From the IMG/VR virus record IMGVR_UViG_3300048929_000412, positions 1-44,897 of that record: a stretch of DNA of 44,897 nt. One strand, given 5' to 3'. Below the pieces are notes generated by a model. The model was given only the letters and a program-made list of their open reading frames with translations. It ran no database searches and was not told the origin of the DNA. The translations under genes and the position numbers were made by a program. Below, piece by piece: positions 1 through 44,897 of the stretch (its first letter is position 1; every line of letters starts with the position of its first letter). The DNA comes from a virus.

Positions 1-29
1 GAAAGCTATGAAAATTGCAAATCTTGCGC

Positions 30-58
30 TTGACATAAAAGGGAGCGGCACTTTATAA
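30..58 (+). promoter_or_regulatory. Sigma-70-type promoter of the tRNA gene
   Basis: TTGACA (30-35) is followed after 17 bases by TTATAA (53-58), close to the housekeeping consensus and well placed for transcription starting about 40 bases before the tRNA at 110. It is host sequence and lies outside the prophage. Confidence 0.75.
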
Positions 59-109
59 GCCGCTCATCCTAACGGAACAAAGACTTGAAACAAAGTCGGC
101 GTTCCTTGT

Positions 110-186
110 GGCGGGGTAGCTCAGGTGGTTAGAGCAGCGGAATCATAATCCGCGTGTCGGGGGTTCAAGTCCCTCTCCCGCTACCA
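110..186 (+). tRNA. tRNA with CAU anticodon, probably elongator tRNA-Met
   Basis: The 77-nt gene folds as a full cloverleaf. The acceptor stem GGCGGGG pairs with TCCCGCT (two G-U pairs), the D arm is GCTC/GAGC, and the anticodon stem GCGGA/TCCGC holds loop ATCATAA. The T arm is GGGGG-TTCAAGT-CCCTC, and the 3' CCA is encoded. The anticodon is CAU. This could be elongator Met or the lysidine-modified Ile2 tRNA. The acceptor and anticodon stems resemble alphaproteobacterial elongator Met more than Ile2, from memory. The gene is intact and is not the phage attachment site, since the prophage starts 75 bases downstream. Confidence 0.9.
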
Positions 187-219
187 AATTCTCTCATGAC
201 ACATCGACAAAATCGAAAA

Positions 220-240
220 ACTCTTTCCAGAGTGCCTTTT
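220..240 (+). terminator. Possible terminator of the tRNA transcript
   Basis: A short hairpin, ACTCT-TTCC-AGAGT (220-233), is followed by GCCTTTT. The stem is only five pairs, so this is a weak Rho-independent terminator. It lies between the tRNA and the prophage boundary in host DNA. Confidence 0.4.
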
Positions 241-256
241 ATCGTGGTTCGATTTA

Positions 257-261
257 TCCGC
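257..261. repeat. Target-site duplication TCCGC, left copy
   Basis: The five bases TCCGC lie directly before the prophage terminus TGTAG and are repeated exactly at 43105-43109, directly after the opposite terminus CTACA. A 5-bp duplication is what Mu-type transposition leaves at its target. Confidence 0.88.
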
Positions 262-380
262 TGTAGCTCGCCGCGATCTTTCGGAATTTTGACACGAAAA
301 ATCGGAATTTTTGTTTTTCCATTCGTCATGTCAAAATCCGTTTAAAGCGCTTAGCTTAAGGCCTGCCATATATCGCCCGT
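262..380. repeat. Right phage end with candidate transposase-binding sites
   Basis: This 119-bp gene-free end carries TTTGACACGAAAAATCGGAA starting at 288 on the + strand, matching TTTGACACCGGTAACCGGAA at the opposite end (minus strand from 43099) in 8 bp + 7 bp spacer + CGGAA. An inverted partial copy, TTTGACAT, is at 328-335 on the minus strand. An 11-bp direct repeat CCGTTTAAAGC occurs at about 338 and 378. By analogy with Mu, these sequences are the likely attR binding sites for the A protein. The assignment rests on symmetry and position only. Confidence 0.65.
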
Positions 381-554
381 TTAAAGCAAGCGCTCTCCTT
401 CCTTGATGACTTCCTGAAGCCAGCCAATGGAGCTTTCGATATCTTCGACTCGCGCTAGGTCGACGGGCTGTTCGTTGTTCTTAAAAAACAGAAGATCATG
501 CAGCATGAGCTCAATGTCTTTAAACATCAGGACGTCTGGTTCTGTAATGTCCAT
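381..554 (-). CDS. Small acidic protein of unknown function at the right phage end
   Basis: This 57-aa ORF starts at the ATG at 554, chosen over an upstream in-frame start because GGGAG lies 7 bases before it. The product starts MDITEPDVLMFKDIELML and is acidic and leucine-rich with predicted helices, without a membrane segment or known motif. It is the last leftward gene before the right end, a position where transposable phages often carry non-essential cargo. I do not recognise the family. Confidence 0.5.
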   Translation of the reverse strand: MDITEPDVLMFKDIELMLHDLLFFKNNEQPVDLARVEDIESSIGWLQEVIKEGERLL

Positions 555-704
555 AATTTTTCTCCCTAAATTTGAGTAAAGATCGCTTTTTGCGTAGCGA
601 CAATTGAGCATATAGGGCTTGTTTTATTATGTACCAGTAGCGCGTGGCTTTACTGTCGATAATGCTGTAGCCAAGCTTTTGAGTGACACTTTCAGGGGGG
701 CAAA

Positions 705-980
705 ATGAGGTCTTTAGTGGCTACGGCCTGCATAGTCGTAATCGCATGCGGTACTCTATATCTCTTCACACAATGGGCAGCGTATAGCGACGCCAAAGAA
801 CGTGCGGCTGGCAGAGAACGAGCACGTGAAGAGCTATTTCGTGTTGCAGAAGCCGAGTCTGGCGACGAGGCCAAGGTTAAAGTGTTTTGCAAGATGATCG
901 TGTCGTCTGCGCCTGATATGAACGACTCGATTGCCACGGTTTGGGCACGTAACTGCACAGCACTTGGCTACAGTCACTGA
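705..980 (+). CDS. Small single-pass membrane protein, unknown function
   Basis: The 91-aa ORF starts at ATG 705 after an AGGGGGG ribosome-binding site. Residues 4-25 form a hydrophobic signal-anchor, followed by a charged segment rich in Lys, Arg and Glu (about 30-60) and a short tail with two cysteines. It runs opposite to the phage late genes and overlaps the end of the convergent 641-aa gene by 7 bp. The orientation and right-end position suggest a gene expressed independently in the lysogen. I recognise no family. A minus-strand ORF (692-958) covers the same bases, but it lacks a convincing ribosome-binding site. Confidence 0.55.
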   Translation: MRSLVATACIVVIACGTLYLFTQWAAYSDAKERAAGRERAREELFRVAEAESGDEAKVKVFCKMIVSSAPDMNDSIATVWARNCTALGYSH

Positions 981-2899
981 TTTTCATCTTCATCTAACTT
1001 TCCCGCGTTTCCTTGAGTGACTCTAACGAAGCGTCGACCGCGCTGAAACTTTTCTAACTCTTCAACGAGGCGGTCGCGCGTCTCTCTTAGCATAACGATA
1101 GAATCGATCTCCGAGCCTATTTGGATTTTTCCATCCCCTTTAGGCAGTTGGTTCACGGTTCGATACAGTTCCTCTGCCTCCGCGACAGGAGTTCCCGAGA
1201 TCTCAAGCTTATCGCTGATATTTCCCACCTTTAGTGCTGGGAAGGTCTGATCTATGATCATCGCACTTGTCAGCAACGTGTGAAGCCGCCTGATACTGGG
1301 AGCGGGATGCACATCTGCTGGATCGGGAGTCCATTCATCTTCCAAATCCATTCGCGTAACAAAGTAGTACGCGGTCAGGGCAATGAAGCACGCTGTTGCG
1401 TTCTCGCCGAAAGTTTCCTCAACTTGCGGGATTTTAACTTGTTCCTCCGTTGGTCCAAGGAATTTCATTCCGTTTTTGCTCCAAATCGCGGTGAGCGTCA
1501 CAATCGAAAACTCATCCGCATCGAGCTCGAGAGCACGCAATTCTTCGACGTTAAGAGGCCTTCCGGACTTCTCACGAGCATTTTTTAGGTCGTTGTGGCC
1601 GGAATAGATGTGACCTACCTCGTGCATAGTTATAATATCCCACGCGGCTACCTGCAGTGCGTGGGCATATCTATCTCGCACCGCATCGAGCTCTAGGTCC
1701 GGCAGGTCACGAAAGCGACTAGCCACGTCTGTAGGCGCTGCAGAATCGAATAGAGGCGGTTCGATTGCTGGGAAGTCAAATTCGAGACCCAAAAATGATT
1801 GGCTACTGGCGAGAGCGTACTTAACCAAGTTCCGCAAGACCGGCTCGATTGAATCAAAAACGGTAACTGTGTCTCTCGGCATCGTTGTGCTCGAAGCATT
1901 TATCAGGCGGCCGATGGGAGCTTTTTTGTACGCAAACGCAATATCAAGTGGATGCCCAGCAAACTCGGAAAGCCACTTGAGATTGATTTTGAAACGAAAA
2001 ACGTGAGCATCTTCTGTCGATAAGTCGGTGTTTAGGTGACGAGCTTTTTCGTATTCGGGAAATAGCTCGTTCCACCATTTTTGCTTGCCAGCTCGATCAC
2101 TGATGATTTCGTAAATCCAAGGTACGAAGGTCTCAAAGGCATGCGGTACAGGCACTTCGCAGCCTGTAATGCGTTCGCCGGAAATCAAGGTCTCAATAAG
2201 GTTTGCGGACTTTTCTGACGCTCCATCTTGACCATGAACCTTGATCAATTGTCTGTCGAAAATTTGGCCTTTCGAGCCTTCCCTGACCTCATCTATGAAC
2301 TCTACGATGCTTAGTACTATGTCAACGCGCCGAGTTTTCGATAGCAGGTGTGAGACCCTCGCGTCATGCTCAGCCAGAAAATGGTAATTGTCCTCATTGA
2401 GGTCCCTTAGCACTAGACAGAGAACATTTTTCGAGCCGTCTAGCGGTAGATTTCTCTTCTTTTTTTCGATCCTGTTTCTAAAAACACGGGGGTTCGGGAT
2501 CGACCCAAAGGTTACGATTTTCACATTGTATAGAATGTCGTCCACTAAAATGGTGAAGTCGCAATCTTTGGGCGAATCCAGCGACACAGTGATGCCGCGA
2601 GACCGGAAGCACTCGATTCCGGCCAATTTGTCGAACGCTTGGCTAAATGTAAGTGTGCTGAGGTGAGTGCTGAAACGTTGGAACCCATCGATGTCAACGA
2701 GGTTATAAAGGCGTGCCGCGAAAACGATGCCATCTCTGACGGGCACATCTTTTAGGCGCGATACAAAGCGTTTCCGTAGTGCTTCCCTAATTAGGGCGAA
2801 GGAAAAAAAGCCGATCACATCATCCGGCTCTTCCTCAGGTCTAATGTAGGACCAATACGCTTTTATCTCACTAGCAATTATTTTGCTTCGTCTTGACAT
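974..2899 (-). CDS. Putative cargo protein: nuclease-like N-terminal segment plus HEVGH metallopeptidase motif
   Basis: The product is 641 aa. The start is ATG 2899, preceded by GGAGGGG; an upstream in-frame TTG lies inside that ribosome-binding site. Residues 426-430 are HEVGH, continuing IYSGH, with ELDADEF at 458-464. This HExxH plus downstream acidic arrangement is that of gluzincin zinc peptidases (M48- or ImmA-like). Around 112-127, DCDFTILVDDILYNVK looks like the beta-hairpin core of PD-(D/E)xK nucleases, but Asn125 replaces the usual Glu/Asp, so catalysis there is doubtful. No signal peptide is visible, so it is probably cytoplasmic. It lies at the phage right end beyond the tail genes and looks AT-richer than they do. 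A role in defence or superinfection exclusion is inference. Confidence 0.72.
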   Translation of the reverse strand: MSRRSKIIASEIKAYWSYIRPEEEPDDVIGFFSFALIREALRKRFVSRLKDVPVRDGIVFAARLYNLVDIDGFQRFSTHLSTLTFSQAFDKLAGIECFRSRGITVSLDSPKDCDFTILVDDILYNVKIVTFGSIPNPRVFRNRIEKKKRNLPLDGSKNVLCLVLRDLNEDNYHFLAEHDARVSHLLSKTRRVDIVLSIVEFIDEVREGSKGQIFDRQLIKVHGQDGASEKSANLIETLISGERITGCEVPVPHAFETFVPWIYEIISDRAGKQKWWNELFPEYEKARHLNTDLSTEDAHVFRFKINLKWLSEFAGHPLDIAFAYKKAPIGRLINASSTTMPRDTVTVFDSIEPVLRNLVKYALASSQSFLGLEFDFPAIEPPLFDSAAPTDVASRFRDLPDLELDAVRDRYAHALQVAAWDIITMHEVGHIYSGHNDLKNAREKSGRPLNVEELRALELDADEFSIVTLTAIWSKNGMKFLGPTEEQVKIPQVEETFGENATACFIALTAYYFVTRMDLEDEWTPDPADVHPAPSIRRLHTLLTSAMIIDQTFPALKVGNISDKLEISGTPVAEAEELYRTVNQLPKGDGKIQIGSEIDSIVMLRETRDRLVEELEKFQRGRRFVRVTQGNAGKLDEDENQ

Positions 2900-3030
2900 T
2901 TTACCCCTCCCCAACTGCGTTTCAGGTGCGAGACCATTGCGGGATAGAAAATCTCATGTTGCCTATAGCGTCAATGACGAGCGGCCTTCGTAGGCCAAGC
3001 AGTTCACTTGGCCATTTAGAAGCTCAGTTC

Positions 3031-4689
3031 TCACAGCTCTTGGGCGACGAGTGCCGTGATCCTTGCCTTGGCTGCAATTACCGGGCCGGTCGTTTTTGTG
3101 TGCATATCGTGACCCAGATGCGTGCCGTCGGGCGTATGCGCTGTTTTAAAAACAGCGCCAGCCGCGTGGTTTTTAGTCGGAGTGGTGGAGGTAAGGAAGG
3201 TGATTACGTATGTTCCATCTCCGTTTTCAGCCACATTACTGATCGTTCCACGAAGCTCGAAATTCTCTGTGCCGGGTTCTAAAACACCGTAGGTACCTTT
3301 TCGAGGGGCGACAGGGGCCGCAACTGTCAACGTTGTAATGGCAACGCCAGCGGTCAACGCCGAGACCAGCGTGCCTCCACCAGCAACGGTAAATTCTGTG
3401 CGCTTCCATACGGGCGAAATGCCGTAACTCGTTTGTTTCATTTCTTGCTGCATTGGGCGGAAATCGACAGTCTCGTAAATAGGGGCTGGTTTCGTCATCA
3501 GCCAATCGTTGAACCACTCAAGCGCTGGTCCTGCTGTATACTGTCGTGGTTCTTGCGCCTCGACCGTTGTGTAACCTGTCGTCGTGTCAGCAGAAACGCG
3601 AGCGGTGACCGTCGACTGAATGATAGGCACGCCGGGAAATGTCAGATTAAGGAAGTCCCACCAGCTCTGTGCTCGCTCCTTTAGCAAAGGCAAGGCTTCC
3701 TCTGCGGTCGTAGGTGACGAGATGCCGGAGAAATCATTGCGAAGCCCTTGCGACCAAATAGCGGTCATTGGCCACCGGCCGCCATTGAGATTGTCCTTAA
3801 TGTACTTGAGCAAGGCGTATCTCTGGCCAAACTTCAGGTTGCCGAGAGCCACGTCCATGAAGTCAATCATGGATGCTCCATGATGGCCAAAGTTTCCAAC
3901 CCCCATTCTGCCGACGCCGCCGTCATCGTCCAGTCCCCTGACGATGCCACCGAGCATGCCGCGTAAAGATGCAAGCTGAATTGCGTCATCCTGCTGCGTA
4001 ATACTGTCACCAAAAAGAGCGAGTGAGGCGGCCAGCGAAGTTCCCGGCACAAGAACAGCGATGGGTTGGAAACCACGGCTTGTGGTCGGTGTGCCGCTTG
4101 CAACCGAGCCGCCATTGTATCCCGCTGGCAAACCAGCGGATCCTCGAATACCTCTCACCTCGCCGAGCGAGGTGTTGGCGTTCCAACCTCCGGGGCGCTT
4201 GCCACCGCTAGGCGTTGTAATTGACGTGCGAATGTAACCACCTGGGAAGTCTTCTGGAGTCGGCCCAGCAATAGCAAAACCACCGTCAGGCATGACTGCA
4301 CTTTGATTTCCATTAAACGGTACCGGAATTCTGGTCCCCGTACCCGAAGGACCTGTAAACAGAACACAGTAATCCAAAGTGTTGGAATTGCCCGGCATTA
4401 GTTCACGCCCAGCACCAACAGGGATGCCGTCACTTGTCAGGGGGCAATTCGAGTAGACGATGTAAGACCCGGCTGGAATAAACGCGTGCCATATGTCCGC
4501 GATCTCATTGAGCTGCGCGGCAGGTGGCGCGTAGTTCACTGTCGATGAACCTGAAGCGTAGGTGCGGAGCCGCGACGCGCCGAACACAAGTGCAGGCGGT
4601 GGCAACGGTGTAGGGTCGCCATTTTCAACAGTCAGCGCCAGTGGCGAACCGAACACCTTGGCAAGCAATGGATGAATGAGTGCATTCAT
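3031..4689 (-). CDS. Tail-associated SGNH hydrolase (second of two)
   Basis: The product is 552 aa. The start ATG at 4689 follows GGAG with 9-base spacing and lies just after the preceding stop at 4692. The SGNH/GDSL blocks are visible: GDS with Ser229, an Asn-Asp pair at 318-319, and DGTH with Asp521 and His524. SGNH enzymes hydrolyse esters, and tail versions usually deacetylate surface polysaccharide. The first roughly 215 residues form a separate Gly/Pro/Ser-rich region, probably for attachment or trimerisation. It is the last gene of the tail operon. The 131 bp downstream (2900-3030) contain no gene. Substrate cannot be told from the sequence. Confidence 0.78.
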   Translation of the reverse strand: MNALIHPLLAKVFGSPLALTVENGDPTPLPPPALVFGASRLRTYASGSSTVNYAPPAAQLNEIADIWHAFIPAGSYIVYSNCPLTSDGIPVGAGRELMPGNSNTLDYCVLFTGPSGTGTRIPVPFNGNQSAVMPDGGFAIAGPTPEDFPGGYIRTSITTPSGGKRPGGWNANTSLGEVRGIRGSAGLPAGYNGGSVASGTPTTSRGFQPIAVLVPGTSLAASLALFGDSITQQDDAIQLASLRGMLGGIVRGLDDDGGVGRMGVGNFGHHGASMIDFMDVALGNLKFGQRYALLKYIKDNLNGGRWPMTAIWSQGLRNDFSGISSPTTAEEALPLLKERAQSWWDFLNLTFPGVPIIQSTVTARVSADTTTGYTTVEAQEPRQYTAGPALEWFNDWLMTKPAPIYETVDFRPMQQEMKQTSYGISPVWKRTEFTVAGGGTLVSALTAGVAITTLTVAAPVAPRKGTYGVLEPGTENFELRGTISNVAENGDGTYVITFLTSTTPTKNHAAGAVFKTAHTPDGTHLGHDMHTKTTGPVIAAKARITALVAQEL

Positions 4690-4691
4690 GA

Positions 4692-4961
4692 TTAAAGGCT
4701 CCATGCTTTCAACTGGTCGCCAGCTTTGTTGCTGTGCCAGACGAGTTTCACAAAAGGCATCTTCAGCACAGATATGAATGCATCACGGGCGACGCTGGCT
4801 GATGTGACATATGCAAATGGCGCGTCTTCATTTAGCCGGGCGTGCACCTCAACAATCGCCTTCCTTTCGCCGGTGCCGTCGATCTGGATTATCTCGTCGG
4901 CACTTGGGCTCCAGGTTGCGCTTTCGCCTCTATCGGTGGTTTGGTTGATACGTACGGTCAT
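4692..4961 (-). CDS. Small tail-region protein of unknown function
   Basis: The 89-aa ORF starts at ATG 4961 after AAAGGA. It starts MTVRINQTTDRGESATW and looks like an all-beta domain with no membrane segment. It sits 11 bp after the LamG-like tail protein and almost abuts the SGNH hydrolase, so the three are probably co-translated. It may be a chaperone or accessory fold for one of the two flanking fibre proteins, but I recognise no family. Confidence 0.7.
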   Translation of the reverse strand: MTVRINQTTDRGESATWSPSADEIIQIDGTGERKAIVEVHARLNEDAPFAYVTSASVARDAFISVLKMPFVKLVWHSNKAGDQLKAWSL

Positions 4962-4972
4962 GGGTGGTTCCT

Positions 4973-5830
4973 TTAAAAGACGTTGCGTGCGATTGTTCTG
5001 GCCCAGTCTGCATCGAGCAGGTCAACCGGATCTCGGCCGCTGCGATGAAGGTTCTCTACGAACCCGCGATGTAGTTTGAACTTCACGGACTTTCTTTCAT
5101 CCGTGGTGAGTGCGGAGTTGGTCCAGAAGCCACGAGCCACGCCCATGGCGCCTGAAGCGGCCGCGATGTTTGCTGTGTTCTTGGCACCGGCTGCTGCGGT
5201 GGTAACGACCTGACCCGTTGCAGTTTTCAGGCGTGCACCATACTCGGTGGCGGTGCGCCAGACGGCCAACTGTGAAAAGACGCCGTAAGCAGCTGCCCCG
5301 GCGAGGCCGAGCGTCAATGTCGAAACCGCGTTGATTGCGGTCTGCCGACGTATCGAAAACGTCGTGCCGGTCAAGGCAATCAGGCAAATGTCGGGTTCGT
5401 TCACGTAGCTGTTGAGGCCTTGGGAACCTTGCATGATGCTTTTGAGCGACGACGGAAAGTCAGAGGCGATTGGTGGGGTGAGATACATGCAGATCAAGAA
5501 TTCCTGATCTGCAGCCAAATCTGCCCAGACCGCCGCAGGTATCTGGATGAAGTTTCCAGGCAAAGTGGACTCGGAAAAATCAAGGCCATTGCCAACCAGT
5601 GCAACAGACTGATTGCCGTCGCGTAAGACCAGCTGCGAATTGTTACGTTCGGCCATGTCCTTGACTGGCTTGCCACTGGCAACAGCCGTGCCCGCCTCAT
5701 AGCACCAGCGGAAAGCGATATCGAATAGGAAACGGACACCGTCATTGTCACCACGCACCAAAGCATCACGCTTGCGCATTGGCTTGGAAACATCGGCTGA
5801 CACGCCGGGAACTGTGATGCTGAGTACCAT
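4973..5830 (-). CDS. Tail protein, possible LamG/concanavalin-like domain
   Basis: The product is 285 aa, starting at ATG 5830 after a strong AAGGAG. Residues about 75-210 contain GNGLDFSESTLPGNFIQIP and further short strands, a pattern seen in laminin-G/concanavalin-like binding domains. An Ala/Gly-rich stretch follows (about 205-235), and the C-terminal roughly 50 residues are charged. It lies between two SGNH-hydrolase tail genes, which suggests carbohydrate binding at the tail tip or fibre. The domain call is by eye only. Confidence 0.6.
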   Translation of the reverse strand: MVLSITVPGVSADVSKPMRKRDALVRGDNDGVRFLFDIAFRWCYEAGTAVASGKPVKDMAERNNSQLVLRDGNQSVALVGNGLDFSESTLPGNFIQIPAAVWADLAADQEFLICMYLTPPIASDFPSSLKSIMQGSQGLNSYVNEPDICLIALTGTTFSIRRQTAINAVSTLTLGLAGAAAYGVFSQLAVWRTATEYGARLKTATGQVVTTAAAGAKNTANIAAASGAMGVARGFWTNSALTTDERKSVKFKLHRGFVENLHRSGRDPVDLLDADWARTIARNVF

Positions 5831-5840
5831 CTTGAACTCC

Positions 5841-7598
5841 TTACATTTGGGTGAGCATGCGCAGGACGGCGTCAGTCAGCGCACGGCCTCCGGTAGGCGG
5901 TTCTGGGTGTAGAAGATCGACGTTGAACCAAGGACGGATGCCTGTCGGCATGTAGTCCGCGACGTTCTCGCCAAAGAGCGGTTGGAAGTCGATGTAAGCG
6001 CACCGCTTGGTTTTGGCGGTCGCTCGGATGACCTTTGTATATTGCGACATTGGACGCGGATTGTCGGTCCGGCCGTTTTCGCAAGGTGCCATCAGAAGAA
6101 TGTCCATGGCCGGATTAACTGCACGCAGTCGGTCGATCTGTTCGTTGATCTGCGTTGTGAAGTCACCAATGAAGGTGCTGCGCTGGTCGTTGGTACCAAA
6201 CATCATGATGGTGAGATTGACCTCGCCCAGGGCGGCAAAAGCTGCTTTCCACTTGGTGGCGTCGCGGGCAGTCCATTGCGCCAGGCGCGATCCAGTTGCC
6301 GCCAGTTTATGGACGACAACACCGTTGCCGGCGCGACTGCAAACCATACCGCAAAGCGAAACTGTACCGCTCACACTCTCTATATTAAGCGTCCATGCGC
6401 CTGCAGGCTTTCCGGTCAATGCGATGGTACCGACGTTGCCGGCCGGTGTCGTGTTCGGCAAAGGCATATTTGTCCAGGTGCCACCATTCCAGCGGTACCG
6501 CATCACACCGTCTGCAGTGCCGAGATAGTATAGCGTGAACGATGTGTCGCCATTGTCAGGGCCACTGACCTGGACAGTGGCGCCAGCGCTGGCTGTCGAT
6601 AGAAGCGCAATGTCGGGGGTGTCGGCATCGGCATATGTTGGCGTCCAACCGGAAGGCACTGCAAGAGTATAGGTTGTCGAGAGCACAGAACCATTGCGCA
6701 GCTGTGTCCTGGTGTCTGGATAACCAAAGCCAATCCAGCCGGAACTAAAACCGCCATGTTCAGCAATGAGTGTTTCCGCCAAAGGACCGGAATATCGCAG
6801 CGGGCTATGGCTCCAGCTATCACCGAGGATGGCGATGCCGAACTTCATGGCATCACCGCGCTTCAGGGCACGCAGCCGCATGCGGGTCTCGCGAAGATAC
6901 CAGGAGCCCCAATGCCAATCGAGTGGATAGCCATCGGCATCGGTGGACATGTTGAGGCGTTCGACAAGTGTTGGCAGGTTGCCACGTGCTGTCACCAGTT
7001 CCTTTGGTGGACCGGTCTCTGCGCTGCTACCACTGTTGTTCACGAAGGAAATCACGCGACCGGTCTCGTCCACGAAATAGACGCCATCGACACTATCGGT
7101 TGTTTCGTAAATCTCGGCCTGAATGCCGGGCTTCTCAAGGTCTTTCGAGGAAAAGAGGATGCGGCCGACTTCATCGGTAAACATCCACGCGGTGCCGGTC
7201 TCTGTTGTCTCATATTCGCCCGAGCCTACTTTCTGGGCCATGGCTGCGATCACCGAGGCGATGCCTGAAGAACCAATGCGAACCCACCGACCCCAACCCT
7301 GCGACCAGGTGTAACGGCCAGCATTGGGTACGACTTCACCGCTGTAGCCAGTAGCTGTCGCGGCTGCGTGCGTACCGGCATCGCTTTCAACGACCTCGGC
7401 ACCTTGCCCGGTCTTTGTGCCTGCAATCGCCAACAGAGCTGGCCACGTGGCCGTGTAGATCATTTCGGCCGGAATGAACCCGCTGCCAGCAAGTTGAAGC
7501 GCGAGCGCATCAATAGCGACCTGGACGGTGTTACCGTTGCGATTGCCGAGGACGCTGTCTGCCAGAGACGATTGAGGCTGTAGTGCTGTGGTGGACAT
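5841..7598 (-). CDS. Tail fibre protein with SGNH hydrolase domain (first of two)
   Basis: The product is 585 aa. The start ATG at 7598 is chosen because the tip-protein gene ends 8 bases earlier and a GAGG precedes it; a longer frame to 7778 overlaps that gene. Residues 1-45 (SLADSVLGNR, VQVAIDALALQLAGSG) resemble the attachment region of rhizobial phage tail fibres. Residues 136-190 contain two DEVGRI/DETGRV-type repeats. The SGNH blocks are GDS with Ser261, GTND at 468-471, and DLLH with Asp561 and His564. A roughly 150-residue insertion between blocks I and III looks like a beta-sandwich carbohydrate-binding module. It probably deacetylates or otherwise de-esterifies host surface glycans. 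Confidence 0.82.
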   Translation of the reverse strand: MSTTALQPQSSLADSVLGNRNGNTVQVAIDALALQLAGSGFIPAEMIYTATWPALLAIAGTKTGQGAEVVESDAGTHAAATATGYSGEVVPNAGRYTWSQGWGRWVRIGSSGIASVIAAMAQKVGSGEYETTETGTAWMFTDEVGRILFSSKDLEKPGIQAEIYETTDSVDGVYFVDETGRVISFVNNSGSSAETGPPKELVTARGNLPTLVERLNMSTDADGYPLDWHWGSWYLRETRMRLRALKRGDAMKFGIAILGDSWSHSPLRYSGPLAETLIAEHGGFSSGWIGFGYPDTRTQLRNGSVLSTTYTLAVPSGWTPTYADADTPDIALLSTASAGATVQVSGPDNGDTSFTLYYLGTADGVMRYRWNGGTWTNMPLPNTTPAGNVGTIALTGKPAGAWTLNIESVSGTVSLCGMVCSRAGNGVVVHKLAATGSRLAQWTARDATKWKAAFAALGEVNLTIMMFGTNDQRSTFIGDFTTQINEQIDRLRAVNPAMDILLMAPCENGRTDNPRPMSQYTKVIRATAKTKRCAYIDFQPLFGENVADYMPTGIRPWFNVDLLHPEPPTGGRALTDAVLRMLTQM

Positions 7599-7605
7599 GG
7601 GGACC

Positions 7606-10600
7606 TCATCGAATGGTGGCGCTGAAGGAACCGACGGCGTTGCCGGGAACTCCATCGCTGTTGAGTGGGGAAAGCCAGTAAAAGTGCGTGCCAGCATCAA
7701 GGCTGGTTGTCGTCTCAAGGAAGACAACAACATTGTCGATCGCACCGTCGAAGTCGGCCGAGGCGATAAAACGGACATTGGTATTGCCCGTCACGGCGAC
7801 CAACCGATCAGAAAAATCGCCGTTGGCGGTGCACGCAACACCCACAACGTCGGTACCGCCGTTGAGACGCGGGGTGACGGAACCAGCTGTTCGGCCGGTC
7901 ACGGTGTAGGCAATGCGGTATGCTTTTTCCGCTGCCAGGGTGATGTTCTGGACCAGACTGCCGGTTGCACCGGCTGTGTGTCTCGCAACACCGCTGCTCC
8001 AAGCCCAGCCAGTGCCGTACAGCCACGGCGCTGAGTATGCAAAATCTCCGTTAGAAATCAGGTTGGTGCGCGTGCCATCACCATCAATGTGGCTGTAGGA
8101 ACGTGACGGCTCTACCGGGATTGATGCACCTGCGGGAACAGCATCCATGAAATTAGGTGTTGTTGAACGGTGGAACTGGATGGCAGTCGTGGCGCTGTCG
8201 TCGGTCGTTTCAAAAGTCAGTCGCACACCACCCAAAAGCGCCGTGATGGTGATAGCGCCAATATCCAGTTGCTCTGGAATAGGTCCGTCACCAGAACCAA
8301 CGATCGTTGTGACAATCGCCGTTGGGTCGCTCTCGATGCCACCGGCCGCAATAGCAAAGGCACGCAGCTGCACGGTATCATCGCGGACATAGCCGGTGAT
8401 TGGAGCGCCACCAGCGCCAGCAGCAATCGTGACAGTCGTCCAACTCGTCGCGCCAAACAGTCTGTGCTCGATGCGCAGCAACTGCGTGACGGTGGTGCTT
8501 GCAGTGCCTGGGGCGAGGGTGACGATAAAACCGTTCGCACTGCCGGTACCGGAAAAGCCAGTCTCGATTGAAACCCATTCCGGCACAGATGGCTTGGTGG
8601 TTGGCGGATCAATCTCACCACCGACACGGCCGTTCCATGCCGGCGCAACTTCAGCGTCGGTCAGCTGGTCAATAATGGGCGCTGCATCGATCAGCCTGAA
8701 ATGGCTTGAAAAGTCTTCGCCAGCCTCAACACCGCTGACAATCAGGGGCATGCTTTCCGATGCCATCAAACCAAAATGGACGATATCGCCCTCTGTCGGC
8801 CGGTCTTCGGTATCGGCCAGCATCAAAACATCTGTCCGTCCAGCGATCGTCACAACACGATGTAGAACGCTGATGCCGATTGTATCGTCAGCGGCCGTAA
8901 ACATACGCCAGCGCAGGCCATAACTTTCACCTGCAGACATTTCGACAATGTCATCGAGCTGGATGATGGTGCCTTCGACGGCCTTCACACGCGCTGCGCG
9001 TTGGGTCGAGCTCAAAACATCAAACGATCCCATGACAAGATCGCCGCGCGTGGCGGGGCTGATTGGTCCGTCTTGGACGAGCGTATACGTGTCTGGACGA
9101 TGGATAGCCTCGTACATGCGACGGCGCGCTTCAATCCAGATTTCGTTGGGATCAGTCTTGCCGGGCATTTCAAGCTGCTCGGTAAGCGTGATTTCGCCGG
9201 TGTAGCCGGGCCAACGCACAATGCGTTCCGATGGCTGGTAGTCGTTGGTCGCATCAACAAACGGCACTCTGAATGCGTGGGGCTTTCTGGAATAGACGCG
9301 GTTGGCCTTGAACGAATGCGAGTTGCGCGGGCTTAGGTGATGAACGACCAGTTCCTGTGGTTTGTCCATGACAACACCCCAGCGAGTGCCATCATGGCGG
9401 GGACGTGCCCGACCTGCTGCCGCGATCTCTTTCGTGACTTCGTCCAGCGTCATTTCCGTGTCGATAACGCGATCGTACTTCAGGCCTTTGATGCGGCAGA
9501 AGTTGTGAAACTCCACGAAGTTGGCAAAATCGATACCTGTGTTTGCCACAGGGCGCGCATATGCACCTGACTGCAGCACATAGCGCAGAAGACTTGCCGG
9601 GTTCTCTGTGTGGCGCTGTATCCAGCTGCTTGTGGCAACGTCGTAATCCCAACAGAAACACCGCACCATCAAGTTGAAACTGTCGAGTGTGCCCTGAAGC
9701 TGATAGGTCGCCTGGACGCGGACCGCCACCAGTGACAATTTCTGGCTCATATTGATTGGATATTCCGGCCGGATCGTCTGCAGGGCGGCAAGTACCGATC
9801 GGCTTTGGACCTGCGATGAAACATGCTCATCGGTCATGCGGTCAAATTCGATTTCCCAACGGCCGCGACTTGGCAACGTCCACGTGACCTGACGGAAGAA
9901 ACCTTCGGCTTTCTTGTTGGTGAACGGGTACGTGCCGACTGTCTGCCACGCCTCTGTGCCGGCAAGGCGTTGACGGATGCGGATTTGCACGGTGACGGAC
10001 TGCGCCTTGCCTTCATCATTGTATTTGATGAGACCACCGGGAAACGAAAAGATTGCCGACGCCTGGGCGGCATCAAGGCCCGTGGCGCGCTTGACAGGTG
10101 TATCTCTCGCCGCGCCGCTGGTGACATCGCCCTGCGAGTTTCGAGGCAGCGGCCGCGTCAGCTCGACGTTGATGGGTTCTTCAAACACCTGCTTTGGATA
10201 GATCGTAACCGGGCCGTCGTTGCTCCATCCGCTCCGCTGTTCAACCGAAATGTTGGTGTATTCGGCAATCGACGTCTCACCAATGCGAAGGTCTTCAAGG
10301 TAGTTTGGACCGTAGCCACAGATGAACAGCGCACGAATGTAATGCTTGTCGCCGACGATCTCGCTGTAAGGCGATGCAGCATAAGGAGGCGCATATCTAT
10401 GTTTGCCCAGGACAAAGGGAATGACACCATTCGGCCGTGCCTCATTGCGCCAGCCTGTGATTGAGTAGGTCGCATCGCCCTTATTGTTGCTGTTGGCTTT
10501 GGAGGATGGTGGGGGAATGAGCGCATTAAGCAGCATATTGCCCAGAACGGTCACACCAAGACCAATGATCGCAGACGCCATGCCGGTCGAAATACCGAGC

Positions 10601-10953
10601 GCACCGCCAAGGATCGGCCCCCAGAGTGCGCCGAGTGCCACGGCGGCAATCGATATGACAATAGATAGAACGGACCGCACCACGCTCTTGCCCGGCACAA
10701 TGCGAATAATCACCTGCGTGCCAGCATGCGGGCGAACCCGATGCCAGATGCTCTTGCGTATCGTGGCCATCTGGCCTTGTGGCGATACGAGCGTGACCCG
10801 CACCAGGCTAAGCGTGTGATCACCAGCGTCAGGCATCGCTAGTGCAACGATCTGGGCAAGCGTCAGGCCGTCAGGCAATTCCATCCGAATGCGGTTGCTT
10901 TGTTGTGCAACCATCGGCGCGAGAAGGACGGGAACCTTGTTTTGAAGGGTCAT
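7606..10953 (-). CDS. Host-specificity tail-tip protein (lambda gpJ-like)
   Basis: The product is 1115 aa. The start ATG at 10953 overlaps the preceding stop (TGATG). A hydrophobic Gly/Ala-rich segment at about 85-135 is typical of gpJ-type central tip proteins, followed by the long beta-rich tail-tip domain and C-terminal fibronectin-like domains from about residue 790. It directly follows the NlpC/P60-type gene, an order used in siphovirus tail operons. The C-terminal part should contact the receptor. Family assignment rests on length, order and the hydrophobic segment, with no search done. Confidence 0.82.
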   Translation of the reverse strand: MTLQNKVPVLLAPMVAQQSNRIRMELPDGLTLAQIVALAMPDAGDHTLSLVRVTLVSPQGQMATIRKSIWHRVRPHAGTQVIIRIVPGKSVVRSVLSIVISIAAVALGALWGPILGGALGISTGMASAIIGLGVTVLGNMLLNALIPPPSSKANSNNKGDATYSITGWRNEARPNGVIPFVLGKHRYAPPYAASPYSEIVGDKHYIRALFICGYGPNYLEDLRIGETSIAEYTNISVEQRSGWSNDGPVTIYPKQVFEEPINVELTRPLPRNSQGDVTSGAARDTPVKRATGLDAAQASAIFSFPGGLIKYNDEGKAQSVTVQIRIRQRLAGTEAWQTVGTYPFTNKKAEGFFRQVTWTLPSRGRWEIEFDRMTDEHVSSQVQSRSVLAALQTIRPEYPINMSQKLSLVAVRVQATYQLQGTLDSFNLMVRCFCWDYDVATSSWIQRHTENPASLLRYVLQSGAYARPVANTGIDFANFVEFHNFCRIKGLKYDRVIDTEMTLDEVTKEIAAAGRARPRHDGTRWGVVMDKPQELVVHHLSPRNSHSFKANRVYSRKPHAFRVPFVDATNDYQPSERIVRWPGYTGEITLTEQLEMPGKTDPNEIWIEARRRMYEAIHRPDTYTLVQDGPISPATRGDLVMGSFDVLSSTQRAARVKAVEGTIIQLDDIVEMSAGESYGLRWRMFTAADDTIGISVLHRVVTIAGRTDVLMLADTEDRPTEGDIVHFGLMASESMPLIVSGVEAGEDFSSHFRLIDAAPIIDQLTDAEVAPAWNGRVGGEIDPPTTKPSVPEWVSIETGFSGTGSANGFIVTLAPGTASTTVTQLLRIEHRLFGATSWTTVTIAAGAGGAPITGYVRDDTVQLRAFAIAAGGIESDPTAIVTTIVGSGDGPIPEQLDIGAITITALLGGVRLTFETTDDSATTAIQFHRSTTPNFMDAVPAGASIPVEPSRSYSHIDGDGTRTNLISNGDFAYSAPWLYGTGWAWSSGVARHTAGATGSLVQNITLAAEKAYRIAYTVTGRTAGSVTPRLNGGTDVVGVACTANGDFSDRLVAVTGNTNVRFIASADFDGAIDNVVVFLETTTSLDAGTHFYWLSPLNSDGVPGNAVGSFSATIR

Positions 10954-11369
10954 CAAGCCACCTCTGAACCGAGTTTAAGGTGTCTGTAAAAGCCGGTTAA
11001 GCGCGGTGCCCATTGGCCTGATGTGTAGTTTTCAATGCAGGCCTGATCGAAGGGAACGTGTAGCATCAGGCCTGGGCGAAGAACAATGCCGACATGGCTG
11101 GCATATTTACCGCGACGGAAGAATGCCACATCCCATTCTTGGGGCTCGGCCACTTCGTACCAAGGCCCGACTTGCTGCTTATGCTCGACCAGCTCGGCAA
11201 TCTCGGCACGTTCGTCCGGAGAGACATAGTCTTCGGCAAGGCTTGGCAATTCGATGCCAACGCATTCGCGATAGACCATGACCACAAGGCCCCAGCAATC
11301 CACACCGGAGCGATCGCGGCCATGATCCTTGTATGGCAAACCGACATAGGGAACTGACCAATGCTTCAT
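10953..11369 (-). CDS. NlpC/P60-type tail peptidoglycan peptidase
   Basis: The product is 138 aa. Cys25 in GVDCWGLV, His92 in ASHVGIV and His104 in LMLHVPF match the catalytic Cys-His-His order of phage NlpC/P60 cell-wall peptidases. Such tail-tip enzymes cut peptide cross-links during DNA entry. The gene overlaps both neighbours (ATGA upstream, TGATG downstream), showing tight translational coupling within the minor tail set. No signal peptide is present, as expected for a virion protein. Confidence 0.87.
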   Translation of the reverse strand: MKHWSVPYVGLPYKDHGRDRSGVDCWGLVVMVYRECVGIELPSLAEDYVSPDERAEIAELVEHKQQVGPWYEVAEPQEWDVAFFRRGKYASHVGIVLRPGLMLHVPFDQACIENYTSGQWAPRLTGFYRHLKLGSEVA

Positions 11370-11890
11370 CTGTGCAATCCTGGGAAACGGTCGCGTGTCA
11401 TGCGACCGGATGGGAAGTATTCTTCGGTGATGTCTTCACGGCTGAACGACACCATGACCTCGCCGGCATCAATGTCGGCCGAGATGATATTGAGGTCGGA
11501 CCACTGCGCCTCAATGAGGTTAGGGCTATCGGCCAGCACGACAGCCATTGCGATTGTGGCGAGGTCGTTGAATGAACGCAGGACACGGGCGATCTCATCA
11601 TCGATGTTCTCGATAATGATCGTGCCGGCTGGCGGGGTATCTTCGAGGTCGGACGGCAGAAGTGTTGACGCAAGCACAAAGTAGAAAGGCTGCGTTGCAG
11701 GGTTGCTGCCCCTCCATGTCGATCGCGTGCCGTAGATCAACGGTTCTTCTGACAGGCGAACCGTGTTGTCGGTCGACAGACGGATTGGCTCGGGCAAGTC
11801 GGGATGCGTGATGTAAAACAGCGCAACATAGACTTCATCTGTTGCCTCGGCATCCTGTGCCAGGCGAGCATTCAGCGAAACGCGTCTCAT
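11366..11890 (-). CDS. Minor tail / hub protein, DUF1833-like
   Basis: The product is 174 aa. The style and the C-terminal motif SGRMTRDRFPGL resemble the DUF1833 family found between tape measure and NlpC genes in siphovirus-like prophages, a position equivalent to lambda gpL. It overlaps both flanking genes by 4 bp (ATGA). It is likely part of the distal tail complex. The family name is from recognition and was not searched. Confidence 0.72.
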   Translation of the reverse strand: MRRVSLNARLAQDAEATDEVYVALFYITHPDLPEPIRLSTDNTVRLSEEPLIYGTRSTWRGSNPATQPFYFVLASTLLPSDLEDTPPAGTIIIENIDDEIARVLRSFNDLATIAMAVVLADSPNLIEAQWSDLNIISADIDAGEVMVSFSREDITEEYFPSGRMTRDRFPGLHR

Positions 11891-12309
11891 GGCATCACCG
11901 TGATTGAAAAGGATTTGCGGAACTGAGTGCCTTCGACGGTTTCAACCGGCTGGCTGTCACCGAACATGCAAAGCCATGTGGCGGCCATCAGAACGGGTTT
12001 ACCGCTGCCATCAAGAACCGGCTGGCCGTTGGCATCAGTCATCGTCCATCCGTCTGTTGTCGGGTCTGGCATGCGAAACGGCAAAGAACCCCAACGCGTG
12101 GTGCCCTCGTAGAAATCATCAAAGACTGACTTGCCGGCGCGGTTGACCAGGATCGACAGAGTGACGTTGTAAGGCACACCACTGAAGCGCAGGCGATAGG
12201 ATGGTGCGCCTGCATCAGTTCTGCGTTTAAGCCGCGCTTCCATCGGTGATTTCGAGAATGTGTTGCGCTCGGGGCGCGGCAAGGACGTGGGCCAAATCGG
12301 GAGTGTCAT
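11887..12309 (-). CDS. Minor tail protein (lambda gpM-position)
   Basis: The product is 140 aa and starts with MTLPIWPTSLPRPERNTFS. It lies directly after the tape measure with an ATGA overlap and before the DUF1833-like gene, matching the gpM position in lambda. The beta-rich composition suits a distal tail protein. There are no catalytic motifs. Confidence 0.7.
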   Translation of the reverse strand: MTLPIWPTSLPRPERNTFSKSPMEARLKRRTDAGAPSYRLRFSGVPYNVTLSILVNRAGKSVFDDFYEGTTRWGSLPFRMPDPTTDGWTMTDANGQPVLDGSGKPVLMAATWLCMFGDSQPVETVEGTQFRKSFSITVMP

Positions 12310-15300
12310 CGAACAATCCCCTTAGGCTTGAGGCCGTATCTGCCACGCATTGCGCGACCAAACCCGCCGCCCTTCTGTTCGGCAGCTGCGGCCATTTCAT
12401 CAGAAAGCGTCAACCGGTACTGACGTCGGCCGTGATCATCACTGGTCTCCTCAACCTGGCCTGTAATTGGTGTCGAGGTCTGATTGAGGATTTGAATGGA
12501 GGGTGCAGAGTTGTTGTTGGCGCTGGCGCCAGCGCTGGCACCGCCAAATGAAAATGGTGTTGTGCTGACATAGCCACCTGTCGAATAACCGCGCAGTGCG
12601 CCACGCCGAATAGCTTCAAGCGCCGGTACTCCGATCTTAGATGTGGATACCGCGTCAAAGACATATTCTTTTTCGTGGACCAGACCGGCGACTTTCTGGG
12701 CGTCAGTGCCGCCAGTTGGACCACCCTTGTCCCACAAGCCCCAAGTGCCAGACGATATTGCGCCGGCAACCTGCGGCGATCCTGCGATAATTGACTGGTT
12801 CCAGCCGCCGCCAAACAAACCACTAAACAGGCCGCTGAACAGGCCGCCACCACCACCGCCTGGCGACGATGGATAGAAGCTGCTGAGATTTTGGCCGAAA
12901 GTGTTGAAGCCCGACCCAAGGTTGCCGAGCCCCTGCGCCGCGACATTCGTGCTTTGAGTTGCGTTGCCAAGGGCGGTGTTGAATTTCTGGACGTAGGACG
13001 TGCCAGTAGTCCCGAGGAGGTCAGCAGCGTTGCCACCTTTCCCGACAGAACCGGGACCGCCAAACCACGCCTGGGCAGCGCCGTTTGCTCCGTACTTGGA
13101 AACATAACCGCCAAAAATCTTGTCGAATACGGCATCTTGCGCCGAGGAATTGCCGAGGAACTGTTGCGGCGTGAGGGATTGGCCGAGTGCCTGTTTCGTC
13201 CAGGCGGGAATGTTCGCACCCATGACCTGATATGCACCATAAGCGCGGTCGCCAGATGCCGTGATTGGACCAAGAGCGGAATAACCGCCACTGCCGGCAC
13301 TCTCGATTGCCTTGATAGCAGCACGGTAGGCCGACATGTCCGTTGTGCCCGTTGAACCTGTCACGAGGTTGTCGTTGGCAGCCCCACCCAACAGGCCACC
13401 AAGTCCGCCCGCCAAACCACCGTTGATGGTCACGGTACCGGCATTCACTGACATCGCCCCGACAGACTGGCCCATGGCGCTGCTGACGATGGAAGCTGGA
13501 TCACTTGCACCGCCGCCAAACAGGCGCGAGAAGATACCGCCAAGACCGCCGACATCGGACATCGTTGCATTATCGGAACCGAACAGTGCGTTTTTAAGCG
13601 GGTTCTTGATCGCCAGTTCGCTGAACATGCTGGTGATGTCTTTTGCAACGTTCTCAAGAGCATCCTCGAAATCACCGTCGATCAGGCCATCAACCAGACC
13701 ATCGATCGTGCCTTCAGCTGTGGACTTGACCTTGTCCCATGCGTCCGCTTGTTTCTCGATCTGCCTGTTGAGGACGGCGGCGGCGTCGGCCTGCTCGCGC
13801 ATCTGTTTGGCAAGGTTGCTGTTGGTGTCGATGCCACGGCGTTTGATTTCCTGCTCTACTCGCAGGAGTGCCAGACTACGTTCACGCACATTGTCATTGG
13901 CACCGATCAAAGCTTGTTCGACGCGCAGCTGCTCCAGGCGTTCATTCTGACTGCGCAGATATTCCTGTCCGGAGGCTTCCTTTTCCTGGGCGGCCAGACG
14001 TGCGTTGCTGTCGCGCATGTCCGAAATGATGCGGTTAAGCCTTTCCTTGGCATCACCCTCGGCAATGGCAGCGGCGGCAATCAGCGGACGCAGTGCGATT
14101 TCTTCCTGAAGCATGCGGTTGGCGTCAGCGCTGGTGATCGTGCCGTTCGCCACCAGAGCGTTGAGGCGCGAGCGCACATCAAACTCAAGCTCCATATCCT
14201 GCACATAGGCCTGTGCGCCGGCGATGGTTTCCTCAATCACCCGGTTTCTGGCGCGGTTGACTTCGGCCTCGATCTTGGCGCTGTCGATCTCCTGATCGGC
14301 CATTTCGAGACGGACGCGACGAGCTTCCAGTTCGGCCCGAAGCAATGGATTACGCTCATTGGCAATCTGGATGTCCAGATTATCAAGGGCAATGGCGCGC
14401 TCCTGGCTGTTGATCAGTGCATCGAGCACCCGTTTCTTGGCCGCCATTGCAACTTCGTCGCGCTTGATCTGGACGTCATCACGTCCGCCAAGGTTTTGGC
14501 CGCTTTCCAGCGTGGCGATTTCATTACGCAATGTTTCGATACGAATGCCACCGGCATTGGCACCGGATGCGTCAGACACCGCACGGACAGCGCGGCTGCG
14601 TTGGACTTCCTCGGCTACGCGCTGTCTACGAAGATCTTCAGCATCGCGCTGGCTGATTTTATCCAGCAGTTCTTTTTCTTTGTCGATGTCACCGAGTTGA
14701 AGCATGAATGCTGGATTTAACAGCTGCAGCATTCCCATCGGCGATGACGAGAGGGTTTCCTTTGCCCGGCGGACCTCATCAAGCTGTTCTTCTAATGTTG
14801 GTCCCGACACGGCTCGGTCGATCGCGCCACCGACCGCGTTCATCGCATTGCTGGCAGTGGTGGTGACATAGTTCCAGGCGCGGCCGAGTTTGGATGTCGC
14901 CTCTGCTGCACTGGCAAGGCGGTCTGGCAATGCATCCAGCAAAACCGCCTGCGCTTCAGATGTGCGGTTTGATCTCGCAAGTGTGGTTGCGTGACGGGCA
15001 GTTGCCGCATCGATCAAACCATACTGCTGATACAGGGTTTCGGCAGCCTTGGCAGGATCGGCAAACATCTCGGCCAAAGTGCCAGCCGCTTCTTCTGCCG
15101 TCTGGCCAATCGTCGCCCCGAAGTCCTTGGAAATTGAAATTAAGTCTTCGAAATTTTCCGAACCGATGCGGCCGGTGCGAAGAAACTGCGCCTCCATCGA
15201 GCGGGCAGAGCTGACCGAAATACCGGCAGCAGCTGCGCCAGCACGTGCAGAGGCTTCCATCTCGGCCGCTGTGCCTGCGACGGCTCGGCCGAGACCGGAT

Positions 15301-16406
15301 GCAGCGGTTTCAACCTCTTTCGTTGACTTCAAGTAACCGTTGTAGGCGATGAGGCTGAGAGCAGTTGCGGCCGCCAAAGCACCAACAGTCGCAACAAGAG
15401 GTGTCATCAAGCGGGCTGTGCTCGATGCTATGGTGCCGAGATCCTTTATCGCGTTGTTCACACCGTTCTTGCCGGTGTAGAGCTGGATGATCTGTGGTCC
15501 CTGCTGGGCAAAGATCATTGCTGGGTTCATGCCCATTGCGGCCGTCTGGCCGATATCGAACAGCTGATAGGTCAGGTTCTGGCGGCGAAATTGTCCGGCC
15601 CGATCGGCGCCGCCATCCGCGCTGCGCCCCTTGAGAACGTTGACGGTCTCCAACGCGGACTTGCGCTGCCTGGATATCGCAGCCGTCATTTCGTCGGCGG
15701 TTATCGCACCGACCTTGTGCGCCTCGCGGATTTCGGCAAGCTGGGCCTTGTAGGCAGTCAGTGTCGCAAAGACCGGATTGTATTTTGAACGCATCTGGTC
15801 GAGCTGGCGGCCATAGGCCTCGATATCCGAACCACGATCTGGCGAAACGGTTGCGCCAGCCACGACACCTTCAGCTGCGCGCTTACGTGCCAACGCCAGA
15901 CCGTCAAGTTTGCTGGTCAACGCATTAAGCGAATTCGTTTCGCGAATACGGGCGTCGATCGCGGCAGAAGCTGACAAGGCACCAACGCGCTGCGCGTCGT
16001 TGATTTCTTCGATCTGGTTCCGGTAACGCTGCTGTGCGGCAAACAACGGATCGAACTTCGCCTGCAGGCGGTCGAGTTCCTGGCCATATGCGGCAATATC
16101 GCCTGCGCGACCGTTTCGGTTCGCAGCCGGCGCAGTGATGTTCGCAAAGCTGTTGATCAGCCTGTCCATGCTCGGGCGAATGCTGTCAGCGGCAGCACCA
16201 ATGGCGGCAATGTTTGCGGGTGCATCGGATTGAGCGGCCGTTCCAAGTTTTTCAACGGTGTTGATGGCTCGATCAAGCTTTGGCACAATCCGATCGGCTT
16301 GCGCGCCGATCTCATTCACGTGCGTTATGGTTTCAGCCGCACCGGTCTTTGCACCAGCCGCATTGATATCAACGCCGATCGATATTCTGTATGGAGTGGT
16401 CGTCAT
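12306..16406 (-). CDS. Tail tape measure protein with embedded transglycosylase-like domain
   Basis: The product is 1366 aa, the longest gene here. At roughly 45-50 bases of tail per 100 residues in known families, it implies a long flexible tail. Two related segments occur near residues 107-170 and 193-255 (YGQELDRLQAKFDPLFAAQ versus YGRQLDQMRSKYNPVFATL), an internal duplication. A hydrophobic segment lies at about 335-360 and coiled coil follows to about 890. Around 1030-1130, AIKAIESAGSG with candidate catalytic Glu1035, then GDRAYGAYQVMG, resembles lytic transglycosylases. It overlaps the T frame upstream and the gpM-like gene downstream by 4 bp each. Confidence 0.9.
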   Translation of the reverse strand: MTTTPYRISIGVDINAAGAKTGAAETITHVNEIGAQADRIVPKLDRAINTVEKLGTAAQSDAPANIAAIGAAADSIRPSMDRLINSFANITAPAANRNGRAGDIAAYGQELDRLQAKFDPLFAAQQRYRNQIEEINDAQRVGALSASAAIDARIRETNSLNALTSKLDGLALARKRAAEGVVAGATVSPDRGSDIEAYGRQLDQMRSKYNPVFATLTAYKAQLAEIREAHKVGAITADEMTAAISRQRKSALETVNVLKGRSADGGADRAGQFRRQNLTYQLFDIGQTAAMGMNPAMIFAQQGPQIIQLYTGKNGVNNAIKDLGTIASSTARLMTPLVATVGALAAATALSLIAYNGYLKSTKEVETAASGLGRAVAGTAAEMEASARAGAAAAGISVSSARSMEAQFLRTGRIGSENFEDLISISKDFGATIGQTAEEAAGTLAEMFADPAKAAETLYQQYGLIDAATARHATTLARSNRTSEAQAVLLDALPDRLASAAEATSKLGRAWNYVTTTASNAMNAVGGAIDRAVSGPTLEEQLDEVRRAKETLSSSPMGMLQLLNPAFMLQLGDIDKEKELLDKISQRDAEDLRRQRVAEEVQRSRAVRAVSDASGANAGGIRIETLRNEIATLESGQNLGGRDDVQIKRDEVAMAAKKRVLDALINSQERAIALDNLDIQIANERNPLLRAELEARRVRLEMADQEIDSAKIEAEVNRARNRVIEETIAGAQAYVQDMELEFDVRSRLNALVANGTITSADANRMLQEEIALRPLIAAAAIAEGDAKERLNRIISDMRDSNARLAAQEKEASGQEYLRSQNERLEQLRVEQALIGANDNVRERSLALLRVEQEIKRRGIDTNSNLAKQMREQADAAAVLNRQIEKQADAWDKVKSTAEGTIDGLVDGLIDGDFEDALENVAKDITSMFSELAIKNPLKNALFGSDNATMSDVGGLGGIFSRLFGGGASDPASIVSSAMGQSVGAMSVNAGTVTINGGLAGGLGGLLGGAANDNLVTGSTGTTDMSAYRAAIKAIESAGSGGYSALGPITASGDRAYGAYQVMGANIPAWTKQALGQSLTPQQFLGNSSAQDAVFDKIFGGYVSKYGANGAAQAWFGGPGSVGKGGNAADLLGTTGTSYVQKFNTALGNATQSTNVAAQGLGNLGSGFNTFGQNLSSFYPSSPGGGGGGLFSGLFSGLFGGGWNQSIIAGSPQVAGAISSGTWGLWDKGGPTGGTDAQKVAGLVHEKEYVFDAVSTSKIGVPALEAIRRGALRGYSTGGYVSTTPFSFGGASAGASANNNSAPSIQILNQTSTPITGQVEETSDDHGRRQYRLTLSDEMAAAAEQKGGGFGRAMRGRYGLKPKGIVR

Positions 16407-16777
16407 CGATCAGCCTCTGCAAAGATTGAAAGCGCCGTGCGCTCCATATCCATGACATCATCAAAAACATGGTCAGGTAGGTTGCGGCGTCGAAGGATGA
16501 CATCGAGGGCGGTGTAATCGATGCCTATCCAGATTAGGCCTGCCATCGTCGCTGCCACCCGCCACTGTGTTTCAGCGGCAAGGAAAGCGTTCAGGCTGTC
16601 CCAATTTTCTTTCCAGACCTCGAATGCATCATCGTCCGGACGAACGACTGTGTCTGGATCGACTACGAGTCCCATCTGAAGGAAGTCGGCCGCGATCGCA
16701 TCATCAACCGTCGCGGCCACCTTTTCGTCAGCACGGCCGAGGCGGTTGTATGCCCAGGCGCGCGCTGCATTGGTTAG
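16403..16777 (-). CDS. Tail assembly chaperone T frame, expressed by -1 frameshift from G
   Basis: This frame is open from the slippery site to the tape measure start. An independent start at GTG 16720 gives 105 aa but has no good ribosome-binding site. Entry by -1 shift at 16777-16783 reads CTA ACC AAT first and yields a 252-aa G-T fusion (128 + 19 + 105 residues). The T region resembles DUF1799-type tail assembly chaperones. In lambda-like phages, G and GT coat the tape measure during tail assembly and are absent from the virion. It overlaps the tape measure start by 4 bp. Confidence 0.75.
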   Translation of the reverse strand, partial: LTNAARAWAYNRLGRADEKVAATVDDAIAADFLQMGLVVDPDTVVRPDDDAFEVWKENWDSLNAFLAAETQWRVAATMAGLIWIGIDYTALDVILRRRNLPDHVFDDVMDMERTALSIFAEADR

Positions 16778-17160
16778 TTTCCCAACCGGGCTTCAATGCC
16801 ATTGAGACTGTCGGCATAGGCCGCATAGACACCTGTCCGAAACCACGACTGCTGCACGGCAGCCAAGAAAATTTCAGGTGAAAACGGCACAGGGTTCTTG
16901 TCGTCGTCTTCGACTTCATCCCAGTTTTTGACAACGGCGAGCAGCTGAAGATGTTCATGTTCAGCCTTTTCACGGGGAGATGTCAGCTTGGCATATGCTT
17001 CAGCGGCGGCAACCGCTTCGTCACGATCCTGCGGCTCAAACAGCACTTTCAATTTCTGTTCAATGACTTTGCCTGCATTCTCAGGATCAGGAGTACGCAC
17101 TACAACCGGCCACCAGTAGCGGGGTTTATCGGACATTTTGAACTTCAAGGCTCTCTCCAT
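16774..17160 (-). CDS. Tail assembly chaperone G
   Basis: The product is 128 aa and ends ARLGN at TAA 16774. It lies between the tail tube and tape measure genes, the canonical place for tail assembly chaperone G. The last codons contain the slippery heptamer that gives the G-T fusion. Two in-frame ATGs (17160 and 17136) are possible; neither has a strong ribosome-binding site, and the longer form is listed. A copy of the dispersed 22-bp palindrome fills the gap just upstream. Confidence 0.8.
   Translation of the reverse strand: MERALKFKMSDKPRYWWPVVVRTPDPENAGKVIEQKLKVLFEPQDRDEAVAAAEAYAKLTSPREKAEHEHLQLLAVVKNWDEVEDDDKNPVPFSPEIFLAAVQQSWFRTGVYAAYADSLNGIEARLGN
16777..16783 (-). other. Programmed -1 ribosomal frameshift site GGGAAAC
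   Basis: On the minus strand the zero frame reads TTG GGA AAC TAA, so G GGA AAC is a perfect X XXY YYZ heptamer directly before the G stop codon. The -1 frame is open on both sides and continues through T. Lambda uses GGGAAAG in the same place. Confidence 0.85.
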
Positions 17161-17165
17161 TGATG

Positions 17166-17188
17166 TTTGAACGGTCTTTAAAGGCCAC
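17166..17188. repeat. Dispersed imperfect palindrome, copy 1
   Basis: TTTGAACGGTCTTTAAAGGC begins here and matches elements at 22385, 31477, 42872 and 42905 (pattern TTTGAA, 4-5 bases, CTTNAAAGGC). It occupies the whole gap between the tail tube and chaperone G genes. Function unknown. Confidence 0.5.
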
Positions 17189-18118
17189 TTAGCGAACGAC
17201 GATTTTCAGTTCGTCGCGACCGACAAGCGGAACGAGTGTCAGCGGCAGGGAGTAGTTGACGATGCCGTTTGTCTGGCCTTGCGTCGGTCTCCCGATTTCG
17301 ACGGCCGGTGATGTGATCTCGACAATGTTGCCGGCGGTCTTGCCGTGGACGATCGAGAGCGGGCCACGTGTGCGGTCGATCGCGCGCTGAAACCAATTGA
17401 TTTCAGCTAGGTCGCGACCTTCGACAACGGCAGTACCGGTCGAACTGCGATCAGAAATCATGATCTTTTCATCGCCAATCAGGAACCGAGGCGTCAGGAC
17501 GTTGCCCAGATCGAGCGAAAGGCTCTCCGCAACCGATGGCCAGTTGTGAAGCGACATGGTGGTGTTGGCCTTCGATACGTGCAGTGGAGTAATCCAACCT
17601 GCTTGGGTGACAGCTGGCATTGCACCGATATCGGTGATTTCACCAAGCAGGCCGACATAGGTCACGCGGAAACGAGGAATGGCGCTCGGTGCATAGCTCG
17701 GTGCAATGTTGGCCTGGCCGCCGAGAAGAACGTGCTGAACCTTGTCCAGGATGAAATAAAGCGAACCAGATTCAACAAGCTCTTCGATGATCGCGTAAGT
17801 GACCGATGTGCCGGCCACAACAGTTTCCGACATGCCTGCAGCACGAAGAATAGAACCGTATTTCGGAATGGTGCCAGCAGCGCCAGCGCCGGCAATCTCG
17901 ATATCGAATTCAATGCGCGCATACATGCCAGCAAGCACGACACCTGGATTGCCCATGTAAGGCAACATGATATCGCGGGAGACTTCCTGCCCTTCGATTG
18001 GAGTGAAAGTCACGTTTGCACCGAGAATGGCATTGGCAGCTGTTGGTGCAGCGTCCTCACCATAGGTGGTTTCGATCTTGTGGAGCATGGCGAGTTTTCG
18101 CCAACGACGAGCGCTCAT
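17189..18118 (-). CDS. Major tail tube protein
   Basis: The product is 309 aa, starting MSARRWRKLAMLHKIETTYG. The beta-rich sequence includes recurring segments on tail-tube phrasing such as TFTPIEGQEVSRDIMLPYMG and IEFDIEIAGAGAAGT, like phage tail tube proteins of siphovirus-type Mu-like prophages. It precedes the G/T chaperones and tape measure, which fixes its role by order. The start ATG at 18118 lies 2 bases after the upstream stop. No sheath gene accompanies it, so the tail is non-contractile. Confidence 0.82.
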   Translation of the reverse strand: MSARRWRKLAMLHKIETTYGEDAAPTAANAILGANVTFTPIEGQEVSRDIMLPYMGNPGVVLAGMYARIEFDIEIAGAGAAGTIPKYGSILRAAGMSETVVAGTSVTYAIIEELVESGSLYFILDKVQHVLLGGQANIAPSYAPSAIPRFRVTYVGLLGEITDIGAMPAVTQAGWITPLHVSKANTTMSLHNWPSVAESLSLDLGNVLTPRFLIGDEKIMISDRSSTGTAVVEGRDLAEINWFQRAIDRTRGPLSIVHGKTAGNIVEITSPAVEIGRPTQGQTNGIVNYSLPLTLVPLVGRDELKIVVR

Positions 18119-18120
18119 AT

Positions 18121-18264
18121 TCAGTTACCTTTCCTGGGAGTGCCTTTGGCCGGTGCCTTCGGCTTTTCGTGGAGACCAGCGGGAACGGTCGGCTTCTCGA
18201 CCTGTGTCAGCTCATCTTTTTCTGGTTCGTAGATGTAGCTGCCGCCCTGTGTTGGCTGTTGCAT
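18121..18264 (-). CDS. Small Lys/Pro-rich tail-region protein
   Basis: The product is 47 aa, MQQPTQGGSYIYEPEKDELT onward, ending in a Lys/Pro-rich tail. AGGAG lies about 7 bases before the ATG at 18264. Short proteins with this opening occur just before tail tube genes in many prophages (position of Mu gp38, DUF2635-like). Role unknown. Confidence 0.7.
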   Translation of the reverse strand: MQQPTQGGSYIYEPEKDELTQVEKPTVPAGLHEKPKAPAKGTPRKGN

Positions 18265-18266
18265 CG

Positions 18267-18698
18267 TTAGGCTCCTGTGATGAGACGCGTCGTCTGCCAC
18301 GTCTGGACATAAGCGGTCACGCCGTTGCCAAGTGGCGTTGCCTGGGCAGACACCAACTCGCAGGGCTCTGAATTCTCGGTAGGCTCCCAACCGGCAATCG
18401 CCGCCTCAATCTCGTCTTTCAGCAGGTCATAATTGAGAAGCTTCTTGCCGCCCGATGCATCGTCATGCTTGCGCAGGATAAACACGATCAGGAACTGGAC
18501 GTGCACGACTTGCCGGAACATGCCGGTGCTGTACGGGTTCGGTTCGCCACGTTCTCGATAAGGCAGAACAAACGCCGCACCGCTGGCAGGAGCTGTGCCG
18601 CGAGACAGTGCATCCAGTTCCTCAAGCGGTTTCACCGAAGTAAGCGACAATGCATTTCCTTGCAGTCTGGCGATGGTCTCCGCAATCATCCGGTCCAT
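18267..18698 (-). CDS. Mu gp37-like head-tail connection protein
   Basis: The product is 143 aa. The start at 18698 overlaps the end of the preceding gene by 13 bp. Content and order (gp36-like, then this, then a very short protein, then tail tube) match Mu gp36-gp37-gp38, so it is probably a tail terminator or completion factor (DUF1834-like). No motif is diagnostic. Confidence 0.68.
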   Translation of the reverse strand: MDRMIAETIARLQGNALSLTSVKPLEELDALSRGTAPASGAAFVLPYRERGEPNPYSTGMFRQVVHVQFLIVFILRKHDDASGGKKLLNYDLLKDEIEAAIAGWEPTENSEPCELVSAQATPLGNGVTAYVQTWQTTRLITGA

Positions 18699-19117
18699 CC
18701 CTTCAGATTATCGGCGGTGAACACTGGTTCAGGTCCACTGATGCCGATCTGGCCATCTGGTGAGGGCTGCAAAGCTGGTTCGTCTTCTCCTGGCACCAGC
18801 TGAAGACGACCTGCTGCAACATCCTTCAGGGCGGAAGTCGCCTCTTTCCAATCCCTGACAACGTAGTCGGGTGGCCCATTGCGGTGCAGGTAATAGCGGG
18901 CAATGGACACTGACCATGTGCGAACGAGATCGGGAACGTTGGCAAACGGCAGCTTGTACTGGACACGGACATAACCGTTCACGGTGTTGTCGGCGTGGAT
19001 CAGCGCAGCTTCGACCACATCAGGATCAGGCGTGCCGTCCAGGTCGCGGTCCGCAACATCACGGATCTCGTCAAGTCCGGCGCGCTCGATCAGATCGGCA
19101 AGCGAGGCGTAGGGCAT
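18686..19117 (-). CDS. Mu gp36-like protein (DUF1320-like head-tail connector)
   Basis: The product is 143 aa, starting MPYASLADLIERAGLDEIRD and then a repeated acidic helix, VEAALIHADNTVNGYVRVQY. This is typical of the DUF1320 head completion proteins of Mu-like phages, which sit after the capsid gene. One base separates it from the preceding stop, so translation is probably coupled. Confidence 0.8.
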   Translation of the reverse strand: MPYASLADLIERAGLDEIRDVADRDLDGTPDPDVVEAALIHADNTVNGYVRVQYKLPFANVPDLVRTWSVSIARYYLHRNGPPDYVVRDWKEATSALKDVAAGRLQLVPGEDEPALQPSPDGQIGISGPEPVFTADNLKGWTG

Positions 19118-19118
19118 T

Positions 19119-19706
19119 TTACTCGCCTTTTTCCCAATCAGGATCGCAGGCGCCCGCAGCTACAGCTTCTTTGTGTTGATCGAAGCTGAGCGGAATGAAA
19201 TCGTCTGCTTCCAGCAGTTCGTTGTTTAGACGGACAGCCTTTGTGATTGTGAACCACCGTTCTGCTTTGTCAGACGCGCGCTCCTCGCGACGCGCATCAC
19301 GCAGCAAACCGTTTGCCCTGGCCAAATCACTGACAATGCCTGCTGGGTTTTCAGAGCCGCGCCAAAGTAGCAGATCAGGATAATCACGGCTGACCGCTTT
19401 GACTTCCTCAACCAAGTCCATCCCAATGCGGACATATCCGAGCAGCTGTTCAAGCGAGACGGTTCCAGTTTTCTCCAGAATTTCGCTCAACGACATTTCG
19501 AGCGTGTTGGAACCGGCATTCGCGCCGGCTCCTTCCGCCACGCCCTGGGAGGGTTGGGAATTGGCCCCATCCGGCTTGTTCTCACCGGATGGGTTTGATG
19601 TGTCCACGGTGCTGATCGTGTTCACATCGCCCTGCTGCGTTGCATCTGTGCCGGAGAGAGTGGCAACAGAAGTAGCAGCGTTGGAAACAGTTGTTCTTTT
19701 GGCCAT
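19119..19706 (-). CDS. Head-region protein (gp35 position), unknown function
   Basis: The product is 195 aa, with AAGGAG about 9 bases before ATG 19706. Residues 1-70 are low complexity (Ser, Thr, Gly, Asn), and 70-195 look helical and charged, ending CDPDWEKGE. It lies between major capsid and the gp36-like gene, the place of Mu gp35. The upstream tandem hairpins should lower its expression relative to capsid. Confidence 0.72.
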   Translation of the reverse strand: MAKRTTVSNAATSVATLSGTDATQQGDVNTISTVDTSNPSGENKPDGANSQPSQGVAEGAGANAGSNTLEMSLSEILEKTGTVSLEQLLGYVRIGMDLVEEVKAVSRDYPDLLLWRGSENPAGIVSDLARANGLLRDARREERASDKAERWFTITKAVRLNNELLEADDFIPLSFDQHKEAVAAGACDPDWEKGE

Positions 19707-19734
19707 GGGGGTAAGGCTCCTTCGGATTTTGCGG

Positions 19735-19782
19735 AAAAGGCGACGTCGCCTCTTGCGGAAAACCCGCCCGGCCGAAGCCGGG
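19735..19782 (-). terminator. Tandem Rho-independent terminators after the capsid gene
   Basis: Reading the minus strand, CCCGGC-TTCG-GCCGGG (19767-19782) is followed by CGGGTTTTCC. A second hairpin, AGGCGACGTCGCCT (19738-19751), ends in TTTT. The first has a very stable UUCG tetraloop. They lie within the 94-bp gap between capsid and the gp35-position gene and probably give partial termination, so the capsid protein is made in excess. Confidence 0.72.
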
Positions 19783-19800
19783 ACGGATCATTGGCAGGAG

Positions 19801-20733
19801 TTAGATGACGTTTTCGAAGAAGTAGCCAAGTTCTGGCGCGGAAATGACTTCCTTGGTGCTTTCGCCAGAACGAACCCACTGGCCGCCTTTCAGGCCGATC
19901 TTTGGGTCTGGCCAGTTGCCCGCCACACGAGGTCCGTACTGTGCAGTCCATCCGAACGTTGGTGTTGCGATCTGGCTATTTGCCATCGGAGCCTTGTGGA
20001 ACAAGGTGCAATGATTGCCCCAGGCACGCAGCAGCTGCGGGTTCTGTCCAGGTTTCGCAAAGTTCAGACGAGCTTCACCAACGTAGATGTCATCGAGTTC
20101 AAGCTTGTCTGCGACAGCACGAAGGTCGGCCATGCCGTCACTCACACCCGATGTAGTAATTGACCTGAGAATGCTCGGGTTTGTGCGCAGCGCTGTCCAT
20201 GCAAGCCGTCCCATCACCGCGTGCTTGGGGCGGACAACCATTTTGTCAGCAGCCGCCGAGAACTGTTTGATGGGTTGGCTGTCAGCATTATTCCACTTGG
20301 AAGAGCCGACCAGAACTTCCTTGAGATCGGCCGCATACATGGCGCTGTTGAAGACCATGCTGGACACGCGAGCTTCGCGGGCCAGCTCAACAAGATCGAT
20401 CAGGAATTGCGCGTGGGCTCCGAGTGGATCATACCCAGACAATGCTGCGTCGATGTCGGCTTGTGGGATCGCAGCGTCAAAACCGAAATCTTCCGTCGAA
20501 TCGGTTTTTTCCATTGCTTCAAGTTCAACGGTGTTCGGCTGGCCTTTTCGACCGACCTTTGCATCAGGCACCGTCAGGAACTGCGCGAAGTTGAAGTACC
20601 ACCAGATAAATTTCTCAGATGAGACAAAAGGCAAAAGGCGTGGCAGCACCTGGTCGGCAATCAGAGTGCCATTCTTGTACGCACCGACAATGCCAATCAG
20701 TTCTGGGTTTTGAGGAAACGGCTGTCCGGACAT
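19801..20733 (-). CDS. Major capsid protein (Mu gpT-like)
   Basis: The product is 310 aa, close to Mu gpT (about 305). It follows protease and decoration genes, as in Mu. Segments such as RPKHAVMGRLAWTALRTNP, RLNFAKPGQNPQLLRAWGNH and FGWTAQYGPRVAG match the style of the Mu-like major head subunit, which has the HK97 fold. It ends just before tandem terminators, consistent with high expression. Confidence 0.88.
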   Translation of the reverse strand: MSGQPFPQNPELIGIVGAYKNGTLIADQVLPRLLPFVSSEKFIWWYFNFAQFLTVPDAKVGRKGQPNTVELEAMEKTDSTEDFGFDAAIPQADIDAALSGYDPLGAHAQFLIDLVELAREARVSSMVFNSAMYAADLKEVLVGSSKWNNADSQPIKQFSAAADKMVVRPKHAVMGRLAWTALRTNPSILRSITTSGVSDGMADLRAVADKLELDDIYVGEARLNFAKPGQNPQLLRAWGNHCTLFHKAPMANSQIATPTFGWTAQYGPRVAGNWPDPKIGLKGGQWVRSGESTKEVISAPELGYFFENVI

Positions 20734-20761
20734 TCAAAGCTCCTGGAGAATTTAGGCGCGA

Positions 20762-21136
20762 TCAAGCGCCCTGGATGAGACCGCGCTGGACAAAGGCGCG
20801 CACGATATCGCCTGAGACTGCGGGAGTGAGGGTGAAACCAGCCGTGTAGGCATTGACGCCTGCGGCTGGGGCGGCGGCAACGGCAGCGCCGGCTGCACCT
20901 GCTGTGATCGAAATGCCGGCACCAATCGTGCCGCCGGCAACGACCTCAGCCGGACCGAACAACACAACATCGACACGCTGGCCGCCGCTGACACCTTTCG
21001 GGTGATCGGTGACGCCGGCAATGACGTCTGTTGGCGCAGTCGCGAGAGTGACTTCGCCTTCATTTGCGGTGAATTTGACAAGGCGTCGGTGACCGATGGC
21101 ACCGGACGCGACGAAGGTTTTGACGTGACGGGTCAT
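20762..21136 (-). CDS. Head decoration protein
   Basis: The product is 124 aa, rich in Gly, Ala and Val, starting MTRHVKTFVASGAIGHRRLV. It resembles DUF2190/decoration proteins that stabilise the capsid surface. The position between protease-scaffold and major capsid agrees. A clear AGG precedes ATG 21136. Confidence 0.72.
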   Translation of the reverse strand: MTRHVKTFVASGAIGHRRLVKFTANEGEVTLATAPTDVIAGVTDHPKGVSGGQRVDVVLFGPAEVVAGGTIGAGISITAGAAGAAVAAAPAAGVNAYTAGFTLTPAVSGDIVRAFVQRGLIQGA

Positions 21137-21147
21137 AGGAACCTGCT

Positions 21148-21618
21148 TTACTTTCTGGACTTGATCCGGCTGAGGGCAGAGGCAGGGTCGAGGGTTTCAC
21201 CACGATCCTTGGCCGCCTTGATTTCGGTTATGATTGCTTCCTGGACATGGGCCGGGTCTGAAAAGTCTGGGCCATCGCCAGTCGCCAGTTCACGGGTTGT
21301 TACCGGGACCGGCAGTTTATCGAGCAGCGAGCGGAGTGCATCGCGCGGCGACTTCGTGACCGACTGATCGCCTTCGCTGAAGGTCAGCGTTGTGGCATCG
21401 TCCAGTTCGGAGAACAGCGCGGTGACTTCGTGCTGCAGACCGACCGGAAGGCGGCCAGCCTGCACAACGGAAGCAACGAAGGCGGCATCTTCATCGGCGC
21501 GCACCTTGCGGCGGCTTTCCGAGAATGTGGTTTCGTTGCTGGAAAGCGTAGTTTCCCGTTCCTTCAGAGCGGTTTCGCGGGCATCAAGCGCCGCCTGCCG
21601 CTGTTCAACGGTTTCCAT
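21148..21618 (-). CDS. Nested in-frame scaffold protein (Mu gpZ-like)
   Basis: An in-frame ATG at 21618 inside the protease gene has AAGGA exactly 7 bases upstream (21626-21630), better than many gene starts here. It would make a 156-aa protein comprising the coiled coil and C-terminus only. In Mu, gene Z lies in frame inside gene I and encodes the scaffold. Nesting is inferred from this site and the Mu precedent. Confidence 0.65.
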   Translation of the reverse strand: METVEQRQAALDARETALKERETTLSSNETTFSESRRKVRADEDAAFVASVVQAGRLPVGLQHEVTALFSELDDATTLTFSEGDQSVTKSPRDALRSLLDKLPVPVTTRELATGDGPDFSDPAHVQEAIITEIKAAKDRGETLDPASALSRIKSRK

Positions 21619-22260
21619 GGTTTCGTCCTTTGGTGTGGTTTCGGAGAAGTGTGCGACCAGCCCAGGCGCATTGGCGCGCATGTCGGCAGCTGCCTGCGTG
21701 ATCGTTTCGAGCTCCCAGTCCGAAACAACCTGATTGGCTTTTTCAGTGCCGTCCGTTTCGATGAAGCGATCACGAATAGCTCGCAGGACGCGTGCAATGG
21801 TGCCAAATGCCCACGATGCCTCTGCTTCGGAAAACGAGATCTCGATATCAACCTCGGCCTCGGCAAACTCGATTGCCTTTAAGCCTTTGACGGCTGGAGG
21901 TTCGGCACCAAGAAAACCGACATGGCGCAGATGATACCTGCCCGGTGTTGGGTTGCCTGCCTGGGATGGATGGTAAAGACCTGCCGAAACCTTGCCGAAA
22001 CGACCGTCACGAACCATTTCCGAAAAAGCGACATCAACCTTCTCTGCCGACGCAACAATGCGATCACCCTGCACGGACAGCGACTTGACCCAGCCATATG
22101 CAGGACCGTCCTGTTTGGGATGACCAACAACGATCGGCGCATGATGCAGCGCCGGGTCGTAACTTGCGACGATGTCGGCAACATCGGTTTCAGCGAAAGT
22201 GAGCGTCTGCCCCTTGGCTGTGGTGTGGGTGCCGGTGCGGAAGATTTCGAAAGGTTTCAT
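21148..22260 (-). CDS. Head maturation protease with C-terminal scaffold (Mu gpI-like)
   Basis: The product is 370 aa, close to Mu I (about 361). The N-terminal half, with candidate active-site segments HAPIVVGHP (about 41-49) and KVSAGLYHP (about 90-98), should process capsid precursors. The C-terminal half is a charged coiled coil (METVEQRQAALDARETALKE) that acts as scaffold. It is the first gene after the predicted late promoter at 22285-22316. A nested start at 21618 probably makes scaffold alone. Confidence 0.85.
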   Translation of the reverse strand: MKPFEIFRTGTHTTAKGQTLTFAETDVADIVASYDPALHHAPIVVGHPKQDGPAYGWVKSLSVQGDRIVASAEKVDVAFSEMVRDGRFGKVSAGLYHPSQAGNPTPGRYHLRHVGFLGAEPPAVKGLKAIEFAEAEVDIEISFSEAEASWAFGTIARVLRAIRDRFIETDGTEKANQVVSDWELETITQAAADMRANAPGLVAHFSETTPKDETMETVEQRQAALDARETALKERETTLSSNETTFSESRRKVRADEDAAFVASVVQAGRLPVGLQHEVTALFSELDDATTLTFSEGDQSVTKSPRDALRSLLDKLPVPVTTRELATGDGPDFSDPAHVQEAIITEIKAAKDRGETLDPASALSRIKSRK

Positions 22261-22284
22261 GCTGCCATCTAAGGGCAGCGGGGC

Positions 22285-22316
22285 GTCATAGTCAGGAACG
22301 CAAAATTACCACCCGA
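22285..22316 (-). promoter_or_regulatory. Late promoter PI-like element upstream of the head operon
   Basis: The minus strand carries TCGGGTGG then TAATTTTGCGTTC (22296-22316), differing by one base in 21 from the element upstream of the endolysin. TATGAC (22285-22290) lies downstream as a candidate -10. The gap to the protease ATG is about 25 bases. Mu has the C-activated promoter PI here. Confidence 0.72.
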
Positions 22317-22474
22317 ACAGCTTTCGGGGCGGTTTCTATCGATACCGCTTCACTTCACATGGAGCAATAGAACCATGCTCGAATTTTGAAGGCGCTTCAA
22401 AGGCTCTGGGCGCGTTTCTATGGTCCGTTACGCATATCGGGGCATCGAGCCCTGCAAAGCGCGTCAGCGGCCGT
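22317..22474. other. Central intergenic region with perfect palindrome; candidate gyrase site
   Basis: This gap between G and I genes has no ORF. It contains TTTGAAG-GCG-CTTCAAA (22385-22401), a copy of the dispersed element. The midpoint of the prophage is 21683, so this lies within about 0.7 kb of it. Mu carries its strong gyrase site in the same G-I gap at its centre. No gyrase consensus can be proven by eye. Confidence 0.4.
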
Positions 22475-22987
22475 TTATTTTGGTGCATGATTGCCCGACG
22501 CATCAAACTCGAAATGATCAAGGATGATTGCCTGAATTTCGGTGATGTCCTTCTGGCTGAAACCGAGAAACTGGCGTTGGGGAATCGTGACTGATTTCAG
22601 ATGGAAGTTTTGACCACCCATCGAGAACACCAACGCCTCGGCATTCTTCGGCGTGATGGTGCCGCCTTCGTTGTGAATGCGTGCGTAAACCTCATTCGAG
22701 CCGATCTCTACACTGTCGCTGGCCACCTGATAGACGATCTGAGACAGTGCGCGGCTTTCACCCCGCAGCTTGCCCGGTCCCTTTTTCGTCTTGGCATAAA
22801 GTGGATTGAGGTCTTTCCATGGAAAGCCGTCAGGGCCGCTCTCGTCAAGAAAGCGCTGCTTGGTGGCCGAGACTTCATATTCACCGATGTTCTTGAATAC
22901 AGGTTCCAGCGATCCAGCAGCGGCATAGAGCCGTTGCAGTGCATCCACCACTTGGGCGTCATCAATTCGGATTGTTGCGCCAGCCAT
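22475..22987 (-). CDS. Virion morphogenesis protein (Mu gpG-like)
   Basis: The product is 170 aa. Segments RFLDESGPDGFPWKDLNPLY and YARIHNEGG are typical of the Mu G / phage virion morphogenesis family, involved in tail completion or head-tail joining. It follows the F-like gene after a 114-bp gap with a hairpin and precedes the central gap. This order (F, G, gap, I) is that of Mu. Confidence 0.85.
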   Translation of the reverse strand: MAGATIRIDDAQVVDALQRLYAAAGSLEPVFKNIGEYEVSATKQRFLDESGPDGFPWKDLNPLYAKTKKGPGKLRGESRALSQIVYQVASDSVEIGSNEVYARIHNEGGTITPKNAEALVFSMGGQNFHLKSVTIPQRQFLGFSQKDITEIQAIILDHFEFDASGNHAPK

Positions 22988-23076
22988 GTCAGCCTCTGTT
23001 TTTTCGCCTGCAGGCGTGATAAAATGACTGTGTCGTTGATCGAGGCATTCCGGTGCCCTCCGTAGATCACTGACAC

Positions 23077-23102
23077 AAGGCGCGCCCCGGAAGACGCGCC
23101 TT
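23077..23102. terminator. Hairpin after the F-like gene
   Basis: AAGGCGCG (23077-23084) pairs with CGCGCCTT (23095-23102), directly at the stop codon of the F-like gene. The T-rich tail lies on the + strand side (TTTATTGTTT). On the minus strand it has no U-run, so it may act as a transcript stabiliser or weak attenuator. Confidence 0.4.
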
Positions 23103-24337
23103 TATTGTTTCCGGTAAACCAGCGCACCTTTGCGATAGGCTTCAATGTAGTTTTCCGTGGTGTCGAACCCTGTAACTGCGATCCAGCCAGCTTTCGTCCA
23201 CTCGAAGCGAATGAATATGCTGGTGCCGTCAGCGAGCTCGACACGCTTCAGGTACGCCCGCCGCAAAACGATGCCTGATTTGACAGCTGCCCAATCGACC
23301 CAAATTTCATCTGGCGACTGGATGGCGTCGGCCAACAGAATTGCATACTGACCACGACCGCGCTTTCCTGACTTCAGGCCAACGACCGTTCCATCCGGCA
23401 TACGCTGTTCGAACAGGGATTGATCAATACTGATGATGCCGCCCGACACATCGCGATAGTAGCCGCTTTCATTCTGCTGCATGCCAAACCGCGCCATGAA
23501 TGCACCAACGTAATCTTCCGGTTTCTGATCAGGTGGCAGAACATCGGCCGCATCCGCCTTTGCAGCTTTCGGAAGGGCTGGCAGCGTCGCCAATGGTGAT
23601 GGTTCGCCAAACGCTGGCAGTGGCGCTTGCAGCTCGACAGGAACAAGGCCGTGCTGCCATTCGTGACCAACGTTGTATTCCCAACCGCGATCGATACCAG
23701 GAATACGCATTTCCGGCTGCCCGGTGCGCGGGTCGATGTCCTGGTAGGCTTTGAGGTCTGGTGAAGGATCAGGGCCGGTTTTGCCCAGGGCGCGCATTTG
23801 GCGTTCCGACAGAGCCTCAACGTCACAGAAGCAGCCCCAACCATTCGGCGGGAACATGTAGCGCCATGCCGGGTCGGTCGCTGCCAACACAAGCCCGTTC
23901 CAGGATAGGTGCAACTTGCGTGGGTGTTGTGAGCCCGAATGCACATATCGAAGGTAAGGACGATATCTTGCCACGTCAGGATCGGTGAGCTGTTTCCAGC
24001 GGCCGGCCATATAACTGGTGCGCATGTTAGTGGTGAAGATAATCCGGCTGCGCCAGGCGCGACGATCTTCCTCGGTTTTGCCGTGCGAAAAGTATTTCCA
24101 GCCGTACCGTTCAACGATCGTGTCGAAGTCCTTTTGAAACTCCTTAAATCCTGTGCCTTCCTTCCGTGCCTTCTCGATCGCTGACCGGAAATCGGAAAGC
24201 ATGTCATCGCGGGTTACACCGGCGACAGAGAATCCGCGAACATGTGCGCCATGCTTCAGATCGTCATAGCGCCGGGTCGGCAGATTGACTTTCTGCGCAA
24301 GGAAATCGACGGCTTCCTGAAACGGTATCTCAGCCAT
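23102..24337 (-). CDS. Mu gpF-like head morphogenesis protein with C-terminal nuclease-like domain
   Basis: The product is 411 aa. Residues 1-240 (PFQEAVDFLAQKVNLPTRRY, NMRTSYMAGRWKQL, WGCFCDVEALSERQM) are typical of Mu F, the portal-associated minor head protein. The C-terminal roughly 140 residues (SGGIISIDQSLF, GQYAILLADAIQSPDEIWVD, TGFDTTENYIEAYRKGALVY) resemble the PBECR (Barnase/EndoU/ColicinE5-like) nuclease domains often fused to phage head proteins and possibly injected with DNA. It overlaps the portal gene by 8 bp. Confidence 0.84.
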   Translation of the reverse strand: MAEIPFQEAVDFLAQKVNLPTRRYDDLKHGAHVRGFSVAGVTRDDMLSDFRSAIEKARKEGTGFKEFQKDFDTIVERYGWKYFSHGKTEEDRRAWRSRIIFTTNMRTSYMAGRWKQLTDPDVARYRPYLRYVHSGSQHPRKLHLSWNGLVLAATDPAWRYMFPPNGWGCFCDVEALSERQMRALGKTGPDPSPDLKAYQDIDPRTGQPEMRIPGIDRGWEYNVGHEWQHGLVPVELQAPLPAFGEPSPLATLPALPKAAKADAADVLPPDQKPEDYVGAFMARFGMQQNESGYYRDVSGGIISIDQSLFEQRMPDGTVVGLKSGKRGRGQYAILLADAIQSPDEIWVDWAAVKSGIVLRRAYLKRVELADGTSIFIRFEWTKAGWIAVTGFDTTENYIEAYRKGALVYRKQ

Positions 24338-25817
24338 TCACGCTGTCCACGCCTTCGAGCTGGGCCAGCAAGGAACCTTGCTCCAATGCCGTGGCAATGT
24401 CGTCAACACCCATCTCAGACGACAATCGCGCAAGCCTCAAAATGAGATCATCATAACCTGTCGCTTCCGAAAACTCGGTGCGGATGGCTTCAACCATCGC
24501 GTCGATATGCGGCTGCGCTACTGTCTCAAGCTGGTTTGAGAGGACTTCAACGGCTGTTTGACCACGCTTTGAAGCGTTCTCGGCCGGGTCTGAAAACTCA
24601 AGGTTGGCCGTTGCTGGCTTAGGTGCCGTTTCTTCTCCTGGCGCTGGTTGCTGTGCCTGTTTCTTGATCCACTCGCCGCCATAGGTTTCGTTGATGTAGC
24701 TGACGTCTGTCGGCTCATAACCCATGTCATGCAGTTTCTTGTCGCGCTCGGCCTTATCGTCCAGGTCTTCGGTTTCCGAGAAGTCGCGGTAAAGCTCCGG
24801 CAGACGAGCACCGGGAAAGTTCAGTTCAATGATCCAGCGGACAATTGTTTCTTTGAGCGTTGCACACAGCAAATCGGAATCGGCCTTGGCTATGGCTATT
24901 CGGACTTCGTTGTGGATCTCGCCCAGGGAACGTGCGCCGCGCTCACCGCTGTTGGTCGACAGGGTTTCCCCAAGCACCGCCTCGGACATCAGCTCGTCCA
25001 GGTAGCGGCTCAGTTTCTCCTGCAGATCACCGCCGCCGCCGTTTTTGGCTTCCAGCAGTTCCATCTTAACGGATTCTGGGACCGCGATACCGGTATCGTT
25101 CGCCATGGCACGCATCGCTGCGAGCAACTTGTTTTGCCGAACTTCGTCAAAGCCGCCGTCATACGTGGCAAGCGTCGTGGGTGTTGCATGCTTTTCGACG
25201 CCGCGCAGCCAGTGAGCCAACACCTGCCTCTTGAACCATGCTGGCCAGAACAGCACCGAACCAATGCCAACGCCATACGGATCGTCGTCATCGTCATCAA
25301 TCGAATGACGATGGACGATGAACTTGCGATTGGGAACTGCTTCACCTTCGAGTGTTGACGCTCTGGTCAGCAAGCGCAGTTGACCTTCGGTCGTCATACG
25401 GAACCGGCGCTGCTTTTTCACCTTGGCAAGTTTAACCGTCCAGACACCGTCAACGTTGTCCCAGATAAGCTCGGCAACTGAGAACCCTTTCAGGATCGCA
25501 CCAAGCAGACCTTTCGTGAGCTTGTCGAAGTCGATCGCTTTTAACTGCTTCTCGACTTCTGCAGCTGCACGCTTTTCCAAACGGCTTGGGTTCTCTGGTG
25601 GCTCGACACGCCACTCACGGCTGACCACTTCCAGCTTGCGTTTTTGCAGGATGGCAAAAGCATGCGGGTCTCGGCGGATTTCATCATAGACCTTCAGTCC
25701 TGCCACACCACCACGCGACGCCAGGACTTCGTCAGTAGGCGTCATGATGACCTGGTACTGAGGTACGTAAGGGTCATTGCCGATGGTCGCGAATTCGTTC
25801 TTCAGCTCGTTGGCCAT
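24330..25817 (-). CDS. Portal protein (Mu gp29-like, DUF935)
   Basis: The product is 495 aa, close to Mu gp29 (about 512). Segments TPTDEVLASRGGVAGLKVYD, KGFSVAELIWDNVDGVWTVK and SEAVLGETLSTNSGERGARS match DUF935 portal proteins, which form the dodecameric DNA gate. It lies between terminase and the F-like gene, one base after the terminase stop, as in Mu. Confidence 0.9.
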   Translation of the reverse strand: MANELKNEFATIGNDPYVPQYQVIMTPTDEVLASRGGVAGLKVYDEIRRDPHAFAILQKRKLEVVSREWRVEPPENPSRLEKRAAAEVEKQLKAIDFDKLTKGLLGAILKGFSVAELIWDNVDGVWTVKLAKVKKQRRFRMTTEGQLRLLTRASTLEGEAVPNRKFIVHRHSIDDDDDDPYGVGIGSVLFWPAWFKRQVLAHWLRGVEKHATPTTLATYDGGFDEVRQNKLLAAMRAMANDTGIAVPESVKMELLEAKNGGGGDLQEKLSRYLDELMSEAVLGETLSTNSGERGARSLGEIHNEVRIAIAKADSDLLCATLKETIVRWIIELNFPGARLPELYRDFSETEDLDDKAERDKKLHDMGYEPTDVSYINETYGGEWIKKQAQQPAPGEETAPKPATANLEFSDPAENASKRGQTAVEVLSNQLETVAQPHIDAMVEAIRTEFSEATGYDDLILRLARLSSEMGVDDIATALEQGSLLAQLEGVDSVNG

Positions 25818-25818
25818 C

Positions 25819-27447
25819 TTACATCCTCATGAAGCCGGCCAGATCAGCGCGCGGCATTACCGTTCCAAGATCGCCGGTGTATTGTTCTGTGATTTTTGCG
25901 CTCGGGCGTTGTTCGCCAGTTGTGCCGGCACCAACTTCACCGCTGCTCTGTTCGCTGGCGTAGACGACCAGAGCACCGGCAATTGCCGCTTCACCGTGAC
26001 GCTCGTAGCCGTCCGTTCCCATGGTTCTTGCATTGGCGGGAACCTTGGCAATGCCGTGCTCCATCTTGACTGCGCGAAAGTCTGCCAGGACGTCATCATG
26101 TTGGGAGATTTCGATACCGCCGCCCTCAAATGCCGCTTTGAGCTTCGGCATGTTGAGCATGTACCAGCCAACAGACATTTTGATTTCGGAGACATACGAC
26201 GGTCCCCACTTTTGGCGAGCAGCTTCAGCATGGCTGGCGCCGTTACCGGTCGCGTCAAATGCCGCATGAAAAAAGCGTGGCATCTTGTCTCGAAGCCAGA
26301 ACACAATCTGTTTCTGGCTCTCAAAGGGGACGTCGCGTAGTTCCAACATGAAGGTCGTCGCAAGGTTGAGATTTTGGCGCACCTGGAAGGGGTGGATAAA
26401 CGATCCGTCACCTGATCGGCCGAAGTCTTGGCCAAAACCTGATCGCAGCGCCGGGTCCATTCGAGCGACATGCTGATGAAGTTCCTCACGGCAAAACCGG
26501 TCAATCTCGGCTTTGCGAAGATGCTCCTCCCAATCAATGAAACCTTCTGGAGATTTATACCTTATGAGCGGAATATCCTCGCGCATCCGCGAGGTAATCA
26601 ATGCTCTGGTTAGATAGGCACCGGATGACTTGGAAGGAATGCAAAATAATTCTTCATCAGCGCCAGAACCATAGAACTTGATGATCTTGGCGCGCCAAGC
26701 TGCTTCCGCTTCAGGAGACCATTCCTGGCCAGTAACGAGGCAAATGCGCTCGTACAGCCCATCGCGCAATGCGTCATCAAAATCGATGCGCAGATGTTTG
26801 TAGTCCTGCTTGCCAGCCAGAACGTCCTGGATTTGTTCGTTGAAGTGGTTTTCGTAACCGTCATGGGTAGAGCAGACAATGACCTGTCCACCCCACATCA
26901 GGAACGCAAGGGCAGCTTTCAATAGCTGTTCAAGGTCATCAACGAAGGCCGCTTCGTCAATCATCACCACGCCCTGCTTGCCACGCAGGGTACGAGGTGC
27001 AGATGACAGGCCAACGATTTCGAAGCCACTGGCGAACTTTATGCGGAAGGCATTGATTGACCGTTCGCCGTTTTCATCGCTGTCGTCAAAAACATATTCC
27101 TCCATTTCCGACGCAGCGGAATTGAAGTGTCGGGCCCACATGGCACAAGCGTCGATGAACTCACGCGTCATTTCCTGTGAATAGGAAATATACATGAAGT
27201 CCATGCCGCCAGCCTCTTTGGACATGGCTGCACGGATACATGCATAAGCAGCACAGGCCCACGTCAGGCCGATACGTCGTGATTTCTCGACAAGCAGAAC
27301 GGGGCAAAGCGCGACCGACCGCAGCAGGCCGACTGTGCGCTGTTGGTACGGGAGAAGTGCTTTCGCCTTCTCGATTTTTTCCATAACTGCATCAGTAGAG
27401 AGCCGCCGAGCCTTGGCCCAATCTTCCTGGCTAATTGGTCCGCTCAT
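25819..27447 (-). CDS. Terminase large subunit (Mu gp28-like)
   Basis: The product is 542 aa. LLVEKSRRIGLTWACAA (about 50-66) is the Walker A region in the form usual for Mu gp28 relatives, and GVVMIDEAAFVDD (about 160) is Walker B. GFGQDFGRSGDGSF (about 330) fits the first acidic cluster of the RNase H-like nuclease. It packages DNA by the headful mechanism, and in Mu-like phages this begins at the left end and takes host flanking DNA. ATGA overlap with the small subunit. Confidence 0.92.
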   Translation of the reverse strand: MSGPISQEDWAKARRLSTDAVMEKIEKAKALLPYQQRTVGLLRSVALCPVLLVEKSRRIGLTWACAAYACIRAAMSKEAGGMDFMYISYSQEMTREFIDACAMWARHFNSAASEMEEYVFDDSDENGERSINAFRIKFASGFEIVGLSSAPRTLRGKQGVVMIDEAAFVDDLEQLLKAALAFLMWGGQVIVCSTHDGYENHFNEQIQDVLAGKQDYKHLRIDFDDALRDGLYERICLVTGQEWSPEAEAAWRAKIIKFYGSGADEELFCIPSKSSGAYLTRALITSRMREDIPLIRYKSPEGFIDWEEHLRKAEIDRFCREELHQHVARMDPALRSGFGQDFGRSGDGSFIHPFQVRQNLNLATTFMLELRDVPFESQKQIVFWLRDKMPRFFHAAFDATGNGASHAEAARQKWGPSYVSEIKMSVGWYMLNMPKLKAAFEGGGIEISQHDDVLADFRAVKMEHGIAKVPANARTMGTDGYERHGEAAIAGALVVYASEQSSGEVGAGTTGEQRPSAKITEQYTGDLGTVMPRADLAGFMRM

Positions 27448-28025
27448 TTGGAAACACCCAAGATACGGTCAAGGATTTCGTCAGCCGCATCCTCGGAAAG
27501 CCCCTTGGCCTTCTGGACGGTTTTGACAGCTTCCTTGGCCTTGGCTTCAAATTCGCTCTCAACCTTCTGTCGTCGCGCTGTCGAAACACCCTGCGCCCTG
27601 GTCGCCGCGAACAAGGCGTCAGCGAGTGACTTCGCGCCCTTCGGATCAAACCCGGCTTCACCGCCAGCGGTCACCAGTTCGAACACAAGTGTCTTGATGG
27701 CTTCAGATGCGATCAGCGTCAGATCGTCAGATGCGGCCGCATCAAACTTGGATGCCAGTGTGCTAGCTATCTCGCGGGTCTGGTTAAGGCGTTGCGTCAG
27801 CGTTGCAAGGCGGATCGAATAACGATTGAAAGCCGAGAAGGAAGGGATCGTGGAATCCAGCTCACCACGATACTCCTGATGAAGGGCATCCATCTTGCCG
27901 TAGAACTCGTCATAGATTTCCGTCTGGGTGCGCTCACGCTTCTGTAACTCTTCAGCTGCCCACGCGACAATCGGTGCGCATTCCTCTGGCAGGAGCTCGA
28001 TACCTGAAAGACGACCACGACCCAT
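27444..28025 (-). CDS. Terminase small subunit (DUF3486, Mu gp27-like)
   Basis: The product is 193 aa. ATG 28025 is favoured over the overlapping GTG 28031 because GGGAGA stands 5-7 bases upstream. MGRGRLSGIELLPEECAPIV and the helical region after it are characteristic of DUF3486 small terminases, which recognise packaging sites. It overlaps the large subunit by 4 bp. Confidence 0.85.
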   Translation of the reverse strand: MGRGRLSGIELLPEECAPIVAWAAEELQKRERTQTEIYDEFYGKMDALHQEYRGELDSTIPSFSAFNRYSIRLATLTQRLNQTREIASTLASKFDAAASDDLTLIASEAIKTLVFELVTAGGEAGFDPKGAKSLADALFAATRAQGVSTARRQKVESEFEAKAKEAVKTVQKAKGLSEDAADEILDRILGVSK

Positions 28026-28027
28026 GA

Positions 28028-28327
28028 TCACTCTCCCGGTGAAGGACGGCCGATGCCATCAATAACCGAACGTCGTGCAACGTGATCAATGCCGCTCCGG
28101 GTGATCGACGCAATCATGACACTGCCGGCCTCGGTGATAGTCACCGCGCCGAGCTCCTTCATCTTGAGCAACTGCGTGCGGACATACTCACGACTGCGGT
28201 TGTGTCCGAATGATAAAAGAAGCGCCGTTAAAAGCGTCTCATTCATGCGACCGTCCGGCTGTTCCGCCAATCCACGCAACATGGTCAGCCGTGCATCCTG
28301 CGCCGAAAACTCTTCAAAGCTGACCAT
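28028..28327 (-). CDS. Winged-helix-like small protein (Mu gp26 position)
   Basis: The product is 99 aa. NETLLTALLLSFGHNRSREY followed by VRTQLLKMKELGAVTITEAG looks like a winged helix with a beta-wing. It lies directly upstream of the small terminase, as gp26-type genes do in Mu-like prophages. It overlaps its upstream neighbour by one base (TGATG). Role unknown; a DNA-binding function in packaging is inferred. Confidence 0.72.
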   Translation of the reverse strand: MVSFEEFSAQDARLTMLRGLAEQPDGRMNETLLTALLLSFGHNRSREYVRTQLLKMKELGAVTITEAGSVMIASITRSGIDHVARRSVIDGIGRPSPGE

Positions 28328-28659
28328 CAGCCTTTTCCCTCTTGTCTCAAATAATCATCAATGCGGTGGACAGTGCGCGATATGCTGCCCACCGATTCAG
28401 CCAAAGTGTTCACGTTCCCGCGCAGGTCAGACATCGCCAGTTTCAGTTCGTTGACGGTGTCCTTGTCAGGCATGTGCTTCATCTCGGCTTCGACTGCCTG
28501 GATGCGACGGTCATGATCTATTAGCTTGGTTTCTTGCTTATCGAGCTTGGATGCATTGGCCTTTGCGCCAGAACCGACAAACAAGACAACCGACGTGCCA
28601 ACGCTGATCAGCAACGCGATAAGACCAAGCCAGTCTTTAAGTGCAGCAAGGTCGAGCAT
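28327..28659 (-). CDS. DUF2730-like membrane-anchored coiled-coil protein (Mu gp25-like)
   Basis: The product is 110 aa. ATG 28659 is used because it overlaps the preceding stop (TGATG); a longer frame to 28764 has no support. A membrane helix at about 10-28 is followed by coiled coil to the end. This is the pattern of DUF2730 proteins in Mu-like prophages, found between lysis and terminase genes. Function unknown. Confidence 0.78.
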   Translation of the reverse strand: MLDLAALKDWLGLIALLISVGTSVVLFVGSGAKANASKLDKQETKLIDHDRRIQAVEAEMKHMPDKDTVNELKLAMSDLRGNVNTLAESVGSISRTVHRIDDYLRQEGKG

Positions 28660-28877
28660 CAGCGGCGTCTCTTTTCGTGTCTGGTTTGGCAGGGCTGGCA
28701 ACGCGTGGCGGCCGGATAGGCATTGCGGCGGGCGCTGGAGATATCCACGCCGCAATCGTCGCACTGACAGGTTCCCATCTGACGCAAAGCGTTTTGGGCC
28801 TCTGCTATCTTGGCGTCGCGTTCCTGTTCCGCACGCTCAGCAGCAAGGTCGAAGGCTGCATTGGAACCGAAATTCAT
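28659..28877 (-). CDS. TraR/DksA-type C4 zinc-finger protein
   Basis: The product is 72 aa. Cys39-X2-Cys42 and Cys60-X2-Cys63 form the C4 zinc finger of the TraR/DksA family after an N-terminal helix. Phage TraR-like proteins bind RNA polymerase in the secondary channel and tune promoters. ATG 28877 overlaps the Rz1 stop (ATGA). Confidence 0.85.
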   Translation of the reverse strand: MNFGSNAAFDLAAERAEQERDAKIAEAQNALRQMGTCQCDDCGVDISSARRNAYPAATRCQPCQTRHEKRRR

Positions 28878-29164
28878 GGGTTGCTCTCCGGCACGGGCAC
28901 AGCATCGATAGCGGCGACTGCAGCAGCTCGGCGCGCATCGCAGGTCTTGACCTCGTTGCGATCTGGTGCCCACTTCGCGTGTGTTTCCGATGCATCAAGG
29001 TCACGGTCGGGCAGTTCCGTAAGTACACATGGCTTGCGAGATGATGGCGGCACCTCGGCGCGCAGATAGATGACCTGCACAGGTGCCGGCTTCTCTTCAG
29101 TGTGGGAGCAAGCGGACACGATCGCGGTCAAGGCCGCCACGAGTGCCATTTGGCAGAGCCGCAT
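28874..29164 (-). CDS. Rz1: Rz1-like outer-membrane spanin lipoprotein
   Basis: The product is 96 aa. The signal sequence MRLCQMALVAALTAIVSACS ends in a lipobox with Cys19, giving a lipid-anchored outer-membrane protein. Its start lies inside the Rz gene in another frame (68-bp overlap), the usual Rz/Rz1 architecture. The mature part is acidic rather than strongly Pro-rich. With Rz it should fuse inner and outer membranes at the last lysis step. Confidence 0.82.
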   Translation of the reverse strand: MRLCQMALVAALTAIVSACSHTEEKPAPVQVIYLRAEVPPSSRKPCVLTELPDRDLDASETHAKWAPDRNEVKTCDARRAAAVAAIDAVPVPESNP

Positions 29165-29462
29165 TCTTTTTCTCCAAGTCTTTCAAGTTGGCTTCAAGGC
29201 CCGCGATGGTGGTTGCGGCGTTGGTTTCAATGCGCATGGTCTCGCGGACTTGCGCAGCTTGAGTGTTGGCGGCGTTGGCGTTCATCTTCTCGATGCGGGC
29301 CGTCCAGTAGGCGTCTCGCTCATCGGCTTTTTCCGATCGGACTTTGTCGATGAAGTCATCAACAGTGCGAACTGCGAACAATGCGATGCTGGCGGTGGCC
29401 AACATCGCGACTGCTACGATGATCAACGACGTGGACGCCTTCGTTAGCCACGCCGGGATCAT
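29097..29462 (-). CDS. Rz: Rz-like inner-membrane spanin
   Basis: The product is 121 aa. The ATG at 29462 overlaps the holin stop (ATGA); the longer frame to 29714 runs through the holin gene and is rejected. One membrane helix (about 11-31) is followed by a long coiled coil (about 35-105), the form of an i-spanin. Rz1 starts inside it. Confidence 0.83.
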   Translation of the reverse strand: MIPAWLTKASTSLIIVAVAMLATASIALFAVRTVDDFIDKVRSEKADERDAYWTARIEKMNANAANTQAAQVRETMRIETNAATTIAGLEANLKDLEKKNAALPNGTRGGLDRDRVRLLPH

Positions 29463-29761
29463 GTGAGCTCTCCGGGTGGAACGGCGCCAGGGTCGGCCCG
29501 AGGGTTGTAGGGGGAAGCCGGAGGCATTGGATGTTCTGCAGCCGCTTCGAAATCTTTGCTGCCGTAATGGCGATGAACGCCAAGCATACCGGCAATCATG
29601 CCGGCCATGGACGGAACAGCAATCATGCCGAAAGCGACGGCCTGTTCCGACCCGGTAATGGCACCTGCGGTCAACGCCAGGATTACTACCCATGCCAAAA
29701 TGGACGACATCCAAAGATGCGTTTTCGTTGTGCTGTAAGACGGTTTCGAGACAGGCTTCAT
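29459..29761 (-). CDS. Holin-like two-helix membrane protein
   Basis: The product is 100 aa with membrane helices at about 17-36 and 42-61, a short loop and a Pro-rich soluble C-terminus. It stands between endolysin and spanins, the normal place for a holin. It starts 3 bp after the endolysin stop. Which holin class it belongs to is not clear. Confidence 0.75.
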   Translation of the reverse strand: MKPVSKPSYSTTKTHLWMSSILAWVVILALTAGAITGSEQAVAFGMIAVPSMAGMIAGMLGVHRHYGSKDFEAAAEHPMPPASPYNPRADPGAVPPGELT

Positions 29762-29764
29762 AGC

Positions 29765-30514
29765 TCAGGCCTCATTCTTCGAAACGGAAACACCGTTAAT
29801 GGTAAGCTGAACGCGGCCGCCAATTTGAGCTTCGCCTGTCTTGGGCCAGCGGATGCCGTTCGCAACAAGGCGATTTTTCGCGATGCGGGTGATGGAAACG
29901 GCATTGTTCTGGTTGCCACCCAGAACATGATAGTGCGTGCGATCCTCACCGACGTAAAACCCAACATGGCCACCTCCATCGCGGGTGAAGACAAGAATTG
30001 CACCAACGGAAGGTGAGCAGGCGACGCCGAAGTTCGCCCAATTCTTTGCGCCAAGCGGATTGCTAGGCATCACTTCTTTGGGGAGCGTGGTCGCAATAGG
30101 GTTGGCGACGAACAGGCCGCACCAGGGGATATCGTCGTCGGTGAAGTAGGATGCGATCCATCCTCCAAGCTTCTTTGCCCAACCCATGATGGTTGGGTTA
30201 GAGCCTGGGCCCACGACTTCCTTGATGCCCAGATAGCGGCGTGCATCACGCATCCAGATGGGTTCGGTGCGATCTGGCGGAACTTGAGCAATGACGTGAT
30301 CGGCTGGAGTGCCATTCCTGTTTGGGCGGACCAAACGTAGATGCGCGATAGTCTGGGCATCAGCTTGGCCAGTGACCGGAATGCCTTCGGCACGTTGAAA
30401 TAGTTCCAAGGCCTTGAAAACGGCGCGCCCCGGTATGCCATCCATCGCGCCAGCGTATGAGCCTGCATCACGCAGGCGGCTGATAAGCCATTCATCAAAT
30501 GTTTGGGTGGTCAT
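29765..30514 (-). CDS. Endolysin: peptidoglycan-binding domain plus CHAP/NlpC-like peptidase
   Basis: The product is 249 aa. Residues 1-60 resemble a PG_binding_1 domain (FKALELFQRAEGIPVTGQAD). Residues about 88-210 carry Cys132 in DDIPWCGLFV, His183 in GGGHVGFYVG and Asn201 in GGNQNN, a Cys-His peptidase of the TIGR02594/CHAP type. No signal peptide or membrane helix is seen, so it should need the holin. It is the first gene of the lysis block, behind the Plys-like element. AAGGGG precedes ATG 30514. Confidence 0.87.
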   Translation of the reverse strand: MTTQTFDEWLISRLRDAGSYAGAMDGIPGRAVFKALELFQRAEGIPVTGQADAQTIAHLRLVRPNRNGTPADHVIAQVPPDRTEPIWMRDARRYLGIKEVVGPGSNPTIMGWAKKLGGWIASYFTDDDIPWCGLFVANPIATTLPKEVMPSNPLGAKNWANFGVACSPSVGAILVFTRDGGGHVGFYVGEDRTHYHVLGGNQNNAVSITRIAKNRLVANGIRWPKTGEAQIGGRVQLTINGVSVSKNEA

Positions 30515-30556
30515 TCATTGCCCCTTTGTTCCGGGGCACATTGCGTTGTTCAACGC

Positions 30557-30587
30557 GGATAATTCAGAACGCAAAATTACCTCCCGA
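30557..30587 (-). promoter_or_regulatory. Late promoter Plys-like element
   Basis: The minus strand carries TCGGGAGG then TAATTTTGCGTTC (30567-30587), identical in 20 of 21 bases to the element before the protease gene. TTATCC (30557-30562) is a candidate -10. It lies between the Mor/C activator gene and the endolysin, where Mu has Plys. Confidence 0.73.
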
Positions 30588-30600
30588 GCCGATGGCCGGG

Positions 30601-31005
30601 TTAATTGTTCTCTTGTTCTGCGAAGAGATTGCCTTGACCGTGGTCGGCTTTGCGCCGATGCAACTGGACGGTCTTATGCGTCACGCCTAGTTGGCGAGCG
30701 ATAGCATTTGTTGAATAACCTTTATCGATCATTTGGGCAATAAGCTGTGCGCGTCGCCGTTTGTCACCTGCCATTGCTGGCGGGATCTCGATCTTCTCAC
30801 CGCCATAGCTTTTGCAGAGTGCAAGAGCGGCTTCCAGGCCAATGAGCTTCGGCAACCAATGATCTTCTGTCACGGTTGCCGGGATGTAGATTTTTTCACA
30901 TGCTTTCTCCCGGCCGAGGATGAGCGCCGCCCGTTCGCCTGCCACGTCGGCAATGCGATTTAAAAGCGGTGTCATCCATGCTCGGTCGGAAAGAACTGTC
31001 ATCAC
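30601..31005 (-). CDS. mor: Mor/C-type transcription activator of late genes
   Basis: The product is 134 aa. The N-terminal region is alpha-helical (ILGREKACEKIYIPATVTED), and the C-terminal HTH is AQLIAQMIDKGYSTNAIARQ with LGVTHKTVQLHRRK. This is the Mor/C family. Only one such gene is present, and it lies directly before the Plys-like element, so it probably serves as the single middle/late activator. It overlaps GemA by 4 bp. Confidence 0.85.
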   Translation of the reverse strand: MMTVLSDRAWMTPLLNRIADVAGERAALILGREKACEKIYIPATVTEDHWLPKLIGLEAALALCKSYGGEKIEIPPAMAGDKRRRAQLIAQMIDKGYSTNAIARQLGVTHKTVQLHRRKADHGQGNLFAEQENN

Positions 31006-31655
31006 TTGGCTTTCTTTCCAAGCGCACGCACACGCTCACCGAACTTGTTCATGACGCGCTGCCAAGCTTTAATGGAAAGGTCGCGACCGGTTTCCCGCGA
31101 GATGATGTGAACGTCCTGCCAAAAGGTTTGGACAGAATCGGCGTGAACTGTGCCGCCGAGTTTGATCCACTGTGCCCAGGCAATCTGGAAACCCACAGCC
31201 TTGGCATAATCTGGCGTCAGCTTGTCGGTGTTCCAATTCACACCACCGTCACGGGCGATCCACTTTTTCAGGGCCTCAATCGCTGCCTTGGCATCTCCGG
31301 GCTTGTGGACGAAGCGCAGGGCGTCAACCTTGGACTGGTTCATAACGAAGGATTCCAGCGCCGCATCCGTGCGGTCGCGGATAACGCCGAGGTTATAACC
31401 AGCAATCCAAAGAGCTTGAAGTTTGGCGCGGTACCGGCCACCAGAGCGAGGGCTTTTATTGTCGCTTGAAGATGTCTTTGAAGCACCTTCAAAGCCTTCA
31501 TTGCGAAACACGGTTATGACCTTCTGCCGTTCGGCCTCGGACATTTCGCGGGTCGAGGTCTTGCCAGTGATGTTCTGGAGCTTGGCGCGGTATGTCTCGT
31601 CATCCAGGCCGAATTGCTTTTGTGCGATTTTAATAACTGCTGTCGAGGATGCCAT
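31002..31655 (-). CDS. gemA: GemA-like protein (DUF1018, Mu gp16)
   Basis: The product is 217 aa. IKIAQKQFGLDDETYRAKLQ followed by NITGKTSTREMSEAE is the DUF1018 signature. GemA in Mu modulates host gene expression and DNA topology and is co-transcribed with mor. Here it also lies directly upstream of the activator. Its coding sequence contains one copy of the palindrome TTTGAAG-CAC-CTTCAAA (31477-31493). It starts by a TAATG overlap with the preceding gene. Confidence 0.88.
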   Translation of the reverse strand: MASSTAVIKIAQKQFGLDDETYRAKLQNITGKTSTREMSEAERQKVITVFRNEGFEGASKTSSSDNKSPRSGGRYRAKLQALWIAGYNLGVIRDRTDAALESFVMNQSKVDALRFVHKPGDAKAAIEALKKWIARDGGVNWNTDKLTPDYAKAVGFQIAWAQWIKLGGTVHADSVQTFWQDVHIISRETGRDLSIKAWQRVMNKFGERVRALGKKAK

Positions 31656-31957
31656 TATGCGGACTTCCTTGTTTGCTGGTTCGGGCGACGACTATCGGCC
31701 CACTTGTCGAATGCTTTGGTTTGGCAGCGGCTGCATGGTCTGGGGTGACCGTCGATGTCCTCGACTTCACCGTCATCAAAGTTGATGCCAACTTCTACAG
31801 CCAGCCTTGCTATGTGTTTTTCGAGGGCCTCTAAGGCATCGTCGTCGGTGTCGAAGTTGGAGATGCAGGAATTCAAATCAGGCATCACGTTCACAAATTT
31901 GTTTTCGTGTAAGCGGACGGTCACGAGTATGGTGATGTCGACGGTGAAGTATTTCAT
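31655..31957 (-). CDS. Early protein of unknown function
   Basis: The product is 100 aa, starting MKYFTVDITILVTVRLHENK with acidic middle and a CSRC pair near residue 75. The stop overlaps the gemA start (TAATG), so it is co-translated with it. I recognise no family. Confidence 0.65.
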   Translation of the reverse strand: MKYFTVDITILVTVRLHENKFVNVMPDLNSCISNFDTDDDALEALEKHIARLAVEVGINFDDGEVEDIDGHPRPCSRCQTKAFDKWADSRRPNQQTRKSA

Positions 31958-32040
31958 GCTGCGACCTCAACGTGCCCGCTATTCATCGCGTTAAAATTGT
32001 GTGACATCTCCAACCGGGTAGCTGCACAGGGGGCAATAAG

Positions 32041-32817
32041 TTGAGGCGAGATCACAAAATCAAAATTCTGATCCTTTTTTTGATCATTGCTGTTTTGTCG
32101 ATCTTGCTGCCTACAGCATTTGGCGACCCGAGGATTATTAAAGACCAGTGTTGCGGAAGCGCGTTTAGAAATTTTGTCTACGATTTCCAGACGCTCATTA
32201 CAGGCATCTTGGCCGTTGGAGCTGCGACTTGGACCGTGCTTACTATGGACCGCACAGACAGGAAGAGCGATATACGTCACCACCAGCTTATTGCACTTCA
32301 GTTGAGGGCTGACGGCTTGCGGGTTGAGCGGATGGTATTTCCCAACCTCATGGATCTGCTCAAGGAAAGAGAGAGCCTTAAAGCGATTGACATTAACGAA
32401 GTCAAAGTTTTCGCTAAGAATTCCAACCTTACCTCGCTCCAGGCGCTCCTTGAGCCGATCATTCCAACTTGTGCCGCTATTAGAATGATTTTTGAGCGTA
32501 AATGCTTCAACGAGTCCCGAGACTTGCTGAGCGCAAGAATGACAAATAGCCTCGAAAATATTATCGATGTTCTTCGCGTTGTCGCACACCAAAAAAATGT
32601 AGTGACGAGCACGTGGGGTAACTTCGGCTATGAGCTTAGGAAGAATGGGAACGTGAAAGATGCTGAGGAATATCTCATCGCGGCTGTGAACTCTCTTAAC
32701 AACACAATTGAGACTATTGGGAGCAATGTTGATAATTTTTGCACTGGCTTGATGGCGATGCAAAGGGAGCACTCTATTCATAGAGAAGCCCTCAAGCCTT
32801 CGCCAGATCGATGGTGA
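32041..32817 (+). CDS. Two-helix membrane protein, cargo gene inserted against the early operon
   Basis: The product is 258 aa from TTG 32041, preceded by AGGGGG at 7 bases. Membrane helices span about 8-27 and 50-68, followed by a soluble helical domain of about 185 residues. It is the only rightward gene inside the early block, is visibly AT-richer than its neighbours and overlaps the convergent DUF3164-like gene by 26 bp. No clear promoter was found in the 83 bp before it. These are marks of a moron, possibly a superinfection-exclusion protein by position and topology only. No family recognised. Confidence 0.72.
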   Translation: MRRDHKIKILILFLIIAVLSILLPTAFGDPRIIKDQCCGSAFRNFVYDFQTLITGILAVGAATWTVLTMDRTDRKSDIRHHQLIALQLRADGLRVERMVFPNLMDLLKERESLKAIDINEVKVFAKNSNLTSLQALLEPIIPTCAAIRMIFERKCFNESRDLLSARMTNSLENIIDVLRVVAHQKNVVTSTWGNFGYELRKNGNVKDAEEYLIAAVNSLNNTIETIGSNVDNFCTGLMAMQREHSIHREALKPSPDRW

Positions 32818-33442
32818 TAGCCTTCCAGCCGTCTTCATGGCTGGCGCGCTGGTAAAATCGCACGTATTCCTTGGAGCCGGTGACGCGTATCGCATCGCGA
32901 ATAGCTTCCATAGCTCTGTTCCAACGCGGATCATCGATCTCCAACTTCAACAGCATGTAGACGTCGGCGCGGTTCACCTGACCTTCTTTTTCGGTATTGA
33001 AGGCGCGGGTGACGATTGACTGAATTTCTGGGCGGCTGTCGGCGCTCCATTCAACCAGGCACTCGTCAATCAGGGCTTTGGCAATCTGAAGCTCTGGGCC
33101 AAAGGTGATCAGATCGGCAACCTGCACCTGAATTTTCATCAAGCCGTCATAGCTCTGATAGGTGCGATTTCCCTTCTGGCCACCGATGGTGACGCCATAC
33201 TTTTCACCAAGCAGGCTATCGAGCGCGGAAAGGTCTGCAGCGGTGTGACCGCGAAAGCGAGCGATCTGGGCATTCAGGTTCAGCGCGTGCTCGATGCAGC
33301 TGCGCACTGTCTGATCTTCAAGCTTGTATTGGCCTTTGACGTTAGCTTCAGGATCAAGACCGCCCTTGGCGTTCTGCATGAACTCGCGGCCATTGACGAC
33401 GGTGATACCTGGCTTCGTTTCTTCGAGAATTACGGCTTCCAT
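32792..33442 (-). CDS. DUF3164-like early phage protein
   Basis: The product is 216 aa. GITVVNGREFMQNAKGGLDP and the downstream segment ELQIAKALIDECLVEW are typical of the DUF3164 family, common downstream of the B gene in Mu-like prophages. Its function is not known. The 3' end overlaps the rightward membrane-protein gene. Confidence 0.83.
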   Translation of the reverse strand: MEAVILEETKPGITVVNGREFMQNAKGGLDPEANVKGQYKLEDQTVRSCIEHALNLNAQIARFRGHTAADLSALDSLLGEKYGVTIGGQKGNRTYQSYDGLMKIQVQVADLITFGPELQIAKALIDECLVEWSADSRPEIQSIVTRAFNTEKEGQVNRADVYMLLKLEIDDPRWNRAMEAIRDAIRVTGSKEYVRFYQRASHEDGWKAITIDLAKA

Positions 33443-33472
33443 TTTCAGTCCTTGTTTGTTCGATAAGAGGTG

Positions 33473-33817
33473 TCAGGCTGCGTCACCGCCAGTGGGAGCT
33501 GGCGGCGACGGTGTGCGGGATGGGAAGGGGATGACGTTTGTCGGTGGTGTTACGGCGTCTTTTTTGAACAGCCTCAAAACCTTCAGCTTGCCTAAACCGT
33601 CGGTGAGCCTTTCAAGGTAGGCGCGCCTGTTCCACTCGGCCTGGGAATATGCGTTTTCCAAGAACCGTGCGGCTTCCAACGCCTTTGATATCCGGTGGAG
33701 GAAAACTTTGCTCTGGATCGGGTCCATATGCACTTGGCCGTCATTGATGACTTTGTCGCCAACCAAGCCCTGCAGAAACTGGAGCTGATCGGAAACGGTA
33801 GTGACCATTTTGCTCAT
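33473..33817 (-). CDS. Early protein of unknown function
   Basis: The product is 114 aa, helical, with a Pro-rich tail (IPFPSRTPSPPAPTGG). It overlaps its upstream neighbour by 4 bp (ATGA), so it is part of the B operon. No family recognised. Confidence 0.68.
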   Translation of the reverse strand: MSKMVTTVSDQLQFLQGLVGDKVINDGQVHMDPIQSKVFLHRISKALEAARFLENAYSQAEWNRRAYLERLTDGLGKLKVLRLFKKDAVTPPTNVIPFPSRTPSPPAPTGGDAA

Positions 33818-34128
33818 TTCGTTTTACCTCCAAAGTCAGGGCGGATGATGTTGCTGTCAGCGATGTCCAGCAGCCCGGCCAATTCACCGGTGGCCATAGC
33901 TTCAGCTGTTGATGCCAAGAGCTTTCCCGCTTCACTGTCGCGAAGCAGGGACAACTCAAGTTCGAGGTTCCCGGCCTGTTTGGTGAGGACGCGCAGGGTC
34001 TGCAGGATGGTGCGCGCCGAGAGGGCGTCCAGTTCCAGGGACTCGTTGTCGTTTAACTTCTCGGCCCGGTGGAAAACGCGGGTGAGGCGTTCCAGATGAA
34101 ACTTGAGAGAAGTGTTTGCTGCGCTCAT
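33814..34128 (-). CDS. Early helical protein of unknown function
   Basis: The product is 104 aa, largely coiled-coil-like (LKFHLERLTRVFHRAEKLND, LLRDSEAGKLLASTAE). It overlaps the B gene by 4 bp and the next ORF by 4 bp. No family recognised. Its position equals that of small post-B genes in Mu, where host-nuclease inhibitors can occur, but nothing here resembles Gam. Confidence 0.68.
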   Translation of the reverse strand: MSAANTSLKFHLERLTRVFHRAEKLNDNESLELDALSARTILQTLRVLTKQAGNLELELSLLRDSEAGKLLASTAEAMATGELAGLLDIADSNIIRPDFGGKTK

Positions 34129-35153
34129 AGGCTGTCACCCATGTCACGGCTTTTCCAAGCCGCTTGAAGGTGCGCGAGCGTGACGCCTTCTTCACCGTCG
34201 CCGATGGCCAGCATGGATGCGGCCTTCATGGTGCGATCAATCTGACGCAATGCGCCGGGCTTGCTGGCAATACCGAGTAGAAAACGAGCACAATCCTCTT
34301 GCTCTACGCGCCATGCCTTGATCAACAATTCAGCATCAGCCACCGGGTAGCGTGAGCTGCGAACCTGTCGGTCAAATCGAGACAGAACCTGCGCACGGCT
34401 TGCGACTGATCTTCCAAGGTCTTTGACGAAAGCGGTCGCTGTATCTTCGTTACCAAGCAGGGCAACGCCGCACTGGTCATTGTCAACAAAGTGGCGGAGC
34501 TGATTGATAGCATCGGGGACTGCATTCTGTGCTTCGTCAATGATGAGCAGCGATCCTTCGCCGACCCGCTTGAGTTTCGCGCCAATCGAGCGAACAAATT
34601 TCGCGGGGTTGTGTTCGTGAATTTCGAGCGCCGCACATAGTTCCACGAGCATGCCGTGAACCGTCTTAGTGCTTGGGCTAAGAGTGGCCATAAACACATG
34701 AGGTCGTACGGACTGGAAGTGCCGAGCGGCAGTTGTCTTTCCTGAACCTGCAGGCAATGTTACGCGGACGAAACCGGCTGTCACCTGGGCGAACAGAAGA
34801 GCGTTGTAAACGTCCGTTCCAACCGATGTCTTTTGGAATGGTGGCGACACAGGCATAATCGCGGCCATGTTCTGACTGGCATCGAGCGCTTCGAGCCAGT
34901 TAGCGATCTGCAGGTTGATGTTTGCCAATACGCCCAGATATTTGCCGCTGAACCACGGGGAAAATGTCCCCTCTGCGACGCCTGTCCGACGCGACACCTC
35001 GGCTTTGGTCCAGCCATGTTCGGTGGCTGCATCTGCGGTTCGGGTTGCAAGATTACGCCAAGCGTCGATTTCAGAAGCAGGATGTTTAGCTGTGAATTCG
35101 ATTGTGGGTCTTGACTGCTCCCACGCGCTTGTTGTGTTGGTTGGTTTCTTCAT
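34125..35153 (-). CDS. Transposition target-DNA activator ATPase (MuB-like)
   Basis: The product is 342 aa, against 312 for Mu B. An N-terminal HTH (about 46-70, TKAEVSRRTGVAEGTFSPWF) precedes an AAA+ domain with Walker A LPAGSGKTT (133-141) and Walker B LLIIDEAQ (202-209). MuB binds target DNA, recruits A and gives target immunity. It lies directly after the A gene. AGGA precedes ATG 35153. Confidence 0.92.
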   Translation of the reverse strand: MKKPTNTTSAWEQSRPTIEFTAKHPASEIDAWRNLATRTADAATEHGWTKAEVSRRTGVAEGTFSPWFSGKYLGVLANINLQIANWLEALDASQNMAAIMPVSPPFQKTSVGTDVYNALLFAQVTAGFVRVTLPAGSGKTTAARHFQSVRPHVFMATLSPSTKTVHGMLVELCAALEIHEHNPAKFVRSIGAKLKRVGEGSLLIIDEAQNAVPDAINQLRHFVDNDQCGVALLGNEDTATAFVKDLGRSVASRAQVLSRFDRQVRSSRYPVADAELLIKAWRVEQEDCARFLLGIASKPGALRQIDRTMKAASMLAIGDGEEGVTLAHLQAAWKSRDMGDSL

Positions 35154-35178
35154 TTAAAGGTTCCTTTGTTCATTTGTG

Positions 35179-35208
35179 CGGCGAGCCTTTTTGGCTCGCT
35201 CTTTTTTT
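35179..35208 (+). terminator. Plus-strand terminator between A and B genes
   Basis: GCGAGCC (35181-35187), a TTTTT loop and GGCTCGC (35193-35199) are followed on the + strand by TCTTTTTTT. This is a strong Rho-independent terminator against the direction of the early genes. It could stop transcripts coming from the rightward gene at 32041. On the minus strand it is a hairpin without a U-run. Confidence 0.78.
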
Positions 35209-35232
35209 CGCCCTGCTGGACCGGAACCGTAC

Positions 35233-37251
35233 TCACGACTTATCGGCTCTTCTCTTGCGGGCAGGCTTTGTGCCTGCCTCGGTATTCCCTGTGGGGAATT
35301 GGATGATTGCGCTTTCGCCGCCTGCCAATCGGGCAAGTCCACGCGCAAATTTGTCTTCGAAATGATCGTCATCCACTGTTTCAACTGGCGCATGAGCCAA
35401 GTTGCCGGTGACAAGCCGGGTGACGACGGAACGAACTGGTGTCTGTGGACGCTTTGCCGCCTCTGCTTTGCGTCCTTTTTCCATGATCTCGCCAAGCTGC
35501 ATCGGTGAGAGCGCCGCATTGCTCTTGGCCACCGCCTGAAGGTTCTTGACGTGGGTCTTGCGGGCCTTCTCCTGGCGACGTGCTGCACCAGTGTCGGCAA
35601 AGCCGGTTTTGGCGAGGCAATCGGCGTCGCAAAGGAACCGGCCTTCGGGATCATAGACTTTGACCGGCCTATGCAGGTCCGCTGGATCGAAACGAACGGT
35701 CAGCTTTCTGCCGATCCATTCGTTCAATACGGCGTTCCAGTAACGGTTGCCGTGCAAGTGTATTGCACCGTCTGGCTTGCGTGCTGTGACCGCGACGGCC
35801 GAGAGCATCCAGAGCGAACGTTGCGCCATGCTGGCATACCGAATGATGGTCGAAGGCTCTGCAACCGATGCGTCAAATGTCTGCGAGAAACTGCGGCCAT
35901 GTGCGGTTTCGGTTGTCCGCTTCAGGCGGTGGTTATGCTCGTCAACGCACTGGGCAACGTGCTGCTGAAGCTTTTCCAACGGCACGGCACTTGCGCCATA
36001 GTTTTCCGGCTTGGCTTCCGGCTTGTTGCCGGTGTAGCAACCTGACATCGAGGGGTGCTTAGAGATTTCCTCTGCCAGATCACGCCAGGCGCGTTCGATC
36101 GGCTTTGACTGACCGGACCGAGGCTTTACGAAGTGTGGTTCGATATCGAGTGTCTTGAGAAGACCTGCAACATCATCTTCATTGACCTTGAAACGGTGCC
36201 GGGTCTTGGCTCCACCGGAAATCATCTTGCCTGCAAATGCACGGCCGTTGTCCATGTAGATATGGTACGGCAGCATGCCATCGTGGTTCTCGATCATAGA
36301 GCCGATGCATGTGCGAACTGCTTCCCATGTCTCTGCTTCCGAGAGTGTCCAGGACAGCACCTTGCGGGAATAGACATCCTGAATACCGATCAGGATCACA
36401 CGAACTGGTGTTTCCGCCCAGGGTGCTTTCACAAACAAGTCGAGCTGGTGACCGTCGGTATTGACGATTTCCATGGCGTGAAGACCGGCAACGGTGCGTT
36501 TCTGGGCCGGGAAAAGCTGCTTGGCCTTGTCCTTGCCTTCGCGTGCAATGATTTGCGCCGCCTTCGGAACTTCGGCGTCAAGGCGACGGCGTAGAGAACG
36601 CTCAGATGGGATCGGCGCAAGCTTCTGATCCTTGGCAACCAACTCCATTCGGCGATAGCACGCGCTGAAAGATGGCTTTTCGGGGCGTAGGAAATCAGAC
36701 TTGAGGATTTTCCACGCTTCAGGGTGGCAAGGGGCCAACTCAGCGACTTCACCATTGGTGCCAGCGAAGGATGGGGCGAGGGCGGCAAGCCAGTCCTGAC
36801 GGGAGTGACCTTCAACCATCTTTCGCCATTCGTAAAACGTGGCAGGTGCAATGTCGGCTCTGCGCGTAACGTGGCCAACGGCTTTCACCATGCTGATGCC
36901 AGATGCGCGAAGTTCTTCTGCCTCGGTCAGGACGTCGAAACGGGTTTTGCAGATAGCTTTATGGGCATCTGAAAGTGCTTCAAATCGGTCCCAAAGCCTC
37001 TTTGAAAGCTTCGTTGGACGTCGATCTGTAGACACTTCCGTGTTGAGGAAAACGAGCTTTGCCTGTGCTGTCGCTGGCAAAAACGAATAATGGTATTCAT
37101 ATCCGCCGCCCTGGCCGGATTTCTGTCGGGCATTTGCCGTCGATCGAACGCCGGACCGAGCAATAAATTGCTCCAGCCCTTGGCGTGAGCCTGGGAGACC
37201 AGGCAGGACGGCCGCGACCAACTCAGCGGATGTGAACCATTCTTTTTTCAT
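35233..37251 (-). CDS. DDE transposase (MuA-like)
   Basis: The product is 672 aa, against 663 for MuA. Residues 1-75 form the Mu-type N-terminal DNA-binding domain, about 80-245 the end-binding HTH region and about 255-420 the RNase H core, with Asp266 in VNTDGHQ, Asp334 in YMDNGRAF and Glu386 in KPIERAW. Mu uses D269, D336 and E392, so order and spacing agree. A C-terminal beta-barrel and B-contact tail follow. It catalyses strand transfer at the TGTAG ends. It is coupled to the preceding gene by ATGA. Confidence 0.96.
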   Translation of the reverse strand: MKKEWFTSAELVAAVLPGLPGSRQGLEQFIARSGVRSTANARQKSGQGGGYEYHYSFLPATAQAKLVFLNTEVSTDRRPTKLSKRLWDRFEALSDAHKAICKTRFDVLTEAEELRASGISMVKAVGHVTRRADIAPATFYEWRKMVEGHSRQDWLAALAPSFAGTNGEVAELAPCHPEAWKILKSDFLRPEKPSFSACYRRMELVAKDQKLAPIPSERSLRRRLDAEVPKAAQIIAREGKDKAKQLFPAQKRTVAGLHAMEIVNTDGHQLDLFVKAPWAETPVRVILIGIQDVYSRKVLSWTLSEAETWEAVRTCIGSMIENHDGMLPYHIYMDNGRAFAGKMISGGAKTRHRFKVNEDDVAGLLKTLDIEPHFVKPRSGQSKPIERAWRDLAEEISKHPSMSGCYTGNKPEAKPENYGASAVPLEKLQQHVAQCVDEHNHRLKRTTETAHGRSFSQTFDASVAEPSTIIRYASMAQRSLWMLSAVAVTARKPDGAIHLHGNRYWNAVLNEWIGRKLTVRFDPADLHRPVKVYDPEGRFLCDADCLAKTGFADTGAARRQEKARKTHVKNLQAVAKSNAALSPMQLGEIMEKGRKAEAAKRPQTPVRSVVTRLVTGNLAHAPVETVDDDHFEDKFARGLARLAGGESAIIQFPTGNTEAGTKPARKRRADKS

Positions 37252-37709
37252 TTACGTGGCACCCGGCGAATATTGACTGGTGTCGCCTGCAGGAGCTTGA
37301 GCTCCTGTGCGAGCTGCTTCTGTTCCTGGCGAATGCGTGCGATCTCGGCCAAGCGGGCCTCATCACCTTCGAGCAGCAGCAGGCCATCGTCAGAAACGAC
37401 GACGTCCCAAAGCCAGACCGCGCCAGTTGCGCGGACGAACGCCTTGAACCTTGGTAGGCTGACATCGTGGTTGACCTTGCTTTCGGCCGTGTAGCTGTCG
37501 AGAGCGGACTTTGAGACCTTGTCCAGGCCAAGGTAATGAGCCATGCGTGCCGCAATTGTATCGCGGTCGTACTGGCTTTCTTTGATGGCACGGCCCATCT
37601 GGCGTTTCAGGTTCGAACGGAACCGGTCGATGTCGAGGCGTTCCGATGCAGAGCGCACCGGGAACAACGCCTGCCTGAAGAAGTCCATTTGTGACGGATC
37701 GTTTTTCAT
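37248..37709 (-). CDS. Early regulatory protein, putative HTH
   Basis: The product is 153 aa. DRDTIAARMAHYLGLDKVSK looks like a helix-turn-helix for DNA binding, and the C-terminal 50 residues are coiled coil (EARLAEIARIRQEQKQLAQE). It lies between ParB-like and A genes with 4-bp overlaps on both sides. Genes of this type recur before A in siphovirus-type transposable prophages. Role unknown. Confidence 0.72.
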   Translation of the reverse strand: MKNDPSQMDFFRQALFPVRSASERLDIDRFRSNLKRQMGRAIKESQYDRDTIAARMAHYLGLDKVSKSALDSYTAESKVNHDVSLPRFKAFVRATGAVWLWDVVVSDDGLLLLEGDEARLAEIARIRQEQKQLAQELKLLQATPVNIRRVPRK

Positions 37710-38545
37710 GCTGCCTCCTCGCGGATGGCGGCCATGACCGGATCGGGCATGCTGGACATGCCGATATGTTCAAGGAAGCCGTCGCGTGTTTCGTCGCTGG
37801 CCTCGTCCCAGGCTGCGATCAGTTTGGTTAGGATGATGGATTGTGATGGGGCGGCAGCGCTCACCGGTGCCGGTTTAGTGAAGGCCAGAACCTTCTTCAC
37901 ATCGGGTTCGTGCTTCAATGCGGCCGCGACTTTGACCTGATCTTCACGCGGCAACTTTGCGAGCTGCAGCAATTGCGACTGGTCGTTTTCGGCAGTGGTG
38001 CCTCGCACGGCAAACTTTAGTACCGGGTCAAGGTTCTGCCCGATGCGGACCGTTCGTTCATAGGTGCTTTGACCAAAGCCAAAGCGTTCTTTCACTCGTT
38101 CAGCGACTTCACGACCGTTTGTGAAGATCAAACCTTCATCGTGACGGTTTGATTTCTGGTCGCCGCCTCGGCTGATCTTGCCGTGCTTTTCCTCCCACAA
38201 TTCGCGATACTTCATAACGAAGATTGCGCGATCGAGCGGGTTCAACTCGTTGCGATAGAGGTTCTCGCATATCTCAAGTAACTGTGCATCGACTGCATCT
38301 GCTTTCACAACAATGGCGTCGATTTCTGTCCATCCAAGCAATGCAGCTGCCGTGGTACGGTAACCGCCAGCTACCAAGGTGAACGGTGTACCTTTCTTGG
38401 CAGGCGTGCGACGGATCATAATTGGACTGATTTGTCCTTGTGCGGACATTGAAGCCGCAATGCCCTCGGCATAGTCCATGTCGATTGGGCGCAGGCGCTC
38501 ACCGACATGGATTTCAGATATTGCAACGCGCATGAAGTCGGCCAT
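37706..38545 (-). CDS. ParB-like nuclease/partition-domain protein
   Basis: The product is 279 aa. Residues 6-110 form a ParB/Srx-type domain: the box LVAGGYRTTAAALLGW stands for the GERR motif (GGYR here), then ENLYRNELNPLDRAI. A central HTH region follows (about 125-175). There is no ParA partner, so classical plasmid partition is unlikely; a role as DNA-binding or regulatory protein in phage replication is more probable. It begins by TAATG overlap and ends overlapping the next gene by 4 bp. Confidence 0.88.
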   Translation of the reverse strand: MADFMRVAISEIHVGERLRPIDMDYAEGIAASMSAQGQISPIMIRRTPAKKGTPFTLVAGGYRTTAAALLGWTEIDAIVVKADAVDAQLLEICENLYRNELNPLDRAIFVMKYRELWEEKHGKISRGGDQKSNRHDEGLIFTNGREVAERVKERFGFGQSTYERTVRIGQNLDPVLKFAVRGTTAENDQSQLLQLAKLPREDQVKVAAALKHEPDVKKVLAFTKPAPVSAAAPSQSIILTKLIAAWDEASDETRDGFLEHIGMSSMPDPVMAAIREEAA

Positions 38546-38910
38546 TAAGCGACGCCTCGCTCTGCGGCCTGCAGCATTTCGTCCATGAAGGTGTCTTTGG
38601 CGCGTGTCGCAATTCGTTCGTAGGCGGCGTCAAAGAGTGGTTCGTGACGACGTTGGTCAACGGTGCGAACTGCTTGCATAACGGTCCACCGGGCGACGCC
38701 CAGGTGAACAACCAAACGGCGACGCGCAATGTTAAAATTGATGTTCAGTACATAGATCGCGATCTGACGTGCGAGCTTCGCATCGAACATGTCGGCAGGC
38801 GGCGCGATGATGTGGCGAATTGGCAGGTGATTAAAGTGCGCTCTGCTGGCGCGATAGCTGGCTGCTACCATCGCCTGCAGGCGTTCTTCTTCGGAGTAAG
38901 GGTTGACCAT
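38545..38910 (-). CDS. DnaA domain IV-like HTH protein
   Basis: The product is 121 aa from ATG 38910 (GGTTTCG before it); the frame continues to 39105, but that extension is Arg/Pro-rich and crosses two hairpins, so it is not used. ARQIAIYVLNINFNIARRRL followed by VVHLGVARWTVMQAVRTVDQ has the layout of the DnaA-box-binding HTH (RQIAMYL then GxxxGxDHTTV). There is no AAA+ domain. It may bind DnaA-box-like sites to influence replication or gene expression; this role is inferred. Confidence 0.78.
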   Translation of the reverse strand: MVNPYSEEERLQAMVAASYRASRAHFNHLPIRHIIAPPADMFDAKLARQIAIYVLNINFNIARRRLVVHLGVARWTVMQAVRTVDQRRHEPLFDAAYERIATRAKDTFMDEMLQAAERGVA

Positions 38911-38954
38911 CGAAACCTCTGTTTTGTTGCGTGGCGACGGCAATGCTGCGGATC

Positions 38955-39019
38955 GATGCCGGGCGGTGGGGTTGGGGATAGGCCGCCCGGCATCTGTCGT
39001 TGCTCTGGGGGACAGAGCA
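38955..39019. other. Two strong hairpins in the early operon gap
   Basis: GATGCCGGGCGG (38955-38966) pairs exactly with CCGCCCGGCATC (38983-38994). TGCTCTG (39001-39007) pairs with CAGAGCA (39013-39019). Both lie in the 122-bp gap before the DnaA-like gene. No U-run follows on the minus strand, so they are more likely RNA-processing, stability or attenuation elements than terminators. Confidence 0.55.
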
Positions 39020-39032
39020 CCGATCTCGGAAA

Positions 39033-39689
39033 TCAGGGTGTCGGGTTTTCGCGGGTGCGGCTGAGAATACGGCACAGCTCGGGCTGCATATCCATGGTAA
39101 GGCAATCAACTACTTTGCCGTCGACCTCTGGGCTGTCTTCGCCAAGCAATAGATCAACCAATTTGTTGCCGGTCGTCATGTGCACATCGGCGTCCATGAC
39201 TGAATTTGTCACCTCGGCTTCCAGAAGCTCGATCAGCGCCTGCTGGACAATGGTGTCGTCCAGAATGATAGAGGCGGGGCTGTAACCTGCAGCAATCTTT
39301 GCTTCGTTCAAAACGTGTGCAGCCAGGACTATTTCACGAGCCATTTTCAGGCTTTGTGCGTTTGTAGCTTCGCGGACAAGATCGCGCTCAAAGCAAACAG
39401 TTTCGGGCGCACTTTTCTCAGTGGGAACTGCCGTAAACGGAATGACTTCCGATGGATGCGGACGGTCAATCAGGCCGTTGGCTACACGGTTGTACCAGTT
39501 GCCAAACTCGGTTGATGTGGGTCCTTCGACGTTGATCTCTCTTAGAGCGTTAGAAAGGTGATGAAGTGCCTCGCGCTGCGAGAATGCGCGTTCAAGAATG
39601 TTGTCGAAGGCGACTAAAACCAACGATTTTGCGCGTAGTGGAACGCGGTCAAAGAAAGGCACGGCGACATGATTGCGGACTGCGGTCAT
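39033..39689 (-). CDS. Early protein of unknown function
   Basis: The product is 218 aa, mostly helical, starting MTAVRNHVAVPFFDRVPLRA, with a metal-free, non-catalytic appearance. It overlaps the preceding small membrane protein by 4 bp (ATGA). It is followed by the hairpin-rich gap. I do not recognise the family; genes of this size between ner and the ParB-like gene seem typical of rhizobial Mu-like prophages. Confidence 0.75.
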   Translation of the reverse strand: MTAVRNHVAVPFFDRVPLRAKSLVLVAFDNILERAFSQREALHHLSNALREINVEGPTSTEFGNWYNRVANGLIDRPHPSEVIPFTAVPTEKSAPETVCFERDLVREATNAQSLKMAREIVLAAHVLNEAKIAAGYSPASIILDDTIVQQALIELLEAEVTNSVMDADVHMTTGNKLVDLLLGEDSPEVDGKVVDCLTMDMQPELCRILSRTRENPTP

Positions 39690-39844
39690 GATACTGCTCC
39701 AAGTTGTTTGATGAAGGCGATAATGGCGGCTGACAAGCCGAAGAACGCGACACTGAACATCATCAGCTTGTCAGCCATCCGGCACACATTCGATTGCGCC
39801 GGGATGAAAGGATTTCTGTCGAATTTGGCATGCGGTTTCGTCAT
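39686..39844 (-). CDS. Small single-pass membrane protein
   Basis: The product is 52 aa, MTKPHAKFDRNPFIPAQSNV, then a membrane helix at about 26-45. The frame extends to an ATGA-coupled ATG at 39982 next to the ner stop, giving 98 aa, but that extension is low-complexity Arg/Ser-rich. The choice is uncertain because ATG 39844 lacks a good ribosome-binding site. Function unknown. Confidence 0.5.
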   Translation of the reverse strand: MTKPHAKFDRNPFIPAQSNVCRMADKLMMFSVAFFGLSAAIIAFIKQLGAVS

Positions 39845-39978
39845 TGTGCGGCGTCTGCTGATGGGCGATTGTTGGGGTGTGGAACGGTCGTGAGATTGGG
39901 ACTGACAGCCGGGGCGATTGATCGCCTTGCACTCATTGTGCGGTAGGCTAGAGCAGCAATCCCGACCTGTTCCACGCT

Positions 39979-40296
39979 TCATGCCGCAGCAGCCTCTCGG
40001 CGACCGTTGCGGTAGTTGACGGCAGGCTGTGGAGTGCGGCGGGAACCATCGGGTGTGTAACGGGAGAACCAGAGAAGATGCGGGCGAGTATTTAAAGCCG
40101 CTGCGATCGCACGCTCACCAGCCACATGTGGCTCGTAGAGCGAGTTACCGGCCGTACCTGTGGGAAGGCCATATTTCTTATCGATATCGGCAAGCTTGAT
40201 CTCGGCCACGAAAAGCTGGGACTTAATGCGGGCAATTTCTTCCAGCCGATCGCGTTCGGCACGGCTAGACTTGCCGCCGTCAGAGACACGGTGCAT
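39979..40296 (-). CDS. ner: Ner-like winged-helix regulator
   Basis: The product is 105 aa. IKLADIDKKYGLPTGTAGNS, then AIAAALNTRPHLLWFSRYTP, corresponds to the Ner/Nlp DNA-binding fold, including its conserved end motif (P..IW.SRY in Mu Ner). Ner turns down early and repressor transcription after infection. It is the first gene behind the predicted early promoter, as in Mu. The extra N-terminal roughly 30 residues are charged. AAGGAATCC precedes ATG 40296. Confidence 0.9.
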   Translation of the reverse strand: MHRVSDGGKSSRAERDRLEEIARIKSQLFVAEIKLADIDKKYGLPTGTAGNSLYEPHVAGERAIAAALNTRPHLLWFSRYTPDGSRRTPQPAVNYRNGRREAAAA

Positions 40297-40315
40297 AAAG
40301 GATTCCTTCGAGAAG

Positions 40316-40341
40316 GGAGGCCCTGTCCGGCCTCCTTTTTT
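40316..40341 (+). terminator. Plus-strand terminator just inside the early region
   Basis: GGAGGCC (40316-40322) and GGCCTCC (40329-40335) form a hairpin followed by TTTTTT on the + strand. It would shield the operator region and repressor gene from + strand read-through. In the early mRNA it forms a 5' leader hairpin before ner. Confidence 0.72.
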
Positions 40342-40347
40342 GGGGTG

Positions 40348-40376
40348 TTGAATTCTGCGAACACAGAAAGGAATAA
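40348..40376 (+). promoter_or_regulatory. Predicted repressor promoter
   Basis: TTGAAT (40348-40353) and GAATAA (40371-40376) are spaced by 17 bases. A start near 40383 leaves a 44-base leader to the TTG start at 40427. The inverted repeat TTCTGCGAACACAGAA (40353-40368) fills the spacer, suggesting autoregulation. Confidence 0.5.
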
Positions 40377-40413
40377 ATCAGAATTCTGATTTTGTAAATC
40401 GGAAAAATGATTT
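40353..40413. promoter_or_regulatory. Repressor operators in the divergent control region
   Basis: AAATCAGAATTCTGATTT (40375-40392) is a perfect 18-bp palindrome. AAATCGGAAAAATGATTT (40396-40413) is a second copy with the same half-sites, 21 bp centre to centre (two helical turns). TTCTGCGAACACAGAA (40353-40368) is a third inverted repeat. These are the probable binding sites of the S24 repressor and/or Ner. Confidence 0.78.
40370..40398 (-). promoter_or_regulatory. Predicted early lytic promoter Pe
   Basis: On the minus strand, TTTACA (40393-40398) and TATTCC (40370-40375) are spaced by 17 bases, and the spacer is almost exactly the perfect palindrome operator. Transcription would start about 65 bases before ner. 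Occupation of the operator would block this promoter directly. Confidence 0.62.
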
Positions 40414-40426
40414 ATTTGGTGGTTTA

Positions 40427-41113
40427 TTGGCTCGTCCGGAAATTCCGTCGAAAACACCGCTTGGAGTGCGTCTTCGCGAACTGCGGAGAAGACTTGGCGA
40501 TCCTGAGAGGGATGTGTTTGCGGCACAGCTTGGCGTCAGCAAGACCACGCTGGGGAACTATGAAAAGGGTGAATCGGAGCCGACTGCGTCGGTGCTCGAT
40601 GCTTACCGCCATAACTTCGGTGCCAACGTCCTATGGATAATCACGGGTGAGGGCGACATGTTCTCCGAATCCGCCACGGTGACTGAAGGCGTCGACATGG
40701 TGGAAATTCCGCTCTACGACGTTCAAGCCGCGGCCGGCACAGGTCTAATCCCGCGGGAAGACAGGGCAAAAAACACTGTTGCGTTTAGTCGAGCTTTCCT
40801 GCGCAGTATCGGTGCAAAGCCTGAAAGCTGCATCATGCTTGAAGCCAAGGGCGAAAGCATGTTGCCGACAATTCCAGATGGCGCTTTCATGATCGTGGAT
40901 CAGAGCAAAACGAGCATCGCTGACGATGAGGTTTTCGTTTTTCGTGTTGGTCCTGGCATTAAGGTGAAAAGGGCTTATTGGCGTATGGATGGCTCGCTTG
41001 AGTTGCGGTCAGACAATGAGCAAAATGGTTATCCCGCTGAGTATATCGGTGAGGATATTGCAGATGATCTATCAGTGATTGGCCAAGTGCTCACTCTACT
41101 TAGAAAAGCTTAG
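40427..41113 (+). CDS. LexA/CI-type prophage repressor (HTH plus S24 peptidase)
   Basis: The product is 228 aa. The start is TTG 40427 behind GGTGG; the frame is open further upstream but without ATG or GTG. An HTH (about 15-60, VFAAQLGVSKTTLGNYEKGE) is followed by an S24 domain with Ala103-Gly104 cleavage site, Ser144 in GESMLP and Lys181 in IKVKRAY. Such repressors self-cleave on RecA activation, so the prophage is probably SOS-inducible, unlike Mu with its c repressor. It is divergent from ner and leads the rightward cargo genes. Confidence 0.93.
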   Translation: MARPEIPSKTPLGVRLRELRRRLGDPERDVFAAQLGVSKTTLGNYEKGESEPTASVLDAYRHNFGANVLWIITGEGDMFSESATVTEGVDMVEIPLYDVQAAAGTGLIPREDRAKNTVAFSRAFLRSIGAKPESCIMLEAKGESMLPTIPDGAFMIVDQSKTSIADDEVFVFRVGPGIKVKRAYWRMDGSLELRSDNEQNGYPAEYIGEDIADDLSVIGQVLTLLRKA

Positions 41114-41121
41114 AGGCAACC

Positions 41122-41829
41122 GTGCTCACTATCTTGCAGCCTGAAGTTCGTGCCTTTTTAAAGGACTTTCCAGGCGGGTTTTATCCCTTGCGACAGCAGG
41201 ATGGTTCGTTGTGCCTCATTCTAAAACTGATGAAAGAAAACATTCTTACCGTGCGGGTGAGAAGAGAGTTCCGAGTTTACTTGGCACCAACGACTTTTTT
41301 AGGTCGCGATGCGTTCGGGCTGGTAACCGCCTTTTTCGATGATGAGGATGAGCCGCTATGCCTCTTCTCTCCGCTATCCGCTGGCGACGTGTTTACTGAT
41401 GACATCACGGAGCTACTTTCCAAAAAGACTTTCAATGTCTACTTTTTCGATGATCAAGACCGGGAGTTGTTAGGTTATGAGGCAACCAATCCGTCTCATA
41501 AGACAATGGAGAATGCGGTCAGATTAGCAGATTTTCCTCCGACCGATCTTGGCACGTTACGTCAGCAGATGGGAGATCTCGTAAAGTGGTTCTCGGTCAG
41601 GTTGCCGAGCGACGACGCGGCTGCATTGAGAATTAATCTAGGGACGCCACTTTACCCAGAGGATTTTGCTGTCATCGATTATCGACCTGAGGTGAATGAT
41701 CACTTTGGCGAAAATGTCCGTGCTGGAGCGACCCGAACCGGGTTCCCTGCAAGAAGTAGACATCATCGGTCATTTGCGCCGGGCATTTCCAGGCAAATGC
41801 ATTTTCCATGGTCCAACTCGGAGCGATGA
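41122..41829 (+). CDS. Cargo protein behind the repressor, unknown function (part 1)
   Basis: The product is up to 235 aa from GTG 41122, with AGAGG upstream and only 8 bp after the repressor stop. Residues 1-195 look like a normal mixed alpha/beta protein (LTVRVRREFRVYLAPTTFLG, EDEPLCLFSPLSAGD). The last roughly 40 residues become Arg/His-rich and look like out-of-frame translation, overlapping the next ORF by more than 110 bp. This may be a real overlap or a frameshift that split one longer gene. No family recognised. Confidence 0.65.
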   Translation: MLTILQPEVRAFLKDFPGGFYPLRQQDGSLCLILKLMKENILTVRVRREFRVYLAPTTFLGRDAFGLVTAFFDDEDEPLCLFSPLSAGDVFTDDITELLSKKTFNVYFFDDQDRELLGYEATNPSHKTMENAVRLADFPPTDLGTLRQQMGDLVKWFSVRLPSDDAAALRINLGTPLYPEDFAVIDYRPEVNDHFGENVRAGATRTGFPARSRHHRSFAPGISRQMHFPWSNSER

Positions 41830-42325
41830 CGGTAAAGAGTACGTAGACATACTCATCACCACCAAAGATAATCACTTTCTTATTTCGGCGAAGGACAGCC
41901 CCAACACTAAAGCATCGCTGGACACAAAGATTGCCCGCAAAAAATCCAAAAGCCTGTCTCAGATGCAAAAGGCAGTCGCTCAATTGGGAGGAGCGATAAG
42001 TTACTGGAAGAGAAATCGCTTTCTGCAACTTCTGACTAAGGACCTCTGCCACAAAATCAGCACAGAGGGACCCCGTTTATGGGGCATTGTCGTTGTGAAA
42101 GAGCTCTTCGATGGTGAGCAGGTTAAATACAGTCAACCGCTACTTGAGTTGTCAAACGCCACAGAAGTCCCCTGTATAATAATTGACTATCGGCAACTTC
42201 ACGAAATTACCTTTCACCGCCGCGACGAGCGAGGATTTGTCGAGGCGATAACCGCAATTTACATGGGTGGTCTAGAGCACAATCATTTCCCACGAATACG
42301 CTACGGTCTCGTAGCAGGGGACTGA
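41714..42325 (+). CDS. Cargo protein behind the repressor with nuclease-like motif (part 2)
   Basis: The product is 203 aa from ATG 41714, or 209 aa from ATG 41696; a GAGG lies too close to the earlier ATG, so the start is uncertain. EYVDILITTKDNHFLISAKD resembles the PD-(D/E)xK core beta-hairpin (Asp, then x-Ala-Lys), with Ser in place of Glu. The remaining sequence is alpha/beta (LWGIVVVKELFDGEQVKYSQ). It may form one system with the preceding ORF and is expected to be expressed in lysogens with the repressor. Defence or exclusion is inferred. Confidence 0.68.
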   Translation: MSVLERPEPGSLQEVDIIGHLRRAFPGKCIFHGPTRSDDGKEYVDILITTKDNHFLISAKDSPNTKASLDTKIARKKSKSLSQMQKAVAQLGGAISYWKRNRFLQLLTKDLCHKISTEGPRLWGIVVVKELFDGEQVKYSQPLLELSNATEVPCIIIDYRQLHEITFHRRDERGFVEAITAIYMGGLEHNHFPRIRYGLVAGD

Positions 42326-42413
42326 GTAATCGCAACGCGACGTAAACATTGACTCTATCGAGGAATGGAACAAAATAAGAACATTGGTTGAGCCGGGTGT
42401 GAGGTAATGGGTT

Positions 42414-42680
42414 TTGGCACAGGCTGATAAGTTCGTTGTTGTTCCTTTCGTTGGTCGGAGACAGAAGATGGTGAATGTTGATTGGGATGTTGCACCAAAG
42501 AGTGCTCGATGGTGGGCACTCGACGCAAACGGTGAAGCGCACTGGTTCTGCGAACCAGACGTTGCCGCATTCACAGACTTCTGGTTTTCAGTACCCGTTG
42601 AGGCACCTGCGTTCGATTTTAAGGGCGACTGGAGAACCAGCCTCACACAGCGTCCATCACGTTTAGGCCTAGTGAGGTAA
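42414..42680 (+). CDS. Small aromatic-rich protein of unknown function
   Basis: The product is 88 aa from TTG 42414, with GAGG 9 bases upstream. It has many Trp and Phe residues (ARWWALDANGEAHWFCEPDV) and no membrane helix. The stop lies 3 bases before the terminator, which supports it as the last gene of the rightward repressor operon. The 88 bp before it contain no gene. Confidence 0.55.
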   Translation: MAQADKFVVVPFVGRRQKMVNVDWDVAPKSARWWALDANGEAHWFCEPDVAAFTDFWFSVPVEAPAFDFKGDWRTSLTQRPSRLGLVR

Positions 42681-42683
42681 CAA

Positions 42684-42719
42684 AAAAGTCGCCTTGCATC
42701 TTCGCACAGGCGGCTTTTT
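42684..42719 (+). terminator. Terminator of the rightward repressor operon
   Basis: AAAAGTCGCC (42684-42693) pairs with GGCGGCTTTT (42709-42718, one G-U pair) and ends in five T. A standard Rho-independent terminator directly after the 88-aa ORF. Confidence 0.85.
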
Positions 42720-43104
42720 CGCCTTAGTTATTGTTTTTACACAACAAAATTACATCATAGGTGAACTTGCAACGCTGTTGCATGTTGAAATTGGAAAAAC
42801 AAGCTTGAACAGTCTTCTGTTCTGCAGGGCCGACCGAAAGGCAGTTTTTAATAAAGCCCTACTTTCTGGGCTTTGAAGGGTCTTAAAAGGCGCCTAGGTC
42901 GTTTTTTGAACGTCTCTTAAAGTGGCGGTTGGATTTTCGCGGATTCTGCGCCGCAGCGAATTTTGCCGATGACGTCGTGTCAAAAACTGTTTATTTGTCT
43001 TTTCGCCAGACATCTCGAAAGCCCATGATTTACAAGGCTTTTTCACCAATTCCCGTCATTTCCCAGATATTCCCAGATATTCCGGTTACCGGTGTCAAAC
43101 TACA
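42720..43104. repeat. Left phage end, gene-free, with candidate transposase and palindrome sites
   Basis: The 385 bp hold no convincing gene. Read inward from 43104 (minus strand) they carry TTTGACACCGGTAACCGGAA (from 43099) and a second TTTGACAC (42984-42977), the proposed A-binding sites matching the right end. A tandem TTCCCAGATA repeat lies near 43062-43082. AAAGCCC/GGGCTTT (42853-42874) forms a hairpin. Two neighbouring dispersed palindromes (42872-42894 and 42905-42928) lie next to it. This arrangement is the equivalent of Mu attL. Confidence 0.65.
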
Positions 43105-43109
43105 TCCGC
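43105..43109. repeat. Target-site duplication TCCGC, right copy
   Basis: TCCGC follows the terminal CTACA and repeats 257-261 exactly. Confidence 0.88.
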
Positions 43110-43158
43110 CGCACCGCGTTTTGTCAGGCAGAGATTCACTTATTTCCAGAACAGCAAA

Positions 43159-43187
43159 AAGGCCCCGTAGTTTTCGTACGAGGCCTT
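43159..43187 (-). terminator. Terminator of metY
   Basis: Stem AAGGCCCCGTA / TACGAGGCCTT (one mismatch) with loop GTTTTCG. On the minus strand it ends in TTTTT, 39 bp after the metY stop. It is host DNA, 50 bp from the prophage border. Confidence 0.82.
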
Positions 43188-43225
43188 AAGTTCGTTTGAA
43201 TTGTCCAAAGACATGAAACGCGTGG

Positions 43226-44587
43226 TTACGCGTTTTCCAGTGCCTGTGTCAGGTCAGCAATCAGATCGTCGGGATGTTCCAGACCAATCGAAAGGCGCAC
43301 ATAGCCCGGTGTCACGCCGCTTTTAAGTTGATCTTCCACCGACAGCTGTGAGTGGGTTGTCGTTGACGGATGGATGGCCAGTGAGCGTGCATCACCAATA
43401 TTGGCGAGATGATAAAAGAGTTGCAGCGAGTCGATGAAACGTCGGCCGGCGTCGCGGCCTGATTTCAGCTCGAAGCCAACAAGTGCGCCATAGGCACCAT
43501 TTTTCAGATAGGTCTTGGCGCGTTCGGCTGCTTTGCCCGTCTGGAATTTCGGGAAGATGACGTTGGACACCTTCGGGTGTTTTTGCAGAAACTCAGCCAC
43601 CTTGATAGCGTTTTCATTATGCTGACGCAGGCGCAGTGGCAGCGTCTCAAGCCCCTGAATAAGTTGAAAGACATTTTGCGGGCTGATCGCCGCACCGATG
43701 TCACGCAGCAGAACGGCGCGCGCCCGCAGGATATATGGGAAGAAGCTGATGGCATCTGCCTTTTCGATCCATGTCTTGCCCTGGTAGCTTGGGTCAGGTT
43801 CATTCAGTTGCGGGTGGCGATCCGCCAGATCCGCCCAAGGGAAATTGCCACCGTCAACGATCGCGCCGCCAATCGATGTGCCATGGCCACCAATATATTT
43901 GGTTGCGGAATAGACAACGATGGCAGCGCCGTGCTCCAGCGGTTTGATGGTGAGTGGTGCGGCTGTATTGTCGATGATCAGCGGAATGCCGAGCTTGCGA
44001 CCGATCGCTGCAACCTCGCCAATGGGAAACACTTCCAGCTTGGGATTGGGTAGCGATTCTGCGTAATAGGCGCGTGTGCGGTCATCGGTTGCCCGGGCAA
44101 AGGCTTCGGGGTCATTGCCATCGACAAAGCGTGTCTCAATGCCGAAGTTTTTCAGTGTGGCGGCAAATAGCGCCCATGTGCCGCCGTAAAGACCGGCTGC
44201 GCTGACGATGTTGTCTCCTGATCGAGCAAGGTTGAGAATGGCGAAAGCAGAGGCTGCCTGGCCTGAGGAAACTGCAAGTGCGGCCGCACCACCTTCCAGC
44301 TCTGCCAGGCGCTGCTCGAAGGCGTCCTGTGTGGGGTTGGAGACACGGGTATAGAGATGGCCCGGTGCTTCCAGCGCAAACAGCTTGTCAGCGCCGTCGG
44401 TGCCGGGAAGCTGGAAGGATGTGGTCTGGTAAATCGGTACCGCGACGGCTCCTGTTGTCGGGTCAAAACGGAAGCTGCCACCGTGAATGGCCTGTGTTTC
44501 CGGATGAACGCTTTTGAATGTTGCTGTGCCAGCCGGCTGTTGCTGGACAGATTGCAGAATTTCATCGGTGGATTGTTGAATGGTCAT
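43226..44587 (-). CDS. metY: O-acetylhomoserine sulfhydrylase (PLP-dependent)
   Basis: The product is 453 aa. It belongs to the Cys/Met-metabolism PLP enzymes: it makes homocysteine from O-acetylhomoserine and sulfide. The PLP lysine is in VYSATKYIGGHG (Lys230 from this start), with the conserved Asp in LIIDNTAAP (Asp206). The two-step ATGATG start has AGGAGG upstream; the second ATG (6-base spacing) is used and the first (44590) is possible. Length matches the MetY branch (about 430-450), longer than cystathionine gamma-synthases. No SAM-II riboswitch was seen upstream; the 38-bp gap to the next gene suggests an operon. Confidence 0.93.
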   Translation of the reverse strand: MTIQQSTDEILQSVQQQPAGTATFKSVHPETQAIHGGSFRFDPTTGAVAVPIYQTTSFQLPGTDGADKLFALEAPGHLYTRVSNPTQDAFEQRLAELEGGAAALAVSSGQAASAFAILNLARSGDNIVSAAGLYGGTWALFAATLKNFGIETRFVDGNDPEAFARATDDRTRAYYAESLPNPKLEVFPIGEVAAIGRKLGIPLIIDNTAAPLTIKPLEHGAAIVVYSATKYIGGHGTSIGGAIVDGGNFPWADLADRHPQLNEPDPSYQGKTWIEKADAISFFPYILRARAVLLRDIGAAISPQNVFQLIQGLETLPLRLRQHNENAIKVAEFLQKHPKVSNVIFPKFQTGKAAERAKTYLKNGAYGALVGFELKSGRDAGRRFIDSLQLFYHLANIGDARSLAIHPSTTTHSQLSVEDQLKSGVTPGYVRLSIGLEHPDDLIADLTQALENA

Positions 44588-44625
44588 CATATTCCTCCTT
44601 GAAACGGGTTGGGAAACAGGTCTGA

Positions 44626-44897
44626 TTATGGTGTGTTTGGTCGAAAGGATGTCTGGGCCAAAGCAACGAGCAGCAGGGCTGCCGATGCCCAGAGGGTTTC
44701 AGGGGCGTACCAGCGGATTTCGAAGAAATGTTCGTTGCTACAGAGAGCCTGTGCGAGACGGCAAAGGTCCGTTTCGGCTGCAAGGCATGTCGCGGCCTGT
44801 GCTGTTGTGATGTAGCCGTTTTCGACAACATTGCCGAAAACCAGCCACCACCAGCCAAGGCTGAGCAATAGCAGAGTGACGGAAAAAGACAGGGTAA
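44626..44897 (-). CDS. C-terminal part of a host membrane protein, truncated at the window edge
   Basis: The frame is open to the window end, so the N-terminus is missing. At least 90 residues are visible, including hydrophobic helices (SVTLLLLSLGWWWLVFG and ETLWASAALLLVALAQ) and a Cys-rich loop between them. The stop is 38 bp before metY. A small integral membrane protein of unknown role. Confidence 0.55.
   Translation of the reverse strand, partial: TLSFSVTLLLLSLGWWWLVFGNVVENGYITTAQAATCLAAETDLCRLAQALCSNEHFFEIRWYAPETLWASAALLLVALAQTSFRPNTP

What the first reader, a model, noticed from the sequence alone, without database searches (positions are those of the whole stretch)
974..2899. 641-aa right-end protein combining a nuclease-like segment with an HEVGH peptidase motif
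The gene lies outside the phage core and carries a DxxxILYNVK stretch resembling a PD-(D/E)xK core with a degenerate acidic residue, followed by HEVGH...ELDADEF. A protease joined to a nuclease-like sensor is seen in several defence systems, but I do not recognise this architecture. It is the best single candidate here for a new exclusion or defence protein.
Basis: partly seen in the sequence, partly recalled or inferred. Interest (0 to 1): 0.72.

Follow-up and report, generated by a model that had tools for sequence, protein, structure and literature searches.

The report
Lit-like peptidase fusion in Mu-like prophage
A dormant Mu-like virus in an Agrobacterium-like bacterium carries, in a swap-in cargo slot at its right end, a protein-cutting zinc enzyme distantly related to the E. 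coli anti-phage protein Lit, fused to a front half that matched nothing we could search and whose resemblance to a DNA-cutting enzyme is only weak.

Summary
The 641-aa ORF is real (974-2899, minus strand, good ribosome-binding site). It lies inside a Mu-like prophage (inferred 262..43104, 5-bp duplication TCCGC), in a right-end slot where relatives carry other cargo: a Dam methylase with an HNH-like protein, a Dam methylase with an unknown protein, or an acyltransferase. The C-terminal half (about 290-622) is a zinc metallopeptidase domain: HEVGH 426-430, E458/AD, HPxxxxR. A profile built without this protein recovers it at 4e-15, and recovers E. coli Lit at 2.5e-5. The NCBIfam Lit model weakly matches 5 of 9 family members. 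The closest folds are M48 (sub-threshold). Relatives of 340-400 aa recur as phage cargo, all without the N-terminal half. That half has no detectable homologue in any collection searched. Its PD-(D/E)xK-like signature has the catalytic acid replaced by Asn; a pattern like it arises in 1.4% of shuffles, and structure prediction there is low-confidence. So the peptidase reading is firm, the nuclease-like reading is only suggestive, and a Lit-type exclusion role is the best but untested explanation (about 0.45). It is a new variant of a known kind.

The parts
974..2899 (-). 641-aa two-part protein (the finding): N-terminal orphan half plus C-terminal Lit/M48-like zinc metallopeptidase
   Evidence: ATG with SD-like GGGGAGG just upstream, GC 48.6% against 56.0% for the phage body
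2030..2899 (-). N-terminal half, residues 1-290, no detectable homologue
2402..2647 (-). possible degenerate PD-(D/E)xK-like core, residues 85-166 (E95, D112/D114, N125-V-K127); predicted order helix-strand-strand-helix-strand at low confidence
   Evidence: secondary structure; motif and shuffles
1034..2029 (-). C-terminal Lit/M48-like metallopeptidase domain, residues 291-622
   Evidence: pLDDT about 53-88 over residues 341-620
1610..1624 (-). HEVGH, residues 426-430 (inferred zinc ligands His426/His430, catalytic Glu427)
   Evidence: invariant H, E, H in 11 aligned proteins including E. coli Lit
1508..1528 (-). ELDADEF, residues 458-464 (E458 inferred third zinc ligand; A461, D462 invariant)
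1289..1309 (-). HPAPSIR, residues 531-537, the HPxxxxR motif (P and R invariant, H nearly so)
2903..2911 (-). ribosome-binding-site-like GGGGAGGGG before the ATG
262..43104 (.). Mu-like prophage; phage right end at 262 (low side), left end at 43104
   Evidence: TGTAG termini and 5-bp repeat; DDE_2/Mu transposase and Mu portal; host flanks match L003 at 92-98%
257..261 (+). 5-bp target-site duplication TCCGC, right-end side
43105..43109 (+). 5-bp target-site duplication TCCGC, left-end side
287..297 (+). end-proximal TTTTGACACGA, repeated inverted at 326-336 (one mismatch) and at 42975-42985; likely transposase sites
   Evidence: the only two exact copies in the window are near the two ends
42975..42985 (-). 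TTTTGACACGA at the other phage end
705..980 (+). 91-aa ORF with a hydrophobic N-terminus, convergent with the finding; second right-end cargo candidate
   Evidence: no family match above cut-off
3031..4704 (-). last tail-module gene (557 aa) before the cargo slot
   Evidence: related phages carry a protein of similar length and position just before their cargo genes

Best explanation
The gene is accessory cargo (a moron) in the right-end slot of a Mu-like prophage of an Agrobacterium-like host. It encodes a soluble zinc metallopeptidase of a broad, phage-borne family distantly related to Lit, with an extra N-terminal half. Most likely mechanism: the lysogen makes the protein in a latent state; the N-terminal half recognises a product of an incoming phage (or phage nucleic acid or a complex); the Lit-like domain (His426, His430 and Glu458 holding zinc, Glu427 activating water) then cuts an essential host or phage protein and stops the infection, so the prophage protects its host from competitors. 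Shown: the prophage setting, the cargo slot, the peptidase family with intact catalytic residues, and its remote kinship to Lit. Inferred: peptidase activity, latency, the N-terminal half as sensor, the substrate, and exclusion itself.
For: Homology: a profile of 12 relatives that excludes this protein recovers it at E=4e-15 among about 6,000 frames, and K-12 Lit at 2.5e-5 ahead of every unrelated frame. NCBIfam 'phage exclusion protein Lit' matches 5 of 9 aligned members, best 5e-4; the PADLOC Lit model matches 4 of 11 (one is Lit itself), and capP and peptidase_U41 models match others. H426, E427, H430, H435, E458, A461, D462, P532 and R537 are invariant across 11 proteins including Lit. Context: a 5-bp duplication and matching termini place the gene inside the prophage. 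L003, 98% identical in the host flank, joins host to the same TGTAGCTCGCCGCGAT at a point 28 bp away. Sister phages L084/L085 carry Dam plus an HNH-like or an unknown protein in the same slot; remnants in L003/L202 carry an acyltransferase, or a Dam fragment plus an unknown protein. The gene is AT-richer than the phage (48.6 against 56.0% GC). Relatives in other phages sit opposite to structural genes (L114, L118, L119) or just after tail/lysis genes (L115, L116, and the prophage end in L102). Literature: Lit is a latent HExxH zinc protease of prophage e14 that cuts EF-Tu when T4 Gol is made (PMC3014915); Mu-like phages have accessory regions of low GC with counter-defence genes (PMC4378225).
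Against: Nothing here tests activity or phage resistance. The direct Lit match of this protein alone is poor (E=0.14; no PADLOC hit), and the sub-threshold Pfam hits of relatives are to M48, a family with many housekeeping members. The family also occurs on a Rhizobium plasmid with no annotated phage genes nearby. The gene lies on the same strand as the late genes, only 131 bp after the last tail gene, with no convincing promoter or terminator of its own (promoter-like count equals shuffles), so expression in the lysogen is unproven. The N-terminal half has no homologues, so a sensor role is a guess. In the termini search about 2 pairs were expected by chance, so the exact ends rest on the added evidence of matching termini, L003 and the end-proximal repeats.
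Confidence: 0.45

Rival explanations
1. A regulatory peptidase of the ImmA/CapP kind: on a DNA-damage or nucleic-acid signal sensed by the N-terminal half it cuts a repressor, its own or that of a co-resident element, and so controls induction or a defence operon.
For: PADLOC capP matches two family members, best 0.0014; tandem relatives in L114 are preceded by a small 82-aa ORF that reads like a DNA-binding protein; a nucleic-acid-binding N-terminal half would fit a degenerate nuclease fold.
Against: No repressor gene beside it; the phage repressor (HTH plus S24 peptidase, with its own self-cleavage domain) is at the far end, 40427-41113. The HExxH...ExxAD...HPxxxxR signature is Lit/M48-like rather than M78-like.
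Confidence: 0.2
2. A late lytic function: the gene is read with the tail genes and the peptidase acts on host or virion proteins late in infection, for example as a virion-associated or take-over protease.
For: Same strand as, and directly after, the late tail module; no strong promoter of its own.
Against: The slot is variable between related phages, the gene is compositionally foreign, and in other phages relatives lie on the strand opposite to structural genes.
Confidence: 0.17
3. An ordinary lysogenic-conversion or metabolic cargo peptidase (protein quality control, surface or competition trait) with no role in phage exclusion.
For: Family members also sit outside annotated phages; M48 peptidases are mostly quality-control enzymes (general knowledge); other cargo in this slot includes an acyltransferase.
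Against: Closest characterised relative by profile is Lit; most relatives found in viral contigs are placed as phage cargo.
Confidence: 0.18

Closest known systems
Lit (phage exclusion / cell death peptidase, E. coli e14 prophage)
   Same: Prophage-encoded; HExxH-x4-H, ExxAD and HPxxxxR motifs all align; the family profile finds Lit at 2.5e-5; sister proteins match the NCBIfam and PADLOC Lit models.
   Different: Lit is 297 aa without the 290-aa N-terminal half; only about 13% identity to this domain; this protein itself scores far below the Lit equivalog cut-off (11.4 against 274 bits); substrate and trigger unknown.
Peptidase family M48 (HtpX, BepA; PF01435)
   Same: HExxH, downstream E-x-x-A-D and HP...R; sub-threshold PF01435 matches in relatives; the best solved-structure sequence match, itself insignificant, is an HtpX homologue.
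   Different: No membrane segments seen; no significant match of this protein; fold search gave no PDB match at E<=0.001.
M48-family peptidase of the RRDM defence island of EPEC
   Same: A predicted M48-family zinc peptidase encoded in a functional anti-phage island (PMC12255303).
   Different: Homology to this protein not tested; its own role in the island is not described in the passages read.
PD-(D/E)xK nuclease superfamily
   Same: Possible helix-strand-strand-helix-strand order and D-x(10)-N-V-K spacing in residues 85-166.
   Different: Catalytic acid is Asn; no profile match at E<=10 in Pfam; low-confidence model.

Membership tests
Lit (phage exclusion peptidase) | Zinc-peptidase signature HExxH...ExxAD...HPxxxxR | tested here: met
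   aligned invariants shared with K-12 Lit
Lit (phage exclusion peptidase) | Score above the curated Lit equivalog cut-off | tested here: not met
   11.4 bits against 274; so it is not filed as Lit, only as a distant relative
Lit (phage exclusion peptidase) | Encoded in a prophage | tested here: met
Lit (phage exclusion peptidase) | Cuts EF-Tu on a phage trigger and blocks infection | not testable with these tools
   needs biochemistry and plating tests
M48 peptidase (PF01435) | Profile match at the curated cut-off | tested here: not met
   no match of this protein; relatives 10-20 bits against 20.3
M48-like gluzincin fold | HExxH helix followed by the helix with the third zinc ligand | tested here: inconclusive
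   helices 406-432 and 451-476 at pLDDT roughly 63-88; fold search did not return an M48 structure
PD-(D/E)xK nuclease | Acid at the (D/E)xK position | tested here: not met
   N125-V-K127
PD-(D/E)xK nuclease | Restriction-endonuclease-like fold | tested here: inconclusive
   matching secondary-structure order, pLDDT about 25-50
Moron / accessory cargo of Mu-like phage | Occupies a slot that differs between related phages and differs in composition | tested here: met
Moron / accessory cargo of Mu-like phage | Own promoter and terminator | tested here: inconclusive
   one 9/12 promoter-like site overlapping the start; counts equal shuffles

The most novel reading that the evidence does not exclude
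A two-part exclusion protein in which a catalytically dead nuclease-fold module has become the sensor of phage DNA or RNA and switches on a Lit-type peptidase: sensor and effector would be joined in one chain, instead of the peptidase relying on a separate phage peptide as Lit does.
Probability: 0.15. Interest if true: 0.78.

Novelty: new variant of a known kind. Interest (0 to 1): 0.5.

Why it matters
Lit is a textbook exclusion protein. The scan shows that Lit/M48-like peptidases recur as cargo in unrelated phages, including tandem pairs and this fusion, mostly without curated names. If exclusion is confirmed it would extend a classic mechanism to rhizobial hosts, and would give a way to ask what triggers such peptidases when no Gol peptide is known.

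Tried and rejected
Family libraries (Pfam, PHROGs, PADLOC, NCBIfam) with the whole protein: no significant hit. Scans of viral and genome contigs with the protein alone found no relative, and viral scans with P0002 or A1 found none; alignment A3 worked. N-terminal half against plasmids, phages and 347 Alphaproteobacteria: only chance hits, e.g. an MFS-transporter-like protein in L207. The idea that the left-end ORF 41696-42325 is related to the N-terminal half: hhalign gives nothing. Searching viral contigs for the right-end 16-mer: 52 hits, about what chance could give in so large a collection, not followed. Single-sequence structure model: useless, pLDDT 32. Fold search with the better model: PDB best matches are nuclear-receptor domains at E>0.05, treated as meaningless; one BFVD match, an uncharacterised 428-aa myovirus protein at 5.8e-4, with a poor superposition. 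The possibility that the gene is host DNA was rejected on the termini evidence. Protein comparison with A5 failed internally and was replaced.

Full report
Observation. The 641-codon frame at 974-2899 on the minus strand is real, starts at an ATG behind a strong ribosome-binding-site-like sequence and is AT-richer than the phage body. HEVGH (426-430), ELDADEF (458-464) and HPAPSIR (531-537) are as located. The written 'DxxxILYNVK' is not literal; the stretch is CDFTILVDDILYNVK (113-127).

Setting. The window is an IMG/VR virus record holding a Mu-like prophage: Mu transposase and Mu portal, S24-type repressor. Host flanks match Agrobacterium sp. AGB01 (L003) at 98% over window 1-233 and 92% over 43143-44895. 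A search for TG...CA ends with a 5-bp repeat gave 262..43104 with TCCGC as the better of two candidates; since about two such pairs are expected by chance (inference from counts), I weigh three further points: both termini begin TGTAG; L003 joins the same host flank to the same TGTAGCTCGCCGCGAT sequence 28 bp away, as an independent insertion (or a small deletion) would; and the only two exact copies of TTTTGACACGA in the window lie near the two ends. The gene is therefore most probably prophage-borne.

Slot. In related phages L084 and L085 the genes after the last tail gene are a Dam methylase followed by an HNH-like protein or an unknown protein. Right-end remnants beside the same tRNA-Met in L003 and L202 carry an acyltransferase, or a Dam fragment with an unknown 185-aa protein. 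So the 641-aa gene occupies a variable cargo slot, as described for accessory regions of Mu-like Pseudomonas phages (PMC4378225).

Peptidase half. tblastn found a 366-aa protein on a Rhizobium plasmid (E=0.07; pairwise 26%) and a 342-aa protein at a prophage end next to mnmA in another Rhizobiaceae genome. Profiles from these reached more genomes and seven viral contigs. All relatives read are single-domain proteins of about 340-400 aa where complete. Leaving this protein out, the family profile recovers it at 4e-15. The zinc-site residues are invariant. K-12 Lit shares the full signature, is recovered at 2.5e-5, and the Lit models of NCBIfam and PADLOC match sister proteins. M48 (PF01435) is matched below its cut-off by several relatives. 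I file the domain as Lit/M48-like, not as Lit, because the Lit equivalog cut-off is not met.

Relatives as phage cargo. In viral contigs the peptidase gene lies opposite to structural genes in L114 (two tandem copies), L118 and L119, after tail or lysis genes in L115 and L116, and at a prophage end in L102. This recurrent placement argues for a benefit to phage or lysogen.

N-terminal half. No homologue was found in 395 Rhizobiaceae genomes, 347 Alphaproteobacteria, the phage and plasmid collections or IMG/VR at the sensitivities used. Two structure predictions give helix-strand-strand-helix-strand for residues 85-166 at low confidence, which fits a PD-(D/E)xK core with Asn125 at the acid position; the pattern has a 1.4% chance frequency by shuffling. 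This is a lead, not a result.

Mechanism. By analogy with Lit, a latent HExxH protease activated on EF-Tu by the T4 Gol peptide (PMC3014915), I consider superinfection exclusion by triggered proteolysis most likely (0.45), with regulatory peptidase, late lytic function and neutral cargo as rivals. No step of the mechanism has been tested.

Noticed in passing
window 257-261 and 43105-43109; L003 12500-12720; L202 1850-3620: The stretch beside mnmA and tRNA-Met(CAT) in Agrobacterium carries this prophage or right-end remnants of similar phages with different cargo in three genomes, and another prophage end in G366 (L102) also abuts mnmA; it looks like an insertion hot spot.
   Followed up: partly
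window 41122-42325: Two overlapping ORFs on the plus strand just after the repressor (235 and 209 aa, GC 48.7%), without family matches; the second has a YVDILI...ISAK stretch reminiscent of a degenerate nuclease motif. Candidate immunity-region cargo; the large overlap may hide a frameshift.
   Followed up: partly
window 705-980: 91-aa ORF with a hydrophobic N-terminus, convergent with the peptidase gene and overlapping its last codons.
   Followed up: no
L114 5735-8235: Two tandem Lit-like peptidase genes behind a small 82-aa ORF, on the strand opposite to the structural genes of an uncultivated phage.
   Followed up: no
L202 2261-2818: 185-aa cargo protein beside a Dam fragment in a right-end remnant; it reads like a nucleotide-binding or hydrolase-type defence protein but has no Pfam match.
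   Followed up: partly
window 42414-42680: 88-aa ORF followed by a hairpin-and-T-run near the left phage end, unassigned.
   Followed up: no
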